In this document: one piece after another, positions 1 to 64,000 of the stretch
Layout of the letters: every line of letters begins with the position of its first letter
How positions within the stretch are numbered: position 1 is the first letter of the stretch
Assembly: GCF_023554255.2 (NCBI RefSeq)
Contig: NZ_JAMJWD020000005.1
Coordinates: 186,001-250,000, forward strand
Direction of reading: 5' to 3'
Length of the DNA stretch: 64,000 nt
DNA from: Phyllobacterium sp. 21LDTY02-6
GTDB taxonomy: Bacteria; Pseudomonadota; Alphaproteobacteria; Rhizobiales; Rhizobiaceae
The notes under the pieces: model-generated
Database searches by the model: none
What the model was told of the DNA's origin: nothing
The model's input: only the letters and a program-made list of their open reading frames with translations
Program-made: the position numbers and the translations under genes

Positions 1-654
1 GCAATCGGATTCTGGTTCGCGGTGGGCGTCGGCTACACGAGATTCGCGATCGAATGCGTCATTGACGAGATTGCTGCCGCCCGAGGGGTCGATCCCGTCG
101 CATTACGGCTGGAACTGCTCAAGGACCAGCCCCGCGCACGCAAGGTGGTAGAGACTGTGGCCCGGATGGCTGAGTGGGACCGGGCGCGTGACGGCCGGGG
201 GCTCGGCTTGGCTTACTCCGATGCCTTCGGCTCGCATTGCGCGCAGGTTGCCGAGGTTTCGCTCGATCGCGACACCGGGGCAATCCGGGTGCATAAAGTC
301 TGGTGCGCGATCGATCCTGGTGTCGCGATCCAACCCGTCCATATCGAGGCAATGATGATCACCGGCATCACTAACGGCACCGGCCATGCGCTGTTTGAGC
401 AGATCAACGTCGTCGGCGGTGTGGTGCAAGAGCAGAATTTCGACACGTACCGGGTAATCCGCATGTCCGAGGCGCCCGAAATAGAGGTAGCCGTGGTGCC
501 GACGCCCGGGAGCCCTTTTGGCGGCATTGGTCAGGCAGGCCTTCCTCCCACCGGCCCGGCCATCGCCAACGCCGTGGCGCGGCTCACCGGGGGCGTGCGG
601 CTTCGTCACTATCCGTTCACTCAGGAACGAGTGAAGGCGGCGCTGGGCACTTGA
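1..654 (+). CDS. Molybdopterin-binding subunit of an isoquinoline-oxidoreductase-type hydroxylase, C-terminal part (cut by window start)
   Basis: The reading frame is open from the first base, so the gene begins outside the window; about 217 residues remain. The segment after FWFAVGVGYTRFAIECVIDE and the NxxxQNFDTYR and GGIGQAGLPP blocks match the C-terminal cofactor domain of xanthine-dehydrogenase-family large subunits of the IorB/aldehyde dehydrogenase type. These enzymes hydroxylate N-heterocycles or oxidise aldehydes using a molybdenum cofactor. The 2Fe-2S subunit, a cytochrome c and a second molybdopterin subunit follow on the same strand, consistent with one operon. The position that is usually the catalytic Glu (GxGE) is Gln here (codon 532-534), unlike the downstream paralogue. 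The substrate cannot be told. Confidence 0.85.
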   Translation, partial: AIGFWFAVGVGYTRFAIECVIDEIAAARGVDPVALRLELLKDQPRARKVVETVARMAEWDRARDGRGLGLAYSDAFGSHCAQVAEVSLDRDTGAIRVHKVWCAIDPGVAIQPVHIEAMMITGITNGTGHALFEQINVVGGVVQEQNFDTYRVIRMSEAPEIEVAVVPTPGSPFGGIGQAGLPPTGPAIANAVARLTGGVRLRHYPFTQERVKAALGT

Positions 655-782
655 CCCTTCAGGCCACGAACGGACCATGCGCGTACTCGTAGGAATGGGC
701 AGCTTTTCTGAAGGATCGCGCGTGTTCGTCTGGAGGAGAAGAGATTACTCTCGGGCAATCGCTGAAATCCTGAGAGTTGCTC

Positions 783-1250
783 ATGCCTTACACGCTTTCC
801 GTCAATGGCCAAGATTACCGCGTCGACGATGACGGAGATACGCCGCTTCTCTGGGTGCTGCGCGACACGCTGAAGCTGACCGGCACCAAATATGGCTGTG
901 GGATGGCGCAGTGCGGTGCATGCACCGTGCACGTCGACGGTGTTCCGGCGCGCTCTTGCACGCTGTCGCTAGAGGCGGCCTCGTCCGCAAGGATCACTAC
1001 GATCGAGGCCGTAGATGGCGCCGAGGCCGGGGCGATCCAGGAGGCCTGGGTTGCGCACGACGTCCCGCAATGCGGCTTCTGTCAATCCGGGCAGATCATG
1101 AGCGCGATCGCGTTGCTTCGGACCATCCCAAAGCCCACGGACCGCGATATCGATCTGGCGATGAGCGGCAACATCTGTCGCTGCGCCACCTATAACCGGA
1201 TTCGTGCCGCGATCCATGACGCAGCACTGAAATTGGGAACCGCCACATGA
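783..1250 (+). CDS. (2Fe-2S)-binding subunit of molybdenum hydroxylase (IorA-like)
   Basis: This is a protein of about 155 residues with two iron-sulfur domains. The N-terminal plant-ferredoxin-like cluster shows [15 protein letters not shown] followed by a later Cys. The C-terminal four-helix domain shows [10 protein letters not shown] and [11 protein letters not shown]. It passes electrons from the molybdenum site to the acceptor, here probably the membrane-anchored cytochrome c encoded next. The ATG at 783 is preferred over a TTG six bases upstream because the family starts directly with the ferredoxin fold. The stop overlaps the start of the next gene by four bases, which indicates translational coupling. 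Confidence 0.9.
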
Positions 1251-1939
1251 GCCGGCGTGCATCCGCATTCCGGACCTGGCGTCGCCGACTTAAAGTTGGC
1301 CTCTTGTCCATATTTGGTCTGATCGTGGTGGCGGGTGCGGGCGGTCTTGCTTATGCGCTGTATCCCAGAACCATGCCGCTGACGCAGCCTATCGAAACCA
1401 GACTGCACCCGGTCGAGATCGAACGCCTGCGCCTGGCCGCCGACTTCGCTGTGATCGCCGATCAGGGTGAACGTTCTGTCGCGCTATTCGAGGAAGCCGG
1501 GCGCGTTGTCCAGCACCCTCGCTGCATGAACTGCCATGCGGCAACCGATCGGCCAACGCAGACGGATACGCTGCGTCCGCATATGCCGTGGGTATCACGG
1601 GGCCCGGATGGGGGTGGCGAACCGACGCTGCGCTGTTCGACCTGCCACGGGGACACGAATTTCGAGCCATCCGGCGTGCCCGGCAATCCAGTTTGGACGC
1701 TCGCGCCTATCGAAATGGCCTGGCAAGGCAAAAGCCTTGGCGATATCTGCCGGCAGCTTCTCGATCCGGCACGGTCGCACATGACGCGCGAACAACTGCT
1801 TCATCACGTGACGGAGGACGGACTGGTCGGCTGGGCCTGGCACCCCGGCGCAGACCGCAAACCCGCACCCGGCACTCAGGAGCAGTTCGGAGAGCTGATC
1901 AAAGCCTGGCTTGAAACCGGCGCAGCGTGCCCTCAGTGA
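1247..1939 (+). CDS. Membrane-anchored diheme c-type cytochrome
   Basis: A protein of 230 residues with an arginine-rich N-terminus and one hydrophobic segment at about residues 18-38, which fits an uncleaved membrane anchor. Two CxxCH heme c attachment motifs are visible: CMNCH near residue 93 and CSTCH near residue 129. It is translationally coupled to the 2Fe-2S subunit (ATGA overlap) and lies directly before the second molybdopterin subunit. The likely role is periplasmic electron acceptor of the molybdenum hydroxylase, passing electrons to the respiratory chain. The cytochrome subfamily was not recognised more precisely. Confidence 0.8.
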
Positions 1940-1967
1940 GCCGATTGCGCCCGATAGGAGAATGTCC

Positions 1968-4172
1968 ATGACCGATACCCCCGCCGGGAACCAGCGTTTC
2001 CGGATGTCTCGCCGCCGCTTGATCCTGGGCGGATCGCTGGTCGGCGGTGCGCTGATCGTCGGCTATGCTGCCACCAATCCGATGCAGGCGCTGGGCGCCA
2101 TCCTGCAGGGCGGCGGCAGCGACCCGGAGCCAAGTGCCTTCGGTCCATTCATTCGCATAACCGAGGACGGTTGGGTAACGATCGTCAGCAGGCAGCAGGA
2201 ATTGGGCCAGGGTATCCATGCCGGGCTGGCTGCACTGGTCGCAGAGGAGCTCGACGCGGATTGGGACAAGATACGCGTCATCGATTCACGCAGCAATTTT
2301 CGTGCCTATGGCCCACAGGTCACAGGTGCATCTAACGGTATTGCATCCAATTGGGATCTGATGCGCAATGCCGGTGCCGCGGCACGTGCCATGTTCGTGG
2401 GCGCGGCCGCGCTTCGCTGGGGCGTTCCGAGTGGCTCGATCGACGTGCGCGACGGTATCGTGTCACACCCGGCGTCGAGCCGCACGGCCACCTTCGCCGC
2501 ACTCCTTGCCGACGCATCGCGCCAGACGCCGCCGGAATCGCCGGTGCTCAAACAGCCAGGGGACTATCGCCTGATCGGTACCGACAAGGTGCGGCGCAAG
2601 GACAGCCTTCCGAAAAGCACCGGTCTCCAGGTTTACACGCAGGACATCCAACGCCCGGACATGCTCGTTGCGATGGTCGCGCATAGCCCACGCTTCGGCG
2701 GCAAGCTGTCGCGATTCGACGCGGCCGACGCGCGGAAGGTGAAGGGGGTTGTTGACGTTTTCGCGATCGAGACCGGCGTTGCGGTGGTTGCCGAAACGAC
2801 CTATGCCGCCTGGCGGGGGCGCGATGCACTTCGCATCGAATGGGACGATGGCGAAGCCGAAAAACGTTCAACCGAAGAGCTTGTCGACCACTATCACGAC
2901 CTGGCGGCAGGACGCGGCGATGTGGAACCGAGTACGTTCTTTTCCAAGGGCGAGAATCCAGAGATCGCGTTCAATGGCGGCGACGTCGCGGAGTTCGTCT
3001 TCGACTTTCCCTATCTCGCGCATGCGCCCATGGAGACGCTCGACTGTGTCGCCCAGGTGAATGGCTGGGACGTCGCGATTACGTCGGGAGCCCATGCTGC
3101 GACGATCGATCAGGTTCTGGGCGCGCTCGCGGCACGGACCATCCCCGGAAAGGTCGACATCGAGATTGTGCCGGCCGGCGGATCGTTTGGTCGCCGCAGC
3201 AACATGAGCTCCGACTATCTCGTCGAATGTGTACGGATCGCAAAGCGGACTGCCGGGCGCCCGGTCAAGCTGATGTGGAGCCGTGAGGATGAGATGATGT
3301 CGGGTTATTTCCGGCCAATGTCGCATCATCGTGCCTGGGTTGAAATCGGAGTTGACGGCTTCCCCACGCGTTGGCGCGTCCATAGCGTTTGTCAGGCGCT
3401 GTTTCCCATTGGGCCGAACAATCTGGCGACCGAAGGTATTACCAACTCGCCGTACTTCTCGACCGCCACAACCGTCGATGGGAAGATCTTTACCCCGGAT
3501 TTCCCGGTAGTGGTCGGCCTGTGGCGCTCGGTCGGTCATTCCCATACCGCCCTGGTGATGGAGCATATCGTCGATCAACTTGCCCGGCGGGCCGGTCTCG
3601 ACCCGGCAGCGTACCGGCGTGTACTCTACGAGAAGGCGGGGGATAAGCGACGGCTGGCGGTGCTTGAAGAGCTTTGCCTCAAGGCGGGTTGGGACAGTCC
3701 GATCGAGCCCGGCTGGGCGCGCGGGCTCGCCATTCACGAAGCGTTCGGCACCATCGTCGGCCAGGTCGCCGAGGTTCGGTTGGTCGATGGCCGGCCTATC
3801 GTCCGCCGCGTCGTTGCCGTTGTCGATTGCGGCATCTCCATCGCAAACGACCAGATCGCGGCGCAGATGGAGGGAGGGATCGCCTTTGGTCTCACGGCCG
3901 CTCTCTATGGCGCGGTAACCCTCAAGGACGGCATCGTCCAGGAAACCAATTTCGATCGTTATCCGATTTTGCGGATGAACGAGATGCCGGCGGTGGAAAC
4001 GCATATCATCAAATCCGCCAACCGGCCGACCGGCATGGGCGAACCCGGCGTACCGCCCATCGCACCGGCGGTGGCGAATGCGATGCTGGCATTGACGGGA
4101 ACTCCAACGACAAGCCTGCCGTTCCTGAGCGGCAACGCGCTCGGCAACAGCGACATATCTGCACAATCGTAG
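1968..4172 (+). CDS. Molybdopterin-binding subunit of isoquinoline-oxidoreductase-type hydroxylase (IorB-like)
   Basis: About 734 residues, the usual size for the IorB family. The N-terminus SRRRLILGGSLVGG resembles a twin-arginine signal, consistent with periplasmic export of the folded cofactor enzyme. The body shows ITEDGWVTI, SRQELGQG-like, AGGSFGRRS and the C-terminal GMGEPGVPPIAPAVANA block with the expected catalytic Glu. The ATG at 1968 has an AGGAG seven bases upstream; an ATG at 1962 sits too close to it. It is the second large subunit in the cluster, the first being partial at the window start. Both could share the single 2Fe-2S subunit, or one could be non-catalytic. Confidence 0.88.
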   Translation: MTDTPAGNQRFRMSRRRLILGGSLVGGALIVGYAATNPMQALGAILQGGGSDPEPSAFGPFIRITEDGWVTIVSRQQELGQGIHAGLAALVAEELDADWDKIRVIDSRSNFRAYGPQVTGASNGIASNWDLMRNAGAAARAMFVGAAALRWGVPSGSIDVRDGIVSHPASSRTATFAALLADASRQTPPESPVLKQPGDYRLIGTDKVRRKDSLPKSTGLQVYTQDIQRPDMLVAMVAHSPRFGGKLSRFDAADARKVKGVVDVFAIETGVAVVAETTYAAWRGRDALRIEWDDGEAEKRSTEELVDHYHDLAAGRGDVEPSTFFSKGENPEIAFNGGDVAEFVFDFPYLAHAPMETLDCVAQVNGWDVAITSGAHAATIDQVLGALAARTIPGKVDIEIVPAGGSFGRRSNMSSDYLVECVRIAKRTAGRPVKLMWSREDEMMSGYFRPMSHHRAWVEIGVDGFPTRWRVHSVCQALFPIGPNNLATEGITNSPYFSTATTVDGKIFTPDFPVVVGLWRSVGHSHTALVMEHIVDQLARRAGLDPAAYRRVLYEKAGDKRRLAVLEELCLKAGWDSPIEPGWARGLAIHEAFGTIVGQVAEVRLVDGRPIVRRVVAVVDCGISIANDQIAAQMEGGIAFGLTAALYGAVTLKDGIVQETNFDRYPILRMNEMPAVETHIIKSANRPTGMGEPGVPPIAPAVANAMLALTGTPTTSLPFLSGNALGNSDISAQS

Positions 4173-4181
4173 CTATTGTGC
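4161..4181. terminator. Small inverted repeat between convergent genes
   Basis: GCACAAT, a seven-base loop and ATTGTGC form a perfect stem overlapping the stop codon of the molybdopterin subunit. There is no clear T-run, so this is only a possible terminator for the convergent pair. Confidence 0.25.
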
Positions 4182-4241
4182 CCGGCGTAGCTGTTGTGCA
4201 CGAATGCTGGAACCCCCCGGAACAGATTGACTTTCATGTCG

Positions 4242-5654
4242 CTAGTCTTCTCTGAACGCCCGATTGAACGTGTCGGTAATCGGGCCGGCAAGATAGTCGA
4301 TGGCGCGGCGCGGTTTATGGACGATGAGAATTTCGGCCGGCATGCCGGGGTAGAGCCTGATGGATGGATTGGCGGCCAATGATCGGGCGGAGATTTCGGC
4401 GCGTGCGACGAAATAAGCCGTATCGTTTCTCTCATTGATGAGCTGGTCGGCGGCAACATAGGTGACTTTGCCGTCGAGCGGTGAGAGGGAACGCTGATTG
4501 AATGCAGTCAATCTGACCTGAACAGCCGAATCGACCGCCACGCCATCAATATCGCGCGGACTGATCATCATCTCGACGATCATCGGCTCGTTCTCAGGCA
4601 CAATATCGAGAATTGCTTCTCCAGCCGCAACAACGCCGCCAGGTGTACGCAACCGGATATTGTCAACGATACCTGCTTGCGGCGATGCTATCTCAACCCG
4701 GCGCAAGACATCCTTGGCCGCAACAATCCGCTCTTCCGTATCGGCAAGCTCGATCTGGTTCGTCGTGATCTCGCCGGCAATTTCGGACTGCAAGTCGCTT
4801 TCAATGCCATGAAGAGCAAACTCCGCACCGGCTTTCGCCTGTTCTGCTACTGCCTTGTCGCCGGCATATTCACCGCGGTTTCCGGCCAGTTCGCTCAATC
4901 TTGCATCGATCTCGGTGAGCCTGGATTTCTCTGCGAACCCTTTATCGACCAGACCGGCGACAGCGGCGCGCTGTTCTGTGATCAGGGCGATCTGCCGATC
5001 GGCTGCAGCTATTTGCGCCTCTGACGCTTTCGCCTGCTCGGTATGTTGCTCGATGGTTTTCCGCTGCACGTCGATACGGCTTATCTTCTGAAAAGAGCGC
5101 TTTTCGAAGAATATCTGCTCTGCCTTCATGGCGTTCCGGACGGTAACATCATCCCCAGCACCAAAATCCTCCGGAAACTGGATCTTGGCTGCGGTGGCTT
5201 GTTCCGCATGCAGGCGGGCAAGTCTGGCAATCAAACCGACCCGGCGGCTCTGCAATGCCCGCAGGTCCGAGCGGGCCCTCGTATTGTCCAACCGGAGGAG
5301 CGGCTGCCCCGCTGTTACAACATCGCCTTCGCGCACCAGCAGGCTATCCAGAATACCACCCTCGAAATGGCTGATGGTCTTGCGCTTCGAATCGACGATC
5401 ACCGTTCCAATTGCAATCGCGGCGCTGCCCAGTTCGGCTGAGTAGGCCCAGCTGAAGAACCCGCCAAACGCGATGCCGATCGTGGTTATTCCGGCGATGA
5501 CAAGCCTGCGCAACGGCGACTTTTCGTCTTCCTGCTCAAGATCCGTCACCCACTCAGGGCGGACCGTGCCAAACCTGGTCGGCAGACTGCTGCCTGTTGA
5601 AGCCGTTCGCGGCGCAAGCAGTTCCACGACATGTCTGGGGCGGTCGCTTGTCAT
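4242..5654 (-). CDS. HlyD-family periplasmic adaptor (type I secretion membrane fusion protein, PrsE-like)
   Basis: About 470 residues. A single membrane segment near residues 35-55 (LVIAGITTIGIAFGGFFSWA) is followed by a lipoyl/barrel-sandwich half-motif (GTVIVDSKRKTISHFEGG and VREGDVV). A long central coiled-coil region with many Gln/Glu/Ala follows (about residues 130-290), then a C-terminal beta-barrel (GGVVAAGEAILDIVPE). This is the HlyD/PrsE layout of adaptors that bridge an inner-membrane ABC exporter and an outer-membrane channel. The start at 5654 overlaps the stop of the DedA gene (ATGA). A longer frame from 5828 exists, but it lies wholly inside the DedA gene. No ABC exporter or TolC gene is adjacent. 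Confidence 0.85.
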   Translation of the reverse strand: MTSDRPRHVVELLAPRTASTGSSLPTRFGTVRPEWVTDLEQEDEKSPLRRLVIAGITTIGIAFGGFFSWAYSAELGSAAIAIGTVIVDSKRKTISHFEGGILDSLLVREGDVVTAGQPLLRLDNTRARSDLRALQSRRVGLIARLARLHAEQATAAKIQFPEDFGAGDDVTVRNAMKAEQIFFEKRSFQKISRIDVQRKTIEQHTEQAKASEAQIAAADRQIALITEQRAAVAGLVDKGFAEKSRLTEIDARLSELAGNRGEYAGDKAVAEQAKAGAEFALHGIESDLQSEIAGEITTNQIELADTEERIVAAKDVLRRVEIASPQAGIVDNIRLRTPGGVVAAGEAILDIVPENEPMIVEMMISPRDIDGVAVDSAVQVRLTAFNQRSLSPLDGKVTYVAADQLINERNDTAYFVARAEISARSLAANPSIRLYPGMPAEILIVHKPRRAIDYLAGPITDTFNRAFRED

Positions 5655-6283
5655 GATCGGTTTTCGGCCGCGCGCCATGCGCAACGGGCGGCAAATCGCC
5701 ATCCCAGCGCAAGCAGCACCTCCACTGTGATGAGGAGAACAAGCACCTTGATCGCCAGGGCCGATGCATTCATCCCCGGAACCGCCAGCACGGCAAAGTA
5801 GCCGACGGCGACGAACAGGCCATTCCAAAGAGCGATGCCCAATATTGTTCCGCCAGCAAATCGCCGGAAGTTCGCGGGAATAAGCCCGGCGACCAACGGC
5901 GCGATCAGGCGCACGGCGGGGATGAGCTGGGAGATGAAGATCAGGCTTCGCTCACGCGCCCGGAATGATGACAAGGTGTTATCGATGCGCGCTGATGACA
6001 AACCGAGCAACCTGCCAAGCCAGTACAGCAGCCGGGTAGATCGGCTCCGCCCTGTGGCTCGAACAAGCAGGTAAAAGGCCAGCCCTCCACTAAAGCTTCC
6101 GGCGGTCGTGAAGATGATCGCATCCGGGAGTGACCAGGCGCTGTCCACGGCCGCAATGCCGATTGCGACCAGGACGCCGTAAGATGGCAGAACGGGCACG
6201 AAACGCTCCGCGAGGCCGAGCGCGAACAGGCCGAACATGCCATAAGCAGCTATCCAGTTGATGAGGCTTCCAAGCGGGTCCAT
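5651..6283 (-). CDS. DedA family membrane protein
   Basis: 210 residues, strongly hydrophobic, with several membrane segments. The DedA/VTT-domain pattern is visible: a conserved N-terminal FGLFALGLAERFVPVLPS stretch and the re-entrant region around FISQLIPAVRLIAPLVAG with its Arg. DedA proteins act in membrane lipid or proton-motive-force homeostasis, in part as undecaprenyl-phosphate or phospholipid flippases. It is translationally coupled to the HlyD-type adaptor downstream. A conserved small reading frame (NLPIP motif) points away from this gene about 170 bp upstream. Confidence 0.85.
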   Translation of the reverse strand: MDPLGSLINWIAAYGMFGLFALGLAERFVPVLPSYGVLVAIGIAAVDSAWSLPDAIIFTTAGSFSGGLAFYLLVRATGRSRSTRLLYWLGRLLGLSSARIDNTLSSFRARERSLIFISQLIPAVRLIAPLVAGLIPANFRRFAGGTILGIALWNGLFVAVGYFAVLAVPGMNASALAIKVLVLLITVEVLLALGWRFAARCAWRAAENRS

Positions 6284-6452
6284 GCTCAGGCCTCGCCTTT
6301 GGCTGCTTGCGCATCTGAATCGCCGATTGTTGGCAGCGCATCGGGTTCGGACATTGGTGATGCCCCCTTCTCGGATTGAGTTACGAAGTTTCGCCGCTGG
6401 CTGTGCCGGTTGGCTGGTCCCATCAAACTAATGGAAGATTCCAATGGCTAGA

Positions 6453-6512
6453 ATGCCCGAAACCGCGATGAATTTGCCTATTCCTGCAAGCCATCTTCAA
6501 GGCCCCGGCTAG
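6453..6512 (+). CDS. Candidate small peptide, NLPIP family copy 1
   Basis: A 19-residue frame reading MPETAMNLPIPASHLQGPG. An in-frame ATG at 6444 gives three more residues and has GGAAGA upstream. It belongs to a set of five short frames in 6.4-16.6 kb that share M-P-x-x-A-x-N-L-P-I-P-A/T at identical spacing from the start codon. One of them is the N-terminus of the AraC regulator at 15579-16613. It lies divergently from the DedA gene. Differences between copies fall mostly at third codon positions, which favours translation, but a protein-binding DNA site has not been excluded. Confidence 0.4.
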   Translation: MPETAMNLPIPASHLQGPG

Positions 6513-6515
6513 GCT

Positions 6516-6551
6516 CGAAAAGAACGGTGGGCCGGGCGAAGCCCACCGTTC
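6516..6551 (-). terminator. Rho-independent terminator of the porin gene
   Basis: A perfect 11-bp stem (GAACGGTGGGC paired with GCCCACCGTTC) with an eight-base loop, followed on the minus strand by CTTTTCG. It lies about 140 bp after the porin stop codon, in the right orientation. Confidence 0.75.
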
Positions 6552-6693
6552 CATGAACAATGACCTGACTGGAGATCGGATCATCATTTTCTCACGCCGC
6601 AGTCCTTCTACGGCATGAGGATGGGCCATTTCCCAATGTGGGAATCGGCTCAATATTCCGGGGCTTGGTCCCGGAATCCTGCTTCGCGTGTGC

Positions 6694-7770
6694 TCAGAAG
6701 TTCCTTTGGAAGCGGATGATCCCCTCGAAGGCATCGTCTCCGTTGCCGTCGAAATCGTTCCGATCCTGGCGTTCGCCACCGAAAGACGTATAGCTGATTT
6801 CCGGCGTGATCATGAAGCCGGGAACCAGTTCATAGGCGACGTTGGCGGCAGCATTGAATGTACCGTCCTCTTCATAGGCGCCCTGCACGTTGAAAGTTGC
6901 CTTCTCGGAAAGTTTGGCCGCAAGACCGCCCCACACGGCATAGTCGCCGTGCCATGCACCGAAATAGTTGTTCTCAAACTCATCGCCATTGGACTTGTAG
7001 CCGCCCATGACCCAAGCCGAGATTGTATCGGTGAAGCTCACATCCAAACGGACCTTGCCGGCCCATTCTTCGGAAACCGAATCATACCCGGCAACACCGG
7101 AGACTTTGCCCCAGGCCTGTTCGTATCGCGCACCGACAACAATGTGAGGCATGTAGTCATCGATGCGGTAGTCGACATCGCCGTAACCCTGGTCAGCCTC
7201 CATGCCCTGTTCTGCACCGATCATCGCTGAGAAACCGTTGCCACCAGCCCAGGTATAGCTGATCTGATTGGTCACATACTGACCCGCCAGGATGACGTCA
7301 TCGTTTATGATGTCGCCCATATAGCCAGTCCATGCCATGAACTGCGAGTCAGTGGCACCGACACGGAAGCCACCGAGTTCGATGAAGCCGTTGTTCAACT
7401 CGACAGATTCGTCGTCATTGCCGTTGTTGAAATTGAACCGTAGCTCGACATAGGAACGCAACGTGCCGAGTTCCGTTTCGTTGCGTGCGTCAACACGAAG
7501 GGAAACACGCGAGCGCTGGGAATAAGTGTCACGCTCTTCGCCATTATACGCACTGTCACCGGCACGCGCGTCGTAACGCATGTAACCGCTGATCTTCAGG
7601 CAGGTCTCCGAACCTGGAATGTAGAAGAAGCCAGCACCATAGGTGTCGCAAACGCGGACATATTCCGCCGGTTCCGGTTCCGCAACGATAACTGCATCTG
7701 CGGCACGAGCGCCCGATACCACGACAAGCGCGGCAGCGGAGCCCATTAGCAAGCTCTTAATGTTCATCAT
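6694..7770 (-). CDS. Omp2-type outer membrane porin
   Basis: 358 residues. The N-terminal signal peptide (MNIKSLLMGSAAALVVVSGARA, cleaved before ADAV) and the following EPEPAEYVRVCDTYGAGF and TCLKISGYMRYD are the hallmark start of Brucella/rhizobial Omp2/RopA-like porins (porin_2 family). The two Cys of the N-terminal region are present. The protein ends in IIRFQRNF, with the terminal Phe needed for outer-membrane insertion. It forms a trimeric 16-strand beta-barrel for diffusion of small hydrophilic solutes. It stands alone, with its own promoter candidate and terminator. The sequence is the best taxonomic pointer in the window, to Brucella/Ochrobactrum. Confidence 0.93.
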   Translation of the reverse strand: MMNIKSLLMGSAAALVVVSGARAADAVIVAEPEPAEYVRVCDTYGAGFFYIPGSETCLKISGYMRYDARAGDSAYNGEERDTYSQRSRVSLRVDARNETELGTLRSYVELRFNFNNGNDDESVELNNGFIELGGFRVGATDSQFMAWTGYMGDIINDDVILAGQYVTNQISYTWAGGNGFSAMIGAEQGMEADQGYGDVDYRIDDYMPHIVVGARYEQAWGKVSGVAGYDSVSEEWAGKVRLDVSFTDTISAWVMGGYKSNGDEFENNYFGAWHGDYAVWGGLAAKLSEKATFNVQGAYEEDGTFNAAANVAYELVPGFMITPEISYTSFGGERQDRNDFDGNGDDAFEGIIRFQRNF

Positions 7771-7801
7771 AAATCTCCAATGATGTTCTGTTTACGCCAT
7801 G

Positions 7802-7830
7802 AATAAGCTCGCAATATTCAACAGTGTCAA
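7802..7830 (-). promoter_or_regulatory. Putative promoter of the porin gene
   Basis: On the minus strand TTGACA, 17 bases, then CTTATT end about 31 bp before the porin start codon. The surrounding 300 bp are AT-rich. This is a consensus-like sigma-70 promoter by eye only. Confidence 0.4.
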
Positions 7831-7977
7831 AGCTATTTTTTGCACCCACAGCTCTTCACTTTCACCGCGTTGCAGTTCAGCAACAGCCAATCCAATGGCA
7901 ATCTGGTATAGCAATAACTAATTGTTTTTACACGATTTTTATAGTTGTCATTTGAACACGACTTCGCATTTCGACAA

Positions 7978-8053
7978 GAACAGGCTCGAATAATCTTTAG
8001 CCGACTGCATTAATAACGCGCGGCTTCGTCAAAGATTATTCTGCGAGCTGTTC
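7978..8053. repeat. Long imperfect inverted repeat in the porin upstream region
   Basis: The arms are 7978-7998 and 8031-8053. GAACAGGCTCG then AATAATCTTT is matched in reverse complement by AAAGATTATT then a two-base bulge and GCGAGCTGTTC with one mismatch. An inner pair, AGCCG/CGGCT, extends the stem. It lies 210-280 bp upstream of the porin start, in the 548-bp gap before the methyltransferase gene. No gene is seen in the rest of that gap. Confidence 0.6.
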
Positions 8054-8318
8054 TCGCCCATTATGTTTTGATAGCGACATGGCTTCTCGAACCCTGCCGT
8101 CATGTTTAACGCTGTTGTGATCTACTGCAGACTGTGCTCCTCAGCTCTCGATGCATTTCATTGTCTGACGCATCAGAAACGGCTGGAACTAACCTAAACC
8201 AAGGTTGTCCCACAGTTGTCCCGGCGAATGATTGAATTGTAGCCAAATGTGCCAGAATGGGTCCCCGGTTACACATTGTTGCGCCGCTGCCGTAACAGAC
8301 CGCGCCCTGCCTTTGCCG

Positions 8319-9950
8319 TCATGAGAGGCGCATAGCTTCTCCGACCATTCGTGGAGCTCCCGCGCCACCGTCCATCGCTCCTCGCATGGCGATTTCGCCG
8401 CTTAAGGAAGGCTCGACGATCTGCAGGGCTTCCAGCAGCGGCAGCTCGAACTTTAGAAATTTGCTGGCCGCGATCCCGATCTGCTTGAGGTTTTCATCCT
8501 TGGATTCAATCCTGCTGCCTTCATTCAGCAAGCGTTCGCCAATTCTGTCCAGAAAGTCCCAGACATAATCAGCCAATAGATCGGGACTGACCCGCCCTTC
8601 GTTCCAGGCGCGAATAAATAGTTGCGTCATGTGCGGCATCGCGATCCCGCCGCCGGTCACCGGTGACGCCATGTGATGCAGATCCATGCCGACGAGGGCG
8701 CGTTCCAGGATATGCCTGTTCAAAGCCCTGCATTGCTCTATTACCTTTTGGGAGGGTTGCTGTGCTGGACCCATGAACCCTGCACCGGTGAGAACCGTCA
8801 GCACTTCAACGACGTCTTTGGGTTCAAGCCGTTGAAGTTTCGGATGCCTCAATAGTTCATCGACGCGCTTTGGCCTATATCCGTCATCGGACAAGGCCTC
8901 GATGACAGGATCATATTTTTCGGTCGGCAGTTCCACTTCCCCGCGACCGCACGGGATCTTCTTTGGAATATCGGCTATTGGCTTCAACAGGACGAAGACC
9001 TGCGCGTGCCACGCATCGCGATGTTCTGAGTCCGACAGTTTCCGAGGTCCCTTGATGAAGATGTCGCTTCTGAACCGTCTGTTCAGCAGATAGTCGCGCA
9101 CCGTCTCCCGCATGATCGGATGGCCGATTTGCGCGACGAGCTTGCGGCCCGTTTCGCTGAGCCTGAGCGCATCGACGCCGCTCAAAAGACTGGCAGATCC
9201 AACGAAGGAGAGCTTGGCGTCCTCAAGGCTGCGGACCATGTCGGAAAAATGCCCCAGATGCCAGTCGGCGTTCAGAAATTCATGTGCCAGATAGTTGCGG
9301 CCTTGCTTCATCAGATGTTCGAGATGCTGTCCAGCGACAGGATTCTCCTGAAAATAGATGGAACCGGCCTTCGCGATGTCTGCGGAGAACTTGAGCGCAC
9401 CTTCGATCATTCCCACAGGTCCCGACATTCTGCCGTCGCCATAGTCCTGATAGAGGGACAACAGCTCCCGGATGGGAATAACCGGGGCCCACCCGGGCAG
9501 GCAGTTGTAGCTTATGTAGGCAATTCCGCCCGGGCGAAGCTTCCGCCTGATAATATCCACGATGATTTTTCGGTTCGCTTCAGAAATCCAGCTCCAGATG
9601 CCGTGAAGCGCGATGATATCAAAGTCTGGAAGATCGTTCCGGCTCGACAGCTCTTCGAAGGAGTCATCGAACAGATGAAGGTCGGCGCCGGAAGCTGCGG
9701 CGAGCCTGCGGGCCTCGACCGTCTGGGTGGGGTTGAAATCAGTTCCCCAATAGGATCCAGCGGATCCCGCCGCATGCATGTTGATTGAGACGCCTTGTCC
9801 GAAACCAAGTTCGAGATAGATCGGCTTCTCGCGCAGCTGCGGCTCAGCCGCTTGGCCGAGACAGGCAAGGCGCAGCATTGCCGAGTTCATTTCCGAGTAG
9901 TAACCATAGGAATAGTTCAGATCAGTATAGTACCCGTAGGACCATGCCAT
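8319..9950 (-). CDS. SAM-dependent methyltransferase with methyltransferase regulatory domain
   Basis: 543 residues. The Rossmann SAM-binding motif is YLELGFGQGVSI at about residues 45-56, followed by an acidic motif FDIIALHGIWSW. After the catalytic domain come a conserved SYNCLPGW block and a long C-terminal region of the regulatory-domain type (about residues 200-540). The repeated aromatic start (SYGYYTDLNYSYGYYSEMN) is typical of this class. The substrate is unknown; relatives are found beside surface polysaccharide genes, which are not seen here. It is a single gene on the minus strand with an NLPIP small frame pointing away from its promoter region. Confidence 0.8.
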   Translation of the reverse strand: MAWSYGYYTDLNYSYGYYSEMNSAMLRLACLGQAAEPQLREKPIYLELGFGQGVSINMHAAGSAGSYWGTDFNPTQTVEARRLAAASGADLHLFDDSFEELSSRNDLPDFDIIALHGIWSWISEANRKIIVDIIRRKLRPGGIAYISYNCLPGWAPVIPIRELLSLYQDYGDGRMSGPVGMIEGALKFSADIAKAGSIYFQENPVAGQHLEHLMKQGRNYLAHEFLNADWHLGHFSDMVRSLEDAKLSFVGSASLLSGVDALRLSETGRKLVAQIGHPIMRETVRDYLLNRRFRSDIFIKGPRKLSDSEHRDAWHAQVFVLLKPIADIPKKIPCGRGEVELPTEKYDPVIEALSDDGYRPKRVDELLRHPKLQRLEPKDVVEVLTVLTGAGFMGPAQQPSQKVIEQCRALNRHILERALVGMDLHHMASPVTGGGIAMPHMTQLFIRAWNEGRVSPDLLADYVWDFLDRIGERLLNEGSRIESKDENLKQIGIAASKFLKFELPLLEALQIVEPSLSGEIAMRGAMDGGAGAPRMVGEAMRLS

Positions 9951-10118
9951 CGGTGAGACTCCACGACGCGTTCAGGGCTGGGCCCCGCCGTCCGTTGTTG
10001 CTGGATTGAAGGCGATATCGGTATCGCCGCGCGCCGGGACCGGCGGGACCTCAATATCTGTCCCGACACGGTCCGCTTGGCATTTTCATATCAATAGGGT
10101 CAGGTAAGCTGGAGCTCC

Positions 10119-10166
10119 ATGCCTGAACGCGCGAAAAACTTGCCCATTCCTGCGTTGATCGCTTAA
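10119..10166 (+). CDS. Candidate small peptide, NLPIP family copy 2
   Basis: A 15-residue frame, MPERAKNLPIPALIA, with GGAG four bases upstream of the ATG and a clean TAA stop. Compared with copy 1 the conserved codons change synonymously (CCC/CCT, AAT/AAC, CCT/CCC, GCA/GCG). It sits in the otherwise empty 233-bp gap between the methyltransferase gene (divergent) and the end of the AraC gene. Confidence 0.45.
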   Translation: MPERAKNLPIPALIA

Positions 10167-10183
10167 TCGACAAGCGACCTCAG

Positions 10184-11167
10184 TCAGGCTGTGATCGCGC
10201 CAGAGCCGGCAACGGTATCGCGCCGGTTCGTCATGGCTGGTCTGACCTCCGCGTCTACCTTGTGCCCACGCCCATACTGGCGAGGCGAGCAGCCCATGAC
10301 GCGTTTGAAGGCCGTGCTGAACGCGCTTTCCGATTCATAGCCGAGCGAAGCGGCTATCGCCGAGACGGGATCACTTGAATTTTCGAGCCTGTCGGAGGCG
10401 AGCAGCATCCGCCACCGCGCCACATATTGCATTGGCGGCTCGCCCACCCGCTCCCTGAACCTGAGCGCGAATGTCGAACGCGACATTCCGGCTATCTCGC
10501 CCAGCTCTTGCAGCGTCCATTGATATGCCGGATCGGCATGGATCGCCTTGATCGCGGCGCCGAGTTGTCCGTCCGCCAGAGAAAAGAACCAGCCGACGCG
10601 CTCGCCGCCATCCGTGTCGAGATGTATACGCAGAGCCTGCATCAGCATCAGGTGGGCCAGGTGCTGCACGACAAGAGCGTTCCCCGGCTGCTGTTCGCGC
10701 AGTTCCTTCATCATCTGTTCGACCGACCAACGCAGGGTTGCCTGTTCGGGCTGCTGGCGAATATGGACGATCGGCGGAAGCAGTCCCAGCAGCATGTCGG
10801 CGTGATTGCCCTTCACGCCGAAACGGCTTCCAATGAGAAACAGGCCGCCGCCGCCGTTAAGCGTGACGACACCACCCCTTCGCGCCACCGGAAATATCTC
10901 AGCGGCCCCGACCGCTGGTCCATTGATGCTGCTGCCAAGACGGAAGCGGCGACCCGTCGGCAGCACGAAGCAATCGCCGGCCTCAAGCCGCACTGCATCA
11001 CTGACTCCGTCGACGGTGAGCCAGCAGCCACCCGACATGACAGCATAGCATTTGATGAGCTTGTGCTGATCGCCGAACTGAACAGCCCATTCGCCGCCGG
11101 CGTCGAAACCGGACGATACATAGGCATGGGGTTTCAGCAGCGAAAGGACGTCGGACAGCGGATCCAT
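10184..11167 (-). CDS. AraC family transcriptional regulator with cupin-type N-terminal domain
   Basis: About 327 residues from the MDPLSDVLSLLKPH start, the usual beginning of cupin_6-type AraC regulators. A longer frame adds 32 atypical residues. The N-terminal half carries the effector-binding cupin fold (ECFVLP-like DCFVLPTGRRFRL). The C-terminal half has two helix-turn-helix motifs, the second in SAIAASLGYESESAFSTAFKRVMGC-like form. Regulators of this type commonly control adjacent oxidoreductase or efflux genes. Here the SDR gene upstream on the same strand (11300-12214) is the closest candidate target. Confidence 0.85.
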   Translation of the reverse strand: MDPLSDVLSLLKPHAYVSSGFDAGGEWAVQFGDQHKLIKCYAVMSGGCWLTVDGVSDAVRLEAGDCFVLPTGRRFRLGSSINGPAVGAAEIFPVARRGGVVTLNGGGGLFLIGSRFGVKGNHADMLLGLLPPIVHIRQQPEQATLRWSVEQMMKELREQQPGNALVVQHLAHLMLMQALRIHLDTDGGERVGWFFSLADGQLGAAIKAIHADPAYQWTLQELGEIAGMSRSTFALRFRERVGEPPMQYVARWRMLLASDRLENSSDPVSAIAASLGYESESAFSTAFKRVMGCSPRQYGRGHKVDAEVRPAMTNRRDTVAGSGAITA

Positions 11168-11299
11168 GGGCTCATCCCGGACGATTGCAAAGATAACCCG
11201 ATCATACAGGGCAGATCGCCTGTCGCAACTCGGCACTTTGCGCCTTAAACTAACCAGCCTCAACGTGTGCGGGAGTTGGGCGCAGCGCGGGCCCCGGTC

Positions 11300-12214
11300 T
11301 CACACGAATGTCACGTTCGTCAATTTAAGAGACGCGTCCCAGAGGCGTGCCGCCACTGAGGAATCGAGCGCCGCCTTTGGCGGCGTCTCCTCGGTCGGAT
11401 AGCCGCGCGTCCCACTCAACCTGTCAGGCCCATAATAGGCGCCGTCGCGCGCCGCCGGGTCGGTCGCTGCATAGAGCGTCGGTAGCGCGCCCTGCCACAC
11501 GGGCTGGAACAGAAATGGCAGGAAGCGGCGCGCCATCCCAGCCGCGCTCCACCGGCCCGCTCCGTTCGGAAGCAGGTCGGTGCGGGTGACGCCCGGATGG
11601 GCGGCGAGGCTCTCGATGCCCCATCCGGACGCCTTGCTGCGCCGGCTCAATTCCAGGGCGAACATGACGCAGGCAAGCTTCGACTGGCTGTAGACCGGTC
11701 CCGGCTCATAGCCGCGCTCTGCCTGCAGGTCATCGAAGTTGATCGCGCCTTGTCGCGCTGCAATGCTGCCGAGGGTCACGACCCGGGGGTTCTGCGCTTT
11801 CTTCAGGAGCGGCAGCAGATGCGCCGTGAGCGCGAAATGGCCGAGATAATTGGTGCCGAACTGCAACTCGAAGCCGTCACTGGTCTCACGACGCTTCGGC
11901 GGCGTCATGACGCCGGCATTGTTGATCAGGAGATCGAGGCTGTCCTGCTCGCGCGCCAGTTGCGCGGCGAATTCGGCGATCGACGCGAGGTTGGCGAGAT
12001 CCACCTTGCCAAACCGCACTTGCCCGTCGGGTACGGTTTGTCTGATCGCGGCCACCGCTTCAGCACCCTTCTGGGGATTGCGCCCGGCGATCACGACATT
12101 CGCTCCGGCCCCAACCAGGGCAAGTGCGTCCTCGTAGCCTAATCCCCCAGTGCCGGTCACGACAGCCGTGCGACCCTGTTGCGATGGAATATTCTTGCTC
12201 GTCCACTTGGTCAT
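11300..12214 (-). CDS. Short-chain dehydrogenase/reductase (paralogue A)
   Basis: 304 residues of the retinol-dehydrogenase/protochlorophyllide-reductase-like SDR type. The cofactor motif TGTGGLG lies at about residues 20-26, with an NNAGVM block and the catalytic YSQSK (Tyr-x-x-x-Lys). The first Gly-rich motif is TGTGGLG rather than the usual TGANSGIG. It is a close tandem paralogue of the next gene upstream (12351-13340); both begin MTKWTS and are alike along their whole length, which points to a local duplication. The substrate is unknown. Confidence 0.88.
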   Translation of the reverse strand: MTKWTSKNIPSQQGRTAVVTGTGGLGYEDALALVGAGANVVIAGRNPQKGAEAVAAIRQTVPDGQVRFGKVDLANLASIAEFAAQLAREQDSLDLLINNAGVMTPPKRRETSDGFELQFGTNYLGHFALTAHLLPLLKKAQNPRVVTLGSIAARQGAINFDDLQAERGYEPGPVYSQSKLACVMFALELSRRSKASGWGIESLAAHPGVTRTDLLPNGAGRWSAAGMARRFLPFLFQPVWQGALPTLYAATDPAARDGAYYGPDRLSGTRGYPTEETPPKAALDSSVAARLWDASLKLTNVTFV

Positions 12215-12319
12215 TTAGGAGATCCACGTCTTTCCAAAAGTTTAGCGAGGCTATGAGTGACGAATGTCGCGACGCGCCCGCTTTTGCCCTCCTAATAGAA
12301 ACGCCGGCGCTCCACCTCC

Positions 12320-12487
12320 ATGTCCAAACCAACAATAAACATGCCTATTCCTACATTACTTCAGTTGGCACGATATCCAAAGGAGGGGAAATATCCGTCC
12401 TGCCATGCCGGATCCGGGACCGCACCGCATCCGTGCCCAACCCGGTCAGTTGCAGCGAAATCTCCCAGAGGCGAGCCGCGACGGTAG
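12320..12487 (+). other. NLPIP motif, copy 3 (possible small reading frame)
   Basis: The frame begins MSKPTINMPIPTLLQLARYP and would run 55 residues, entering antisense into the 3' end of SDR paralogue B. The first 12 codons align with the other NLPIP copies at the same register (N-M-P-I-P-T). It points away from the start of SDR paralogue A, about 105 bp off. No strong ribosome binding site is visible, so translation is uncertain. Confidence 0.3.
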
Positions 12488-13340
12488 TGTCCAGCGCCTG
12501 GCTAGGAGGCTTCTCCTCGATTGGATAGCCCCGGGTTCCAGCCAGCCGGTCAGGTCCGTAATAGTGGCCGGCCTGCGCCGCCGGATCGGTCGCAGCAAAG
12601 AGTGTTGGCAAGGCGCCCTGCCATGCGGGCTGATAGAGAAACCATAAATAGCGCCGCGCAAATCCAGGCAGGCTCGACCAGCCCGGACCGTTCGGAATGA
12701 GGTCCGTGCGCGAGATGCCGGGATGCGCCGCCAAGCTATCGATGCCCCATCCTTCAGCCTTGCTGCGTCGGTTCAGTTCGAAGGCGAACATGATGCAGGC
12801 CAGTTTCGACTGGCTGTAGACTTGCATCGGCTTGTAACCGCGTTCGGCTTGCAGGTCTTCAAAGTTCATGGTTCCCCATCGTGCTGCCACACTGCCCAAA
12901 GTCACCACGCGGGGCCTTTGCCCCCGCTTCAGGAGCGGCAGCAAATGCATGGTAAGGGCGAAATGACCAAGATAATTGGTCCCCAACTGCAACTCGAAGC
13001 CATCACTGGTCTCGCGCCACGTTGGCGTTCTCATGACTCCTGCATTGTTCACCAAAAGGTCGATACTGTCCTGCTCCCGTCCGATCTGCGTGGCGAATTC
13101 CGCGATCGAAGCGAGATTTGCGAGATCGACCTTGCCGAACCGCACCTGTGCGCCGGGGACGGTTTCCCTGATTGCGTCCACGGCTTTCGCGCCCTTGCCG
13201 GGATTGCGCCCGGCGATCACCACATCAGCGCCGGCTCGCGCCAATGCCAGCGCAGTCTCGAAGCCTAGCCCGCCCGTACCGGTGACGACCGCTGAGCGGC
13301 CTAGCTGCAATGGAATGTCCCCGGATGTCCATTTCGTCAT
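12351..13340 (-). CDS. Short-chain dehydrogenase/reductase (paralogue B)
   Basis: 329 residues, with the same SDR architecture as the neighbour at 11300-12214: TGTGGLGFE cofactor motif, NNAGVM, and YSQSK catalytic pair. The C-terminus is about 25 residues longer than in the paralogue and ends in a tail (DAVRSRIRHGRTDISPPL) that is read through the intergenic sequence containing NLPIP copy 3. This extension may therefore be recent. The tandem arrangement suggests duplication with divergence of substrate range. Confidence 0.87.
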   Translation of the reverse strand: MTKWTSGDIPLQLGRSAVVTGTGGLGFETALALARAGADVVIAGRNPGKGAKAVDAIRETVPGAQVRFGKVDLANLASIAEFATQIGREQDSIDLLVNNAGVMRTPTWRETSDGFELQLGTNYLGHFALTMHLLPLLKRGQRPRVVTLGSVAARWGTMNFEDLQAERGYKPMQVYSQSKLACIMFAFELNRRSKAEGWGIDSLAAHPGISRTDLIPNGPGWSSLPGFARRYLWFLYQPAWQGALPTLFAATDPAAQAGHYYGPDRLAGTRGYPIEEKPPSQALDTTVAARLWEISLQLTGLGTDAVRSRIRHGRTDISPPLDIVPTEVM

Positions 13341-13398
13341 CTCATCATCCTTGTCTTCCGCCTGCTCGCACAGGCTAACGCCGGCGCGTCATGGGGCT

Positions 13399-13869
13399 TC
13401 ACTGCGCGCGGCGAAGCACCATGGTTCGGCCAAGTATGGCGGTGCCCATATAGGCGCGAAGTTCGAGTTTTCCGCTCACCAGCGTGGCTCGAGCGGAGTG
13501 CGTCTGGCCAGTTGCCCCGCTGTAGAAACTTCCGTCTTCCCAGCGACCGTCAGCGGCGTCCCATTTGAGGTTCGTCACGAGAACGGCTCGCTCCAGGGAA
13601 CGGCTCCTGAGGTTCGGGTCCGGATTGAGCGTGTCCTTCTTGAAGGTCTTGTCGTCAGCCTCCATCAGAAGTTTTCCGTAGAGGACCCGGGCCGCATAAC
13701 TTCCTCCGGCGTCAAACATCTCGAGTTTGATGTTGCCGTCTTCGGATTCCCAGACGCCGACGATCTGATCCGGTGAAGAAGCCTGTGCGAATGCACCTCC
13801 AGCCGAAAGGCCTATCACGCCCGCCAGGAGCGTTGCGGCCAGCATGGGCCCGGTTACTGATTTCAACAT
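13399..13869 (-). CDS. Exported DUF2147 family protein
   Basis: 156 residues with a Sec signal peptide (hydrophobic LLAGVIGLSAGGAFA, cleavage near residue 28). The DUF2147 pattern follows: IVGVWESEDGNIKLEMF, then GKLLM, LNPDPNLRSRSLER-like and W..G..Y....G..... blocks. The domain is a small beta-barrel of unknown function found in the periplasm of many proteobacteria. It appears to be a single gene, with divergent NLPIP copy 4 about 160 bp upstream. Confidence 0.82.
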   Translation of the reverse strand: MLKSVTGPMLAATLLAGVIGLSAGGAFAQASSPDQIVGVWESEDGNIKLEMFDAGGSYAARVLYGKLLMEADDKTFKKDTLNPDPNLRSRSLERAVLVTNLKWDAADGRWEDGSFYSGATGQTHSARATLVSGKLELRAYMGTAILGRTMVLRRAQ

Positions 13870-14028
13870 TCTACGTTCCTTTTGCCGGTTAGGTGGATGT
13901 CACGTCGAGAGTCGTGCCGCCCTGAGTTCGATGGCTGCCCAATCCCAAATCAGCGCGGCCTTGGATCCGGCCGGGACGATTGCCGGACATTGTGCTGCGG
14001 AAATTACACGGCGGCTGCCGAGCGACGA

Positions 14029-14073
14029 ATGCCAAGAACCGCAAATTTCCTGCCCGATCCTGCAGCTGAATAG
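14029..14073 (+). CDS. Candidate small peptide, NLPIP family copy 4 (divergent copy)
   Basis: A 14-residue frame, MPRTANFLPDPAAE, in register with the other NLPIP copies but with N-L changed to F-L and PIP to PDP. It sits in the 369-bp gap between the DUF2147 gene and the MarR gene, pointing away from the former. A further CTCCTATTCCAGC at 14138-14150 resembles the core. Nothing else is seen in this gap apart from the MarR promoter. Confidence 0.3.
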   Translation: MPRTANFLPDPAAE

Positions 14074-14176
14074 GGGCCTTGCCCGCCCGCGCAGCAGTTT
14101 GTGAAGAGCGTGGGCCTCAATCCGCCCGCTGATGCGCTCTCCTATTCCAGCCCGCGATCAGAGCAAGGCGCAGCCC

Positions 14177-14221
14177 TTGACATTTGTTTGGTACCTTGCA
14201 TATTTGCTAGGTAGCTAGCAA
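14177..14221 (+). promoter_or_regulatory. Promoter and palindromic operator of the MarR-epimerase operon
   Basis: TTGACA (14177-14182), 16-17 bases, then a TATATT-like -10 (CATATTT) make a good promoter. A perfect palindrome with a six-base centre, TTGCTAGGTAGCTAGCAA (14204-14221), overlaps the -10 and the start region. An outer TACCT/AGGTA pair encloses the -10. This is the expected layout for autorepression by the MarR protein encoded next. Confidence 0.6.
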
Positions 14222-14238
14222 CATTGGAGTATGCATCG

Positions 14239-14694
14239 GTGATCGGGAAAGACACAGATCGTGACATCATTGGAGCTTGGGCCAAGCGATGTTACTTCGC
14301 CGGTCGGGCGGTCATGGATTCAGCCTTGCGTCCTTACGATCTCGGCTCCGTGCAGTGGTACGTGCTCCACCAGCTCGCAACGGCAGGGCCGACCATGCAG
14401 CGTGATCTCGTGCGGTTGCTCGCGATCGAACGCGCGACAATGACTGGCATCGTTGCAACGCTTGTACGCAAGGGGTTGATCGAGCAGGAGCCAGACAAGG
14501 TTGATCAGCGCCAGAAGCTTCTACGCATCACCGCCACCGGAACGAAGCTATGGGGCGAGCTACCTGATTTGTCCTTCATTCGCGCAGCCGCGTTCGACGG
14601 CATCGACGATGCCGACATTGCGATCGCGATCCGAGTTCTCCAGAGCGCGACTGATCGGCTCGAAACCATTCTGCAGAAAGGAACCCATCCATGA
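14239..14694 (+). CDS. MarR family transcriptional regulator
   Basis: About 151 residues. The winged helix-turn-helix is clear: MQRDLVRLLAIERATMTGIV as the recognition region, then LVRKGLIEQEPDKVDQRQKLLRIT as the wing, typical MarR. The GTG at 14239 is preferred because GGAG lies ten bases upstream; the TTG at 14224 is itself part of that ribosome binding site. It overlaps the epimerase gene by four bases (ATGA), so the two are coupled. A palindrome over the promoter suggests autoregulation. Confidence 0.88.
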   Translation: MIGKDTDRDIIGAWAKRCYFAGRAVMDSALRPYDLGSVQWYVLHQLATAGPTMQRDLVRLLAIERATMTGIVATLVRKGLIEQEPDKVDQRQKLLRITATGTKLWGELPDLSFIRAAAFDGIDDADIAIAIRVLQSATDRLETILQKGTHP

Positions 14695-15506
14695 CAGTGC
14701 TGATAACCGGCGCAACGGGGCTCGTCGGAGCCCGTCTTCTTCCGCGCCTCGTCGAAGCAGGGCTGACCTGCCGCGCGCTCATGCGCAACAGCAAGAAGGC
14801 ACCCGCCGGCGTGGAAGCGGTGGAAGCCGATCTCCTCGATCCCGTTTCGCTCATGCCGGCAATGGAGGGCGTTTCGGCGATCATCCATCTCGCAGCGGTT
14901 TTCCGTACGCCCGACACCGATCTCATTTGGAAGAGCAATCTCGAAGGCACGTGCAATCTCATCGCGGCGGCGAAGGCGCGTGCGCCCGAGGCGCGTTTCA
15001 TCATGGCAAGCACGTCCAATATCTATCACGCGGACAGCCCGCATCCTGGCCGCGAGGACGATGCGGCGAACCCGCAACAGGCCTATCCCGCCAGCAAACT
15101 GGCTGCCGAGAACGCATTGCGCAATAGCGGGCTGAACTGGGCCATCCAGCGGTTTGGCTTCGTCTATGGCGACAATGACGGACATCTCCAGGAACTGCCC
15201 CGACTTGTCGCCAATTACAAAATGCATCCTGCCCAGAGAATGAGCCTGGTACATCACCGCGATATCGCCACGGCCATCAACATCGCCCTGACCGGGGCGA
15301 TGGATGGGCGTATCGTCAACATCGCCGATGAGGCCCCGACTTCGATCTACGAACTCGTCACCCTGGTCGGCGGCACAATGGAACCGTCGGCGACGCCGCT
15401 CGGAAATCCTTGGCACCTCCACATGGATGTCTCGCTTGCTCGCAGCCTCGGTTTTCAACCGATCGTCAGAACCGTTCATCAGGCTGCGCGGCAAAATCTG
15501 ATGTGA
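14691..15506 (+). CDS. NAD(P)-dependent epimerase/dehydratase-type oxidoreductase (extended SDR)
   Basis: 271 residues. The N-terminal Rossmann motif is TGATGLVGARL, followed by IHLAAVFRTP and a YPASKLAAE catalytic block (Tyr-x-x-x-Lys), the extended-SDR signature. The protein is shorter than sugar epimerases (about 310-340) and lacks their C-terminal part, so it is more likely a reductase of the atypical extended group. It is coupled to the MarR gene and probably controlled by it through the operator upstream. Confidence 0.85.
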   Translation: MTVLITGATGLVGARLLPRLVEAGLTCRALMRNSKKAPAGVEAVEADLLDPVSLMPAMEGVSAIIHLAAVFRTPDTDLIWKSNLEGTCNLIAAAKARAPEARFIMASTSNIYHADSPHPGREDDAANPQQAYPASKLAAENALRNSGLNWAIQRFGFVYGDNDGHLQELPRLVANYKMHPAQRMSLVHHRDIATAINIALTGAMDGRIVNIADEAPTSIYELVTLVGGTMEPSATPLGNPWHLHMDVSLARSLGFQPIVRTVHQAARQNLM

Positions 15507-15578
15507 TTGGCTTCGTATCGTATTCTAAAAGACCGCTCCGAGCCGAAGTGACACGGAGCGGCCTCCTGCAGAACGCGT

Positions 15579-16613
15579 TCAGGCGGAACGGGCCTTGCGG
15601 CTGGCATACTGGCTGTACATCCGCTGGTGGTTCAGCGCGTCCTGCTTCGGAGCCACGCCGAACATTCGGGAATATTCTCGGCTGAACTGCGACGGACTTT
15701 CGTAACCGACCTTGTAGGCGGTCTCCTCGACACTCGCCGCGTCCGCAACCATGATGCGCCGCGCCTCCAGCAGGCGCAGCTGCTTCTGGAACTGAAGCGG
15801 CGTCACCGAAGTCAGTTGCTTGAAGTGCTGATGGAACGAGGACGGGCTCATGCGCGCAACTTCGGCAAGTTGCTCCACCCGCAGGGATTGGGTGAAGTTG
15901 GCCCGCAGGAAATAGATGGCTTTGGCAACCCGCATGAAATTCGATTCCGGCACCGCGAGACTGCATAGTTCGGCGCCGTGCGGGCCCGTGAGAAGCCAGT
16001 AGCAGATCTCGCGCATGACAGATGGATAGAGGATCGGGATTGCCTTCGGCGTTTGCGACATCCGTATCAGCCGCAGCACGCATTCCGCCAATGGTTCATC
16101 GACCGTTCCGACGAACACGCATGCACCGGGAGTGGCAGGCGGAGCCGGAGGCGTCTCCAACTGCTCCAGCACCTCGCGCAGCATCGAAACGTCCAGATCT
16201 ATGGTGACGCCAATATAGGGCAGCTGCGGGCTTGCATCGACGACCCGACCACTCGCCGGCATTTCCATGCTGACGACCAGACATTCCATGGCGCCGTAGC
16301 GAAGCGTGTCCTCACCAAAGTGGATTTCCTTTGCTCCCTGGACGACGACACACAGCGACGGACGGTAGATCATCCGCATCGGCATCCGCTGCTCGTATGA
16401 ACGGGTGATGTTGACGCTGTCGATCTGTGTCGGGAACAGGCCCTCACCGCCGCCCTGGCTTTCGATATAAGCGGTTACTCCGCCAAGGAGCGATGACGAC
16501 ACGCGAACCTCCGACTGCGTTCGAGGCCAGCGCATCACTTGCCCTGCCATAGGCAACATATCGCGGCCTGTAGGAATAGGCAAATTTCTTGCTGTATCGG
16601 GCATTTTGGTCAT
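15579..16613 (-). CDS. AraC family transcriptional regulator with AraC_N (type I) domain, carrying an NLPIP N-terminus
   Basis: 344 residues. The N-terminal half matches the AraC-type N-terminal effector domain (YRPSLCVVVQGAKEIHFGE and SMEMPASGRVV). The C-terminal half carries two helix-turn-helix motifs (VARMSPSSFHQHFKQLT and ETAYKVGYESPSQFSREYS). The first residues read MTKMPDTARNLPIPTGRDML: the NLPIP peptide that occurs as separate small frames elsewhere in the region is fused here to the regulator. Its start lies 54 bp from the divergent MFS gene, a likely target. This class usually activates oxidoreductase genes. Confidence 0.9.
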   Translation of the reverse strand: MTKMPDTARNLPIPTGRDMLPMAGQVMRWPRTQSEVRVSSSLLGGVTAYIESQGGGEGLFPTQIDSVNITRSYEQRMPMRMIYRPSLCVVVQGAKEIHFGEDTLRYGAMECLVVSMEMPASGRVVDASPQLPYIGVTIDLDVSMLREVLEQLETPPAPPATPGACVFVGTVDEPLAECVLRLIRMSQTPKAIPILYPSVMREICYWLLTGPHGAELCSLAVPESNFMRVAKAIYFLRANFTQSLRVEQLAEVARMSPSSFHQHFKQLTSVTPLQFQKQLRLLEARRIMVADAASVEETAYKVGYESPSQFSREYSRMFGVAPKQDALNHQRMYSQYASRKARSA

Positions 16614-16666
16614 TGAAGACTTCCTCTAGCTTGATGATGCCAATCACAGCCAGGGAAGCGTCAAAC

Positions 16667-17983
16667 ATGACAGAAATTGCCGCGTCGTCAATAGACAGTC
16701 GAGACGTGCCGACCACTATGTCTACTGCCGACGGCGATGAATATGTCCAGGGGCGACGGGTCGTTGTGCTGCTTGTCGCACTGTTTCTTGTCAGCGTTAC
16801 GTCGCAGGTCGATCGGATGCTTCCTTTCGTCCTGGCCGAGTCAATCAAGAAGGATCTAAACCTGAGCGATACGCAGGTGGGCTTGCTGACAGGCATCGCC
16901 TTTGCGGTGTGCTATACGCTCTTGTCGATGCCGCTCGCCCGTGCTGCCGATCGAGGCTCGCCGCGCTTCGTCCTGATCCTGTGCATCGTGCTCTGGACCG
17001 CGATGACGGCGCTCGGCGGGCTCGCCATGAGTTTCTTGTTCCTCGCTTTTACACGCTTCGGCGTCGCCTTTGGCGAGGCCGGCGGCACGCCCTCCAGCCA
17101 CGCGATCATTGCTCGCAAAGTCGCGCCCGAGCGCCGCGGCCTGGCACTGGGCATTTTCTCCATGGGCATTCCGCTCGGCACCATGGTGGGCTTCGGAGCA
17201 GGCGGTGCGATCGGCGACGCCCTCGGCTGGCGCACAGCACTCGTCGGCGCCGGCGCCCTTGGGCTGCTGATCGCCCTGCTGGCGCTCATCGTCATAGGAC
17301 CGACCCCGCCGCTCAGGCGCCCGGCGGCCAATAGCGAGCCCTTCCTGCGGGCGAGCCTGCAATTGCTTTCCTCCCCGGCATTCCGTTGGCTGTTCATCGG
17401 GTCGATCGCACTCGGTTTCGCTGCGGCTCCGTTCTATGCATTTGCCGTTCCCTTTCTCATCCGCACCCACGGCTTCAGCGCCAGCGAGGCCGGACTGGCG
17501 TTCGGGCTGCTGCAAGGCCTGATGGGGATAGTCGGGACGCTGGTGGGCGGGCGCTTGTTCGATCGCGCGGTGCACTCCGGTACCGGCCGGGTCCTTGGGC
17601 CGCCCGCCATCCTCTTCATGATCGCAAGCTTGACGACGTCTGCCGCTTTGTTCGCGCCGGTCGGCTGGCTTTCCATCCTCCTCTTCGTACCCGGCATGCT
17701 CTCCTTCGCGTTTCTGCTGCCCTGGTGCTTCGGCGCCGCACATATGGTGGCCGGCAAGGGCAAGGAGGCGATGGCGACGAGCCTCGCAATGGTCGGCTCC
17801 GGCCTTCTCGGCCCAGCACTCGGTCCCCTGATCGTTGGAATCATCAGCGACTCCGCGACAGCAGCGCAAGTGCCGAACGGTCTTGGGATCGGTTTGCTCA
17901 TCGTCCCGATGGCGAGCATCCTGACCGGAATCGCCATGCTGATTGCAAACCAGCGGATTGCTGCCGTGTTCGGCAATAAATGA
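16667..17983 (+). CDS. MFS transporter
   Basis: About 438 residues with 12 predicted membrane segments. The segment-1 to segment-2 region (VDRMLPFVLAESIKKDLNLSDTQVGLLTG) and the ARAADRGSPRFVLI loop are typical of the spinster/ACS-like major facilitator group, which carry organic anions, aromatic acids or lipids. The ATG at 16667 has GGGAA nine bases upstream; the frame is open further upstream but overlaps the AraC start region. It is divergent from the AraC regulator. The substrate is not readable from the sequence. Confidence 0.87.
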   Translation: MTEIAASSIDSRDVPTTMSTADGDEYVQGRRVVVLLVALFLVSVTSQVDRMLPFVLAESIKKDLNLSDTQVGLLTGIAFAVCYTLLSMPLARAADRGSPRFVLILCIVLWTAMTALGGLAMSFLFLAFTRFGVAFGEAGGTPSSHAIIARKVAPERRGLALGIFSMGIPLGTMVGFGAGGAIGDALGWRTALVGAGALGLLIALLALIVIGPTPPLRRPAANSEPFLRASLQLLSSPAFRWLFIGSIALGFAAAPFYAFAVPFLIRTHGFSASEAGLAFGLLQGLMGIVGTLVGGRLFDRAVHSGTGRVLGPPAILFMIASLTTSAALFAPVGWLSILLFVPGMLSFAFLLPWCFGAAHMVAGKGKEAMATSLAMVGSGLLGPALGPLIVGIISDSATAAQVPNGLGIGLLIVPMASILTGIAMLIANQRIAAVFGNK

Positions 17984-18013
17984 TGGCCACGGCCGCAATA
18001 GAAAGATCACTCC

Positions 18014-18640
18014 ATGCAAGATCCAACACCTGACAGCTACGCCCCAACAGCCGCGTCCATGCCTCATTGCCAGCGCATGACGGAAACTGCCGGCTTCTTC
18101 CGGGCGTGGCTTAAAAACCCGATGCGCGTCGCCGCCATTGCGCCATCATCGAGCACGCTTGCCAAGCTGATTACCTCCGAAATCTCTCATGATACTGGGC
18201 CGGTAATTGAATTGGGCCCTGGAACCGGCGCGTTCACGCGTGCCCTGATCGCTCGGGGCGTCAGGCAGGAAGACCTCGCCCTGGTCGAGTTCGGGTCCGA
18301 ATTCGCCGCCGCACTCGAACTCCATTATCCGCGAGCACGCATGCTCCAGATGGACGCCGCCCGCCTGAGGACCATCGATATCTTCGGCGGGAGGCCGGCC
18401 GGCGCCGTCGTCAGCGGACTGCCCTTGCTGTCAATGCCGCCCCGGAAGGTGATGGCGATTTTGACAGGCGCGTTCCGCAAGATGACGCCGGACGGCGCCT
18501 TCTATCAATTCACCTATGGCCCCCGTTGCCCGGTTCCACGCAGATTGCTTGATCATCTCGGCCTCGAGGCGGTGCGGATCGGCGGTACGCTGGCCAACCT
18601 TCCGCCCGCGGCGGTTTACAGGATCAGGCGCAGACATTGA
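18014..18640 (+). CDS. Phospholipid N-methyltransferase-like SAM-dependent methyltransferase
   Basis: 208 residues. The N-terminal FFRAWLKNPMRVAAIAPSSSTLA block and the SAM motif VIELGPGTGAFTRAL at about residues 65-79 match the rhizobial PmtA-like family, which methylates phosphatidylethanolamine towards phosphatidylcholine. The later VVSGLPLLSMPPRK and FYQFTYGPRCPVPRR segments also fit that group. It follows the MFS gene by 30 bp on the same strand. An rRNA-adenine-methylase-like member of the same fold is a weaker alternative. Confidence 0.75.
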   Translation: MQDPTPDSYAPTAASMPHCQRMTETAGFFRAWLKNPMRVAAIAPSSSTLAKLITSEISHDTGPVIELGPGTGAFTRALIARGVRQEDLALVEFGSEFAAALELHYPRARMLQMDAARLRTIDIFGGRPAGAVVSGLPLLSMPPRKVMAILTGAFRKMTPDGAFYQFTYGPRCPVPRRLLDHLGLEAVRIGGTLANLPPAAVYRIRRRH

Positions 18641-18702
18641 GCTCGCGGTGCGAGAACCCAACATTCTCGGGCTCTGTTGCAAGCCAATCGCGTATGCCAG
18701 GC

Positions 18703-19101
18703 TTAGCGCGATCCGAACCGCGCTTTTGCAGCATCGGTAAAAGGCATAAACAGGCTGACGGCGGAGCCTTCGGGATCGCGGACCTGGAATGTGCGATTGC
18801 CCCAGGGCAAAAGCTTGGGCTCATGCACTATATCAGCCTTATCTTTGAGCCTTTCGAACGCAGCGTCGATGTCGTCGACCATGAATTCGAGGATCGCGGT
18901 GCGGTTAGCGCACGGCTCCGAACTCCCCGGGCTGAACAGTGCCACTGTCTCCGCACTGCCGATTGCCAAGGTGCCACCAGCGGTGACAATTTCGGCGAAC
19001 TGCGGCGCGAGCCAGGTGGCAGCTGTTTCTGTCATCATCTCATAGAACGCCACCATGGCTTTGATATCGGCGGCGATGAGACGGACGGACGCGAATTTCA
19101 T
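18703..19101 (-). CDS. VOC family (glyoxalase/dioxygenase fold) protein
   Basis: 132 residues with the beta-alpha-beta-beta-beta repeat of the vicinal oxygen chelate fold. Features are VRLIAADIKAMVAFYEMM at the start, a central FMVDDIDAAFERLKD, and the final WGNRTFQVRDPEGSAVSLF with the Glu position of the metal site occupied. Function ranges from isomerase to antibiotic-binding protein; nothing here decides it. It is convergent with the methyltransferase before it and borders a region of decayed genes. Confidence 0.82.
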   Translation of the reverse strand: MKFASVRLIAADIKAMVAFYEMMTETAATWLAPQFAEIVTAGGTLAIGSAETVALFSPGSSEPCANRTAILEFMVDDIDAAFERLKDKADIVHEPKLLPWGNRTFQVRDPEGSAVSLFMPFTDAAKARFGSR

Positions 19102-19201
19102 GATTTTTCCTTTGATATCGCCGGAGCGTTGATGACAGCTTGTGCATGGCCCGCTTGTAGCGCAATCAAGTTGCCACCATGATGTCAGCAGGTGTCACAC
19201 G

Positions 19202-19435
19202 GCCAGCGACATGATGGCCGCTCCCCTCAGCACGCTTGCCGGCGGGAAGCAGCAGTCATCCTCACCGATCAAAAGTCGCTCGACATCCCGCCATCAGGCC
19301 GATGAACCCGATGACGCTCACGCGCGCTCCCAACTGATAGCCGGTCAGGATTCCGCAACTTCGATTGCCTATGGCGTGGGATACGAAAGCCCGAACCAGT
19401 TCCGTCGGGAAGATGCCGGCCTGTTTGGACGGATG
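19202..19435 (+). pseudogene. Remnant of an AraC-type regulator (C-terminal helix-turn-helix)
   Basis: The frame contains ARSQLIAGQDSATSIAYGVG then YESPNQFRREDAGLFG, a clear match to the second helix-turn-helix of AraC regulators. It is close to the corresponding part of the regulator at 15579-16613 (VGYESPSQFSREYSRMFG). The preceding sequence no longer encodes the rest of the domain and the frame runs on into non-matching sequence. This is a fragment only. Confidence 0.6.
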
Positions 19436-19483
19436 TGTTGCAAATATCGGTTAGGAGGAAGCTCCGCTTACCGCCGGACGCAA

Positions 19484-19711
19484 TTATGCAGTGAGTTCGT
19501 CCCAATCTTGCGCAACTATGGTGCACGTCGATTTCATTTCCGCACACAGCGCATTGGCAATGTCGACGTCGAACCCCTCGAGCGTACCATCGGCTTTAAG
19601 GGAATTGAATGGCGGGTAAGCACCCTCGGTTGCGATGCGGATCTCCTGAGCGCCAGCACATGATGCAAAAGCGACAGCGGCCAAAGCAGTTACCAATATT
19701 CGTTTCTTCAT
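19484..19711 (-). pseudogene. Truncated periplasmic amino-acid-binding protein (ABC family 3)
   Basis: 75 residues: a signal peptide (MKKRILVTALAAVAFASCAGA) followed by EIRIATEGAYPPFNSLKADG and LEGFDVDIANAL, the standard N-terminus of lysine/arginine/ornithine-type solute-binding proteins, which are normally about 250 residues. After AQDWDELTA the frame stops, so about 70% of the gene is missing. The AraC remnant faces it directly, so a deletion has probably joined the two. Confidence 0.75.
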
Positions 19712-19870
19712 GTTCCATCCTCTTTTGGTGAAGCATCTTGTGCTTCCTCGCCAGCGTAGCGAAAGTCGCGGACTTGCCCAGAGATTTTTCAGATTTGTCC
19801 TGCTCCTCAGTCCGACTACCGGCGAGCGAAGGGTATCGCGCGGTTCTTAGACTCAAGGTCCAGGGTAAGA

Positions 19871-21553
19871 TCAGATTATCTTGCGGGCACGCGGGTCGGG
19901 AATGGGCACGGCTGCCATCAACGCGCGGGTGTATTCGTCCTTTGGCGTTTCGAAAACCTCGCGCCGCTTGCCCGTCTCAACTATCCGGCCCGCTCTCATG
20001 ACGACGACATTATGCGACATGCGCTCAATCACGGCCATGTCATGCGAGATGAAGAGGTAGGCCAATCCCATCGTTTCCTGCAATTCGAGCATCAGATCGA
20101 GAACGCGAGCCCGCACCGATACATCGAGCGCGGCCACGCTTTCGTCTGCAATGATGAGCTTTGGCTCCAGGGCAAGGGCGCGCGCAATGCAGATACGCTG
20201 GCGTTGACCACCGGAAAATTCGTGCGGATAGCGGCTGGCGGCATCAGCCTGCAGGCCGACACGGCGGAGCAGTTCAGCGATGCGATCCTCTCGCTCGCTC
20301 TTGTTGGCGAGACCATGAATAATCAAAGGTTCCGCTATCGCAGCACCGACAGCCATACGCGGGTCCAGCGACGCGTATGGATCCTGAAAGATCATCTGCG
20401 CGGAGCGGCGGATGGGCTGCATCTGGCGCGCGCTCAGGCCGCCAATATGCTTTCCATCGATCACCACATCGCCGGTGAATGGGATCAGGCCGAGTACGGC
20501 CTTGCCGGTCGTCGATTTGCCTGAGCCGCTTTCTCCAACAAGGCCAAGCGTTTCGCCTGGACGAAGCTCGAATGATACGTCTGTAACAGCGGACACTGGT
20601 GGCTTGCCCTTGAATAGCCAACGCGTCGGAGTCCCATAAGTAACGTTAAGATTGCGTACAAGGAGGATTGGCGAACGGTCTGGCACTTCCCCGTGTGCAA
20701 CATCAGAACCGACGCGAGGTGGTCCGTCCGTCCCGGCATGGGCGCCAAGGTGAGGAACGGCGGCAAGCAGTTGTCTCGTGTACAGCTCCGTCGGACGTTC
20801 GAACACCGTCAGGGCACTGCCTTGCTCAATGATCCGTCCGTTCTGCATGATTGCAACGCGGTCAGCCATCTCGGCGACCACACCCATATCATGGGTAATC
20901 AGAATGATCGACGCCCCGAATTCCCGCTTCAATTCCCGCATCAATTTGAGGATCTGCGCCTGTACAGTGACATCGAGCGCTGTCGTCGGCTCGTCGGCAA
21001 TCAGGACCTTTGGTCTGCATGAAAGAGCCATCGCGATCATGACCCGTTGGCGCATGCCACCGGAGAGTTCATGCGGATATTGCTTCAGGCGGCGGCCCGG
21101 CTCGGTGATATGAACCGCGTCGAGCATTTGCCGTGCTATCGTTTCAGCCTTGTCGCCCTCGGTCCCCTGATGCTCACGGATCGCTTCGGTAAGTTGCGCT
21201 CCGATTGAAAGCACAGGATTGAGCGACGTCATCGGCTCCTGAAAAACCATGGCGACATCGCCGCCGCGTATGCTCCTCATCGCGTGGTTTGAAAGGTTGG
21301 TCAATTCGCGGTCGGCAAGTTTGATGCTGCCCGAGGCGATTTGGAGCGAGGCCTTGGGCAGCAATTGCATGATCGACAGCGATGTTACGGATTTGCCGGA
21401 GCCGGATTCTCCGGCAATACACAATGTCTCGCCGAGAATGAGATCAAAACTGACGTCCTGAAGAACATGCCGTCGACCTTCCGGCGTGCGGGCGTCCACA
21501 CACAGATCACGTACTGACAGGATTGGCACAGGTACTGGTGCAACAGGTTTCAC
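19871..21553 (-). CDS. Peptide/nickel-type ABC transporter, fused double ATP-binding protein (DppD-DppF type)
   Basis: 560 residues with two complete ATPase domains. The first has Walker A GESGSGKS, signature LSGGMRQR and Walker B VLIADEPTTALD. The second has GESGSGKSTTGKAVLG, SGGQRQR and LIIADESVAALD (Asp-Glu-Ser rather than Glu-Pro). Each domain ends in the oligopeptide family tail. It energises uptake through the two permeases at 24.2-26.0 kb. The start overlaps the formamidase stop by four bases. It is the last gene of the operon that begins with the AmiC-like gene at 27.7 kb. Confidence 0.9.
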   Translation of the reverse strand: MKPVAPVPVPILSVRDLCVDARTPEGRRHVLQDVSFDLILGETLCIAGESGSGKSVTSLSIMQLLPKASLQIASGSIKLADRELTNLSNHAMRSIRGGDVAMVFQEPMTSLNPVLSIGAQLTEAIREHQGTEGDKAETIARQMLDAVHITEPGRRLKQYPHELSGGMRQRVMIAMALSCRPKVLIADEPTTALDVTVQAQILKLMRELKREFGASIILITHDMGVVAEMADRVAIMQNGRIIEQGSALTVFERPTELYTRQLLAAVPHLGAHAGTDGPPRVGSDVAHGEVPDRSPILLVRNLNVTYGTPTRWLFKGKPPVSAVTDVSFELRPGETLGLVGESGSGKSTTGKAVLGLIPFTGDVVIDGKHIGGLSARQMQPIRRSAQMIFQDPYASLDPRMAVGAAIAEPLIIHGLANKSEREDRIAELLRRVGLQADAASRYPHEFSGGQRQRICIARALALEPKLIIADESVAALDVSVRARVLDLMLELQETMGLAYLFISHDMAVIERMSHNVVVMRAGRIVETGKRREVFETPKDEYTRALMAAVPIPDPRARKII

Positions 21554-22494
21554 GCGAACACGATCCTCGGGAAGTAGAACGAAACCACCCAGTTGGGCGC
21601 GTCAACGATTTCGCTGATCCGCAGATCGCCGCAGGCCGAGCAGAGCAGATAGGCGTCGATCGGGTTCAGATCGTGCTCGGCACCCAGCAGATCGATCATA
21701 CGCATCAGGCTTTCGCGGGCCCCTGTCATAAGATCAGGTCCAATACCTGTCGTCACCTCATAGCCCGCACCATCAAGATGGCGGGTGACAGGCTCTGTCG
21801 TCGTAAACCGTGGACTTTTCAACCTGGCGTCCTTGACGAGTTCGATAGTGGCCTCGACTTCCATTTGGCTTTCGATGGCCGTTCCGCAAACTTCGCCATC
21901 GCCCTGCGCCGCATGCGTGTCGCCAATCGAAAACAGCGCGCCTTCGACTTCCACTGGAAGATAAAGCGTTACGCCGGCCGTCAGATCTCGGATATCGAGA
22001 TTGCCACCAACCTGCCGCGGTGGCACCACCGAGTGCAATCCAGGTTCGGCGGGAGCAACGCCGATAGTGCCGGCAAAGGGCTTCAGGGGAACGCGCCCAC
22101 CCGGACCATAAAGCGCCGGTGTCATGGCGACAGGGTCATACGTCCACATATGCAAAGCTGGTTCCTCAAACTGATCTGCAAGCAGGCCGAATCCTGGAAT
22201 ATTAGCGGTCCAGCCGAGACCTGAAGGAACGAAGCGGCGAAGTGTAACCTTTAGCGCATCACCTGGTACGGCTCCCTCCACGTAGACTGGACCCGTAACG
22301 GGATTGATCTTGCCGAAGTCGAGATTGGCAAGCGTTTCAAGCGTTGCACCCTTGCCGAGTTGTCCACCGGAGGAGTCCAGACATTCAAAATGGATTGTCT
22401 CGCCGGCCTTGGCGACAAGAGCAGGCTCGAAGTCGCGGTTCCAACCGAAATGATGTCTCGCGCGATGGATGGTGTGGGTGCAGGCAACGCACAT
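21550..22494 (-). CDS. Acetamidase/formamidase family amidohydrolase
   Basis: 314 residues. HHFGWNRDFEPALVAKAGETIHFE at the start, GPVYVEGAVPGDALKVTLRRF, and the GDTHAAQGDGEVCGTAIE block carry the metal-binding His/Asp/Glu pattern of the FmdA_AmdA family. These enzymes hydrolyse formamide, acetamide or related small amides to ammonia and acid. It lies between the ABC ATPase and the substrate-binding protein, in an operon whose first two genes encode an AmiC/AmiR-type amide sensor. That supports an amide as the imported and degraded substrate. The precise amide is unknown. Confidence 0.9.
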   Translation of the reverse strand: MCVACTHTIHRARHHFGWNRDFEPALVAKAGETIHFECLDSSGGQLGKGATLETLANLDFGKINPVTGPVYVEGAVPGDALKVTLRRFVPSGLGWTANIPGFGLLADQFEEPALHMWTYDPVAMTPALYGPGGRVPLKPFAGTIGVAPAEPGLHSVVPPRQVGGNLDIRDLTAGVTLYLPVEVEGALFSIGDTHAAQGDGEVCGTAIESQMEVEATIELVKDARLKSPRFTTTEPVTRHLDGAGYEVTTGIGPDLMTGARESLMRMIDLLGAEHDLNPIDAYLLCSACGDLRISEIVDAPNWVVSFYFPRIVFA

Positions 22495-22562
22495 GGCAGT
22501 TCTCCAGATGATTGAGTCTCAATCCCCGGACCTTTTCCGCCCGGGGATCACGCGAAATGCGA

Positions 22563-24182
22563 TTACTGCTTCACGTAGATGGCGTCGTAGTTGATGACGC
22601 GTGTTGGATCGATATAGATGTTATCGGCCCCGCCCATGCGCAGCGACTTGGCAACGACGCGACGCTCGTTGATAAGCGGAATCCAGGGAGCATCGGCCAT
22701 GATATCCGTGAATATCTTGCCCCATGTGGCCGAGCGTTCGGCCACCTTGGCCGGATCAGACATCGAATCCGCAGCAACGGCCCGCTTGTCGATATCCTGA
22801 TTGCAATACCAGGACCAATTCCACCCACCAGCTACGGCGCCGGAGCAGCCGAGGATTGGTCCGTAGAAATTCGACGGGTCCGGAAAGTCTGCGATCCAGG
22901 CCATACCGCCGGACCAGATCATTGGTGCTTCACCCTCGGTCCCGCCTGCAGCGATAACGTTGGCTTGCGCCAAGGCGCGAACTTCGGCCTTCACGCCGAC
23001 AGCCGCCAAATCTTGCTGAACTGCCTGTGCTATCCGCGGCTGGGGATCTGTGTTGGTGGAGTAGAGCACGGTTTCGAAGCCGGTTGGGAACCCCGCTTCC
23101 GCCAACAGCGCCTTGGCCTTTTCAACATCATAGGCATAGCCGGTAAAGCTCTTGTCATAGCCCGGCATCAGCGGCGGAAGCGGCTGGCTCGCCGCCGTTG
23201 CACGACCATTCAGGATGCGCGTAATGCGATCCTTATTGATTGCCATGTTGAGCGCCTGGCGAACCTTAAGGTTGTCGAGAGGCTTCACCTTCGTGTTCAA
23301 CGTAATGTATCCGGTTTGAAGTTGTTGCCCGTCCACAATCATCTTCGGACCGTCGGCAGAGTTCTTGATCTCGAGAAACTTGGCTGGAGGTATGCCGTCG
23401 CCGGCGATGTCAACTTCGCCCTTCTGCAGCCGTAACAGTGCCACAAGCGGCTCTTGGCCCACTTCGACCGTAAACTTGTCGATGTGAGGCATGTCCTTGA
23501 CGAAATAATCCGGATTGCGTTCAAAGACGAGGTGCTGGCCAATTGTCCAATCCTTAAGGATAAACGTACCAGAACCGACTGGTTTCTTGCCAAAATCCCC
23601 GCCCGCGGCCTCGACTGCCTCATGCGGAACAACGGAAGCAAAATTGATTGCGAGGACGTGGAGGAACGTGGCGTCTGGCCGGGACAGGTGGAAGGTTACC
23701 GTCGAATCATCTGGCGCTGTAATACCCTCCAACGTCGTCGTCTTGCCAGCTGTGACGTCTTCAAACCCCTTGATCGCCCCGAAAAAACCGGCGCCTGGTC
23801 CTTGAGTCTTTGGATTTACAGCCCGTTCGATCGAATACTTCACATCGGAGGCCACGACTTCCCGGCCGTTCGTAAACTTCACACCCTTGCGAAGCTTGAA
23901 GGTGTAAGTGAGGCCATCATCCGAAACCTCGAACGTTTCGGCGAGCGATGGAACCAGATTGGCCGTCCCCGGTTCATAATCCATCAGCCGCGAATAGAGA
24001 CTCTTGATCATCGACCAGTTGACCCAGTCGTACCCGATCGCTGGATCAAGGGTGGCGATGTCGTCCTTATAGGTAACGATGATATCGCCGCCTTGTTGTG
24101 GCGTATCCTGCGCAAACGAAGGCAATGGCGCAAGCGCGAGTACCGTCGCAATTGTTGTGTTTCGAAGCCAGCTTTTGAACAT
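22563..24182 (-). CDS. ABC transporter substrate-binding protein, peptide/nickel type (SBP family 5)
   Basis: 539 residues with a Sec signal peptide (TIATVLALAPLPSFAQ). The family 5 signature region is visible: ATLDPAIGYDW, YEPGTANLVPSLAETFEVSDDGLTYTFKLRKGVKF and SVTFHLSRPDATFL-like. It delivers the ligand from the periplasm to the DppB/DppC-type permeases encoded just upstream. Family 5 proteins bind oligopeptides, opines, nickel-chelates or other amidated compounds. The formamidase in the operon suggests a small amide or a peptide-like amide. Confidence 0.9.
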   Translation of the reverse strand: MFKSWLRNTTIATVLALAPLPSFAQDTPQQGGDIIVTYKDDIATLDPAIGYDWVNWSMIKSLYSRLMDYEPGTANLVPSLAETFEVSDDGLTYTFKLRKGVKFTNGREVVASDVKYSIERAVNPKTQGPGAGFFGAIKGFEDVTAGKTTTLEGITAPDDSTVTFHLSRPDATFLHVLAINFASVVPHEAVEAAGGDFGKKPVGSGTFILKDWTIGQHLVFERNPDYFVKDMPHIDKFTVEVGQEPLVALLRLQKGEVDIAGDGIPPAKFLEIKNSADGPKMIVDGQQLQTGYITLNTKVKPLDNLKVRQALNMAINKDRITRILNGRATAASQPLPPLMPGYDKSFTGYAYDVEKAKALLAEAGFPTGFETVLYSTNTDPQPRIAQAVQQDLAAVGVKAEVRALAQANVIAAGGTEGEAPMIWSGGMAWIADFPDPSNFYGPILGCSGAVAGGWNWSWYCNQDIDKRAVAADSMSDPAKVAERSATWGKIFTDIMADAPWIPLINERRVVAKSLRMGGADNIYIDPTRVINYDAIYVKQ

Positions 24183-24210
24183 TTTGTTCCCCTTTTTTGA
24201 TTGTCAGAAT

Positions 24211-25131
24211 TTAGCGTGCGCGAATGCGCGGATCGATAAGCGGTGCAATAGTGTCCGCTACAAGATTGCCGAGGACGATGGCGAGCGCTGAAACGAGCGT
24301 CACGCCCATGATGATCGGGATATCGACCTGCTGTATCGCCTGCCAGGCGAGCTGACCGATACCGGGCCATCCATAAACGGCTTCGACAACCACAACGCCG
24401 CCCATGAACTGGCCAATATCAATTCCGATCATCGCAATGATGGGCAGCATGGCATTCGGGAGGGCATGCCGCAGGATAATCCGCGCGGACGATAGACCCT
24501 TGGCGCGGGCGGTCCTGACGTAATCCTGATTGAGGACGTCGATCATGGCCGAGCGTACCATGCGTGCGTACCAGCCCGCGCCAAGAATACCAAGTGTCAT
24601 TGCCGGCAAAACCACATGCGCTGGCGTACCGAACCCGCTCATCGGGAACCAGCCAAGTGTCACTGCAAATACATAAAGAAGGAGCAGGGCAACGACGAAT
24701 TGGGGAGCGGAAACACCAATAAACGATGCCATCATGACGGCCCTGTCGATCACGCCTCCGCGGCGAAGCGCTGCAATGATGCCGAATGTGAGCCCAAGGA
24801 CGACTTCCAGCAGAATGCCTGCCGCCATCAAAACAAGTGTGGCTGGGATACGGGCCGCTATCAAAGAGCCTACATCTGTTTTCTGCGCATAGGAGCGGCC
24901 AAGATCACCATGTGCGATACCCTGCAGATAGGCCCAGAATTGAACCAGCAATGGTTGGTCAAGACCAAGCTCACGCCGGATATTGGCAACCGTCTGTGCG
25001 GTCGCACTGCGACCGGCGATCATCCGTGCCGGGTCGGCTGGCAGGGCATAAAGCAGCAGGAACGTGATCGCCGCAACACCAAGCAAGATCAACGCGGTTT
25101 GCACAAGGCGGCGCAGAACGAGGAGTACCAT
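24211..25131 (-). CDS. ABC transporter permease, DppB type
   Basis: About 306 residues from MVLLVLRRLVQTALILLGVA, with six membrane segments. The DppB/OppB hallmarks are LPADPARMIAG after the first segment and the EAA-loop region RTARAKGLSSARIILRHALPNAMLP. The frame stays open further upstream, but ATG 25131 follows the stop of the DppC-type gene by one base (TGA-T-ATG), the natural coupled start. It forms the channel with the next gene's product. Confidence 0.9.
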   Translation of the reverse strand: MVLLVLRRLVQTALILLGVAAITFLLLYALPADPARMIAGRSATAQTVANIRRELGLDQPLLVQFWAYLQGIAHGDLGRSYAQKTDVGSLIAARIPATLVLMAAGILLEVVLGLTFGIIAALRRGGVIDRAVMMASFIGVSAPQFVVALLLLYVFAVTLGWFPMSGFGTPAHVVLPAMTLGILGAGWYARMVRSAMIDVLNQDYVRTARAKGLSSARIILRHALPNAMLPIIAMIGIDIGQFMGGVVVVEAVYGWPGIGQLAWQAIQQVDIPIIMGVTLVSALAIVLGNLVADTIAPLIDPRIRAR

Positions 25132-25132
25132 A

Positions 25133-25984
25133 TCAACCGCGCCCTCGCTGCGTCGGATCGAGGATGTCGCGCAATGCATCGCCGACGAGATTGAATGAAA
25201 GTGCCGTCAAAAGAATGATCGCGCCAGGAAAGAACACAAGCCACGGTGCCGCTTGAAAATAACTCTGGCTTTCGAAAATGATATTGCCCCAGGACGGCTG
25301 CGGCGGCTGCACCCCGATGCCGAGAAATGACAACGTTGCTTCCAGCAGCACGGTCGTTGCAATGCCAAGCGTTCCCCAGACAATTGCTGTCGGGATCAGA
25401 TGTGGGAGAATGTGCATGAACAAAATGCGCAAATGTCCCGCACCGAGCGACCGTTCTGCGAGTATGAAATCCCGTTCGACCAGGCCTCGCGTCTCCGTAT
25501 AGACGATCCGCGCTACCTGCACCCAGTTCACCAATGCTATAACCATCGCGACGATCCACAGGCTGGGTCGAAGCAATGCCGCGAGTACGATAGCGAGAAG
25601 AAGGGCGGGAAATGCCATCATCAAATCTGTAAAGCGCATGAGTAGCCCGCCAACGATGCCGCGCAGATACCCGGAGAGAATACCGATGAACAATCCGATC
25701 GCGACGGCGATTCCGTTGGCGACGAGACCGATGACCAAAGATGTGCGAGCACCGAAAAGCATCCGAGAAAACAAATCACGCCCAAGCGTATCGGTTCCGA
25801 GTAGAAATTGGCCGCTCGGCGGCATCGGAGCTCCTTCAAGCGTCAGGCCGTCGAACATCTGATTGTCAGGGCTATAGGGCGCAATAAGAGGCGCTGCGAT
25901 CGCCATTGCCACGACCGTCACAACGACAATGAATCCGAAAAGCGCTGCAGGTTGGCGCAACATGGCTTTTAGTACGTCCATCAA
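25133..25984 (-). CDS. ABC transporter permease, DppC type
   Basis: 283 residues with an N-terminal membrane segment and the DppC motif HLLGTDTLGRDLFSRMLFGARTSL-like (here FLLGTDTLGRDLFSR). It also has an EAA loop (ILAERSLGAGHLRILFMHILP). It partners the DppB-type permease. The start overlaps the stop of the ANTAR regulator gene by four bases. Gene order in the operon is amiC-like, amiR-like, dppC, dppB, binding protein, formamidase, fused ATPase. Confidence 0.9.
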   Translation of the reverse strand: MMDVLKAMLRQPAALFGFIVVVTVVAMAIAAPLIAPYSPDNQMFDGLTLEGAPMPPSGQFLLGTDTLGRDLFSRMLFGARTSLVIGLVANGIAVAIGLFIGILSGYLRGIVGGLLMRFTDLMMAFPALLLAIVLAALLRPSLWIVAMVIALVNWVQVARIVYTETRGLVERDFILAERSLGAGHLRILFMHILPHLIPTAIVWGTLGIATTVLLEATLSFLGIGVQPPQPSWGNIIFESQSYFQAAPWLVFFPGAIILLTALSFNLVGDALRDILDPTQRGRG

Positions 25985-26562
25985 CCGGCCTCCGGGAGGG
26001 GCTCTGCGCCGCCGATAATCGAGGCGGCGACCTGTTCCATTGGCAGCCGTCTCTGCATCGCGCAGTTGCGCAAGATGCTGTAGGCATGCTCTTCGTCAGT
26101 TTGGCGCGCCGCCATGATTTTCTGTACCGCGGCATGAACCAACGGGCGGAGGCGAATACGCTCTTCGAGATGCAGGAGCCTGTTGCGAACCGTTTCACGC
26201 TCCGTGTGGATGCTCACTGCCATAACCAGTGCAGGGTAGATGGCCGACGCAGTGATCGGCTTGGATATGATTGTGCAAGAGCCGTGTTCCATGAGCCAGG
26301 CGATGCGGCCCGGCGCTTCCGACCCGAGAAGTGCGACAACTGGCCGGGGTGCGCTGGCTCCACTCCATGGCAGAAGGTTGTCCCATCCCTGATCCGCATC
26401 AACGAGAATCATGTCCGGGAGTTCGTCGACATCGAGAGGGGTCCACTGGATTGTCACGTGAAAACCCAACAGCTTCAGCTGGCGCGATAACCGCTCTGTT
26501 GCAGCCTCCGGACGATGCAAGACCGTGACGCGCCATCCCGTAAAATTCGGCGTTTCCCTCAT
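25981..26562 (-). CDS. ANTAR-domain antiterminator (AmiR-like)
   Basis: 193 residues. A degenerate receiver-like N-terminal domain (VTVLHRPEAATERLSRQLKLLGF, ILVDADQG) is followed by a coiled-coil and a C-terminal ANTAR RNA-binding domain (about residues 125-185). The region from RLRPLVHAAVQKIMAARQTD to the motif AYSILRNCAMQRRLPMEQVA fits the ANTAR three-helix pattern. In Pseudomonas, AmiR is held inactive by AmiC and, on amide binding, antiterminates transcription. Here it directly follows an AmiC-like gene (four-base overlap), and the operon leader contains a terminator at 27707-27755. Confidence 0.88.
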   Translation of the reverse strand: MRETPNFTGWRVTVLHRPEAATERLSRQLKLLGFHVTIQWTPLDVDELPDMILVDADQGWDNLLPWSGASAPRPVVALLGSEAPGRIAWLMEHGSCTIISKPITASAIYPALVMAVSIHTERETVRNRLLHLEERIRLRPLVHAAVQKIMAARQTDEEHAYSILRNCAMQRRLPMEQVAASIIGGAEPLPEAG

Positions 26563-27692
26563 GACACGATCCGTAATTTTGGTGCTGGGCGCTTCCTGCG
26601 TCCAGTTAGATAGGGATCGGCCGCAATTGCGGGCCGTGATGCGATGATATCAAACCCATTGTCGGTGGTGATCCGGCCCAGATGAAATGGCAACGCTGCA
26701 TGATTGGTTTCGCCATCGATGCGAATATCGCCATGCACTGTCGATAGGGGCGCTCCCGACAATCGGCGAAGAACTATTTGCGGGTCGTCCGTTCCGGAGG
26801 CCAGGATGGCTTCACCGCACATTTTTACGGCCGAATAAGCGCTGGCGAAGAAATTGGAAATACGCCGCTCCGTTCCGAAGCGCTTTGCGAGGCGCGCCTT
26901 GAATGCCAGATTTTCAGGTGTGTTGAGGCTGTCGAAGTACGAAGCTACCGACAATTGTCCCGTTGCGACGCCACGACCGACTTCGCCGAGTTCGCATTCC
27001 GTCAGGTCGCAACTGACAACGGGGCAGTTTTCGGGCTTGAAGGCCGGGTCGCGATCTCCAAGCAGCTTGAAGGCTTTCAGGAACGCATAGCTTGCCGGAC
27101 CAATAAGATTGCTGAGGACGAAACTTGGCCTGCGCTGTTCGATGTCATTGACGATGCGCTCGACCGCGGTTTCTTCGAATGGCAAATAACGCTCGCCAAG
27201 AATCTCACCCCCCGACTCGTTGATCAGTTCACGCGAGAGCCTGTTCATCTCCCAGCCCCAGACATAATTGGCGCCGAGGAGGTAAGGCCGCTTGCCATAA
27301 CGGGGAAGGAGATATTCGAAAAGAGGAATAAGATGCTGATTGGGACAAGCGCCGGTATAGATGACATTCTCGTTGGCCTCGAAGCCCTCATAGGGGCACA
27401 TATACCAAAGCAGACCGTCGTGTTTTTCCACGAGCGGAATGACTTCTTTGCGCGCCAGAGACGTGATCGTTCCAACAATGTGGCGACAATCGGAATCGCG
27501 CAGCATTGAACGCGCGCCTTCGAGATATTCTGGGATTGCGCCATGCGGATCGATGAATACCGGCTGGACCAGATTGCCATGCGCAGCGCGCAACTCTCCG
27601 ATGGCAAATTCGGCGCCGTCACGCGATTCGCGCCCCATCGCCCCGTACGGGCCGGTTGTCGAATAGAGTATGCCGATTTTTACCGCGTCCAT
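26559..27692 (-). CDS. AmiC-like amide sensor (type I periplasmic-binding fold, no signal peptide)
   Basis: 377 residues of the ABC-type branched-chain/urea/amide-binding fold: IGILYSTTGPYGAMGRESRDGAE at the start, then GTITSLARKEVIPLVEKHDGL and YMCPYEGFEA. The latter is characteristic of the amide/urea subgroup. No signal peptide is present, so the protein is cytoplasmic, as AmiC is. Pseudomonas AmiC binds amides and releases the antiterminator AmiR. The next gene is an ANTAR protein coupled by overlap, and the operon encodes a formamidase and a peptide-type importer, so this is most likely the operon's ligand sensor. Confidence 0.88.
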   Translation of the reverse strand: MDAVKIGILYSTTGPYGAMGRESRDGAEFAIGELRAAHGNLVQPVFIDPHGAIPEYLEGARSMLRDSDCRHIVGTITSLARKEVIPLVEKHDGLLWYMCPYEGFEANENVIYTGACPNQHLIPLFEYLLPRYGKRPYLLGANYVWGWEMNRLSRELINESGGEILGERYLPFEETAVERIVNDIEQRRPSFVLSNLIGPASYAFLKAFKLLGDRDPAFKPENCPVVSCDLTECELGEVGRGVATGQLSVASYFDSLNTPENLAFKARLAKRFGTERRISNFFASAYSAVKMCGEAILASGTDDPQIVLRRLSGAPLSTVHGDIRIDGETNHAALPFHLGRITTDNGFDIIASRPAIAADPYLTGRRKRPAPKLRIVS

Positions 27693-27706
27693 CAGCCTGC
27701 CAATAC

Positions 27707-27779
27707 CAAAAGCCCCACGACGCAGTATCCCATCAAGGATGGGGCGTCATGGGGCGAAACTGCCCTTCGACCATCGAAG
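27707..27779 (-). promoter_or_regulatory. Leader terminator of the amiC-like operon, probable AmiR antitermination target
   Basis: On the minus strand, just before the first gene, GCCCCATGACGC pairs with GCGTCGTGGGGC (11 of 12). An inner perfect hairpin, CCCATC-CTT-GATGGG, lies between the arms, and CTTTTGG follows, giving a strong intrinsic terminator at 27707-27755. A separate hairpin, CTTCGA-TGG-TCGAAG (27765-27779), precedes it. A terminator ahead of the first gene of an AmiC/AmiR operon is what ANTAR control requires. The exact two-hexaloop ANTAR target was not recognised. Confidence 0.65.
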
Positions 27780-27934
27780 TCATGTGATTACAGACGATTT
27801 GCTCAATCTGCAGGCATGATTAAAATACGGGCAAGCAATTCTTGTCAAGTGTGAATCGATCGGTGCGCGGCCTCGCATGCAACTGGTATTCGATACGAGT
27901 CATGGCATCTCCCTTCGTTTGATTTCAATGTGGG

Positions 27935-28675
27935 TTAAACCGTGGGGGAGTGTTTATATTGAGACCAAAGCCCAATCCGCACTAAGGGTCTGCCTGGCGA
28001 CCAGGGCAGGACGTTTCCCTGCCAGTCCAGATACAGGTTCTGTCGTGTTCCTGCGTGGTTGGTAAGAACCTGCGCCATACCTTTTACACTTTCCTCGACG
28101 GATATCTCCGCGTCGACGGTGCCGTCCAGCGTGCCCATAGCGGTGGCTGCCCAGCCAGGATGGATTGACAGCACGGTCAGCTCGGGATGATCCGCATGAA
28201 TGGTGCGGGCGAGTATATTCAGTGCCGCCTTGCTGGCCCGGTATAGGTCCAGCTTTAAGCCGGGCTCGGTATTCAGCGTGATACTGGCACGGTGTGATGA
28301 CATCACCGCCAACGTACCGTTAGGAGACAAGCGGTCCAGCAGTCGGTGCGCCAACCGGATCGGACCGAAGCAGTTGGTCAGCATGATCTCTGAGAACTCG
28401 GCGTCCGTCGCTTCAGTCACTGAATTGTGTAGCGGCCCGAAAATGCCTGCGACCAGAAAGATGACGTCAAACGAGTCTCCAATTTCGCTGCGCAATACCT
28501 TGACCTGATCCGCCTGTGTTACGTCCACATGAGCAACTCGCGCAACCGACTGCAATGCGGTTGTATCAGCGCCTGCACGTGCAGTTCCGGTGACGGCCCA
28601 GCCCATGGCGTTTAGTGTTTCGGCGAGGCCGAGACCAAGGCCACGTTCGGCCCCAATGATGAGAATTGATGGCAT
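27935..28675 (-). CDS. Short-chain dehydrogenase (C-factor-like)
   Basis: 246 residues from MPSILIIGAERGLGLGLAE, with AAGGA seven bases upstream of the ATG. The cofactor motif is GAERGLGLGLA, the Asp of DVTQAD contacts the adenine, and the catalytic pair is YRASK. The NNAG motif is replaced by FLVAGIFGP, as in the C-factor/CsgA-like SDR branch. A much longer open frame continues upstream but is only antisense to other genes. It is followed upstream by a truncated second SDR gene on the same strand. Confidence 0.85.
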   Translation of the reverse strand: MPSILIIGAERGLGLGLAETLNAMGWAVTGTARAGADTTALQSVARVAHVDVTQADQVKVLRSEIGDSFDVIFLVAGIFGPLHNSVTEATDAEFSEIMLTNCFGPIRLAHRLLDRLSPNGTLAVMSSHRASITLNTEPGLKLDLYRASKAALNILARTIHADHPELTVLSIHPGWAATAMGTLDGTVDAEISVEESVKGMAQVLTNHAGTRQNLYLDWQGNVLPWSPGRPLVRIGLWSQYKHSPTV

Positions 28676-28686
28676 CGATAGTCCTT

Positions 28687-29581
<895 letters not shown>

Positions 29582-29587
29582 AGTGGC

Positions 29588-30514
29588 TTGGCACGCGCAA
29601 GCTCTAAAACAAGGCCGCCGTGTGCCGGGCTGCTGACCTCCCGTTTCGAGTTCGATGCCATAGGCACGTCCTGGGAGATCGACACGCCTGCGCCACTGGA
29701 GCCGGCGACGAAGGACCAAATCCTCGATCTGGTCGAGCGTTTCGACAGCGTCTATTCGCGGTTCCCCCATGACTCCATCGTCACGCGAATTGCGAAAGCT
29801 GTCGATGGCGGAACGTTCAGCTTCCCGGCTGATGCAGTCCCGATGTTCGAGATTTACGACCAACTTCATGCCGCGACGGATCGGGCGGTCGATCCGCTCG
29901 TCGGTCGCGACCTCGAGCTTCTCGGATATGACGCTAGTTACTCGCTAACGCCTGACGAAGATGCGGTGGAGTTGATATCGAGACACCGCCTGGTCTGGTG
30001 CCAGGACGTTATGCGCTCGGGCAGGACGATAACGACACGAGCTCCGCTCGTCGTCGATGTAGGAGCCGTAGGTAAAGGGAGCCTCATCGATCTCGTCACC
30101 GGGCTTCTCGCATCCGAGGGTATCGAAGGCTTCATCGTCGATGGCAGCGGGGATATGCGCCATCGCGGAAGCACCGCACTCGATGTCGGCCTCGAACATC
30201 CTTTCGATCCAAGCATGGTGATCGGAGTCGCCAACCTGAGAAATGCCTCGATCTGCGCGTCCGCATCAAATCGCCGGCGGTGGGGCAAAGGCCTCCATCA
30301 TGTCCTTGATGGTCGAACCGGACGGCCGACGATGGATGTCATCGCCACTTGGGCCATCGCGGCCGACACGGCAACTGCCGACGGGCTCGCTACGGCACTG
30401 TTCTTCGGCTCGCCCACACAACTGATGACGACGTTCGACTTCTCCTTTGTCCGTATGTTCGCCGACGGGCGCGTCGAGGTTTCGGACAACTTCGATGGCG
30501 AAGTCTTTACTTGA
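29588..30514 (+). CDS. FAD:protein FMN transferase (ApbE-like)
   Basis: 308 residues. FEFDAIGTSWEID at the start, the VERFDSVYSRF block, VVDVGAVGKGSLIDLV and the acceptor-site region DPLVG match ApbE. The C-terminal GKGLHHVLDGRTGRPTMDV, with TADGLATALF after it, supplies the Mg-binding Asp/Thr positions. ApbE attaches FMN covalently to a Thr of target proteins. The next gene encodes such a target (FMN-binding domain). The start is uncertain: a TTG at 29588, seven bases after the aldo-keto reductase stop; there is no ATG and no signal peptide, although many ApbE proteins are exported. Confidence 0.85.
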   Translation: MARASSKTRPPCAGLLTSRFEFDAIGTSWEIDTPAPLEPATKDQILDLVERFDSVYSRFPHDSIVTRIAKAVDGGTFSFPADAVPMFEIYDQLHAATDRAVDPLVGRDLELLGYDASYSLTPDEDAVELISRHRLVWCQDVMRSGRTITTRAPLVVDVGAVGKGSLIDLVTGLLASEGIEGFIVDGSGDMRHRGSTALDVGLEHPFDPSMVIGVANLRNASICASASNRRRWGKGLHHVLDGRTGRPTMDVIATWAIAADTATADGLATALFFGSPTQLMTTFDFSFVRMFADGRVEVSDNFDGEVFT

Positions 30515-30528
30515 GACAAGGAAACACG

Positions 30529-30913
30529 ATGCGACACCAGACAAGGAACATTCTCGTGACGACCGCCCTGACGATGACGCTTGCCGGAGCAGCGGAAGCA
30601 CAAAGCGCCAGGCCCGCCCAATATGCCGACGGGGGTCTACACGGCGACAGGAGATTACGGCGGCCAACCATCGCACATCACCGTCAGGGCGTGGCTCAAG
30701 GACGGTATCATCACTGCCGTGACCGTGACTCCACATGCCTACGTTCGCCGCTCTCTCGAGCTGCAGCGCGCCTTCGCCGTCGCGGTGCCGAAGGTCGTGA
30801 TCGGCAAGCGCATCGATCAGGTCAAGGTCGGCAAGCTGGCTGGTTCCAGTGGCACGCCGAAGGGGTTCAATGATGCCATCCGGAAGATAAAGGAACAGGC
30901 TGCACGTAGATGA
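30529..30913 (+). pseudogene. Exported FMN-binding domain protein with a one-base frameshift
   Basis: From ATG 30529 the frame encodes a signal peptide (ending AGAAEAQS) and ARPAQYADG. At a run of five G near 30632-30637 the meaningful frame shifts by one and continues VYTATGDYGGQPSHITVRAW to the end. Removing one G restores a protein of about 127 residues. The target motif for ApbE flavinylation is GSSGTPKGFNDAI, with the acceptor Thr. It lies directly after apbE, its likely modifying enzyme. The shift may be a real mutation, phase variation or a sequence error. Confidence 0.75.
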
Positions 30914-31068
30914 CGGCGATGACGATCGTCATCCGTGACGGCTTCCATGCCGCCCGAGCGAAAAAACACAACAGGAGTACGGAAGCCGAAATTCGCGCCA
31001 ATCTTGCCGCCGTTGCTGCTGGCGAAGTTGGCCGCGGTGGCGCAAAGCGTCGCCGTTTGGAGGAGTAG
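30910..31068 (+). CDS. Small ribbon-helix-helix-like protein (FitA-type antitoxin-like), orphan
   Basis: A 52-residue frame starting MTAMTIVIRD, overlapping the stop of the FMN-binding gene by four bases. HNRSTEAEIRANLAAVA resembles the second helix of FitA/VagB-type antitoxins (HGRSMEAEVRxIL). The usual residues between strand and helix are partly missing, and no toxin gene follows, so it may be a remnant. The rest of the gap to the LysR gene holds nothing recognisable. Confidence 0.4.
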   Translation: MTAMTIVIRDGFHAARAKKHNRSTEAEIRANLAAVAAGEVGRGGAKRRRLEE

Positions 31069-31164
31069 GTAAGCCAGGCCCAAGGCATTTAGAGTGCGCC
31101 TTCGCGGAATCTCAAAAAAGACGCTCAAAGAGGTCAACTGAAAGGCTGACCTGGTGCCGTTCGA

Positions 31165-32052
31165 TCACTCTTTCAATGCCTCGACCAGCAAGGTGAACGC
31201 GGGCGAATGGTGCCGGCGCGAGGGGTAATAGAGATGGTATCCGGGAAACGGCGGCGTCCAATCGTCGAGGACCTGCACAAGCCGCCCGTCATCAAGATAC
31301 TCCCGAACGACGTCTTCGTGAACGTAGGTGAGGCCATATCCGTCCAGGGCAGCTTTCACAATCTGGGGAACCCCGTTGAATGCCACCTGACCGTCCACCC
31401 TCACCCGAATTTCGCCTCCGTCTCGTTCGAACTCCCAAGCATAGAATCCGCCATAGCTCGGCAGCCGCAGGTTGATGCAGCGGTGCGCCGTCAGTTCCTG
31501 CGGCGACTTCGGCGGCGGCTGGTCCCTAAAGCAGGACGGCGCACCAACGACGATCATTCGCGCCAGCGGCCCGATGCGGACTGCAATCATGTCTTTCTCG
31601 ACCTGGTCGCCTAGCCGAACCCCGGCATCGAAGCGCTCGGCCACGATGTCGGTCAATGCAGACTCTGCGATGAGTTCGACCTTGATGTCAGGATACTCGA
31701 GGAGGAATGCGGAAAGCTTGGGCCAAAGTATGGTGTCGATTGCATGCTGGCCGGCGGTAATCCTGAAGCTTCCCGCCGGCTTGTCCCTGAATTCGCTGAG
31801 CGCCGATAGTTGGGCATCGATAGTGCCGAACGCGGGCGCAAGGGTGGAAAACAACTGTTCTCCCGCAGCCGTTGGGGCAACGCTCCGCGTCGTTCGGGTC
31901 AGCAGCCGAACTCCGAGCCGTGCCTCCAGACGTTTAATAATCAAACTGAGCGATGACTGGGACGTGCCAAGCCGGGCGGCGGCCTTGGTGAAGCTTTTCT
32001 CCTCGGCCACCGCCAGGAAGGCCATCAGGTCTCCAAGTTCTTCCCGCTGCAT
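31165..32052 (-). CDS. LysR family transcriptional regulator
   Basis: 295 residues. The N-terminal winged helix-turn-helix reads MAFLAVAEEKSFTKAAARLG then TSQSSLSLIIKRLEARLGVR, followed by RTTRSVAPTAAGEQL, textbook LysR. The effector domain follows (SFRITAGQHAIDTILWPKL and so on). It is transcribed divergently from the exported ABM-domain gene and the run of genes to 36.1 kb, which it most likely controls. The 130-bp gap between them contains an ATTAG-CGT-CTAAT dyad. Confidence 0.9.
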   Translation of the reverse strand: MQREELGDLMAFLAVAEEKSFTKAAARLGTSQSSLSLIIKRLEARLGVRLLTRTTRSVAPTAAGEQLFSTLAPAFGTIDAQLSALSEFRDKPAGSFRITAGQHAIDTILWPKLSAFLLEYPDIKVELIAESALTDIVAERFDAGVRLGDQVEKDMIAVRIGPLARMIVVGAPSCFRDQPPPKSPQELTAHRCINLRLPSYGGFYAWEFERDGGEIRVRVDGQVAFNGVPQIVKAALDGYGLTYVHEDVVREYLDDGRLVQVLDDWTPPFPGYHLYYPSRRHHSPAFTLLVEALKE

Positions 32053-32083
32053 TCATTGACCTTAGGTATAAGTTCAATCTCAT

Positions 32084-32096
32084 ATTAGCGTCTAAT
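32084..32096. promoter_or_regulatory. Possible LysR-binding dyad in the divergent promoter region
   Basis: ATTAGCGTCTAAT is a perfect inverted repeat with a three-base centre, 32 bp before the LysR start and about 90-100 bp before the divergent ABM gene. The position fits a LysR recognition site; there is no further proof. Confidence 0.35.
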
Positions 32097-32184
32097 CGAA
32101 ACAAACGACAAGGTCTATATGTCTCCTCACACAGAAGAGGCACTGGCCTCTTCGCAAACCAAAAGCAGCAATTGGAGCCGTTTT

Positions 32185-32577
32185 ATGAGCTTGAAAGGCC
32201 TTCTCGTCATCGCCGCTTCGATCATCGCTCCGCTTGCCGTCCAGCCGGCGATGGCACAAGAGGCCGAGGGTCCGGTGATCCGGATCGCGGAGCTGGAAAT
32301 CGATCCGGCGCAGATGGCCGCCTACTCGGCTGCCGTGAAGGAGGAGATGGAAGCATCCATCCGCGTCGAGCCAGGCGTCCTTGCGCTCTACGCGGTGTCG
32401 ATCAAAGGCAAACCCAACCACCTCAGGTTCTTCGAGATGTATACGGACGAGGCTGCCTACGATTCCCACCGCGAATCTCCGCATTTCAGGAAATATGTCG
32501 AGACCACCAAGGACATGATCACCTCCCGCAAGCTTTTCGACACAGACAATTTCCAGCTCAGTGCCAGGCAGCGTTGA
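32185..32577 (+). CDS. Exported antibiotic-biosynthesis-monooxygenase (ABM) domain protein
   Basis: About 130 residues. The signal peptide is MSLKGLLVIAASIIAPLAVQ ending PAMAQ, followed by a ferredoxin-like ABM fold: IRIAELEIDPAQMAAYSAAV, EPGVLALYAVS, FFEMYTDEAAYDSHRESPHF. The ATG at 32185 has GGAG seven bases upstream and gives a clean signal peptide; an upstream ATG at 32119 would place 22 residues before it. ABM domains act as cofactor-free oxygenases or heme/quinone binders. An exported version is less common, and its neighbours are exported too. Confidence 0.8.
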   Translation: MSLKGLLVIAASIIAPLAVQPAMAQEAEGPVIRIAELEIDPAQMAAYSAAVKEEMEASIRVEPGVLALYAVSIKGKPNHLRFFEMYTDEAAYDSHRESPHFRKYVETTKDMITSRKLFDTDNFQLSARQR

Positions 32578-32723
32578 ACGAGAGAAGCGGAGGGTGTGCG
32601 TAATGAAGCGATCTCCCCTGTCAAAGCTTTGGCCCGGAGTGATCCCATCACCGAAAACCAGTTCGACCACAGTTGAATGTATCTCTCATAGCAACTGCCG
32701 GCCAGGAATTTCAGGAGACCCGG

Positions 32724-33503
32724 ATGAAACATCTAATCGCACCACTCATGGGAGTTGTTATGATGACTGCCTCGGATGCAGGAGCTCAACAGCCCAATCT
32801 CGAAGGCCGCCGTTTCTCGCCCGATCAGGTTCGTTCAGTGGCGCCCGCTCTCGAAGAGTACACGCAGCAACGCCTCTACGGCGACGTCTGGCAGCGTCCC
32901 GGTCTCGATCGGCGCGATCGCAGCCTCGTTACGATTGCCGCGCTGATCGCGCGAGGAGAAGCCCCGGCTCTCACCTACTACGCCGATCAGGCGCTTGAGA
33001 ACGGCGTGAAGCCATCCGAGATTTCGGAGGCGATCACGCATCTCGCCTATTATTCCGGCTGGGGAAAGGCGATGGCCACGGTCGGTCCCGTGAGCGAAGC
33101 TTTTGCCAAGCGAGGCATCGGCCCGGATCAGCTCGCAGCCGTCGAATCTCCGCCTCTGCCGCTGGACGAACAGGTGGAAGCACAACGCGCCACCACTGTC
33201 GGCAACCAGTTCGGCAGCGTTGCTCCCGGCCTCGTTCAGTACACGACCGACTATCTCTTCCGTGACCTATGGCTGCGCCCCGATCTGGCGCCGCGGGATC
33301 GCAGCCTTGTCACGGTCGCCGCGCTGATCTCGGTCGGTCAGGTTGAACAGATCGCCTTCCACCTGAACAAAGCCATGGACAACGGGCTGACCGAAGAGCA
33401 AGCCGCCGAAGTCATCACCCATCTGGCATTCTACGCCGGCTGGCCTAACGCGATGTCGGCGCTGCCGGTTGCCAAGGCCATCTTTGAAAAGCGCCGCAGC
33501 TAA
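32724..33503 (+). CDS. Exported tandem carboxymuconolactone-decarboxylase (CMD)-domain protein
   Basis: About 259 residues with a short signal peptide (ending ASDAGAQ). Two CMD repeats are evident. Each has LYGDVW/LFRDLW, RPxLxxRDRSLVT, the helix AALI, and ITHLAYYSGW / ITHLAFYAGW; repeat one is at about residues 40-130 and repeat two at 160-255. AhpD-type CxxC residues are absent and the protein contains no Cys at all, so it cannot be a peroxidase of that type. AGGAGA lies six bases before the ATG. Function is probably lactone or hydroperoxide related, not decided. Confidence 0.82.
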   Translation: MKHLIAPLMGVVMMTASDAGAQQPNLEGRRFSPDQVRSVAPALEEYTQQRLYGDVWQRPGLDRRDRSLVTIAALIARGEAPALTYYADQALENGVKPSEISEAITHLAYYSGWGKAMATVGPVSEAFAKRGIGPDQLAAVESPPLPLDEQVEAQRATTVGNQFGSVAPGLVQYTTDYLFRDLWLRPDLAPRDRSLVTVAALISVGQVEQIAFHLNKAMDNGLTEEQAAEVITHLAFYAGWPNAMSALPVAKAIFEKRRS

Positions 33504-33520
33504 TCCGGGGCGGCCAAAGG

Positions 33521-34021
33521 ATGGTAAAGTCGTGGACTGGTTCAAACATACCTCGAACGAGCACAATGCCGGGTGCTGCGGTGTCACTTGCTCGCGGAAT
33601 CCTCTTCGCAGCGACGCTGCAGACACTCGTCGCCCACGCAGCTCACGCCCAGACCAATGAGGCAGCCATGAAGGTCAGATTCACGCTCAACGGGACGGTC
33701 GTGACGGCAACCCTCGAAGACAATGCTACAACGCGCGATTTCATCGCCATGCTGCCGCTGACTGTCACGCTTGAGGATTTTGCAGCGACCGAGAAGATCG
33801 CCTATTTGCCACGGAAGCTCAGCACGCAGGGAGCTCCGTCGGGAATCGATCCCAAGGCCGGTGACGTCACCTATTACGCGCCGTGGGGCAATCTTGCTCT
33901 GTTTCACAAGGATTTCCGCCATTCGCCCGGTCTCGTGAAACTCGGGCATATCGACCAGGGCATCGAGGCACTACGCATTACCGGCTCTGCCGCAGTCACC
34001 GTCGAACAAGCGAAAGACTAG
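33521..34021 (+). CDS. Exported cyclophilin-like fold protein
   Basis: 166 residues. A hydrophobic signal (GILFAATLQTLVAHAAHAQ) is followed by MKVRFTLNGTVVTATLEDN, RDFIAMLPLTVTLEDFAATEKI-like, KAGDVTYYAPWGNLALFHKD and GLVKLGHIDQGIEAL. This is the pattern of small bacterial cyclophilin-like barrels (formerly DUF369/DUF4 types) that follow oxidoreductases in LysR-controlled clusters. The start is uncertain: ATG 33521 has a poorly spaced AAAGG, and ATG 33566 gives a shorter signal. No isomerase activity is established for these proteins. Confidence 0.7.
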   Translation: MVKSWTGSNIPRTSTMPGAAVSLARGILFAATLQTLVAHAAHAQTNEAAMKVRFTLNGTVVTATLEDNATTRDFIAMLPLTVTLEDFAATEKIAYLPRKLSTQGAPSGIDPKAGDVTYYAPWGNLALFHKDFRHSPGLVKLGHIDQGIEALRITGSAAVTVEQAKD

Positions 34022-34079
34022 CGCGCACGACGGACATGGACACACGCGATCAAGCGCCCAAATTCAGGGAGTACTTGCA

Positions 34080-34454
34080 ATGAACACATGGCCCGAAGAT
34101 GAACTGCACAAGATAGCTGAAAGCGACGACCTGCATATCGCGCCGCTCCGCGAAGACGGCACCACCTACGGCACGCTGACCTGGATCTGGTCGGTTGTCG
34201 TGGACGGCGGGCTCTATGTTCGCGGCTATAATGGCCAGAAATCGCGCTGGTATCAGGCCGCGATCCGTCAGAAGGCAGGCCGCATCACAGCCGCCGGCAT
34301 GACCAGGGAAGTGGCCTTCGAACCGGGCGATGGCGCTCTCAACGATCGCATCGACGAAGCATACCGCCGCAAATACGCCACGAGCCGCTATCTCGCGCCG
34401 ATGATCGGTGAACGCGCCCGCGCGGCAACCGTAAAAATTACCCCAAAGGGTTGA
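34080..34454 (+). CDS. DUF2255 family protein
   Basis: 124 residues with no signal peptide. WPEDELHKIAESDDLHIAPL, WSVVVDGGLYVRGYNGQKSRWYQAA and the final RRKYATSRYLAPMI fit DUF2255, a small split-barrel (flavin-reductase-like) domain that often accompanies nitroreductases and CMD proteins. It is probably part of the same transcription unit as its neighbours. The biochemical role is unknown. Confidence 0.75.
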   Translation: MNTWPEDELHKIAESDDLHIAPLREDGTTYGTLTWIWSVVVDGGLYVRGYNGQKSRWYQAAIRQKAGRITAAGMTREVAFEPGDGALNDRIDEAYRRKYATSRYLAPMIGERARAATVKITPKG

Positions 34455-34520
34455 GGGTCAACGGCGTACGGGCTGACGAAGCACAAGGGTACGCCCATTG
34501 CGGAGAACAGAAGGACAGGC

Positions 34521-35588
34521 ATGACTAAGCACTTTTACGCAACTCTTTTGGTCTTGCTGGCAGGAAGCTGCGCGCCTGGCTCTTCGATGGCGCAGGATGC
34601 CTCTACGCCAATTCTGAATCATAGTGAGAGTGCGTGGACGTCCAGCGTCCTCGCCGATGGTCTGGATTACCCCTGGGACATTGTTCGCGATGGCAAACGG
34701 CTGATCCTCACCGAAAAAGCCGGGTCCGTTGTGATTATCGAGAACGGGAAAGTTCAGCGGTCCGCTCTCGAAACAACCGATCCGTTGAGAACCGAAGGCG
34801 GTGCGGGACTGCTTGGCATAGCGCTTGCGCCGGATTTCGCCGACAGCGGTCGGGCCTTTTTCTATTATTCCTATTCATCCGGGTTGGAGCCAGCCAACCG
34901 GGTCGTTGCTGCCAAATTTGACGGGAATACGTGGCGTGAAACCGCTGTGCTCGTTGACGCCATTCCTGGCCACCGGCTTTACAATGGCGGTCGAATTGCC
35001 ATCGGCCCCGACGGCCATCTCTATGTCACGACAGGCTGGACCGAAAACTATGAGCGCCCCCAGGACCTCAAAAGCCTCGCTGGCAAGGTTCTCCGCCTGA
35101 CGCTCGACGGCGGCATTCCAGAAGACAACCCGTTTCAAGGCTCGTTTGTCTATTCCTATGGCCACCGCAATGCGCAAGGATTGGCGTGGAATGCCGACGG
35201 TGAGTTGTTTGTCGCCGAACACGGTCAGGCCGCTCTCGATGAGATCAATTTGATTACGCCCGGCGCCAATTACGGCTGGCCTGTCATCTCGGGCGACGAA
35301 GCCCAGGAGGGAATGCAGAAGCCGTTCCTCCATTCGGGAGATGACACCTGGGCGCCATCGGGGATTGCTTTCGCCGGCAACGAGCTGCTGGTAACGGCCC
35401 TGCAGGGCCGCGGGCTTTATGTGCTCGATCGGCAAAACCGAGCGCTCCAGCCCGTAGTCAACCTGGGTGAGCGTGTCCGGCATGTGCTGCCGGTCGGCGA
35501 CGATCTCCTCATCATTACCACCAATCGATCTCCACGAGGGCAAGGACCTTCAAAGGATCGGCTGGTCAGACTATCTGCGCAGCGATGA
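34521..35588 (+). CDS. PQQ-dependent aldose sugar dehydrogenase-like protein (Asd/YliI type)
   Basis: 355 residues, exported (LLVLLAGSCAPGSSMAQ; a lipoprotein is possible at the Cys). The soluble glucose-dehydrogenase six-bladed propeller is recognisable: LDYPWDIVRDGKRLILTEKAG, GGAGLLGIALAPDF, IAIGPDGHLYVTTGW, YSYGHRNAQGLAWN, ELFVAEHGQAALDEINLI and ANYGWPVISG. The catalytic-base His and PQQ-contact residues (YGHRNAQG, the Arg-Asn pair) are in place. It oxidises aldoses in the periplasm. No PQQ biosynthesis genes lie in the window. Confidence 0.88.
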   Translation: MTKHFYATLLVLLAGSCAPGSSMAQDASTPILNHSESAWTSSVLADGLDYPWDIVRDGKRLILTEKAGSVVIIENGKVQRSALETTDPLRTEGGAGLLGIALAPDFADSGRAFFYYSYSSGLEPANRVVAAKFDGNTWRETAVLVDAIPGHRLYNGGRIAIGPDGHLYVTTGWTENYERPQDLKSLAGKVLRLTLDGGIPEDNPFQGSFVYSYGHRNAQGLAWNADGELFVAEHGQAALDEINLITPGANYGWPVISGDEAQEGMQKPFLHSGDDTWAPSGIAFAGNELLVTALQGRGLYVLDRQNRALQPVVNLGERVRHVLPVGDDLLIITTNRSPRGQGPSKDRLVRLSAQR

Positions 35589-35641
35589 CCACAGCTGCGG
35601 CAACCCCCGAAGTCTTCGACCACCATGGGAAAGGAACCGAA

Positions 35642-36103
35642 ATGAAGAAGCTGATTGCAGCCGCATCGCTTGTCACGCTGTCGACGGCGATTGCCCATGC
35701 GCAGGCCATCGAGATCACACCGAATGCGTCGGCACCATCCGCGCTAGGCGACGCCAATTTGTTCAGTGGGCACGTCGTCGTCAACTCGCTGTTTCCGGCG
35801 AACGAGTTCACGCATGGCACAGGCGGTCATGTAACCTTCGCTCCAGGCGCTCGTACCGCTTGGCACACGCATCCCGCCGGCCAGATGCTGATCGTCACTT
35901 CGGGCAAGGGGTGGGTTCAGCAGGAGGGAAGTGAAAAGCGGGAGATCAATCCGGGAGATGTCGTCTGGATTCCGGTCGGCGTCAATCATTGGCATGGGGC
36001 AACCGACAAGACCGGCATGGGCCACATCGCGATTTCCTACATGAAGGACGGCAAGAACGTCGAATGGGGCAAGCTCGTCACAGATGAAGAGTTCGCACCG
36101 TAG
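35642..36103 (+). CDS. Exported cupin-domain protein
   Basis: 153 residues from ATG 35642, which has AAAGGAA upstream. The signal peptide is MKKLIAAASLVTLSTAIAHA. The cupin motif one is GARTAWHTHPAGQMLIVTSG (two His and Gln as metal ligands; the usual Glu is Gln). Motif two is PGDVVWIPVGVNHWHGA, with the third His. Such proteins follow CMD-domain genes in LysR-controlled clusters and may be carboxymuconolactone-cycle relatives. This is the last gene of the run that starts at 32.2 kb. Confidence 0.85.
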   Translation: MKKLIAAASLVTLSTAIAHAQAIEITPNASAPSALGDANLFSGHVVVNSLFPANEFTHGTGGHVTFAPGARTAWHTHPAGQMLIVTSGKGWVQQEGSEKREINPGDVVWIPVGVNHWHGATDKTGMGHIAISYMKDGKNVEWGKLVTDEEFAP

Positions 36104-36219
36104 CTATTAGCAATAGTACACCGAAGCGCTGATCGAAACCCGGAGTCGACGACTTCGATCGCGTGTGACTGATGTTGCAGCATGACCTGATCTGCAATCG
36201 TCGCGACGTGGGATCCTGA

Positions 36220-37212
36220 TCAGTCGCGACCAAGGTGCGCGCGAAACAATGTAGAGCCGTCGCCGAGGCGTGACCTCGTAATGTCCCTGAATCCGGCTTC
36301 TGTCATCCACGCGCGATACTGAGCTTCGGCATAGGCTTCGCCATGACGATAGAGGTTCAGAAAGGTCAGGTTCAGAAAGACTCCCTCGGGCGGTCCAAGT
36401 CGATCATCATCAACGACCCCCCATCCCGCAATCATAATCTCACCCCCGGGTGTGAGGCAGCGCGCCGCATTCAAAATCGAACTTCGCGCCCGGTCGGGCG
36501 GAAGAACCTGCACGACGGCCTTCAGGATCGCCAGATCGTGTCGGCCGGTGGAGGGTGCCGCACATATGTCCCCCACTTCGACAGCGATGTCGCGGGCGCC
36601 ATATTCCGCCAGGATGTCCGCCGTTATCGCCGCGACGGTCGTTAGCTCCATTACTGTTGCGACGATATGCGGCCAGGATTCGCGAAGGCCGACGAGAATT
36701 GTTCCGGGACCCCCACCGATGTCTATGACCGAACGGACGCGAGAGAAGTCCATTGCGCTCGCCAATTGTCGGCCGAAATTCAGCGCACCAGGTGCCAGCT
36801 TGCGGTTGAAGGCCGCTGCGGCCGCGGGGTCCGCGTCGGAAAAATCATGCAGGGCGGCGGGTCCGTTCTGGCGCAGAGAGTCGGCCGTCAAAAGGTCTGC
36901 TCCCCAGAGCTCCCGCAGCAGCGCATGATCGGCGCCGCGATAGGTCGGCTTGGTCGCATCAAGATAGGCAGAGGCTTCGACCCCGTTGCGAAACTGATCA
37001 GCGCTGATCTCGAGAAGATCGATGCTGGCCAATGCGTATAGAAGCCGTGACAGACGATCCGGATCAATCTCGAGCGCTGCTCCAAGGCCTTTGGCGGTCA
37101 TCGCCCTGTCTCCGAGCAGGGTGAAGATGCCAAGGTCCAGCGCGGCGCGAACCGCCAGAGCGCGAGGCACGGACGCCATCAGATTGTCGATGCGATCAGA
37201 ATTCATGATCAT
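36220..37212 (-). CDS. SAM-dependent O-methyltransferase (acetylserotonin/multifunctional type)
   Basis: 330 residues. The N-terminal dimerisation helix bundle with winged helix (ALAVRAALDLGIFTLLGDR, DRLSRLLYALASIDLLE) precedes a class I SAM domain with VIDIGGGPGTILVGL at about residues 170-184 and later GEIMIAGWGVVDDD. This is the layout of COMT-like O-methyltransferases acting on phenols, polyketides or similar small molecules. It is convergent with the cupin gene and about 50 bp upstream of nothing else on its strand except the DUF899 gene, which it may follow in transcription. Confidence 0.82.
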   Translation of the reverse strand: MIMNSDRIDNLMASVPRALAVRAALDLGIFTLLGDRAMTAKGLGAALEIDPDRLSRLLYALASIDLLEISADQFRNGVEASAYLDATKPTYRGADHALLRELWGADLLTADSLRQNGPAALHDFSDADPAAAAAFNRKLAPGALNFGRQLASAMDFSRVRSVIDIGGGPGTILVGLRESWPHIVATVMELTTVAAITADILAEYGARDIAVEVGDICAAPSTGRHDLAILKAVVQVLPPDRARSSILNAARCLTPGGEIMIAGWGVVDDDRLGPPEGVFLNLTFLNLYRHGEAYAEAQYRAWMTEAGFRDITRSRLGDGSTLFRAHLGRD

Positions 37213-37264
37213 CTACTTTCGCGGACCGGTTCACCAAGCTCGCGCGGAAATCGCTCAGGCGATG

Positions 37265-38011
37265 TCATGAGCTGCGCGTGCCCAGATCATCGGAATGCCC
37301 AGCCTCCAAGCGCTGCCATTGAGAGATTGGCCGGCCGTCGCGACGAAAAGGATGGTTGTTTTCGCCCCAATGCTGTGGCCAACCGGCGGGCGAGTCTTCC
37401 CAATCCTCCTGCCGTCCATAGACCGCCAGGTCGAGCAGGCGGTAAGTGTTGTCCATCGCCTCGACGCCGCGACGGGTCGTCCAATAGGTCTCGAATACGT
37501 CCGATCCCTGCCGGAGATAGCAGATGAGGTACATCATGCCTGGCCGGCGGCCGGCGAGCAGCGTGTCGGCCGAAATCTCTACCGAATACCATGGCATTTT
37601 CCAGCCCATGAAGTCGCGATAGAGGACACTTTCGTCATAGGAACCCTGGCAGAAGGTAGCGTAGGTAACGTCGCGCGAATGGATATGGGAAAGCTCACGA
37701 ACCTGGGCGGTGAAGAAGGTACAGCCCTCGCATTGCTCCGGCGCGGGTCGGCCGTTGAACCACATATAGTAGTAGGCAATGAGCAACTGGCGTCCCTCGA
37801 AGGCGTCCAGCAGCGTCATCGTTCCGCGCTCCCCGACAAGCGGCGTCGCCCCGTCCACCGCCACCATGGGAAGTCGGCGGCGGGAGGCCGCGATGGCATC
37901 ACCTGCTCTCATGTGGGACTTCTCTCGAACACGCAATGCGTCCAGTTCTGCCTGGAACGTGGCGCGCTCTACGATCTTTGGAATTCCGTTATCACGTTTC
38001 CTACTAGGCAT
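37265..38011 (-). CDS. DUF899 family thioredoxin-like protein
   Basis: 248 residues. ELDALRVREKSHMRAGDAIAASRRRLPMV, LLDAFEGRQLLIAYYYMWFNG, CEGCTFF and the VFETYWTTRRGVEAMDNTYRLLDL-type ending are the DUF899 pattern, a thioredoxin-fold family of unknown function. The CxxC is C-E-G-C near residue 95, in the usual place. It stands on the minus strand upstream of the methyltransferase gene, with about a 50-bp gap, so they may be cotranscribed. Confidence 0.8.
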   Translation of the reverse strand: MPSRKRDNGIPKIVERATFQAELDALRVREKSHMRAGDAIAASRRRLPMVAVDGATPLVGERGTMTLLDAFEGRQLLIAYYYMWFNGRPAPEQCEGCTFFTAQVRELSHIHSRDVTYATFCQGSYDESVLYRDFMGWKMPWYSVEISADTLLAGRRPGMMYLICYLRQGSDVFETYWTTRRGVEAMDNTYRLLDLAVYGRQEDWEDSPAGWPQHWGENNHPFRRDGRPISQWQRLEAGHSDDLGTRSS

Positions 38012-38197
38012 GATCGTCTCCTCCTATGACCTGCAGATAACCGTGAGTATAGATTAGAACACGAAATCGAAGGGTGAGAGTTACAAGTGTGACGGCATTC
38101 TGATGCCAATGCCGTTCACAAGCACAGCCGATCCAATCCAGTCTCGAAACTCCGGTGCATTAACGGCTAACCCAACGATGGGTTCAACTCGGACCCT

Positions 38198-39091
38198 TCA
38201 AAGGTGCTGTCTTAGAAAGCTCCTGATGATACTTGCGACCTCCGTTGAATGGGTTTCGAGCGCAAAATGACCTGTATCCAGGAAATGGACCTGCCCGTCA
38301 GGAAGGTCACGTTTGTAGGCTTCGGCGCCTGCGGGTATGAACGCAGGATCATGCCGGCCCCATACGGCGAGAAAGGGTGGTTGATGTTCGCGAAAATACG
38401 ACTGGAATTCCGGGTACCGCTCGATATTGCTGGCATAGTCGTGAATGAGGTCCAGCTGGATCTCTTCTGCACCAGGACGGGCCATGAGGGCAATGTCCAG
38501 CATATATCCATCGGGGCTGAGCAGGCGTGGGTTCGCGCCGGTTCGGTACTGCCAGTTTTCGATGACTTCGGCCGAAAGCGCTGAGCGGCACGCCTCGCGA
38601 TTTTCCGGCGTATCATCCTGCCAATAGGCCCGCCAGGCATCCCACTCATCGCTGAACCCCTCGAGGTAGGCGTTGCCATTCTGACTGATCAGAGCGGTCA
38701 CGCGCTCAGGATGAGCAACTGCAAGCCTCAGCCCTACCGGCGCACCATAATCGAAGATGTAAAGCGCATATTCTTTCAATCCCAACGCGTCGACAAAACC
38801 GCCGATGACCTTAGCCAAGTTGTCGAATGTGTATTCGAACATTCCACGCGGCGGGGCCGACGTATATCCGAAACCGGGGAGATCTGGCGCAATCACATGA
38901 TAATTGTCAGCCAGTTGCGGTATGAGGTCCCGGAACATGTGGCTCGACGTCGGGAAGCCGTGCAGCAGCAAAAGGACCGGTGCATCCTTTGCTCCCGCCT
39001 CGCGGTAGAAAACATTGACCTCGCCGACCTGCTGAAACCTATCCGGTATCCGGAAAGCGGCGCGCACATATCGTTCTTCCAGGGTCAGCAC
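38198..39091 (-). CDS. Alpha/beta hydrolase (epoxide hydrolase / haloalkane dehalogenase type)
   Basis: 297 residues. The oxyanion motif is LLLHGFPTSSHMFRDLIP. The nucleophile elbow, YIFDYGAPVGLRLA, carries Asp rather than Ser, which places it among epoxide hydrolases or dehalogenases. A lid domain (YWQDDTPENREACRSALS) follows, and the catalytic His is in DTGHFALETH. The substrate is unknown. It ends at the edge of the accessory block; to its right the T6SS cargo island begins with repeat sequence only 46 bp past the start codon. Confidence 0.86.
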   Translation of the reverse strand: MLTLEERYVRAAFRIPDRFQQVGEVNVFYREAGAKDAPVLLLLHGFPTSSHMFRDLIPQLADNYHVIAPDLPGFGYTSAPPRGMFEYTFDNLAKVIGGFVDALGLKEYALYIFDYGAPVGLRLAVAHPERVTALISQNGNAYLEGFSDEWDAWRAYWQDDTPENREACRSALSAEVIENWQYRTGANPRLLSPDGYMLDIALMARPGAEEIQLDLIHDYASNIERYPEFQSYFREHQPPFLAVWGRHDPAFIPAGAEAYKRDLPDGQVHFLDTGHFALETHSTEVASIIRSFLRQHL

Positions 39092-39136
39092 CCCGACCGG
39101 GTCGAAGCCTATCTTGCCAGGTACGATAAACGAAGT

Positions 39137-39270
39137 CGCGCCCTAGAGTTCCCCGCCCGTTGCGGCCTTTGGACTGAATAACGATTTCCGACGCGGGCAA
39201 TGAAAGCCGGATGCACGGCAGCCGTGAGAGCGGACCCGCCCATCGATGCAGTGATATGAAGATGACGCAA
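39137..39270 (+). repeat. Scar: flanking repeats of a T6SS immunity-type gene without the gene
   Basis: 39137-39159 is identical over 23 bases to 47714-47736, and the following CCTTTGGACTGA is also shared. 39229-39270 matches the sequence directly after the stop codon of the gene at 47763-48680 (GAGAGCGGAC, then CAGTGATATGAAGATGACG). The 918-bp gene between these flanks is missing here. The rest of the 362-bp gap up to the PAAR gene has an AACTCTAGTTTGATTGTTTA element (39378-39397) resembling the vgrG leader. Confidence 0.6.
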
Positions 39271-39453
39271 AGGAAGCGCTGGCGGGAGCGATCGCACAAC
39301 GTAAGGATTGGCTGTCCGAGATGCCGCTGTCGTCCCATAGCTCACTTGCTAGGGGCAGATGTCGAGCAGTAGTTGCAAACTCTAGTTTGATTGTTTAGCG
39401 TTGCTATTCATTCGTGCAGATCTTTGTTTTCAGAATGATCAGGAGACAGCAAC

Positions 39454-39819
39454 TTGCCGCCAGCCCATCGTCGCGGAGATATCGGTTCCGGCCATGCCTG
39501 CCATTTCCCCCCCTCCGCCGCCACGGGAGGAAGCCCGAATGTCTTTGTTAACGGCAAGCCGCTGATGCGTGTCGGCGACAGCTATCAGGCACATGGGTGC
39601 TCATCTTGTCCAGAGCCCTCTCACGGCCGTGCGCTGGCCAAGGGCTCGTCGACCGTATTTATCAATGGACAACCGGCTGGTCGGATTGGCGATGCTATAG
39701 ACTGTGGCGGTAAGGCCGCACAGGGATCGCCGAACGTTTTCATCGGCGATGCGGGTGCAAAATCCACCCCCTGTCAATCTGGCTCGACGGTAGCAGCATC
39801 TCCCTCCTTGAAAAGCTGA
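39454..39819 (+). CDS. PAAR-domain protein (T6SS spike tip)
   Basis: 121 residues. It starts at TTG with AGGAG eight bases upstream. The three-fold PAAR pattern is seen: GDIGSGHACHFPPSAATGGS then PNVFVNGKPLMRVGDSYQAH, GSSTVFINGQPAGRIGD, and GSPNVFIGD. His/Cys residues for the metal site at the tip are in place (HACHF, HGCSSC). It sharpens the VgrG spike and recruits effectors. It opens a module with a DUF4123 adaptor, an effector candidate and an immunity candidate. Confidence 0.9.
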   Translation: MPPAHRRGDIGSGHACHFPPSAATGGSPNVFVNGKPLMRVGDSYQAHGCSSCPEPSHGRALAKGSSTVFINGQPAGRIGDAIDCGGKAAQGSPNVFIGDAGAKSTPCQSGSTVAASPSLKS

Positions 39820-39825
39820 TCGCGC

Positions 39826-40848
39826 GTGACGGAAGAAGCCGAGAAAGCCAAAGTCAATCCGGAGAGTCGTGCACGGCTGGATCAGGTTCTGTCATGGCTT
39901 GCTGCGAACCCTGAAATGCGTGTCTATGCTGGCCTGGAAGGAGCCCTCTTTGATGACCTGCCATCGCGACTCGCTGCAGCTACGATAGCGCATCGGTCGC
40001 TTTACCGCGGCGACGACTATGGCTTGAAGGTCGGCGGCCCCTGGCTGGCTGATCTCTATTACCTCCATCCCAACGATGATGATCTTTATGAGCCGTTCGG
40101 CGAAGATTCTGTTCGGATGAAAGATGACGTCATTGGACGACCTGCCGATCCCAACGTACAACTCGCATCTCTAATGCAGATCGTCACAGATAGCCGCGCT
40201 GCCGTCTTTTGGGTCGGCGATGCTGATTTGACGGAAGTCGCCCTTTATCGACATCTGCGCACGATCAATCAAATACTCATTCCTCGCAGCAAGTCCGAAG
40301 AGACGGCGCCAGAACGCGTCACTTTCCGCCATGCCGATGCCAATGTTATGGCACAGGTAACGGCGGCAATACGGACGGATCAATGTGCACGCCTCCTCGG
40401 CCCGGCCCGCTCCATCCTATTCACCCCCCATGAGGAGTGGGGCGGCGGTTTGAAGCGGGTCGACAGGCCGCGGGATGCCACCGCGTCCGTTGGTCCGTTG
40501 GCCCTTGATACACGAAATGTTGCTGATATCGAGCAAAGCCGATTCAACTGGCTCACGGCACGAACCGTCGAATATCTACGCAAATACGGTAAGGAGAGGG
40601 CTTCTGCCATCTCGGAGAAGCAACTGGAGACCATGGTACGCGTCTGGCTGAAATCGGCTCTCGGATACCGAGTAACCCGAGAGCCGCAGCTGCGCAAATG
40701 GTGCTACATGCAGCTCTTCACACAGGGAAACCTGGAAACCGTGCCGGGACTACGTGATTTTATCATGGCACAGAAATCCAGTCCTGACCCCAACGAACGG
40801 GTAGATATTCTTATGCGTGAAACCACCAAGCAATTGAAGGAGCTATAA
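39826..40848 (+). CDS. DUF4123 domain protein, T6SS effector chaperone/adaptor
   Basis: 340 residues, starting at GTG six bases after the PAAR stop codon. The DUF4123 region (about residues 17-140) has VYAGLEGALFDDLP, LYYLHPND, SLMQIVTDSRAAVFWVGDADLTEVALYRHLR and later VTFRHADANVMAQV. A C-terminal extension includes helical regulatory-type segments. DUF4123 proteins load a specific effector onto VgrG or PAAR. The downstream gene starts two bases after the stop and is therefore the likely cargo. Confidence 0.85.
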   Translation: MTEEAEKAKVNPESRARLDQVLSWLAANPEMRVYAGLEGALFDDLPSRLAAATIAHRSLYRGDDYGLKVGGPWLADLYYLHPNDDDLYEPFGEDSVRMKDDVIGRPADPNVQLASLMQIVTDSRAAVFWVGDADLTEVALYRHLRTINQILIPRSKSEETAPERVTFRHADANVMAQVTAAIRTDQCARLLGPARSILFTPHEEWGGGLKRVDRPRDATASVGPLALDTRNVADIEQSRFNWLTARTVEYLRKYGKERASAISEKQLETMVRVWLKSALGYRVTREPQLRKWCYMQLFTQGNLETVPGLRDFIMAQKSSPDPNERVDILMRETTKQLKEL

Positions 40849-40849
40849 T

Positions 40850-41512
40850 ATGGTTGCTTGGTTTCTTCCGGCCATTCCCTGGATTGTTGAGGGCCTCATA
40901 GGTACAGCAGTTGTCGGAACTGCTCATGTTGTAACGCCGGGCAGAGAGGAGCGCGAGGAAAGCATGCGCCAGCTCGGCAATGCCATCGCCGGCATTGGCC
41001 GCGATGATGCCGCCATGATGGAGCAAGCCAATGAAGGTGCAGAAGAGAATGCGGCTCAAGGCGATGCCGTTGACGCGTGTACGACCTGCGATCCCCCGCC
41101 GGAGTGTCAGGAGGCAGCCGGCGATGTCAAGGAAGGGCTATACCAGAACAAGCGCCTGCCGGGTGCATCAGGCGGCTTTCATGGTTATCTCAATCGCATG
41201 GTAGAGCAGATGTGCGGAGCCCATGGCCCGGGAACTGTTGGGTTTAACAATCACATTCAGGGCCTTCAAGGCGCTTTTAACAGAGTGAAAGGCGGCGTGG
41301 AAAAGATGAACAGGGCGCGCTGCAATCCCGCGCAGTTGCTGAGTCGCAAGGAGCGGCTGGTGATCAATAACATATTGAGCCGAAGAATAGGCTGGACCCC
41401 TGAGACCATCTCGTGGAAGGGTCGCGACCATCCCGATTGTCTGAATTTTACCAACTTGCGCGACACCGGCAATCTGGGCGATCTCCTGCGTATCATCCGA
41501 CCGGGGCTCTGA
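40850..41512 (+). CDS. Putative T6SS effector, family not recognised
   Basis: 220 residues. The N-terminus is hydrophobic (AWFLPAIPWIVEGLIGTAVVG), then an acidic linker, a Cys cluster (CTTCDPPPEC at about residues 77-86) and a C-terminal domain. That domain contains LPGASGGFHGYLNRMVEQMC, LLSRKERLVINNILSRR and GRDHPDCLNF. The Cys cluster and position resemble polymorphic toxins loaded by DUF4123 adaptors, but I cannot name the toxin fold. It sits between adaptor and candidate immunity gene, the usual slot of the effector. Confidence 0.55.
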   Translation: MVAWFLPAIPWIVEGLIGTAVVGTAHVVTPGREEREESMRQLGNAIAGIGRDDAAMMEQANEGAEENAAQGDAVDACTTCDPPPECQEAAGDVKEGLYQNKRLPGASGGFHGYLNRMVEQMCGAHGPGTVGFNNHIQGLQGAFNRVKGGVEKMNRARCNPAQLLSRKERLVINNILSRRIGWTPETISWKGRDHPDCLNFTNLRDTGNLGDLLRIIRPGL

Positions 41513-41522
41513 GGAGAAAACT

Positions 41523-42344
41523 ATGTCTGATCCCTATCCTTATCCGCAGTACCTTACGAAAGAATTTGCCTTTCAAATCGAACTGCATTGGGTCGTCAGC
41601 GATCAGGCGGTCGAATTTGATGACGAGCTGTGCATGCCGGTTCGGAACCGAGCCTTCATGCAATCTCAGGCAAAGCACTATTTCGAGGTGCGCGCCACAA
41701 TTCCCCCGGATGCGGATGAAAAACTGTCCTTTCAAGCTTTCGATGGCTTCCTCGAGGCGCTTCGGAAGGGCGGCGAAGATCCGGAGCGTCTGATCCTTTG
41801 GCATGCGGCCATGCAGGAGCACCTTACTCCGGTAGACCAGCCACGTGAGAAGCAGAATATCGGACCATACCTGAAATGGAGGGATACCCTGCACGATTGG
41901 GTGCGAGGATCGGGGAAAAAATCCACACGTCTACCCTCCAACCGGTTTGATGCTTTCATCGCCACTTACCGTGACCATGTTGCCCGACCCTCCCAGGCAT
42001 TCAAACAGCGCGTCGAAGCTTCCGAGGAACAGTGGCTTGCCGGCAAGCGCACCAGATGGGATGACTATCTCTGGGATGTGTACTTCGTAAATCAGGAAGC
42101 CGCCCCTTCCCTCTTCTTCGGCCTCGATATGGACGTCGTCTATTTCCGTCGTTGGTGGCGAGCTCATCACGATTTCCTGACGGCACCCGAGAAGGAAACG
42201 CTGTTTTCCGATTTAACGGACCACATTCAAGCCGATGATAGAGGCTGGTTTGAATTTGTAGATTGGAATGATGTACAACCTATCGACGAGGCCATCGACA
42301 TCGACAACATCCCTGATTTCGATAAGCTTAAGCGAGACTGGTAA
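41523..42344 (+). CDS. Putative immunity protein of the first effector module
   Basis: 273 residues, soluble, acidic (many Asp/Glu and Trp), with no signal peptide and no recognised motif. Its place directly after the unknown effector (about 10 bp gap) and before vgrG suggests a cognate immunity protein. The C-terminal DIDNIPDFDKLKRDW tail is hydrophilic. Family unknown; the role is inferred from context only. Confidence 0.45.
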   Translation: MSDPYPYPQYLTKEFAFQIELHWVVSDQAVEFDDELCMPVRNRAFMQSQAKHYFEVRATIPPDADEKLSFQAFDGFLEALRKGGEDPERLILWHAAMQEHLTPVDQPREKQNIGPYLKWRDTLHDWVRGSGKKSTRLPSNRFDAFIATYRDHVARPSQAFKQRVEASEEQWLAGKRTRWDDYLWDVYFVNQEAAPSLFFGLDMDVVYFRRWWRAHHDFLTAPEKETLFSDLTDHIQADDRGWFEFVDWNDVQPIDEAIDIDNIPDFDKLKRDW

Positions 42345-42644
42345 ATGCTGCCGTCGGCTTGCCTATCGCATTATAGATATCGTTGAGACTTGTCGGCGCC
42401 ATCACCAGCAATGCCCGGCTTAGCCGTACTGATCGTATGCGGCAATCCCTGCCCGGCTGAGATATTATTTAGGTCGGAACAGGCTCTGCTGAAATCGTAC
42501 GCTGAGAAGAACAGTGCGGACGCAATATGGTGCGGTTGCTTCCAGAGGCAGCGAAATTGAAGGTCGTTATCGTCAAGCTACGCCGTCACATGTTGGAACC
42601 GAACACGTAGATCAGAAGGGCAATCTGTAATCGTTTCGAGCCGG
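42345..42644. other. Gap with no gene recognised
   Basis: The 300 bp between the immunity candidate and the vgrG leader repeat hold no convincing coding sequence. A short stretch near 42540-42610 reads LLPEAAKLKVVIVKLRRHML and could be a worn transposase piece, but this is not supported further. Confidence 0.3.
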
Positions 42645-42773
42645 GTTGCCAACTCTAGTTGTATTAGTTACGGTCGCCGCACGTTCCAGCTGAACCTGAA
42701 CTGAGGTTCAGCCGAACGGCCGACGGTATGCGCCCAGGAAGTTGCCGATGAACGAGATGCCCAGCTTTTCCAC
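42645..42773 (+). repeat. vgrG leader repeat, left copy (inverted partner at 49562-49690)
   Basis: 129 bp covering the vgrG upstream region and its first nine codons. It is matched in inverted orientation at 49562-49690 without gaps and with about ten mismatches by eye. It contains AACTCTAGTTGTATTAGTTA at its start, an element also seen before the PAAR gene. Confidence 0.8.
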
Positions 42774-44883
42774 GGAAGTTGTCCAAGCTTCGCGCGTACT
42801 GCGTATAACGTCACCTTTGGGCAAGGACGTTCTGCTGCCCGAACGCGCGCGGATCAGCGAAGGCGTTAACCGGCTCTTCGAGATCGAGATCGCGGTGCGC
42901 TCCAAACAGACGATCAAGCCCGAGGAGTTGATCGGTCACCTCGTTGGTGTCGAAGTCGACATTGGCCAGGACGAAGACAAGGAAGAGTCAATCTACAGGC
43001 CCTTCAGTGGTATCGTGACCGAACTGCACGAAGGACCGGCAGTAACACGCAGCCTACGCTCCTATCATATCATCCTCCGACCCAGTCTCTGGCTGCTGTC
43101 ACAGACGCGGGATTCGAGGATCTGGATGGATCAAACCAGTCTCGATGTGCTCGATACCCTACTGAAGGAGCATGGCCTCAAGCATGCGGATAGTTCCGCC
43201 GTGATCAATCCACTTCCCCCTATCCATTACTCAACCCAGTTCAATGAAAGCGATTTCAACTATCTGATGCGCCGTCTCGAACAGGATGGATTGCATTGGT
43301 GGTTCAGCTTTGACGATGGAGCGCACACGCTGCATGTGGCGGATCATGCCTCGGGTTGGCTGAAACCGTCGGCTGCAGCAAGGGGCGAGAGTAGAGTGCG
43401 GCTTGCCCAGGGAAGCTCGGATCACAATCATATCCGCGAATGGTCGCGGCGCTTTGCCTATGTGCCAGGTGTCAGGACAGGCGCGGACTGGAACTACAAG
43501 ACGTTTGGCACCATTCCGCGCAGCACGACACCAACTCTGGTCGATCTGCCCGACAATCACAAGCGCGAAATATTCGAGTGGCCGGCTCAAGCGATAACCA
43601 ATGAGGAAGTAGAACGCGTTGAGAAGCTGCGGATGCAGGCAACCGAGGCGGATCACGAGCGTGTCACCGGCACATCGAACGTGCGCACGCTTGAAGCGGG
43701 ACGACGCTTCCAGCCCTATGATGCGGCCAATCCCGACGCGAAATACGAAGAGCACGTCATTATTTCCGCCGAGCACCTGATCGTGGACCGCTCCTACGAA
43801 ACGAGCGACTCGGAACCGGAATACCGTAATAGCTTCGAGGCGATCCCCTCGCGCGTACCGCTCACTCCGCACCGTACGACACGCAAACAGCGCATCGAGG
43901 GAACACAAATTGCGGTTGTGGCTGGCCCTGCGGGGGAGGAAATCCACGTTGACCCTGATGGTTGCGTGAAGCTCTGGTTCCCCTGGCAAAGAGACCGCGC
44001 CAAAAAGGACGGGACCGACACCAAATGGATCAGGGTTGCACAGAACTGGGCCGGAGGCGGTTGGGGTGGACAGATAATCCCAAGAATCGCGATGGAAGTT
44101 CTGGTGACCTTCATCGATGGCGATCCGGATAGGCCATTGATCACAGGAATCGTGCCCAATCCGACGAACAAGGTGCCCTACGAGCTTCCTGCCAACAAGA
44201 CCAAGAGTGTGTTCCGGACCAACACACATAAGGGCACAGGTTTCAACGAGTTGTCATTTGAAGACGAGCGCGACAGGGAAGAAATCTATCTTCACGCACA
44301 GAAGGATCACACACTTCACATCGAGAACAACCGTTCGAAGCGCGTCGACAACAACCAGTCGGAATCTGTCGGACACAACAAATCGATCGAAGTCGGCAAC
44401 AACCACCACGAGGTGATTGGCGGCAACATGACGCTGATGGTCGGGCCGAATATACTGCAAAAAGCGGTGACGGGCGCCTTCAAGGCGCTGACCGACAAGA
44501 TTTCCGGGCTCGCCAACAAGCTGGGTGTTCCCGACATCGCTAATATGGGTGAAGGCAATCTGGTCATCGGCGTCGGCAAAAACAAAGCCGAGACTGTCAT
44601 GGTATCATCGACAGAAATTGTCGGAGCAGCAAAGGCCACTACAGTCGGCGGCGGCTATCAGCTCACCGTGGGTGGCGTGAAGAACGAAAGCGTCGCGGTC
44701 GGCACCTGGGAAGAGGTTGGGCAGACCAAGGTGACTGTCGTGGGCCATAAATATGAGATCGTCTGTGGCAAGTCGCGCATTCTCATGGAACGAGACGGCA
44801 CCATAATAATTGAAGGCGTCAAGCTTTTGATCAAGGAGGATGAGGTCATGAAGGTAAAAGCTGGTCGTATTGACCTCAACTGA
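42748..44883 (+). CDS. vgrG: T6SS spike protein VgrG (TssI)
   Basis: 711 residues, ordinary VgrG length. The gp27-like base (FEIEIAVRSKQTIKPEELIG, QTSLDVLDTLLKEHG, FNESDFNYLMRRLEQDGLHWWF) is followed by the gp5 OB-fold and junction (AVVAGPAGEEIHVDPDGCVKLWFPW, WAGGGWGGQIIPRIAMEV, DGDPDRPLITG). The needle follows, with repeats such as RVDNNQSESVGHNKSIEVGNN. There is no extra C-terminal toxin domain. AGGAA lies seven bases before ATG 42748. It forms the puncturing spike that carries PAAR and effectors. No T6SS structural genes are in the window, so this is an orphan island. Confidence 0.95.
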   Translation: MNEMPSFSTEVVQASRVLRITSPLGKDVLLPERARISEGVNRLFEIEIAVRSKQTIKPEELIGHLVGVEVDIGQDEDKEESIYRPFSGIVTELHEGPAVTRSLRSYHIILRPSLWLLSQTRDSRIWMDQTSLDVLDTLLKEHGLKHADSSAVINPLPPIHYSTQFNESDFNYLMRRLEQDGLHWWFSFDDGAHTLHVADHASGWLKPSAAARGESRVRLAQGSSDHNHIREWSRRFAYVPGVRTGADWNYKTFGTIPRSTTPTLVDLPDNHKREIFEWPAQAITNEEVERVEKLRMQATEADHERVTGTSNVRTLEAGRRFQPYDAANPDAKYEEHVIISAEHLIVDRSYETSDSEPEYRNSFEAIPSRVPLTPHRTTRKQRIEGTQIAVVAGPAGEEIHVDPDGCVKLWFPWQRDRAKKDGTDTKWIRVAQNWAGGGWGGQIIPRIAMEVLVTFIDGDPDRPLITGIVPNPTNKVPYELPANKTKSVFRTNTHKGTGFNELSFEDERDREEIYLHAQKDHTLHIENNRSKRVDNNQSESVGHNKSIEVGNNHHEVIGGNMTLMVGPNILQKAVTGAFKALTDKISGLANKLGVPDIANMGEGNLVIGVGKNKAETVMVSSTEIVGAAKATTVGGGYQLTVGGVKNESVAVGTWEEVGQTKVTVVGHKYEIVCGKSRILMERDGTIIIEGVKLLIKEDEVMKVKAGRIDLN

Positions 44884-44893
44884 GGGCCTCGCA

Positions 44894-45283
44894 ATGATAA
44901 AACTTCAAACCGCTGAATGGCTCGCCGCTGAGCAGGAAAACAAGGCGATACGTGATCGGCTCCGAAAGCAGTTTTGGTCGGAGATTGGGGTGACGCCAGC
45001 AAAAAACACCACCGACATCGACATCCCAGAGGCATCGCGACTCGGATTCATGCAGTCGTTAGTCGAAAAGACTATCAACGGTAAGGAAAGCGACCGCGAG
45101 ATGAAACGTATCACGACGCTCGCGGTTGGAGAACTTGCGAGCCTCGCGATTGGCACCTTCGGTCATGGAGGTCTGAGGGCGGCTCCGGATATGGCGCGGC
45201 TAGCTCCCAAACAGTTGCGCAACTTTTTCCGCACTCAGGAAAAGACATCCTACGAATGGGCCGAGTTCGGGACGGCGCGCTGA
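44894..45283 (+). CDS. Small T6SS adaptor-like protein between vgrG and nuclease effector
   Basis: 129 residues, starting about 10 bp after vgrG. It is helical and basic at first (IKLQTAEWLAAEQENKAIRD), with a hydrophobic stretch ITTLAVGELASLAIGTFGHG. No family was recognised. Its place, just before the effector gene and ending two bases before it, suggests a loading adaptor or part of the effector's delivery. Confidence 0.5.
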   Translation: MIKLQTAEWLAAEQENKAIRDRLRKQFWSEIGVTPAKNTTDIDIPEASRLGFMQSLVEKTINGKESDREMKRITTLAVGELASLAIGTFGHGGLRAAPDMARLAPKQLRNFFRTQEKTSYEWAEFGTAR

Positions 45284-45285
45284 CC

Positions 45286-46521
45286 ATGGACGATGTTTCG
45301 TTTATGTCTCCCTCCGGAAGCAACTCAGGCGTGGGCATCGACCATACTGAGAACTCCCATCTTAGCGGCCAGTGTTCGTATTCCGCCTATCTCGGCGAAA
45401 AATTCTACGAATACGTCGCCGTCATTGAGATGATCCACATTTTGGCGACAGATGAAAGCGCACGCAGACAGCTTTTTGAGGAATTGACCAAAAGCGGCTG
45501 GTATCATGGGCTGGCATCGATCGGCCACTCTGAAATAGCGCAATCTCAGGCCAATCAAGCCCTTGCTGCAAGCATACTTGATTTTCTGGGATTCGGAGAC
45601 CGCAAGGTCGAGGCTGAGAAGCTGATGGGCCAAAGCATCGAAAACTCGCGGGAATCTGCCCGTCACGCCGGTATAGCAGCAGAAAAATTGGGAGAATACT
45701 TTCAGGGCCTCTACGAGGAGATCGTCAACCGCTATCGGGAATGTGGTGTCGCTTATGCCTTTGCTACAGTAGCAACGGACGGTGCCTTCTTTCTGGGCGA
45801 ACTCGCAATCGGAGCAGGAGTTGCCGGTGTTTCTGCAAAAGCACTCAAAAGCCTGAAGTTCGTTTTTCGACGGCTGCCCGATCGCAAAATCCATGTCGAG
45901 GTAAAAAATCCCAATGGGGGGAGCTTTGAAAGAAACTTCTCCCAGGTTGAGTTGGAGGCGAAATATGGAAAGCCGGAAGACAATCATGTAGGCGTGCTCA
46001 GGGAAGATACCAATAGAGAAGTCAGCGCCGGAGCTGCCGGATCTGGCAAAAAGAAACTCACGCGGGGACGTAATGAAAACGAGATTACCTACGATCCGGA
46101 AACGGGTCGCCCGATAGGCGCAAAGGGTACGCTTCGCCAGGATTTCGGCGGGACCCCACGAGGCGACAATGCGACTGCGGTTGGTCGGCTTGGTAATGAA
46201 GGCGATCATGGCGGCCACCTTGTGGCGCATCGGTTCATGGGTGATACTCCTGACTACGGAATTGCGCCCCAGGCAGGTAACCTCAACACGGGTGCCTGGA
46301 AAACGATGGAGAACGAATGGGCAGACTGGATCAAGAAAGGTTATGAGGTAGACTATCAGATCGATGTATATCCGCCAGGATCAACAAGGCCGGACAGTTT
46401 TGATGTTACATATCAAGTTCGTGATCCAAAAACGAATCGGACCATTTACGAGGATTCGCCGGAATTCAAGAATAAAAGCGGACAGCATTTTGACCGCGTA
46501 TCATTCAGAGACATGGAGTAA
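45286..46521 (+). CDS. T6SS nuclease effector with C-terminal DNA/RNA non-specific endonuclease domain
   Basis: 411 residues. The N-terminal 270 residues are helical with a membrane-like stretch (AYAFATVATDGAFFLGELAIGAGVAG), probably for delivery. The C-terminal domain (about 270-411) shows GNEGDHGGHLVAHRFMGDTP (His of the DxGH-type active site, residues 306-311) and APQAGNLNTGAWKTMENEWA (metal-binding Asn). This matches the Endonuclease_NS_2 toxin class found in YeeF-like and Rhs toxins, which degrade DNA in target cells. Two immunity-type genes follow directly. Confidence 0.85.
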   Translation: MDDVSFMSPSGSNSGVGIDHTENSHLSGQCSYSAYLGEKFYEYVAVIEMIHILATDESARRQLFEELTKSGWYHGLASIGHSEIAQSQANQALAASILDFLGFGDRKVEAEKLMGQSIENSRESARHAGIAAEKLGEYFQGLYEEIVNRYRECGVAYAFATVATDGAFFLGELAIGAGVAGVSAKALKSLKFVFRRLPDRKIHVEVKNPNGGSFERNFSQVELEAKYGKPEDNHVGVLREDTNREVSAGAAGSGKKKLTRGRNENEITYDPETGRPIGAKGTLRQDFGGTPRGDNATAVGRLGNEGDHGGHLVAHRFMGDTPDYGIAPQAGNLNTGAWKTMENEWADWIKKGYEVDYQIDVYPPGSTRPDSFDVTYQVRDPKTNRTIYEDSPEFKNKSGQHFDRVSFRDME

Positions 46522-46524
46522 ACA

Positions 46525-46917
46525 ATGTCAGAAAACTTGGAACTGATGGGTGACATTGCACGGGTTCTGGTAAATAATGAAAGATTAACTGACATTGAGT
46601 GGGTTGAAATCTCAGTTGTCTTTTCATTCGATAGTGATGGGGATGTAAGCAGCACATATGGGTATGCATATGATGCCTCCGGGAACTGGACTGCTATCAG
46701 TTTCAAACCTCGCGAAGTGCGGCCCCAAGTAAATAGCTATCGCGAATGGCTGCGCCAGGAGGGCGACAAGGGTTTTATCAAGATGCTCTTCCAGTTCAAC
46801 AAGGTGACGCGGCAGGTCAAGGCCGATTTCGAATATGATGATCCTTCCCGCTGGCAGGTAACGCCGAAAAACGTTGATGCGATGATCGGGGAATTGCGGC
46901 CCAATCTCGGGGAATGA
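46525..46917 (+). CDS. Immunity protein, YezG/DUF600-like, cognate to the nuclease effector
   Basis: 130 residues, starting three bases after the effector stop. VNNERLTDIEWVEISVVFSF, YGYAYDASGNWTAISF, and DDPSRWQVTPKNVDAMIGEL resemble the YezG/DUF600 immunity family, which neutralises nucleases with the same endonuclease fold. The adjacency to such a nuclease makes the pairing convincing. A second, related immunity gene follows with a four-base overlap. Confidence 0.78.
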   Translation: MSENLELMGDIARVLVNNERLTDIEWVEISVVFSFDSDGDVSSTYGYAYDASGNWTAISFKPREVRPQVNSYREWLRQEGDKGFIKMLFQFNKVTRQVKADFEYDDPSRWQVTPKNVDAMIGELRPNLGE

Positions 46918-47384
46918 GAGGAATGCAGGTCCCCTCAACCGCCATGTCCGGGCCGGAAAATAACGAAGAACGCCGACGCGGGCGGGCTCATCTGAAAGCG
47001 ATTATCGGTGCGGTTTTGGCCACAGGCGAGCTTGATGATCCACGCTGGAGCGAACTGGCGGTTGTCTTTTCCATTTCCGCCGGAGGGCGGAATTTCGGCA
47101 ACAGCGGCTATGCCTATGGCAAGGACGGCGCCTGGTGGGCAGTAAGCTTCCCAGTTCTTGCTCTTAGGGAGCCGGTGCTCGATTTTCTCGCGGACGTGCG
47201 GGATGATTCCATTCCGGAAGCACTTACGCGCGTCCTGCTGCAATATAACCGTACGACTAATCGTATCCGATTGATCACGGAGTTCAATGATCCGGATCGC
47301 TGGCAGATTACACCGGAAACGGCGCGTGAAATGGTTGATCAGCTTCAGCCGAGGTTTCCAGATAGTGACGATGCCCGCCGTTAA
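46914..47384 (+). CDS. Second YezG/DUF600-like immunity protein (paralogue)
   Basis: 156 residues. ELDDPRWSELAVVFSI, YAYGKDGAWWAVSF, and NDPDRWQITPETAREMVDQL parallel the preceding immunity protein, so it is a tandem paralogue. The ATG at 46914 overlaps the previous stop; ATG 46923, with GAGAGGA before it, is an alternative start. Extra immunity paralogues without their own effector are common at T6SS loci and protect against related toxins of other strains. Confidence 0.72.
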   Translation: MRGMQVPSTAMSGPENNEERRRGRAHLKAIIGAVLATGELDDPRWSELAVVFSISAGGRNFGNSGYAYGKDGAWWAVSFPVLALREPVLDFLADVRDDSIPEALTRVLLQYNRTTNRIRLITEFNDPDRWQITPETAREMVDQLQPRFPDSDDARR

Positions 47385-47395
47385 AGCCAAGCGCG

Positions 47396-47566
47396 CATAC
47401 ATCCCAAATTTACGGCCGGTACCACAAGAACAAGCACGACATCTATTTTGGATATTGGTGTTTTGAAACAGCTGGTGTCGCCAAGATGCTAAATATCGAC
47501 GACAGCGAACTCAAAGATCACCCCAACTATCCATCTGATCTCGTGCATACATCAACCGCCGATTGA
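47396..47566 (+). pseudogene. C-terminal fragment of a PoNi/DUF1911-type immunity protein
   Basis: A frame ending at TGA 47564-47566 encodes YHKNKHDIYFGYWCFETAGV, then IDDSELKDHPNYPSDLVH. This is the very conserved C-terminus of PoNi-like (DUF1911) immunity proteins: YYGYW-FEAAAV and the HPxYPxDL end. No start or N-terminal domain remains. The rest of this 378-bp gap holds the boundary repeat at 47714-47736. Confidence 0.7.
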
Positions 47567-47713
47567 GACGAATTCGGATAAAAGCGGCGACGGTTACATG
47601 CCTCCTGCTCATCGCCAATCCGACTTTGGCGGAGGTTCAGCCGAAGACGGATCAGGGAATAGACGCGAAGCAAGGGCTGACACAAGCAGATGACCGGGCC
47701 GCCATCTGATTAA

Positions 47714-47756
47714 CGCGCCCTAGAGTTCCCCGCCCGATGTATAACCTTTGGACTGA
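47714..47756 (+). repeat. Module-boundary repeat before the third immunity-type gene
   Basis: The first 23 bases are identical to 39137-39159 and contain CTAGAGTT. CCTTTGGACTGA follows in both. It directly precedes the start codon of the gene at 47763 and so probably includes its leader. Confidence 0.7.
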
Positions 47757-47762
47757 GTGACC

Positions 47763-48680
47763 ATGACCGATCCCGACATGATGAAAACCTTCCAGAAAAA
47801 CCTCGCGGATCAGCAGAAATTTGCGCGTGGGTGGGTGACCAAGAATATCAACAAAGAATTGTACGAGGGTGCCCATGCCGACATTCTGACGCCGTTCTTA
47901 GAAGATGACCAAACTCAAAAGAAACTGATTCCAAGCGCTCTTCGTGACATTGCGACGTGGCACATGAGGCATGCAATGGATACGAACGTAAACGAGAAGC
48001 TATTCCCGGATGAGCGGCTGTCGCTCGGCGGGCTCTACACGTTTTGGTATCAGGAATGCGCCCACGCTATCATGGAGTCCGATGACCCGGCTGGTTATCG
48101 TCTGAGCTACCGCGACTTCATCCCGGTCTGCACCATGCTGGCGCTCGGCTGGCCCAATCACGCCGTTCGCATGGCCGAAACCCTGTTCGACCGCTGGGAT
48201 GTGCAGAAAGGCGGCAACGGCGCGGTGCCGTGGGAGACCTTTGGCGAATACATGCCCTGGGTGGCGATCAAACTTTACAAGGCCTGGCGGGGCAGCGACG
48301 AGGTGTACGAATACGAACCGGAAATCGATCAGTTGGAGGGTTTCGCACCGATGCTGGAGAAGCTGCTTGATCCGAGCGCAAGAATGTTCGGCGATGCCCT
48401 GGCCAAGGCCGCCGATTTCCATGTCAAGGGTTGCGGCTTTGATGACTATGACGTGGTGAAGACTGAGGACTACTGGTTCTTCCCTGTCGAGCTTCTGGCT
48501 GCCTGCCGCATTCGCCAATTGCGGGGCCTGGACGTGATCGACGTCTCTCACCCACTGTTCGACGCGACACCGCTGGGCAGACTGCATGATCCTCTGCCGG
48601 TTCCCCGCGATGAAACGCTCAGTAAGGTTCTGCCGCTGTTTGCCAAGGCCATCGGCGGAAATCTCGATCTGCGCGTGTGA
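47763..48680 (+). CDS. Putative immunity-type protein of the T6SS island, no effector partner
   Basis: 305 residues with no signal peptide. Helical, with IPSALRDIATWHMRHAM, SLGGLYTFWYQECAHAIMES, and the C-terminal TEDYWFFPVELLAACRIRQL then HPLFDATPLG. The layout (N-terminal helical part, Trp/Tyr-rich C-terminal part) is reminiscent of PoNi-like immunity proteins, but a match is not certain. A decayed paralogue lies inverted at 48872-49400, and an empty copy of its flanks lies at 39137-39270, so the gene behaves as a mobile cassette. A GTG at 47757 is an alternative start. Confidence 0.5.
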   Translation: MTDPDMMKTFQKNLADQQKFARGWVTKNINKELYEGAHADILTPFLEDDQTQKKLIPSALRDIATWHMRHAMDTNVNEKLFPDERLSLGGLYTFWYQECAHAIMESDDPAGYRLSYRDFIPVCTMLALGWPNHAVRMAETLFDRWDVQKGGNGAVPWETFGEYMPWVAIKLYKAWRGSDEVYEYEPEIDQLEGFAPMLEKLLDPSARMFGDALAKAADFHVKGCGFDDYDVVKTEDYWFFPVELLAACRIRQLRGLDVIDVSHPLFDATPLGRLHDPLPVPRDETLSKVLPLFAKAIGGNLDLRV

Positions 48681-48722
48681 GAGCGGACCGGCCCGTTGAT
48701 ACAGTGATATGAAGATGACGAG

Positions 48723-48836
48723 ACCATCGACGTAAACATCTGGGCTGCCGGTCATCGCGGCATTTGACGGAAAATGACACGCAAGACACGGGCCGATATC
48801 ATCGTGGCGATAGGCGCAGTGCATGGGCGGTGTACT
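48723..48836 (-). pseudogene. N-terminal fragment of a PAAR protein
   Basis: On the minus strand PPMHCAYRHDDIGPCLACHF then PSNAAMTGSPDVYVDG parallels the start of the PAAR protein at 39454 (PPAHRRGDIGSGHACHF, GSPNVFVNG). After VDG the reading runs into the 3' flank of the immunity-type gene, so only the first third of a PAAR gene remains. Confidence 0.7.
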
Positions 48837-48871
48837 TTCTCTGGTTATCGTGAGTTGACTATCACTGCTGC

Positions 48872-49400
48872 TTAGGCCGTCCCCTGTTCCTGGCGCAGGG
48901 CGGGTAGATCGGCGAGCGAGGGCGTTGCCGGAAACATCTCGCGGAATTTCTTCTCCACCGCGTCGAAGAGCGGCGTGCTGGTTCTGGGCAGTTCGCCCGG
49001 CAGCTTGCCGAGCGGGCTAACCGTGAACAGCGGATGCGTCATAAGCGGATTGGACAGACCGATCCATTCGCGCAGGCGCAGCACTGCCAGCAACTCGACC
49101 GGGAATATCCAGTAGTTCGGGTCCTCGATTTCGAAACGCAGGTCTCGATAAGGTCCTTCGTCGGGCCGCTCGACATGGCCTTCCTCGACATGTTGATGGC
49201 TCTGCTTCACATGATAGTCCGCCGCGCCGTCGAACGCGGCCGCGAACATCACGTCATCCTCGGAGCGCCAGTTGTCGAACAGTTTTTGCCAAGGTCCCAG
49301 TCCGAATTCATCGCCAGGTGGCTGATCAACCCCAGCGCTTCAGCATCGCCGCTGCCCGAACTGAGATAGTCAAGCTGGTACCGCGCCAACCGGCACTTGG
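48872..49400 (-). pseudogene. Decayed paralogue of the immunity-type gene at 47763
   Basis: The 3' part (48872-49252) encodes DPNYWIFPVELLAVLRLREW then HPLFTVSPLGKLPGELP, clearly like the C-terminus of the 47763 gene (DYWFFPVELLAACRIRQL, HPLFDATPLGRLHDPLP). Further upstream the homologous sequence jumps frame near 49275 (SDWDLG in one frame, GPWQKLFDNWRSEDDV in another), and no start remains in frame. It is inverted relative to its paralogue. Confidence 0.65.
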
Positions 49401-49413
49401 AAATCGTCCCCTG

Positions 49414-49587
49414 CTACCTAGGGACAGAGTTATGATAGGTGTTCGAGCCGGCAAGCCAGTCCTGCAACTCTTGCTCTTGCTCGGCGACCAGCTGCATTTC
49501 ATTTTTCTGGAGCCATTTCGGCCACCAGTCATATTCCAGTTCCTTGCGCAGTTCGGCGGCGGTGGAAAAGCTGGGCATCTCGTTCAT
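49414..49587 (-). CDS. 57-residue chimeric frame starting like VgrG
   Basis: The frame opens with MNEMPSFST, identical to the VgrG start, and has the same leader and ribosome binding site (AGGAA). It then continues AAELRKELEYDWWPKWLQKN and ends at a TAG after 57 residues. The continuation is acidic and Trp-rich, like an immunity protein piece, and is unlike VgrG. It is probably a recombination product; it may still be translated because the leader is intact. Confidence 0.4.
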   Translation of the reverse strand: MNEMPSFSTAAELRKELEYDWWPKWLQKNEMQLVAEQEQELQDWLAGSNTYHNSVPR

Positions 49588-49690
49588 CGACAACTTCCTG
49601 CACGCATACCGTCGTCCGTTCGGCGGAACCTCAGAACGGGTTCAGCTGGAACGTGCGGCAACCGTAACTAATACAACTAGAGTTCGCAAC
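49562..49690 (-). repeat. vgrG leader repeat, right inverted copy
   Basis: Inverted, ungapped copy of 42645-42773 with about ten mismatches in 129 bp. CTAGAGTT (49677-49684) lies at its outer end. Beyond it, 49691-50038 shows no recognisable gene. Confidence 0.8.
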
Positions 49691-50038
49691 TGCCGATCTA
49701 CCGCTAACGATTACGGTTTACCGGTAGACATTGCCGAAATGGGCCCGTTCATTGAAAACCCGGCCGCTGTGCACGACCGGTGGCTTTACCGCAAATCCTT
49801 GACGATAATACACGTGGTTGTGACCGAACTGGCGGGTGCAAGAAGAACCTTTTAGCAGAGATATTGCGTGTAGTCGGGTGCTGACATGTATCCGGCGGCC
49901 GATGCAGCGTTCCACATGCGGGCCCGTATGTCACAACCGCGTGCTTAAGGCACTTTGTCGCAATCTGGTTTTCCCGGTCTCGTCTCGTCGACCGTTACGC
50001 CATATCTTCCATCTGGCCTTCCTACACCTCCGACAGCC

Positions 50039-50150
50039 TCACGATCGTTGCAGGGTTACTCTGCCGCGATGAACTCGATAAACTCCACCTTTGGCCATCA
50101 AAGCCCATACGATACGAGCCATCTTGTTGGCGAGTTGACCTGCTGCCGGT
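50039..50150 (-). mobile_element. Remnant of an IS110-type transposase, C-terminus
   Basis: The minus-strand frame ends KPAAGQLANKMARIVWALMA then KGGVYR, which fits the extreme C-terminus of IS110-group transposases (ALANKMARIAWAxM). The rest of the transposase and the element ends are missing. Confidence 0.5.
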
Positions 50151-50204
50151 TTCAAGGACACTGAGTTAAGGTGTTCTACGTGAAAGCGGAGAGTGTGAAT
50201 ACAC

Positions 50205-50321
50205 AGACGAAAGTTCAGCCGCGAATACAAGATTGAAGCGGTGAAGGTGGCGAAGCTGAAGGCGAAGCGCGATATGAAGTTTGCGTTCATCGCCGCAACC
50301 GGTTCCAACGCTGCGCAATAG
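50205..50321 (+). mobile_element. Remnant of an IS3-type OrfA
   Basis: The frame RRKFSREYKIEAVKVAKLKA matches the start of IS3-family OrfA proteins (RRKFSxEFKxEAVKL), then runs out at a TAG after 38 codons. Only the N-terminal piece is left. A short GCAATA repeat follows the stop. Confidence 0.5.
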
Positions 50322-50557
50322 CAATAGCAATAGCACTTCGTACGCGGTTGGGTCATATCTACGGCGTACCGCCGAACCAAGGCATCTCAGTCTTCCTCGG
50401 GCAACGCATAGGTAGTGGACCGTCTTCTCGGCTCTCAAATAACTCCTCCGCTCACTGTCTGGTGATTTGTTGCAGGATTTATTTGAAATTGAAAATCGCT
50501 TGCAGCTATCATGTTCGGGCAGCGCCGTCTGGCAACGCTGTAGGATGGCGAGAAGTA

Positions 50558-51097
50558 ATGCGCCCGAAAACGCAGTGGCATATGGATCCGTTCCAAGCAC
50601 GCTCCCTTAGACTTCCCCTCGCGGCAATTGCGCTGTCGGCGACAGTTGCCTTGGCGTTGGTGGCCCCTGAGGCGGGGGCACAGGTGGAACCCATTCCGTC
50701 TGGCGCGGATGCTACACAGGTCAATGTATCACCTGTTGGCGTGTACGAAATGCCATCACCACTGGTGTCCAAATTGCGCGTGACGGAGCTATCCGGGCGC
50801 CCGAACGAATACCGTGTGGAAGTGTACGGCAGTGGCGATCCACGCGACGGCTCCGGTGTCGCGGCTGATTGCCTAACTGTTGCTGAAGGTCGTTTGGTGG
50901 GCAATCGCATTGATGGGCGGCTGCTGATCGAGAAAGATCTTGGCGGGTCAGGAAATGCCAATCTGACATCGGCGCCGCGGTTGGTTCTGACTTTCCAAGG
51001 AAATGCGGTGCATCTGGAAGGTGATTTCGACCACTGCCCGATGCGCGCCGCAATCGTTGGCACATACCGCCGGACGCAGGGGCCCAATCGGTTCTAA
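50558..51097 (+). CDS. Exported protein of unknown function
   Basis: 179 residues with a Sec signal peptide (LPLAAIALSATVALALVAPE, cleavage after AGAQ). The mature part has DATQVNVSPVGVYEMP, then NEYRVEVYGSGDPRDGSGVA and AADCLTV, and a paired Cys near the end (HCPMRA). It looks like a small beta-rich periplasmic protein; the family was not recognised. An alternative start lies at ATG 50582. It stands between the IS remnants and repC, convergent with repC. Confidence 0.6.
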   Translation: MRPKTQWHMDPFQARSLRLPLAAIALSATVALALVAPEAGAQVEPIPSGADATQVNVSPVGVYEMPSPLVSKLRVTELSGRPNEYRVEVYGSGDPRDGSGVAADCLTVAEGRLVGNRIDGRLLIEKDLGGSGNANLTSAPRLVLTFQGNAVHLEGDFDHCPMRAAIVGTYRRTQGPNRF

Positions 51098-51325
51098 GAG
51101 GATCAGCCGGTTTTAGCCGCCACGCATTGCTGCCACACTTCCTTTAAGTCATATATGCATACCTTCATGGGTGGGCAGTGGTGGCAGGGGGCGTGGGCAA
51201 AGATCGCAGCGCAATGTAATCAGAGTGAATGCTCACCATTCCGAAGCTATCTCCGGGTTCATTTCTGTTATGCCGACAAACGCTGCGCGTGTGCTACTCT
51301 TTGCCAGCCGTACATTTTGACATAA
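51098..51325. other. Gap between the exported protein gene and repC
   Basis: 228 bp between convergent genes. No gene, clear hairpin or T-run terminator could be made out by eye. Confidence 0.4.
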
Positions 51326-52537
51326 CTATCTGGCAGTAGCTCTCAGGCCGCTCATCAGCAGCTGGCTGACAGCGAACTCCCCTCGCCTCGCCTTCTGCGT
51401 CAGCGATCGTAGATAGCCGCCGGCACACGTAATTTCACTGGAGCGTTGCAGGATCCATGCGATGACGGCCGATAGACATTCCGTGCCCATGATCAGCCTG
51501 GCGTCGCTGTAGGCCGATTGCGCAATGCCAAGGCATCGGGAGACGATCTGTGTTGCATCGATGAGGTCACGCCATGAGCTTACGCCACTCGGTGAATAGT
51601 CACGAATATCCGGACAAGCCCTGAGAACGACGTCGAGCGGAACGGTGATATGCGCTGATGTGGGATTTGGTTTCCCCAAAAGAGCATTGGATGACGGAAG
51701 TGGCTCCGTAAAATCATTCATTTTTGAATTTTTAGATTTAATATGGGATTCAGGCAGGGATTCAATATGCTGCCGCTCATTCTGAGCATCATTGGCGCTC
51801 AATTCTTGAGTATCATCCAATGTTTTCAATAAGTTATCGACATCTGCACGCAGACGGGCCAGTTCACCCAGAATTGCCTGGAGTTCGGCCTGTGATGCAC
51901 GCCGTGGAATAGCGTCAACGATTGCGCGCAGGCGCTTGTGAACGAGCGTCCACTGCCCGGCGGTGTCTTCGACAAGAGCAGCGTCGATAAGCTGGCCCAG
52001 GTCCCTCCTCTGCAAGCTAACCTGTTCACGCGTTCGTTTCAGCAGCAATGCATCTGCCTGGACTGTCTCTGCAGCTCTTGCAATCTCTTTGGCGCGTTCA
52101 AGCAATGGTTCAAAGGAAAAGCCAAAGGCCTCCTCGACCACCCCTGCCCTGTTCTTATAGGAATATCGTTTGCCGTTCGGACTATCGCGACGTGCAATCA
52201 GGCCGGCATCCACCAGGGACGCCAGATGCCGTCTCAACGTCGACTCCGGCATTCCATGGGCCCGCAGCGCCAGCTGACGGTTCGAGGGAAACACGACGAG
52301 CCCGTTCTTCTCGCAAATCTCGTTCTCGGGATAGAATGACAGAAGAGAACTCAACACAGCCAGACAGCGGTCGTTGATACCGAATACGGACTTGGCGATA
52401 CAGAGCTGCTTATAGACGAGCCATCGGTCGACGGCGTTGCTCTTTTCTTTACTCTCTTGTGAAGATGACGCCCGCAATTGCGCAAACGACATCTTTCGCC
52501 CGCGAAAGGCGGACGTGATAGTCTCTATTGCTTGCAT
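51326..52537 (-). CDS. repC: Replication initiator RepC
   Basis: 403 residues, typical for RepC of repABC replicons. The N-terminal winged-helix part has FRGRKMSFAQLRAS, SVFGINDRCLAVLSSLLSFY, and VVFPSNRQLALRAHGMPEST then LRRHLASLVDAGLIARRDSP, the DNA-binding region. A low-complexity hinge follows near residues 240-300. RepC is the limiting initiator and in this family the origin lies within its own gene. It is the last gene of the operon, separated from repB by 156 bp that encode the antisense RNA. Confidence 0.93.
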   Translation of the reverse strand: MQAIETITSAFRGRKMSFAQLRASSSQESKEKSNAVDRWLVYKQLCIAKSVFGINDRCLAVLSSLLSFYPENEICEKNGLVVFPSNRQLALRAHGMPESTLRRHLASLVDAGLIARRDSPNGKRYSYKNRAGVVEEAFGFSFEPLLERAKEIARAAETVQADALLLKRTREQVSLQRRDLGQLIDAALVEDTAGQWTLVHKRLRAIVDAIPRRASQAELQAILGELARLRADVDNLLKTLDDTQELSANDAQNERQHIESLPESHIKSKNSKMNDFTEPLPSSNALLGKPNPTSAHITVPLDVVLRACPDIRDYSPSGVSSWRDLIDATQIVSRCLGIAQSAYSDARLIMGTECLSAVIAWILQRSSEITCAGGYLRSLTQKARRGEFAVSQLLMSGLRATAR

Positions 52538-52596
52538 TTCCTCTTACCTTCCGTGAGGCAAAAGAAATCCGCTCACCAAAACGGCGCCAAAGACTC

Positions 52597-52688
52597 TTGA
52601 CAGTGATTCGTGGAAATGCGATTCTCAGTCTGCTAGAACTTCGAGAAGGGCTTCCATGATGGCAACGTTTTGGGGGCCTTTTTCTTTT
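52597..52688 (+). ncRNA. Putative counter-transcribed incompatibility RNA between repB and repC
   Basis: On the strand opposite to the operon, TTGACA (52597-52602), exactly 17 bases and GATTCT form a strong promoter. The transcript would start near 52632 and run over TCTAGAAC-like and GAGAAGG sequences to a GGGGGCCTTTTTCTTTT end near 52688, a plausible terminator. All known repABC operons have such an antisense RNA in the repB-repC gap, controlling repC translation and incompatibility. Exact ends and structure were not tested. Confidence 0.65.
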
Positions 52689-52693
52689 GCGAT

Positions 52694-53668
52694 TTAGTCT
52701 CCTGCTGGTCCAGTTTTCGATTGCTCAAACTCATCATACAAACGGTCCAGACGACTCGAAAGCCAGTCGCTGAACGGTTTGGCATTTTCATTTCCTAGTT
52801 CGATGGCGACTTTCTTGGCTTTCTGGTTCATCGTTAGGATCACGGAAGAGTCCTTGGATATCCAGGACTTGGCGGGAGAGGCGGTTAAACGCTCCTTCTT
52901 CGCCGATTTTCCCTTGATGCTGGCAGCGGCAAAGACGCGGCTGAAGCGTTCGTCGCTGTCCAGGCTGCCAAATTCTTCGGATGCCAACACCTCCGCAATC
53001 TGGGTAGATTTGCGCTCGGCAAGAAGGCTCAGCTCTACCCAGCGTTCACGCCCTATTCCAGGCGCGGAGCCGATCCGGTAAATCAGATCTTGAGAAATGC
53101 GCGTGGTAACCGATACCATCTTGGACACCGCCGCCGCATTCGCGGCGAGCGCTGAGGAGATTGTTTCTCGGTCATATCCAAGCTTTTCGAGATTGCTGGC
53201 GAAAAGTGCTTTCTCAATAAAACTAAGATTGGCTCGAGCCGAGTTTTCCTGACCTTGCGCGATGACGTGAGTTTTGTCGTCTAGCGCCTTTACAACAGCT
53301 CGTACCTTCCGGTGAAGCTCGCGAGCAACTCTAACGCGTCGATGCCCGAAGACGATCATATAACGGCTATCGAAATCAGGATGTGGGCGAACAAGGATAG
53401 GGCTATCCTGACCGCGCTCCTTAATCGCCTGCAGGAGCTCTTGGTAATCTTCATCATTTGAGCCAAGGCGATCTGAGACGAAGGAGCCGTCAATGACATC
53501 CGGGTCGATTTCGATGACCTGTTCGCCTTCGAGAAAAGCATCAGCCTGGCGGGCAAGCTCGTTAACCGATCGGATCATCGACTTGGAAGCACCGCCTATC
53601 CGGTAATTAGCTTCCACCGGCTCATCGGTTGTGTCGGCAAGTCCTGCAAGCAGATTTTTTCTGGCCAT
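52694..53668 (-). CDS. repB: Partition protein RepB (ParB-like)
   Basis: 324 residues. The ParB/Spo0J core shows the catalytic box motif GHRRVRVARELHRKVRAVV at about residue 108. A helix-turn-helix region follows (LGYDRETISSALAANAAAVSKM, VTTRISQDLIYRI), then a C-terminal dimerisation tail. The N-terminus (MARKNLLAGL) is the RepB type. RepB binds parS-like palindromes; two candidates lie at 53721-53737 and 55121-55140. It follows repA with a 68-bp gap. Confidence 0.93.
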   Translation of the reverse strand: MARKNLLAGLADTTDEPVEANYRIGGASKSMIRSVNELARQADAFLEGEQVIEIDPDVIDGSFVSDRLGSNDEDYQELLQAIKERGQDSPILVRPHPDFDSRYMIVFGHRRVRVARELHRKVRAVVKALDDKTHVIAQGQENSARANLSFIEKALFASNLEKLGYDRETISSALAANAAAVSKMVSVTTRISQDLIYRIGSAPGIGRERWVELSLLAERKSTQIAEVLASEEFGSLDSDERFSRVFAAASIKGKSAKKERLTASPAKSWISKDSSVILTMNQKAKKVAIELGNENAKPFSDWLSSRLDRLYDEFEQSKTGPAGD

Positions 53669-53720
53669 ATCAATCTCCGCAATAGTCTATCGCACTGGAA
53701 TTGCGTGTAAAAAGGTGCAT

Positions 53721-53737
53721 TTTGTCAGCGGACAATT
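53721..53737. promoter_or_regulatory. parS: parS-like centromere site, repA-repB gap
   Basis: TTTGTCAGCGGACAATT is a near-perfect palindrome around GC, directly after the repA stop codon. Its core TTGTCAGCGGACAA recurs at 55121-55140. The form TTNNCNGCNGNNAA agrees with the inner part of the repABC centromere consensus as I recall it. The position between repA and repB is a common one for such sites. Confidence 0.65.
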
Positions 53738-54945
53738 CACCGGCCCCAAGCTCCGTGGATCAGCCCTTCAATCTCGCTATTCACGGCGTTTAAGGATTCG
53801 ATTGCGCGCTCATAAGTGGATCGAGTCATGGCATTCTTTTCTATCTCGTAAAGGGTTTGCTTCGTGATGCCGGCATCAGATACCGCCGTCGACTTCACCA
53901 TCTGGTTCTTGAGGATGAACTCGCCGAACAAGGTCTGCAAAAACGCCACCATTTGAGCCTGAGGCTGATCTGTAGGCTCGTATCTCGTCACGAGGTAGCG
54001 ATACCACTCAAGGTTGACCTCTGCCCCTGCAGCACGGATAGGCTCAAGAATGTTGCCCAACATCAAAAGGAACTGACCCATTGACATGACATCAAGCATT
54101 TGAGGATGAATTGTAATCAGAACTGCGGTTGCCGCTGTCAGTGCTGTGATCGTGAGATAGCCGAGCTGGGGAGGGCAATCGATGACGACAATATCGTAGG
54201 AACTGTCAACTTCCTCGAGTGCCTTTGAAATGCGAGTGAAGAAAGACTTGCCGGCATTCGAATTCCGGTCGCTCATGGCCAGTGGCGTGTCGTACTCAAA
54301 CTCTTGAAGCTCCAGGTTTGCCGGTATGATATCGAGACCAGGAATATTCGTTTTCTGGATGATCTCAGAGATACGCTTTCGCTCGTCATCGTACCGTATT
54401 GCGTCATAGATTGACGGAACTTGATCAAGTTCAGGTTGGAAGCCGTGAAGCGAAGAAAGAGATGCCTGCGGATCAAGATCCACGGCCAGAACGCGATGCC
54501 CGGTAAGCGCGAGGTACTGCGCCAGGTGGGCTGTAGTCGTCGTCTTGCCGCTGCCACCCTTGAAGTTGACGACAGCTATGATCTGCAGATGTTCTCCAGC
54601 CTTCCTGTACGGCACGTAATTGCGAGCCTCTGAGCGGCCATATTGATCCAGATACTGACGCAACTCTTGCATCTGCTCAGCGGTGTATGACCTGCGACCA
54701 GACGACGATGTCTCAGGGGCTGGCCCCTTGCCTTCCAGATGCAGCTTCTTAAGGTGACTCTGACTGACGCCGATATATTGTGATGCTTCGGCAAGCGAGA
54801 ATGAACGAAGTGTCTTCTTACCGGTATCCGGAAAATTCTGCAGGCTAAGCAGATGCAGCTTCTTCGAGATCTGATCGCCCTGTTCGAGGATCTGCTCTTC
54901 AAACTTCAGCCTTGCGTTCGGCTTTCTAACCGAGATCTCGTTCAT
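53737..54945 (-). CDS. repA: Partition ATPase RepA (ParA-like)
   Basis: 402 residues, standard RepA length. An N-terminal helix-turn-helix region (SLAEASQYIGVSQSHLKKLH) and GRRSYTAEQMQELR precede the deviant Walker A KGGSGKT at residues 129-135. Other ParA motifs are VLAVDLDPQASLS and DIVVIDCPPQLGYLT. It drives plasmid segregation with RepB and represses the operon. It is the first gene of repABC; a pair of GGTTAACG repeats lies about 95-110 bp upstream. Confidence 0.95.
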   Translation of the reverse strand: MNEISVRKPNARLKFEEQILEQGDQISKKLHLLSLQNFPDTGKKTLRSFSLAEASQYIGVSQSHLKKLHLEGKGPAPETSSSGRRSYTAEQMQELRQYLDQYGRSEARNYVPYRKAGEHLQIIAVVNFKGGSGKTTTTAHLAQYLALTGHRVLAVDLDPQASLSSLHGFQPELDQVPSIYDAIRYDDERKRISEIIQKTNIPGLDIIPANLELQEFEYDTPLAMSDRNSNAGKSFFTRISKALEEVDSSYDIVVIDCPPQLGYLTITALTAATAVLITIHPQMLDVMSMGQFLLMLGNILEPIRAAGAEVNLEWYRYLVTRYEPTDQPQAQMVAFLQTLFGEFILKNQMVKSTAVSDAGITKQTLYEIEKNAMTRSTYERAIESLNAVNSEIEGLIHGAWGR

Positions 54946-55037
54946 TGCCCAGTGACTTCCATAGTAACGATTTTAGGGCAATCCGGCCCGATGAACCGTT
55001 ATTATGTCCGATTCTCTATGATCCGCAAGAACTTTAA

Positions 55038-55056
55038 GGTTAACGAAAGGTTAACG
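55038..55056. promoter_or_regulatory. Paired GGTTAACG repeats upstream of repA
   Basis: Two GGTTAACG boxes (55038-55045 and 55049-55056), each containing the palindrome GTTAAC, lie 11 bp apart, close to one helical turn. Their position before repA suggests an operator for autoregulation by RepA/RepB. This is inferred from position only. Confidence 0.35.
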
Positions 55057-55120
55057 GACGACTCGCTGATTTTCGCACGATGTAGCCAGTATCGTGCTGA
55101 CTTTCCATGGTTTTCTACTG

Positions 55121-55140
55121 TTTTTGTCAGCGGACAAAAA
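55121..55140. promoter_or_regulatory. parS: parS-like centromere site upstream of repA
   Basis: TTTTTGTCAGCGGACAAAAA is palindromic at 18 of 20 positions and shares 14 bases (TTGTCAGCGGACAA) with the site at 53721-53737. It marks the left edge of the GC-rich decayed region that follows. Confidence 0.65.
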
Positions 55141-55189
55141 TGTATCCGGCGACGACCGCAAGCCGCCGCCTGCACGCCGTCACACGATG

Positions 55190-55964
55190 AGGCGCGCGGA
55201 GCGCCCCTGGGGCGTTCGGCGCTGTTGTAGTAGCGCGCCCCCTGGTTGACGGAGCGGTGCTACGACTGCTGCATGGCCTCGGGCAGGGGCACGCCGCTGC
55301 GGGCGGCGGCGGTGGGATAGCCGGAGCGCAGGCCATGGGCGCTGAGCAGGGCCGGAACGAGACCGGCCTGGGCGATGCGGGTCTTGAGGATGTGATTGAC
55401 CGCCGCCGGATTGAGCGCCCGGGCTTTGATGTTGCCCCATTGGTCGATGTCGCGGAACACGGCGCCGTCGCGGATGCCGGCGCGCTCGATGCTCTGAGCG
55501 CGGTGACCGGCGCGCCGACGACAAAGGCGCAGGCATCGTCTCCGGCCACGCTGGTCTTGGTGCGGCCGAGCACGATCTTCAGGCAGGGCAGGGGAGGGGC
55601 GTTACCGTCCTTGCCGCTGGCGGCGAGGGGCGGTTGTTCGACCAACTGGTCAGCCGCCGCTGCACCGTCGCCGGCGCATGCGGTCCGTCGGCGTGCAACA
55701 GGCCCTGACGGCGCAGCTCGGCCGCAACCGTATTCGGCACGCCATGTGCCGCATCGGTCTCGCGCCGGGCCGGGTCCCACAGGTGCTGGGCAACGAATTT
55801 GATCAGCAGTGCTTCCGGCGCCGGCTAGGGCAGGGGGCGCCGGTTGCCGCCAGTGACCAGGCTTCGAGATAGCCGAGATCGGAGGCCAGCGCCTTCAGCG
55901 AGTTGGCGCCGATGCCGGCTTGGACCAGATGGCGCAGGGTGTCGATGTCGTCGTCGCTCAGGAT
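55190..55964 (-). pseudogene. Degenerate tyrosine recombinase (site-specific integrase)
   Basis: Pieces in different frames line up with one integrase. The N-terminal core-binding part is ILSDDDIDTLRHLVQAGIGA then ALASDLGYLEAWSLA. A middle part reads LKIVLGRTKTSVAGDD. The C-terminal catalytic part is VPALLSAHGLRSGYPTAAAR then SGVPLPEAMQQS (the HxLR box), a TAG codon, HRSVNQGARYYNSAE. At least two frameshifts and one nonsense codon are present. The DNA is much richer in GC than the flanking repABC, so it is foreign. Confidence 0.75.
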
Positions 55965-56094
55965 GCCGGCGAGCTGATCGCGCCGGACCACCTCGGCATC
56001 GTCGCCAGCGCCGACGAGCGTCAAGGGCAGCCGCGCAAACGCGCCAGCGCCGAATGGATCAGGTCGGCGGAAATCCGGCCATGCCGCTCGGCGT

Positions 56095-56265
56095 TCAAAG
56101 GATAGTGCGGATCTCGTGGCGCAGCAGATCCGGCGCCCGGGCATCCTGGTCGGGCAGGCGGGCGACCGGATCGTTGCCGCGGGGGATGATGAAGTCGTCG
56201 CCGGCCCCGACCCGCGCCAGCAGTTCGGACAGATGGGTCTTGGCTTCGGCGACCTTGACGGTCAT
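56095..56265 (-). CDS. Phd/YefM-type antitoxin, toxin remnant downstream
   Basis: 56 residues from ATG 56265 with GGAG eight bases upstream: MTVKVAEAKTHLSELLARVG then AGDDFIIPRGNDPVARL, the Phd/YefM N-terminal fold that binds operator DNA. Just after it, in another frame, ISADLIHSALARLARLP-like sequence (about 55985-56090) resembles the middle of a PIN-domain (VapC) toxin, cut and joined to the integrase start. So a toxin-antitoxin pair is present only as antitoxin plus debris. Confidence 0.6.
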   Translation of the reverse strand: MTVKVAEAKTHLSELLARVGAGDDFIIPRGNDPVARLPDQDARAPDLLRHEIRTIL

Positions 56266-56855
56266 GCGGGAGCTCCTTGCGCCAACAGGCAGACGCGCGG
56301 CAACGCGGTTGCTATTGTGCCGGAGACTAGCGGCCATGCCCGGGCATGGTCAATCCATGGACCATCTCACAGGCGATAAGAGGTACTTATCGCAGGTGAT
56401 AACACCACCAGGCAGGCGTCAGTGCAACGGAAGCAAAGGCCGAGATAGTTTCTAGTCATCTTAAGTATTAACCATCATTTCAAGGGGTCGCGGTATCGCA
56501 AACCACCCGTCTCACCCGGAGCGATGGCGAATTCGTGCATCTCGAAGATCTCGTCTCCCCGATGCCACGCGTGACATCCGCATACCGCCCACGAGTTCAC
56601 CATCGTCCGGGACGTTTTGCGCACCCGCCTGCGCATCGCAGGGCAGGCGCCAGACTGGGTGCTGTCCACAGACGGCGTCCGAACGTTGCGACAGACATCC
56701 GAGATCACGTCGGTCGGTGGGACCGAGGTGGGCACAGCCGGTGTCGTTCGCCCCCGAGGCCCCGATCGATCCGGAAGGGAATGGCGACGATGGTGATGAT
56801 GCGGAAAATCTACCGGGCGTCGACTATGCCGCGATCGATGCGGTGCTGGCCCGAC
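56266..56855. other. Gap with no gene recognised
   Basis: 590 bp between the antitoxin and the usher remnant. Open frames on both strands look like shadows. A minus-strand stretch reading GDEIFEMHEFAIAPGETGGL may be a worn gene end, but I cannot name it. GC content falls from the integrase side towards 56.4 kb, which marks the end of the foreign block. Confidence 0.35.
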
Positions 56856-57534
56856 AGCTTCGGCGTGTTTGCAGGGCTCTCCATTCCGCTTGGCGACAAT
56901 ATAATGGCGAGCACTGGGATCGAGAACGGCCCCGATGGTTTGAATGTCGTTGCGGACGTTGCGAAGTCGGAACAGCGGGAGCATGGCAGCATAGGCTGGC
57001 GAGCACGCACCTCCGAAGGCAAGGTCGACAACAGAGAAGCCTCGGTGAGCTACCGCTCGCGATTTGCAAGACTGGAAGCTGGAGTGCAGCAATATGACGG
57101 CGACGTGCGGGCTACGGCGCAAATCGATGGCGCTATCGCAGTTGCCGGAGGAAGCGTATTCGCCACGAACCGGATTGATGATGCCTTCGCTGTGGTGGAT
57201 GTGGGTACTCCCGGAGTGGAAGTCCAGCAGCAGAACCGGCCAGTCGGCAAGACGAACGACAGCGGCCGGATACTCATACCAGATCTCAAAAGCCGCACTG
57301 GTCACAATCAAGGACAAGGAAGGGTTGCCCCTTCAGGCTGGCGTCCATGGTGTCTTGCAAGGCTCTGGTGAAGAGTTCGTCGTTGGCTATGACGGCCAGG
57401 CCTACATTCGCAATCTCGGATCGCAGAACACCGTCGAGATATCGCTAAACGACGGCAGCAAGTGTCTTGCCGAGTTCCCCTATGAGCAGCAGTCGGGGAA
57501 ACAGGTCGTGATCGACGATGTAAGATGCCAGTAA
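56856..57534 (+). pseudogene. Remnant of a Csu-type fimbrial outer-membrane usher
   Basis: From FGVFAGLSIPLGDNIMASTG through EASVSYRSRFARLEAGVQQ and VVDVGTPGVEVQQQNRPVGK then TNDSGRILIPDL the frame matches the late barrel and plug-following part of chaperone-usher outer-membrane ushers. Near 57290 it shifts frame and skips some 40 residues. It then resumes at ALVTIKDKEGLPLQAGVHGV and ends in FPYEQQSGKQVVIDDVRC, the C-terminal domain. The first two thirds are missing. Confidence 0.75.
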
Positions 57535-57548
57535 AGCAAGGAAAGAAC

Positions 57549-58491
57549 ATGACGCGCTTCATCTATCTTCTGCTCTTGCTGTTGTTACCCTCGCTCGCGT
57601 TCGCTCAGACTTGCAGTTTCAGCACATCGAGCATGAATTTTGGCGCGGTGGATACGCTGTCAGGGAGCCAAGTCAATTCGACGGCGACGATCAGTGTCAA
57701 TTGCACGGGGTTGGTCTTGCAAAGGATATTGCTCTGTGCCAACCTTGCAGCCGGCAGCGGAGGATCATCATCGGAAGCCGCACGGCAAATGATAAGCGGT
57801 GCCAACACGCTCAACTACCAGCTATACACTGACTCAAGCCGAAGCATCATTTGGGGCTCATACAGCTGGCCATATCCGCACGATCCCCCGCCTATGCCCT
57901 CACTTTGAGCGCCCTGGGCTCCGGCTCAGGAATCATCACCGTTTATGGTGCCGTACTGGGGAGCCAGCCGACAGCAAATCCTGGCACATATTTGTCTACG
58001 TTCTCGGGCGCAAACACGCCCTTCAGGTATTCGTATTCGTTAGGTAACGATTGCACGTCTTCGGCCGGAAGGACGGCCACCACTAATTTCAATGTGAACG
58101 CGAGCGTGGCCGCAAACTGTCTGGTATCAGTTCAGAACATCGATTTCGGCCCGAGGGGCATCCTGAGTTCGAATGTCGATTCTACCGGATCAGTCACGGC
58201 AAGATGCACGCCGGGCGCGACCTATACGATCTCTCTTAAACGGTGGTACGGCGAACGCTCCACCGACTGCTCGCAAGATGTCCAAGGGCGCAGAAACGGT
58301 TACCTACGGCCTCTACAAGAACGCTGCACGCGACCAGCCTTGGGGCGATACCACGACACCAGGAAGCACAGTGGCGGGAACCGGAAATGGCGCTGCCCAA
58401 GTCTATACGGGTTTACGGGCGGGTTCCTCCACAACCCACTCCGTCGTCCGGGGTCTACAGCGACACCGTGGTGGTCACCTTGACCTATTGA
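57549..58491 (+). pseudogene. Two-domain spore-coat-U (SCPU) pilin, frameshifted
   Basis: A signal peptide (RFIYLLLLLLLPSLAFAQ) and CSFSTSSMNFGAVDTLSG begin a first SCPU domain. After a frameshift near 57870 it continues ALTLSALGSGSGIITVYGAV. The second domain starts ANCLVSVQNIDFGPRGILSS. Further frameshifts near 58235 and 58440 lead through GAETVTYGLYKNAARDQPWG to SGVYSDTVVVTLTY and a stop. Two SCPU domains in one protein recall the CsuE tip pilin. It followed the usher gene in a chaperone-usher operon that is now dead. Confidence 0.75.
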
Positions 58492-58546
58492 TGACCAGTG
58501 ATCGGCGCGCGCTCGCCTATCCCAGTGGTCCGGGGTATCCCGATCT

Positions 58547-59350
58547 TCAACCCTGCGGCCAGATGATGATTGCCTGTACGCCTTCACCCAATTGTGGCGC
58601 CGGAGACTTCAATACGAGACGACCGCTCATCTGACCGATCAACTCCGTAGCGATGGAGAGTCCAAGCCCGGTGCCTTCCGCATTGGTCTTGCCGCGCTTG
58701 AACCGGCTCTGAACACTCACCAGTTCATCGGCATCCAGTACCCGACCGTGGTTGGATATCTGGATTTCGCCGTAGGGGCGAAGCTCGACATATACCGGCT
58801 TTTGGGCATCTCCATGTATCAACGCGTTCTCGATAAGGTTTCTTATTGCTATGGCAAAAGCATCCTCGCTTATTTTCAGATGTACCTTCCTGACAGCCGA
58901 ATTTTCGTAGCGAAGGCGCTCGTTTGTGCGCGCGGAGCGCTGGAGCTCTTCCACGATCGAACTCAACAGCTGCCTCATATCAACCGAGTTGGACGATAGG
59001 CCGATACGCGCATCAACCCGCGCCAGTTGCATGAGTTTCTCAACGAGGCGGATCAGTTTCTGTAAAGAGCCCTCCACATCGGAGATGCGGCGCAGGCTGC
59101 GCCGGTCGGTCAGTTCTGCTTTCAGCAGCTGGGTCTGTGCCAGCGCTCCGGCCAAGGGAGTGCGGAATTCATGAGCGCTGTTGGACGTGAACGCTCGCTC
59201 TGCTTCCATCGCCGCCCTTATGCGATCGAGCAACCGGTTTACTGACTCTAGAATAGGCGTCAATTCGTCGGGCAGCGCTGCCAGTTCGATTGGCTGAAGA
59301 TTGCCGCCATCTTTGCTTGCGATCGCTTCGCAGCGGTGACAAGTCGCTGA
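58547..59350 (-). pseudogene. Sensor histidine kinase lacking its sensor domain
   Basis: The dimerisation/phospho-acceptor region has FTSNSAHEFRTPLAGALAQT (His in HEFRTPL). The ATPase domain has NLIENALIHGD (N box) and GTGLGLSIATELIGQMSG (G box). From ATG 59263 only 238 residues are encoded. The homology continues in frame upstream (EAIASKDGGNLQPIELAALP, the end of the HAMP-like linker) to about 59350, where it stops. The membrane and sensor parts, and any response regulator, are absent. A cut at the 5' end is likely. Confidence 0.7.
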
Positions 59351-59384
59351 GTGATGTGCAACACAGCCGGGTAATTAGCTTCTG

Positions 59385-60989
59385 TCACGAAGGTATGCTG
59401 AGGGCAATGCCCTCTCCACGCGGATCATGTGCACCGCTCATGCTGTCACCGCAGCGGATAATGCCCGCCTGACCGAAAATGGGCGATAATGTCGGAAGCA
59501 GCGCTATGTCGTGACCAAGCAATGAAAGCTCCTGGTTGATCTCCTCTCCTATAGACCTTTCTAGCTTGAGGCTGTCACGACTGTCAGAGAATGTCCGGCC
59601 AAGGAGAAAGCGGGGCTGGGCGAGTGCCTCCTGCGGGGTCATTCCATGATCGATCAGGCCGGTCAGGATGACTGATAGTGTCTGAGGCTGGCCATCGGCA
59701 CCCTGTGTTCCATAGAGAAGGAAGGGGGCATCGTTCTTAAGTGCTATACCTGGATTTAGCGTGAAGAATGGCCTTTTGGCCGGCTCGACCACATTGACAC
59801 TATCCGTTTCGATCGAGAATGCTGCACCGCGATTGTGCCAGAGAATACCAGTATCGCCAACAATAACACCGCTTCCCCAATCGAAATAGGTGCTTTGCAG
59901 CACACTGGCGCATTGGCCCTGCGCATCCGTGGCGGCGAAGAAAACCGTATCGCCGTCCCGCCCAAGGTGTGGCCAAGGCAGAGCCTTGCCCCGGTCAATC
60001 ATCGCCGCTTTGGTATCGAGGTGCCTTGAATCCAGTAATTTCGCGGAAGGAACCGGTGTGAATTCAGGATCTGCAATGCAGGCGCGATCAAGAAATGCCT
60101 GCTTCACCGCTTCTACGAGCAGATGGTAGCGGGCGGTGCTGAGAGCAGGGAACGAAGGCAAGTCGAAGCGGGAAAGGATACCGAGAATGGCAAGGGTTGA
60201 GATACCCTGCGTTGGCGGTGGCGGTGCAAGCATCGTGACACCGCGATAGTCGAGCGAGATCGGTTCTGCATGACGCGTGCGGGTAGCGGCTAGATCTGCC
60301 GCGGTTAACGGCGAACCGATGGCAGCCAGCCCGTCTGCTATCTTGCGTCCGAGTACTCCCTCGTAAAAGGATCGGCATCCCTGTCTGGAAAGCAGGGTCA
60401 GACTATCTGCAAGGTCTGCCTGCCGGAAGAGGCCGTCACGTTCGCGGTGATCGAATTGCCTGGAAAAGCCTGGCCACTGCGCAAGCTCCTGGCTGCGGTA
60501 CTCCAGCCAGAAGTTCTGTGATCTGCTTGGCTCGAATCCGTCTGCGGCAAGCCCGATCGCTGGCGAAACAAGATCGCCCAAACGTTGCTTTCCATTCCAG
60601 TGCCTCGCACTGAAGGCAAGTGCATGATCCCAGCTGTCAACGGCGCAGGCGGACGTTACCATTGAAGAGGGGCCCCGCAGATCTATCGGGCTTTTATAGA
60701 CGGGCAGTTTGCTGGCTGCCTGACCGATGCCGAGCAAGGCGCGTCTACGCCCCTGCCGATCGGCAATCAGCCAGACGGCATCGCCACCAAGACCGCAAAA
60801 GTGCGGCATTACCACGGCCAGCACGGCAGCCATCGCTACTGCAGCCTCGATGGCATTGCCGCCCTTTTCGAGGATATCGATGCCCGCCTGGCTTGCCAGA
60901 GCGTGCGGACTGGTGACCATCGCCGCTCCAGCATGTTTTACAACCCGTTGCTGCATCTCTACCTCGCGCGTAAGAACGACCGGATCCAT
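59385..60989 (-). CDS. ggt: Gamma-glutamyltransferase family protein
   Basis: 534 residues. ASQAGIDILEKGGNAIEAAV, then GLGGDAVWLI and the autoprocessing site with nucleophile Thr348 (GDTVFFAATDAQGQ) are the gamma-glutamyltranspeptidase hallmarks. PPPTQGISTLAIL and GTQGADGQPQTLSVILTGLI also fit. This branch, without an evident signal peptide, may hydrolyse gamma-glutamyl or related amides in the cytoplasm after import. ATG 60956, with GAGGT before it, is an equally good start. It is the last gene of the operon with the ABC transporter genes upstream. Confidence 0.88.
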   Translation of the reverse strand: MDPVVLTREVEMQQRVVKHAGAAMVTSPHALASQAGIDILEKGGNAIEAAVAMAAVLAVVMPHFCGLGGDAVWLIADRQGRRRALLGIGQAASKLPVYKSPIDLRGPSSMVTSACAVDSWDHALAFSARHWNGKQRLGDLVSPAIGLAADGFEPSRSQNFWLEYRSQELAQWPGFSRQFDHRERDGLFRQADLADSLTLLSRQGCRSFYEGVLGRKIADGLAAIGSPLTAADLAATRTRHAEPISLDYRGVTMLAPPPPTQGISTLAILGILSRFDLPSFPALSTARYHLLVEAVKQAFLDRACIADPEFTPVPSAKLLDSRHLDTKAAMIDRGKALPWPHLGRDGDTVFFAATDAQGQCASVLQSTYFDWGSGVIVGDTGILWHNRGAAFSIETDSVNVVEPAKRPFFTLNPGIALKNDAPFLLYGTQGADGQPQTLSVILTGLIDHGMTPQEALAQPRFLLGRTFSDSRDSLKLERSIGEEINQELSLLGHDIALLPTLSPIFGQAGIIRCGDSMSGAHDPRGEGIALSIPS

Positions 60990-61016
60990 GCGATCCGATA
61001 TATTTTACGGTCCTGA

Positions 61017-62039
61017 TTAATCGGCCTTGTAGACGAGCCTGCGCTCCTCCAGCGGCGGCAGGAATTGCCGCGAGAAAATCTGTTCCGCCTTCGGCTTCGA
61101 CGGCAACTGATAGCCTTGCGCCATGATGTCGATGCTCCGGGCAAGGCGTGCGTCATCAAGGTCACCGAGGCCAAGTTTTTCTGTCTCGCCGGAGAGTATG
61201 AGCTTTTCATAGGAAAATTTCAGGCGCGCGAGTTCAAGTTCCTCCTTGACGAGATTGTCATAGGAAACAACCGACTGGATACCTGTACTGGTGTCGGTGC
61301 CTATTTCAATCGCAGCCTTGTTGACGGCACGAACAAGCGCTGCAACAGCTTCAGGATTTTCCTTGATCAACCGCTGAGAAACCATCAGTCCATTGGAATA
61401 GAGATCCAGCCCGTAGTCGCCAAACAGCAGCCAGTTATAATCTTTGGATGGGTCTTGCCGGTTGTTGATAAGATTGAACCAGCTGGTGATATTGAAAACG
61501 AGCGCTCCGTCAATGTCGCCTTTGATCAGCATCGGCTCCTGAAGATTGGGGCCGATATTTTCGATGGCAACTTTCGACATGTCGACCTTGTTGAGGGTCC
61601 CGAGGACCGTAACAAGCCGGGTGGTTGGTGTGCCCTGCGCACCACCTAGCTTCCTGCCTTCAAGGTCCGCCGGTCCAGTGATGTTGGTTTCCTTTTTGCT
61701 GACAATAGCAAATGGCGGCTTGTTCCAAAGTTGATAGACCATGACAGGCACTTCATTCGGGCGGGTAGCGGCGTTCTGAATGATTGCGTTGATATCGCCA
61801 AACCCAGCATCATAAGCGCCCGACATGATGCGTGTGACCGTTGCCGCCGATCCTTCACCCTGATCGATGGTAACGTTCAGCCCCTCATTCGCGAAGTAGC
61901 CTTTCTGCTGTGCAAGAAGAAAAGGAGCATCGGATCCCTGCGTCTTCCAGCCGAGTGTCAGCTTGATACTGGTTTCGGCGAGAGCCGAGCCACACAGGAA
62001 AAAACCAAGAGCGAGTATGGAAAAGAGTGTCTTAAGCAT
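61017..62039 (-). CDS. ABC transporter substrate-binding protein, NMT1/SsuA type
   Basis: 340 residues with a signal peptide (TLFSILALGFFLCGSALA). The mature start SIKLTLGWKTQGSDAPFLLA then QQKGYFANEGLNVTIDQG, and the GSAATVTRIMSGAYDAGFGD block, are the SsuA/ThiY-like fold used for sulfonates, pyrimidines or similar ligands. It feeds the permease and ATPase encoded just upstream. The gamma-glutamyltransferase gene follows by 27 bp, which hints that the imported ligand is a gamma-glutamyl or glutathione-type compound. Confidence 0.88.
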   Translation of the reverse strand: MLKTLFSILALGFFLCGSALAETSIKLTLGWKTQGSDAPFLLAQQKGYFANEGLNVTIDQGEGSAATVTRIMSGAYDAGFGDINAIIQNAATRPNEVPVMVYQLWNKPPFAIVSKKETNITGPADLEGRKLGGAQGTPTTRLVTVLGTLNKVDMSKVAIENIGPNLQEPMLIKGDIDGALVFNITSWFNLINNRQDPSKDYNWLLFGDYGLDLYSNGLMVSQRLIKENPEAVAALVRAVNKAAIEIGTDTSTGIQSVVSYDNLVKEELELARLKFSYEKLILSGETEKLGLGDLDDARLARSIDIMAQGYQLPSKPKAEQIFSRQFLPPLEERRLVYKAD

Positions 62040-62064
62040 AGTTGGCTCCGTTTAAGTTGAAAGT

Positions 62065-62838
62065 TCAGATGGCGGTAAAGTCTTCCCGGCGCGTGGCCCA
62101 GCCTGTGACGCGCCGCTCTACGAACGAGAAGGCGACGTAGAGAAGCATGCCAAGCATTGCGAGTATGAACAGGCCTGCAAAAACGAGCGGCACGTCAAAG
62201 TTTGAAGATGCCGTCATCATGACGTTGCCAATCCCCTTGTTGGAGGCAACCGTTTCAGACAGTACACTGCCAACGAAAGCGAACGTGACGGCAATCTTCA
62301 GCGAGGCAAAGAAGAATGGCATGGTGCGGGGGAGGCCGACATTCCATAGGATATCGAGCTTGCTCGCACCCAGCGACTTCAGCACGTCTTCCAGTTCCGG
62401 CTCAGTAGTGGCCAAACCCGTGGCGATATTGACGACGATCGGAAAGAAGCACATCACCAATGCGGTGAGAATTGCCGGAACTGAACCGGAACCGAACCAG
62501 AGCACAAAAATCGGCACGACCGCTACTTTTGGAATTGAGGAAAAGCCAATGAGCAGCGGATAGAGCGTATCGTAGGCCGTGCGCGAAATTCCAATCCCGG
62601 CGCCAATGAGAACGCCAACGGTAACGCCAAGCAGAAAGCCGCTCATCGTCGTCCACAATGTCTGGACGATATGCGGCCAAAGCACTCCAAAACGGCTGAT
62701 CAGGGTCTCCATCACCTGGGTCGGGCGTGGAAGGACCAGATCTGAAACCTGCATCGAAAGGCAAAGCACTTCCCAAAGCAGGAAGAAGCCAAAGATGAGG
62801 AAGGCTGCCGAGAGGCGCCGGCGCAGCTCATAGGTCAT
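62065..62838 (-). CDS. ABC transporter permease, SsuC/TauC type
   Basis: 257 residues with about six membrane segments. The EAA-type loop reads LEDVLKSLGASKLDILWNVGLPRTMPFFF, and the N-terminal FGFFLLWEVLCL and GVLIGAGIGISR blocks are those of the nitrate/sulfonate/taurine permease family. The start is three bases after the stop of the ATPase gene, so the genes are coupled. It forms the membrane channel of this importer. Confidence 0.9.
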   Translation of the reverse strand: MTYELRRRLSAAFLIFGFFLLWEVLCLSMQVSDLVLPRPTQVMETLISRFGVLWPHIVQTLWTTMSGFLLGVTVGVLIGAGIGISRTAYDTLYPLLIGFSSIPKVAVVPIFVLWFGSGSVPAILTALVMCFFPIVVNIATGLATTEPELEDVLKSLGASKLDILWNVGLPRTMPFFFASLKIAVTFAFVGSVLSETVASNKGIGNVMMTASSNFDVPLVFAGLFILAMLGMLLYVAFSFVERRVTGWATRREDFTAI

Positions 62839-62841
62839 GGA

Positions 62842-63681
62842 TCAGGCTTCCTCAATGACGGTGTCAGTGCGGCTACGGGTAATCAGCTCACGCAGGCGCT
62901 GATTAAGCGCTACAAAATCTGCCTCGAATGTCTTCTCGATCGTGCGCGGGCGAGGGAAATCAACACCTCTGTCGTCAACGATGCGTCCGGGGCGGGCACT
63001 CATCACGCATATGCGTGTGGCCAAAAAACCGGCTTCCTTGAGATCATGAGTAACGAGAAGAACTGTTTGTTTATGTTTCAGCCAGAGCGACTGCATCGTG
63101 CCCCAGAGTTCCTCGCGGGTAAATTGGTCCAGTGCACCGAAGGGCTCATCGAGGAGCAGGAGGCGCGGCTCATGCACAAGCGCGCGACAAAGATTGGCCC
63201 GTTGAAGCATGCCGCCGGATAGTTGCCAGGGATAGCTGTTGGCAAAGCGTTCAAGACCGACATCCCTGAGCAGCGCATGGACACGATCCCTGTATTCGCT
63301 ATTCTTCTTTAAGCGGTAGTCAGCTCTGAACGGACGGACAATCTTCAGTGGCAGCATCACATTTCGTTCAATCGTTAACCAGGGCAGCATCGTTGGGTTC
63401 TGGAAAGCCATGCCGATCCGCAGTGCCTTTGCACTTACTTCCTTGCCACCAACGATTACGGCACCCCGGCTCGGTTGAAGCAGGCCGCCTGCCAGTTTCA
63501 AGATTGTCGACTTGCCGCAACCGGAAGGTCCGACGAGGGCGACGAACTCACCCTCATTGATGCGCAGTGTCGTCTCCTGCAGCGCAGCTATCGCCTTGCT
63601 GCCACGTCCGAAGGATACGGCAGCCTGCGATAGTTCCACCGCAACCCTTGTTCGCTCATTGTGCATAGCAGCCCCTTTCAT
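62842..63681 (-). CDS. ABC transporter ATP-binding protein, SsuB/TauB type
   Basis: 279 residues: Walker A GPSGCGKST, Q-loop MAFQNPTMLPWLTIERNV, signature QLSGGMLQRANLCRALVHEP, Walker B LLLLDEPFGALD and the switch HD in LLVTHDLKEAGFLA. All are typical of the SsuB/TauB/NrtD group. It is the first gene of the operon and is divergent from the GntR gene. ATG 63666 has AAAGGGG at good distance and may be the real start; ATG 63681 has GGAGG only one base away. Confidence 0.9.
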   Translation of the reverse strand: MKGAAMHNERTRVAVELSQAAVSFGRGSKAIAALQETTLRINEGEFVALVGPSGCGKSTILKLAGGLLQPSRGAVIVGGKEVSAKALRIGMAFQNPTMLPWLTIERNVMLPLKIVRPFRADYRLKKNSEYRDRVHALLRDVGLERFANSYPWQLSGGMLQRANLCRALVHEPRLLLLDEPFGALDQFTREELWGTMQSLWLKHKQTVLLVTHDLKEAGFLATRICVMSARPGRIVDDRGVDFPRPRTIEKTFEADFVALNQRLRELITRSRTDTVIEEA

Positions 63682-63784
63682 ACCTCCTCAAAACTGCATG
63701 CAACAAATGTGCCAGATTCTAAATTAGCGATGATCGGCATAATCCAGAGCATTTTAACTGCGTACAAAAAGATATAATGATTGC

Positions 63785-63803
63785 ATGCATTTTATTTATG
63801 CAT
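63785..63803. promoter_or_regulatory. Possible GntR operator in the divergent intergenic region
   Basis: ATGCAT-N7-ATGCAT, a symmetrical pair in a very AT-rich stretch (63720-63840) between the ABC operon and the divergent GntR gene. The position fits an operator; no further proof. Confidence 0.3.
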
Positions 63804-63893
63804 TCTAGAAAAATGTGCCTTAAAATAGTGCACGATTGCGAGTTGAAAACCTGACACAGCTCGCATATCCAGATCAGGTACCAAGAGGAAAAC

Positions 63894-64000
63894 ATGACAG
63901 TAAAAAAACGTTCGGGAAAAGACGAGGGAGACCGCGTAGCCGGAATTTGTACTGCACTGCGCCGGGCAATCATCGAGCGTGCGCTTCTTCCTGGTGATCG
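63894..64000 (+). CDS. GntR family regulator, N-terminal part (cut by window end)
   Basis: The frame starts at ATG 63894 with AGAGGAA before it. It reads MTVKKRSGKDEGDRVAGICT then ALRRAIIERALLPGD to the last base. ALRRAIIERALLPGD is the standard opening of the GntR winged-helix domain (LRxAIxxGxLxPGxRL). It faces the ABC-transporter/gamma-glutamyltransferase operon and is its likely regulator. The effector domain type (FadR, HutC, MocR) lies beyond the window. Confidence 0.8.
   Translation, partial: MTVKKRSGKDEGDRVAGICTALRRAIIERALLPGD

Follow-up and report, generated by a model that had tools for sequence, protein, structure and literature searches.

A direct-repeat operator predicted for an AraC_N/YqhC-type regulator accounts for an apparent micropeptide family in Phyllobacterium

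INTRODUCTION

In Escherichia coli, AraC acts at araI1-I2, where a half-site is directly repeated at a distance of 21 bp and the copy nearer the promoter lies next to the -35 element. Such a geometry, often called class II, is that of an AraC-type activator touching RNA polymerase. E. coli YqhC, which we take to be a PF06719 (AraC_N) protein itself, is an activator related to the regulator described here and is encoded divergently from an oxidoreductase gene. Published reports state that YqhC binds the yqhD promoter region (PMC5297802, PMC8262776) and is linked to aldehydes (PMC5297802, PMC8262776, PMC8249747), and RegulonDB is said to list annotated activator sites for the yqhC promoter region (PMC13052891). 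A base-level operator for E. coli YqhC may already have been published or entered in a database. Among the literature matches listed, no title or abstract opening named an operator for the AraC_N/YqhC family, and we found no literature on YqhC homologues or on a family, regulon, or box of that kind.

The DNA analyzed here, referred to as the window, is a 64,000-nucleotide stretch of the genome of Phyllobacterium sp. 21LDTY02-6, and all positions below are numbered from its first base unless a contig is named. An initial annotation had reported five copies of a motif, MPxxAxNLPIP, one of them within an AraC-type regulator, and had offered two explanations: a family of translated leader or signaling peptides, or a DNA operator bound by the AraC protein, with translation of the copy at the regulator's own gene being incidental. 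The comparisons described below strongly support the second idea. At a probability of about 95%, we read each copy as a predicted operator, of the activator type, for the linked AraC_N/YqhC-type regulator encoded at 15579 to 16613, a reading that draws on what the sequence holds: the repeat, its spacing, the position of a -10-like element, orientation, linkage to the regulator, and conservation.

RESULTS

The five stretches translate as the initial annotation described, from 6453, 10119, 12320, and 14029 on the plus strand and from 16604 on the minus strand. They also point away from a neighboring gene start, as it had observed, and this orientation proved to be the key: on the opposite strand, the unit reads toward the gene from about 53 to 170 bp upstream. 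Read in that direction, it is a 32-bp direct repeat, GGAWYNGGCA-N17-GGCAT, whose two GGCA half-sites are 21 bp apart (columns 7 to 10 and 28 to 31 of the 32-bp profile). The count of five had to be raised to six, as an extra site at 692 to 723 on the plus strand was detected at the DNA level.

The five copies are not a product of chance, because the pattern is confined to the cluster, a reversed control finds nothing, and a profile ranks all five at the top. With one mismatch allowed, a degenerate pattern that excludes the divergent 14029 copy had four matches in the 4.6-Mb genome, all within the cluster, against none for its reversed control. When the 32-bp profile was run over the same genome, its best six matches were the six window sites, with E values of 5.9e-6 to 6.5e-4 for the five copies and 0.039 for site 692-723; these six were among the 38 sites used to build the profile, which flatters their E values but leaves the absence of other matches unaffected. 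The sole other match up to an E value of 1 (C5:678139; E value, 0.29) was taken as chance.

Each putative operator faces a gene that we predict to be its target. The weaker sixth site, 692 to 723 on the plus strand (16.9 bits; second half-site, CGCGT; TACTCT 22 nucleotides past the unit, hereafter offset 22), faces the gene at 783 to 1250 on the same strand for the 2Fe-2S subunit of a xanthine/aldehyde-oxidase-type enzyme (Fer2, Fer2_2). Gene order and strand lead us to guess that the molybdopterin-binding subunit (MoCoBD_1/2; 1911 to 4172, plus strand) belongs to the same operon. Four putative operators lie on the minus strand, as do the genes they face: the site at 6453 to 6484 (GGAATAGGCA-N17-GGCAT; TAGTTT at offset 22) precedes a DedA/VTT-domain membrane protein (5651 to 6283), that at 10119 to 10150 (TATTGA at offset 22) a methyltransferase with a MethyTransf_Reg domain (8319 to 9950), that at 12320 to 12351 (second half-site, GACAT; TATTAG at offset 22) the SDR gene SDR1 (11300 to 12214), and that at 14029 to 14060 (TAATTT at offset 22) a DUF2147 protein (13399 to 13869). 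The remaining one, at 16573 to 16604 on the plus strand (TAGCTT at offset 22), faces an MFS transporter gene (16667 to 17983, plus strand) and overlaps codons 4 to 14 of the regulator gene, which runs the other way (15579 to 16613, minus strand). A further GGCA-N17-GGCA near the DUF2147 gene (13945, minus strand) fell below the 8-bit profile matches and was taken as chance, and two other window matches just over 8 bits (44162, 10.8 bits) fell under the 13.5-bit line applied below.

The regulator, proposed owner of these operators, carries AraC_N (PF06719; E value, 3.4e-49) and HTH_18 (E value, 1.1e-20) domains, both above the curated cutoff, and is a relative of YqhC, with 34% identity to the E. 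coli protein over 247 amino acids. Its first ATG (16613) is preceded by GAGGAAG. The motif is indeed present in its N terminus, as had been claimed, but it occupies residues 4 to 15 (MTK-MPDTARNLPIPT) rather than running from residue 1 onward.

Both GGCA half-sites are exact in four of the six window sites; that at 12320-12351 has one change (GACA), and that at 692-723 has CGCG as its second half. In all six, a TA begins exactly 22 nucleotides past the unit, and four read TAnnnT there. Among 119 distinct sites collected from the window and related loci (see below), TA stands at offset 22 in 69, against a background of 1.5% per offset, while TAnnnT begins at offset 22 in 66 sites; offsets 21 and 23 account for 10 and 6 sites, and no other offset for more than 1. 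No TA is found at offset 22 in 50 of these sites, and 32 have none at 21 to 23. With the commonest regulator-start positions dropped, 41 of the 89 sites left keep offset 22, and in 65 a TA begins somewhere from 21 to 24. We predict that the TA marks a -10-like promoter element; a 17-bp spacer would then start the -35 element at the last base of GGCAT, the spot expected for an AraC-type activator. The sites thus combine two features of AraC-family activator operators, direct-repeat half-sites about 21 bp apart and a fixed position and orientation beside a predicted promoter.

With the regulator protein as the query, 79 loci were fetched and searched together with the window. A locus profile found 155 sites of at least 8 bits in these 80 sequences versus 6 in Markov controls, and 131 of at least 18 bits versus none, counts that are partly circular in that these sequences also supplied the 74 distinct seed sites used to train the profile. 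Later counts use a 13.5-bit line, which drops 11 of the 155 sites and keeps 144, of which 119 are distinct. Sites at or above this line occur in 71 of the 79 loci. Eight loci (L060, L069, L074, L078, and L080 to L083), among them those of Onishia and Halomonas at 31 to 34% identity, had no site of at least 13.5 bits.

These surveys also bear on which protein owns the operators. AraC-type half-sites are degenerate, and the regulator matches 16 places in the genome, some of them weakly and through the HTH alone; other AraC paralogues could share the operator, and one of them, such as the Cupin_6 AraC protein at 10184 to 11150 or a distant paralogue, might be the true owner. We consider that very improbable, since 69 of the 79 loci fetched with the AraC_N protein have a site no farther than 400 bp from where the regulator match begins, and since the presence of sites tracks the close orthologue. 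Among 59 genomes (this one and its relatives), sites occurred in all 4 with a regulator of 65 to 100% identity but in only 1 of the 55 without a close regulator, beside another AraC-type gene (32% identity) and with no ATG; strict filters were used in this comparison, and weak sites may be missed. The co-occurrence of site and regulator may reflect inheritance of one linked island. In one genome of the same genus (G006), the regulator lies at C6:805643-806674.

The same association extends to more distant AraC relatives whose loci had no part in training. Among 26 such loci (L088 to L113), several of them near-copies of one another, 11 exceed 10 bits, with the site close to where the AraC relative is projected to begin, and 15 have nothing above 10 bits; none of 30 shuffled controls exceeded 6 bits. 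In E. coli, likewise untrained, the best profile match in 6 kb reaches 19.3 bits (the next, 6.3) and lies between yqhC and yqhD, facing yqhD, with CACAAT at offset 22. The same predicted operator is found at E. coli yqhC-yqhD, as a repeat GGCA-N17-(A)GCAT at 3155236-3155267 of NC_000913.3, in the same orientation as the window sites.

The alternative of translated leader or signaling micropeptides of the form MPxxAxNLPIP, acting in cis or as signals, is very improbable. It can point to an ATG followed by ten open codons in 90 of the 119 distinct sites, to short frames in three window copies, and to a close GGAG at 10119. The tight stops that the initial annotation cited for two copies do hold at 6453 and 10119 (19 and 15 residues), and the orphan frame at 14029 ends after 14 residues, but the frame at 12320 runs to 55 residues. 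Against a peptide, 29 of the 119 sites break it, 10 by a stop within ten codons of the ATG and 19 by the lack of an ATG, GTG, or TTG start, although ATT and CTG, for instance, which occur among these 19, can serve as rare starts. The breaking sites include cyanobacterial loci where a stop directly follows MPKPIR, MPKTL, or MPKAL, sites with GGTAT before DUF2147 genes, and sites before the 2Fe-2S gene with GGTGT, GGCGT, or CGCGT in Sphingomonas loci and the window, where the frame of site 692-723 reads TRDPSEKLPIP and the peptide strand has no ATG. Sites without a start or with an early stop nevertheless resemble the others in location, partner gene, and -10 spacing, and a nonsense change right after the motif distinguishes the close relatives L011 and L013. 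The sites therefore do not conserve a start codon and an open frame, as a micropeptide family would.

Nor do the codons behave as expected of a selected peptide. The claim that differences fall mainly at third codon positions, an impression that rested on five copies, fails on the 119 distinct sites, where substitutions are not mainly synonymous. Third positions are not relaxed at codons 3 to 10: mean information there is 0.81, 1.22, and 1.19 bits at positions 1, 2, and 3 (1.01, 1.33, and 1.09 bits over all ten codons), although the third base of codon 2 is free (0.16 bits). The third base of codon 10 is T in 116 of 119 sites, yet the codon specifies any of six residues (D, I, N, F, V, or S), and codon 8 is NTG in 117, coding for L, M, or V. 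Independent-column draws from the DNA profile reproduce the pattern, giving M[PS]xxxxx[LM]P without a stop in 69.4% of cases versus 68.9% (82 of 119) of real sites, with stops within ten codons in 6.9% of draws and 9.2% of real sites. The peptide arises as a side effect of the repeat, since its period is divisible by three: 21 bp equal seven codons, which sets both half-sites in one frame. Read antisense, GGCAT gives ATG-CC and, 21 bp on, the other GGCA gives (T/C)TG-CC in the same frame.

A third possibility, that the copies are functionless 5' ends of the regulator gene scattered by duplication, can cite the copy at the regulator's start, which resembles the others, but is exceedingly improbable, as the likeness among window copies ends, by eye, at the 32-bp unit save for the -10 element at its fixed distance, no flanking homology to the regulator gene was seen around the other copies, and each copy keeps its orientation and place before a gene, with the same target classes in many genera.

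Returning to the operators predicted for the AraC_N regulator, we asked which homologues are faced in the 144 site contexts, the window's own sites included. SDR genes are the commonest class, with 46 contexts (20 nearest SDR1 and 26 nearest SDR2), followed by MFS genes with 30, in each of which the gene begins 54 to 63 bp behind the site, DUF2147 genes with 15, and 2Fe-2S genes with 8. DedA and the methyltransferase are each faced once, by the window's own sites, so that the case for these two targets comes largely from the window; in addition, a site in locus L018 precedes a frame containing a start like that of the methyltransferase. Something else, or nothing recognized, is faced by 43 sites, and by eye these include other SDR-like genes in Burkholderia and cyanobacterial genes resembling NAD-binding and alcohol dehydrogenase-type enzymes. 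Because of these target classes and the known link of YqhC to aldehydes, the data suggest a regulon for reactive carbonyl compounds, handling aldehydes or ketones.

DISCUSSION

We infer that the AraC_N regulator binds these sites, activates from them, and answers to a chemical signal. In the proposed mechanism, it would bind the two direct-repeat GGCA half-sites 21 bp apart, with the promoter-proximal half-site abutting the -35 element and the -10 element starting 22 nucleotides downstream. From there it would switch on the MFS transporter, the SDR oxidoreductases, the DUF2147 protein, the molybdenum oxidoreductase, DedA, and the methyltransferase, a set probably directed against reactive aldehydes or ketones. 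The architecture is that of E. coli AraC at araI1-I2, where direct-repeat half-sites are also 21 bp apart and the proximal one adjoins the -35 element, but the half-site sequence, the sensor domain, and the signal are different.

The system also differs from that of YqhC. E. coli YqhC appears in the literature as a regulator with a single target (PMC8249747), whereas the window holds six putative operators around one regulator, and the site printed for E. coli yqhD is a 24-bp palindrome together with a SoxS-like sequence (PMC6115493) rather than the GGCA repeat.

The first codons of the regulator coincide in part with the operator facing the MFS gene, and there the operator would be read by ribosomes as the N-terminal tail of the protein. 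Translation of this copy is probable in the window as well as in many related loci, and the operator explains the conserved tail of the regulator; in Salinicola (L032), a stop follows MP at the regulator-start copy. We lean slightly toward a broader reading, in which GGCA-N17-GGCA with a -10 element about 22 nucleotides on would be common to much of the AraC_N family in the Alpha-, Beta-, and Gammaproteobacteria and the cyanobacteria. In many Alphaproteobacteria, the operator would have become part of the regulator's first codons, serving both as a promoter element for the divergent transporter and as the coding sequence of an N-terminal tail, and a protein bound there may also keep the regulator gene from being transcribed.

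The feature is real, and the kind of bacterial switch it represents is ordinary; the least ordinary part is the apparent common operator code of distant AraC_N regulators. The case also illustrates a trap, in that direct repeats whose spacing is divisible by three resemble conserved short peptides. What had looked like a peptide family becomes a precise predicted regulon, with one regulator and six predicted operators in 16 kb, and the predicted code also marks the yqhD promoter region of E. coli. If the common code is true, AraC_N regulons would be predictable in many genomes, and the YqhC site could be placed at base resolution.

Only SDR1 (11300-12214, minus strand) of two tandem SDR paralogues in the window, the other being SDR2 (12351-13340, minus strand), has a match to the 32-bp operator profile immediately upstream. 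At related loci, sites precede genes closest to the SDR1 type as well as genes closest to the SDR2 type. The second AraC-type regulator gene of the operator cluster, of the Cupin_6 type (10184-11150, minus strand), lies directly behind the operator at 10119-10150.

Five loci of more distant AraC relatives (L089 to L093) have in common a near-identical weak profile match, at 6.1 bits each, which is perhaps a diverged operator.

In E. coli, yqhC adjoins the DedA family gene yghB (1064-1723 of the fetched locus L114), and in the window a DedA gene (5651-6283, minus strand) is among those bearing an operator. Because the predicted MFS promoter, the ribosome site of the divergent AraC_N regulator, and that regulator's first codons crowd into less than 100 bp (16573-16667), the regulator's own promoter probably lies toward or within the MFS gene, as was predicted for E. 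coli yqhC/yqhD in an earlier study (PMC8262776).
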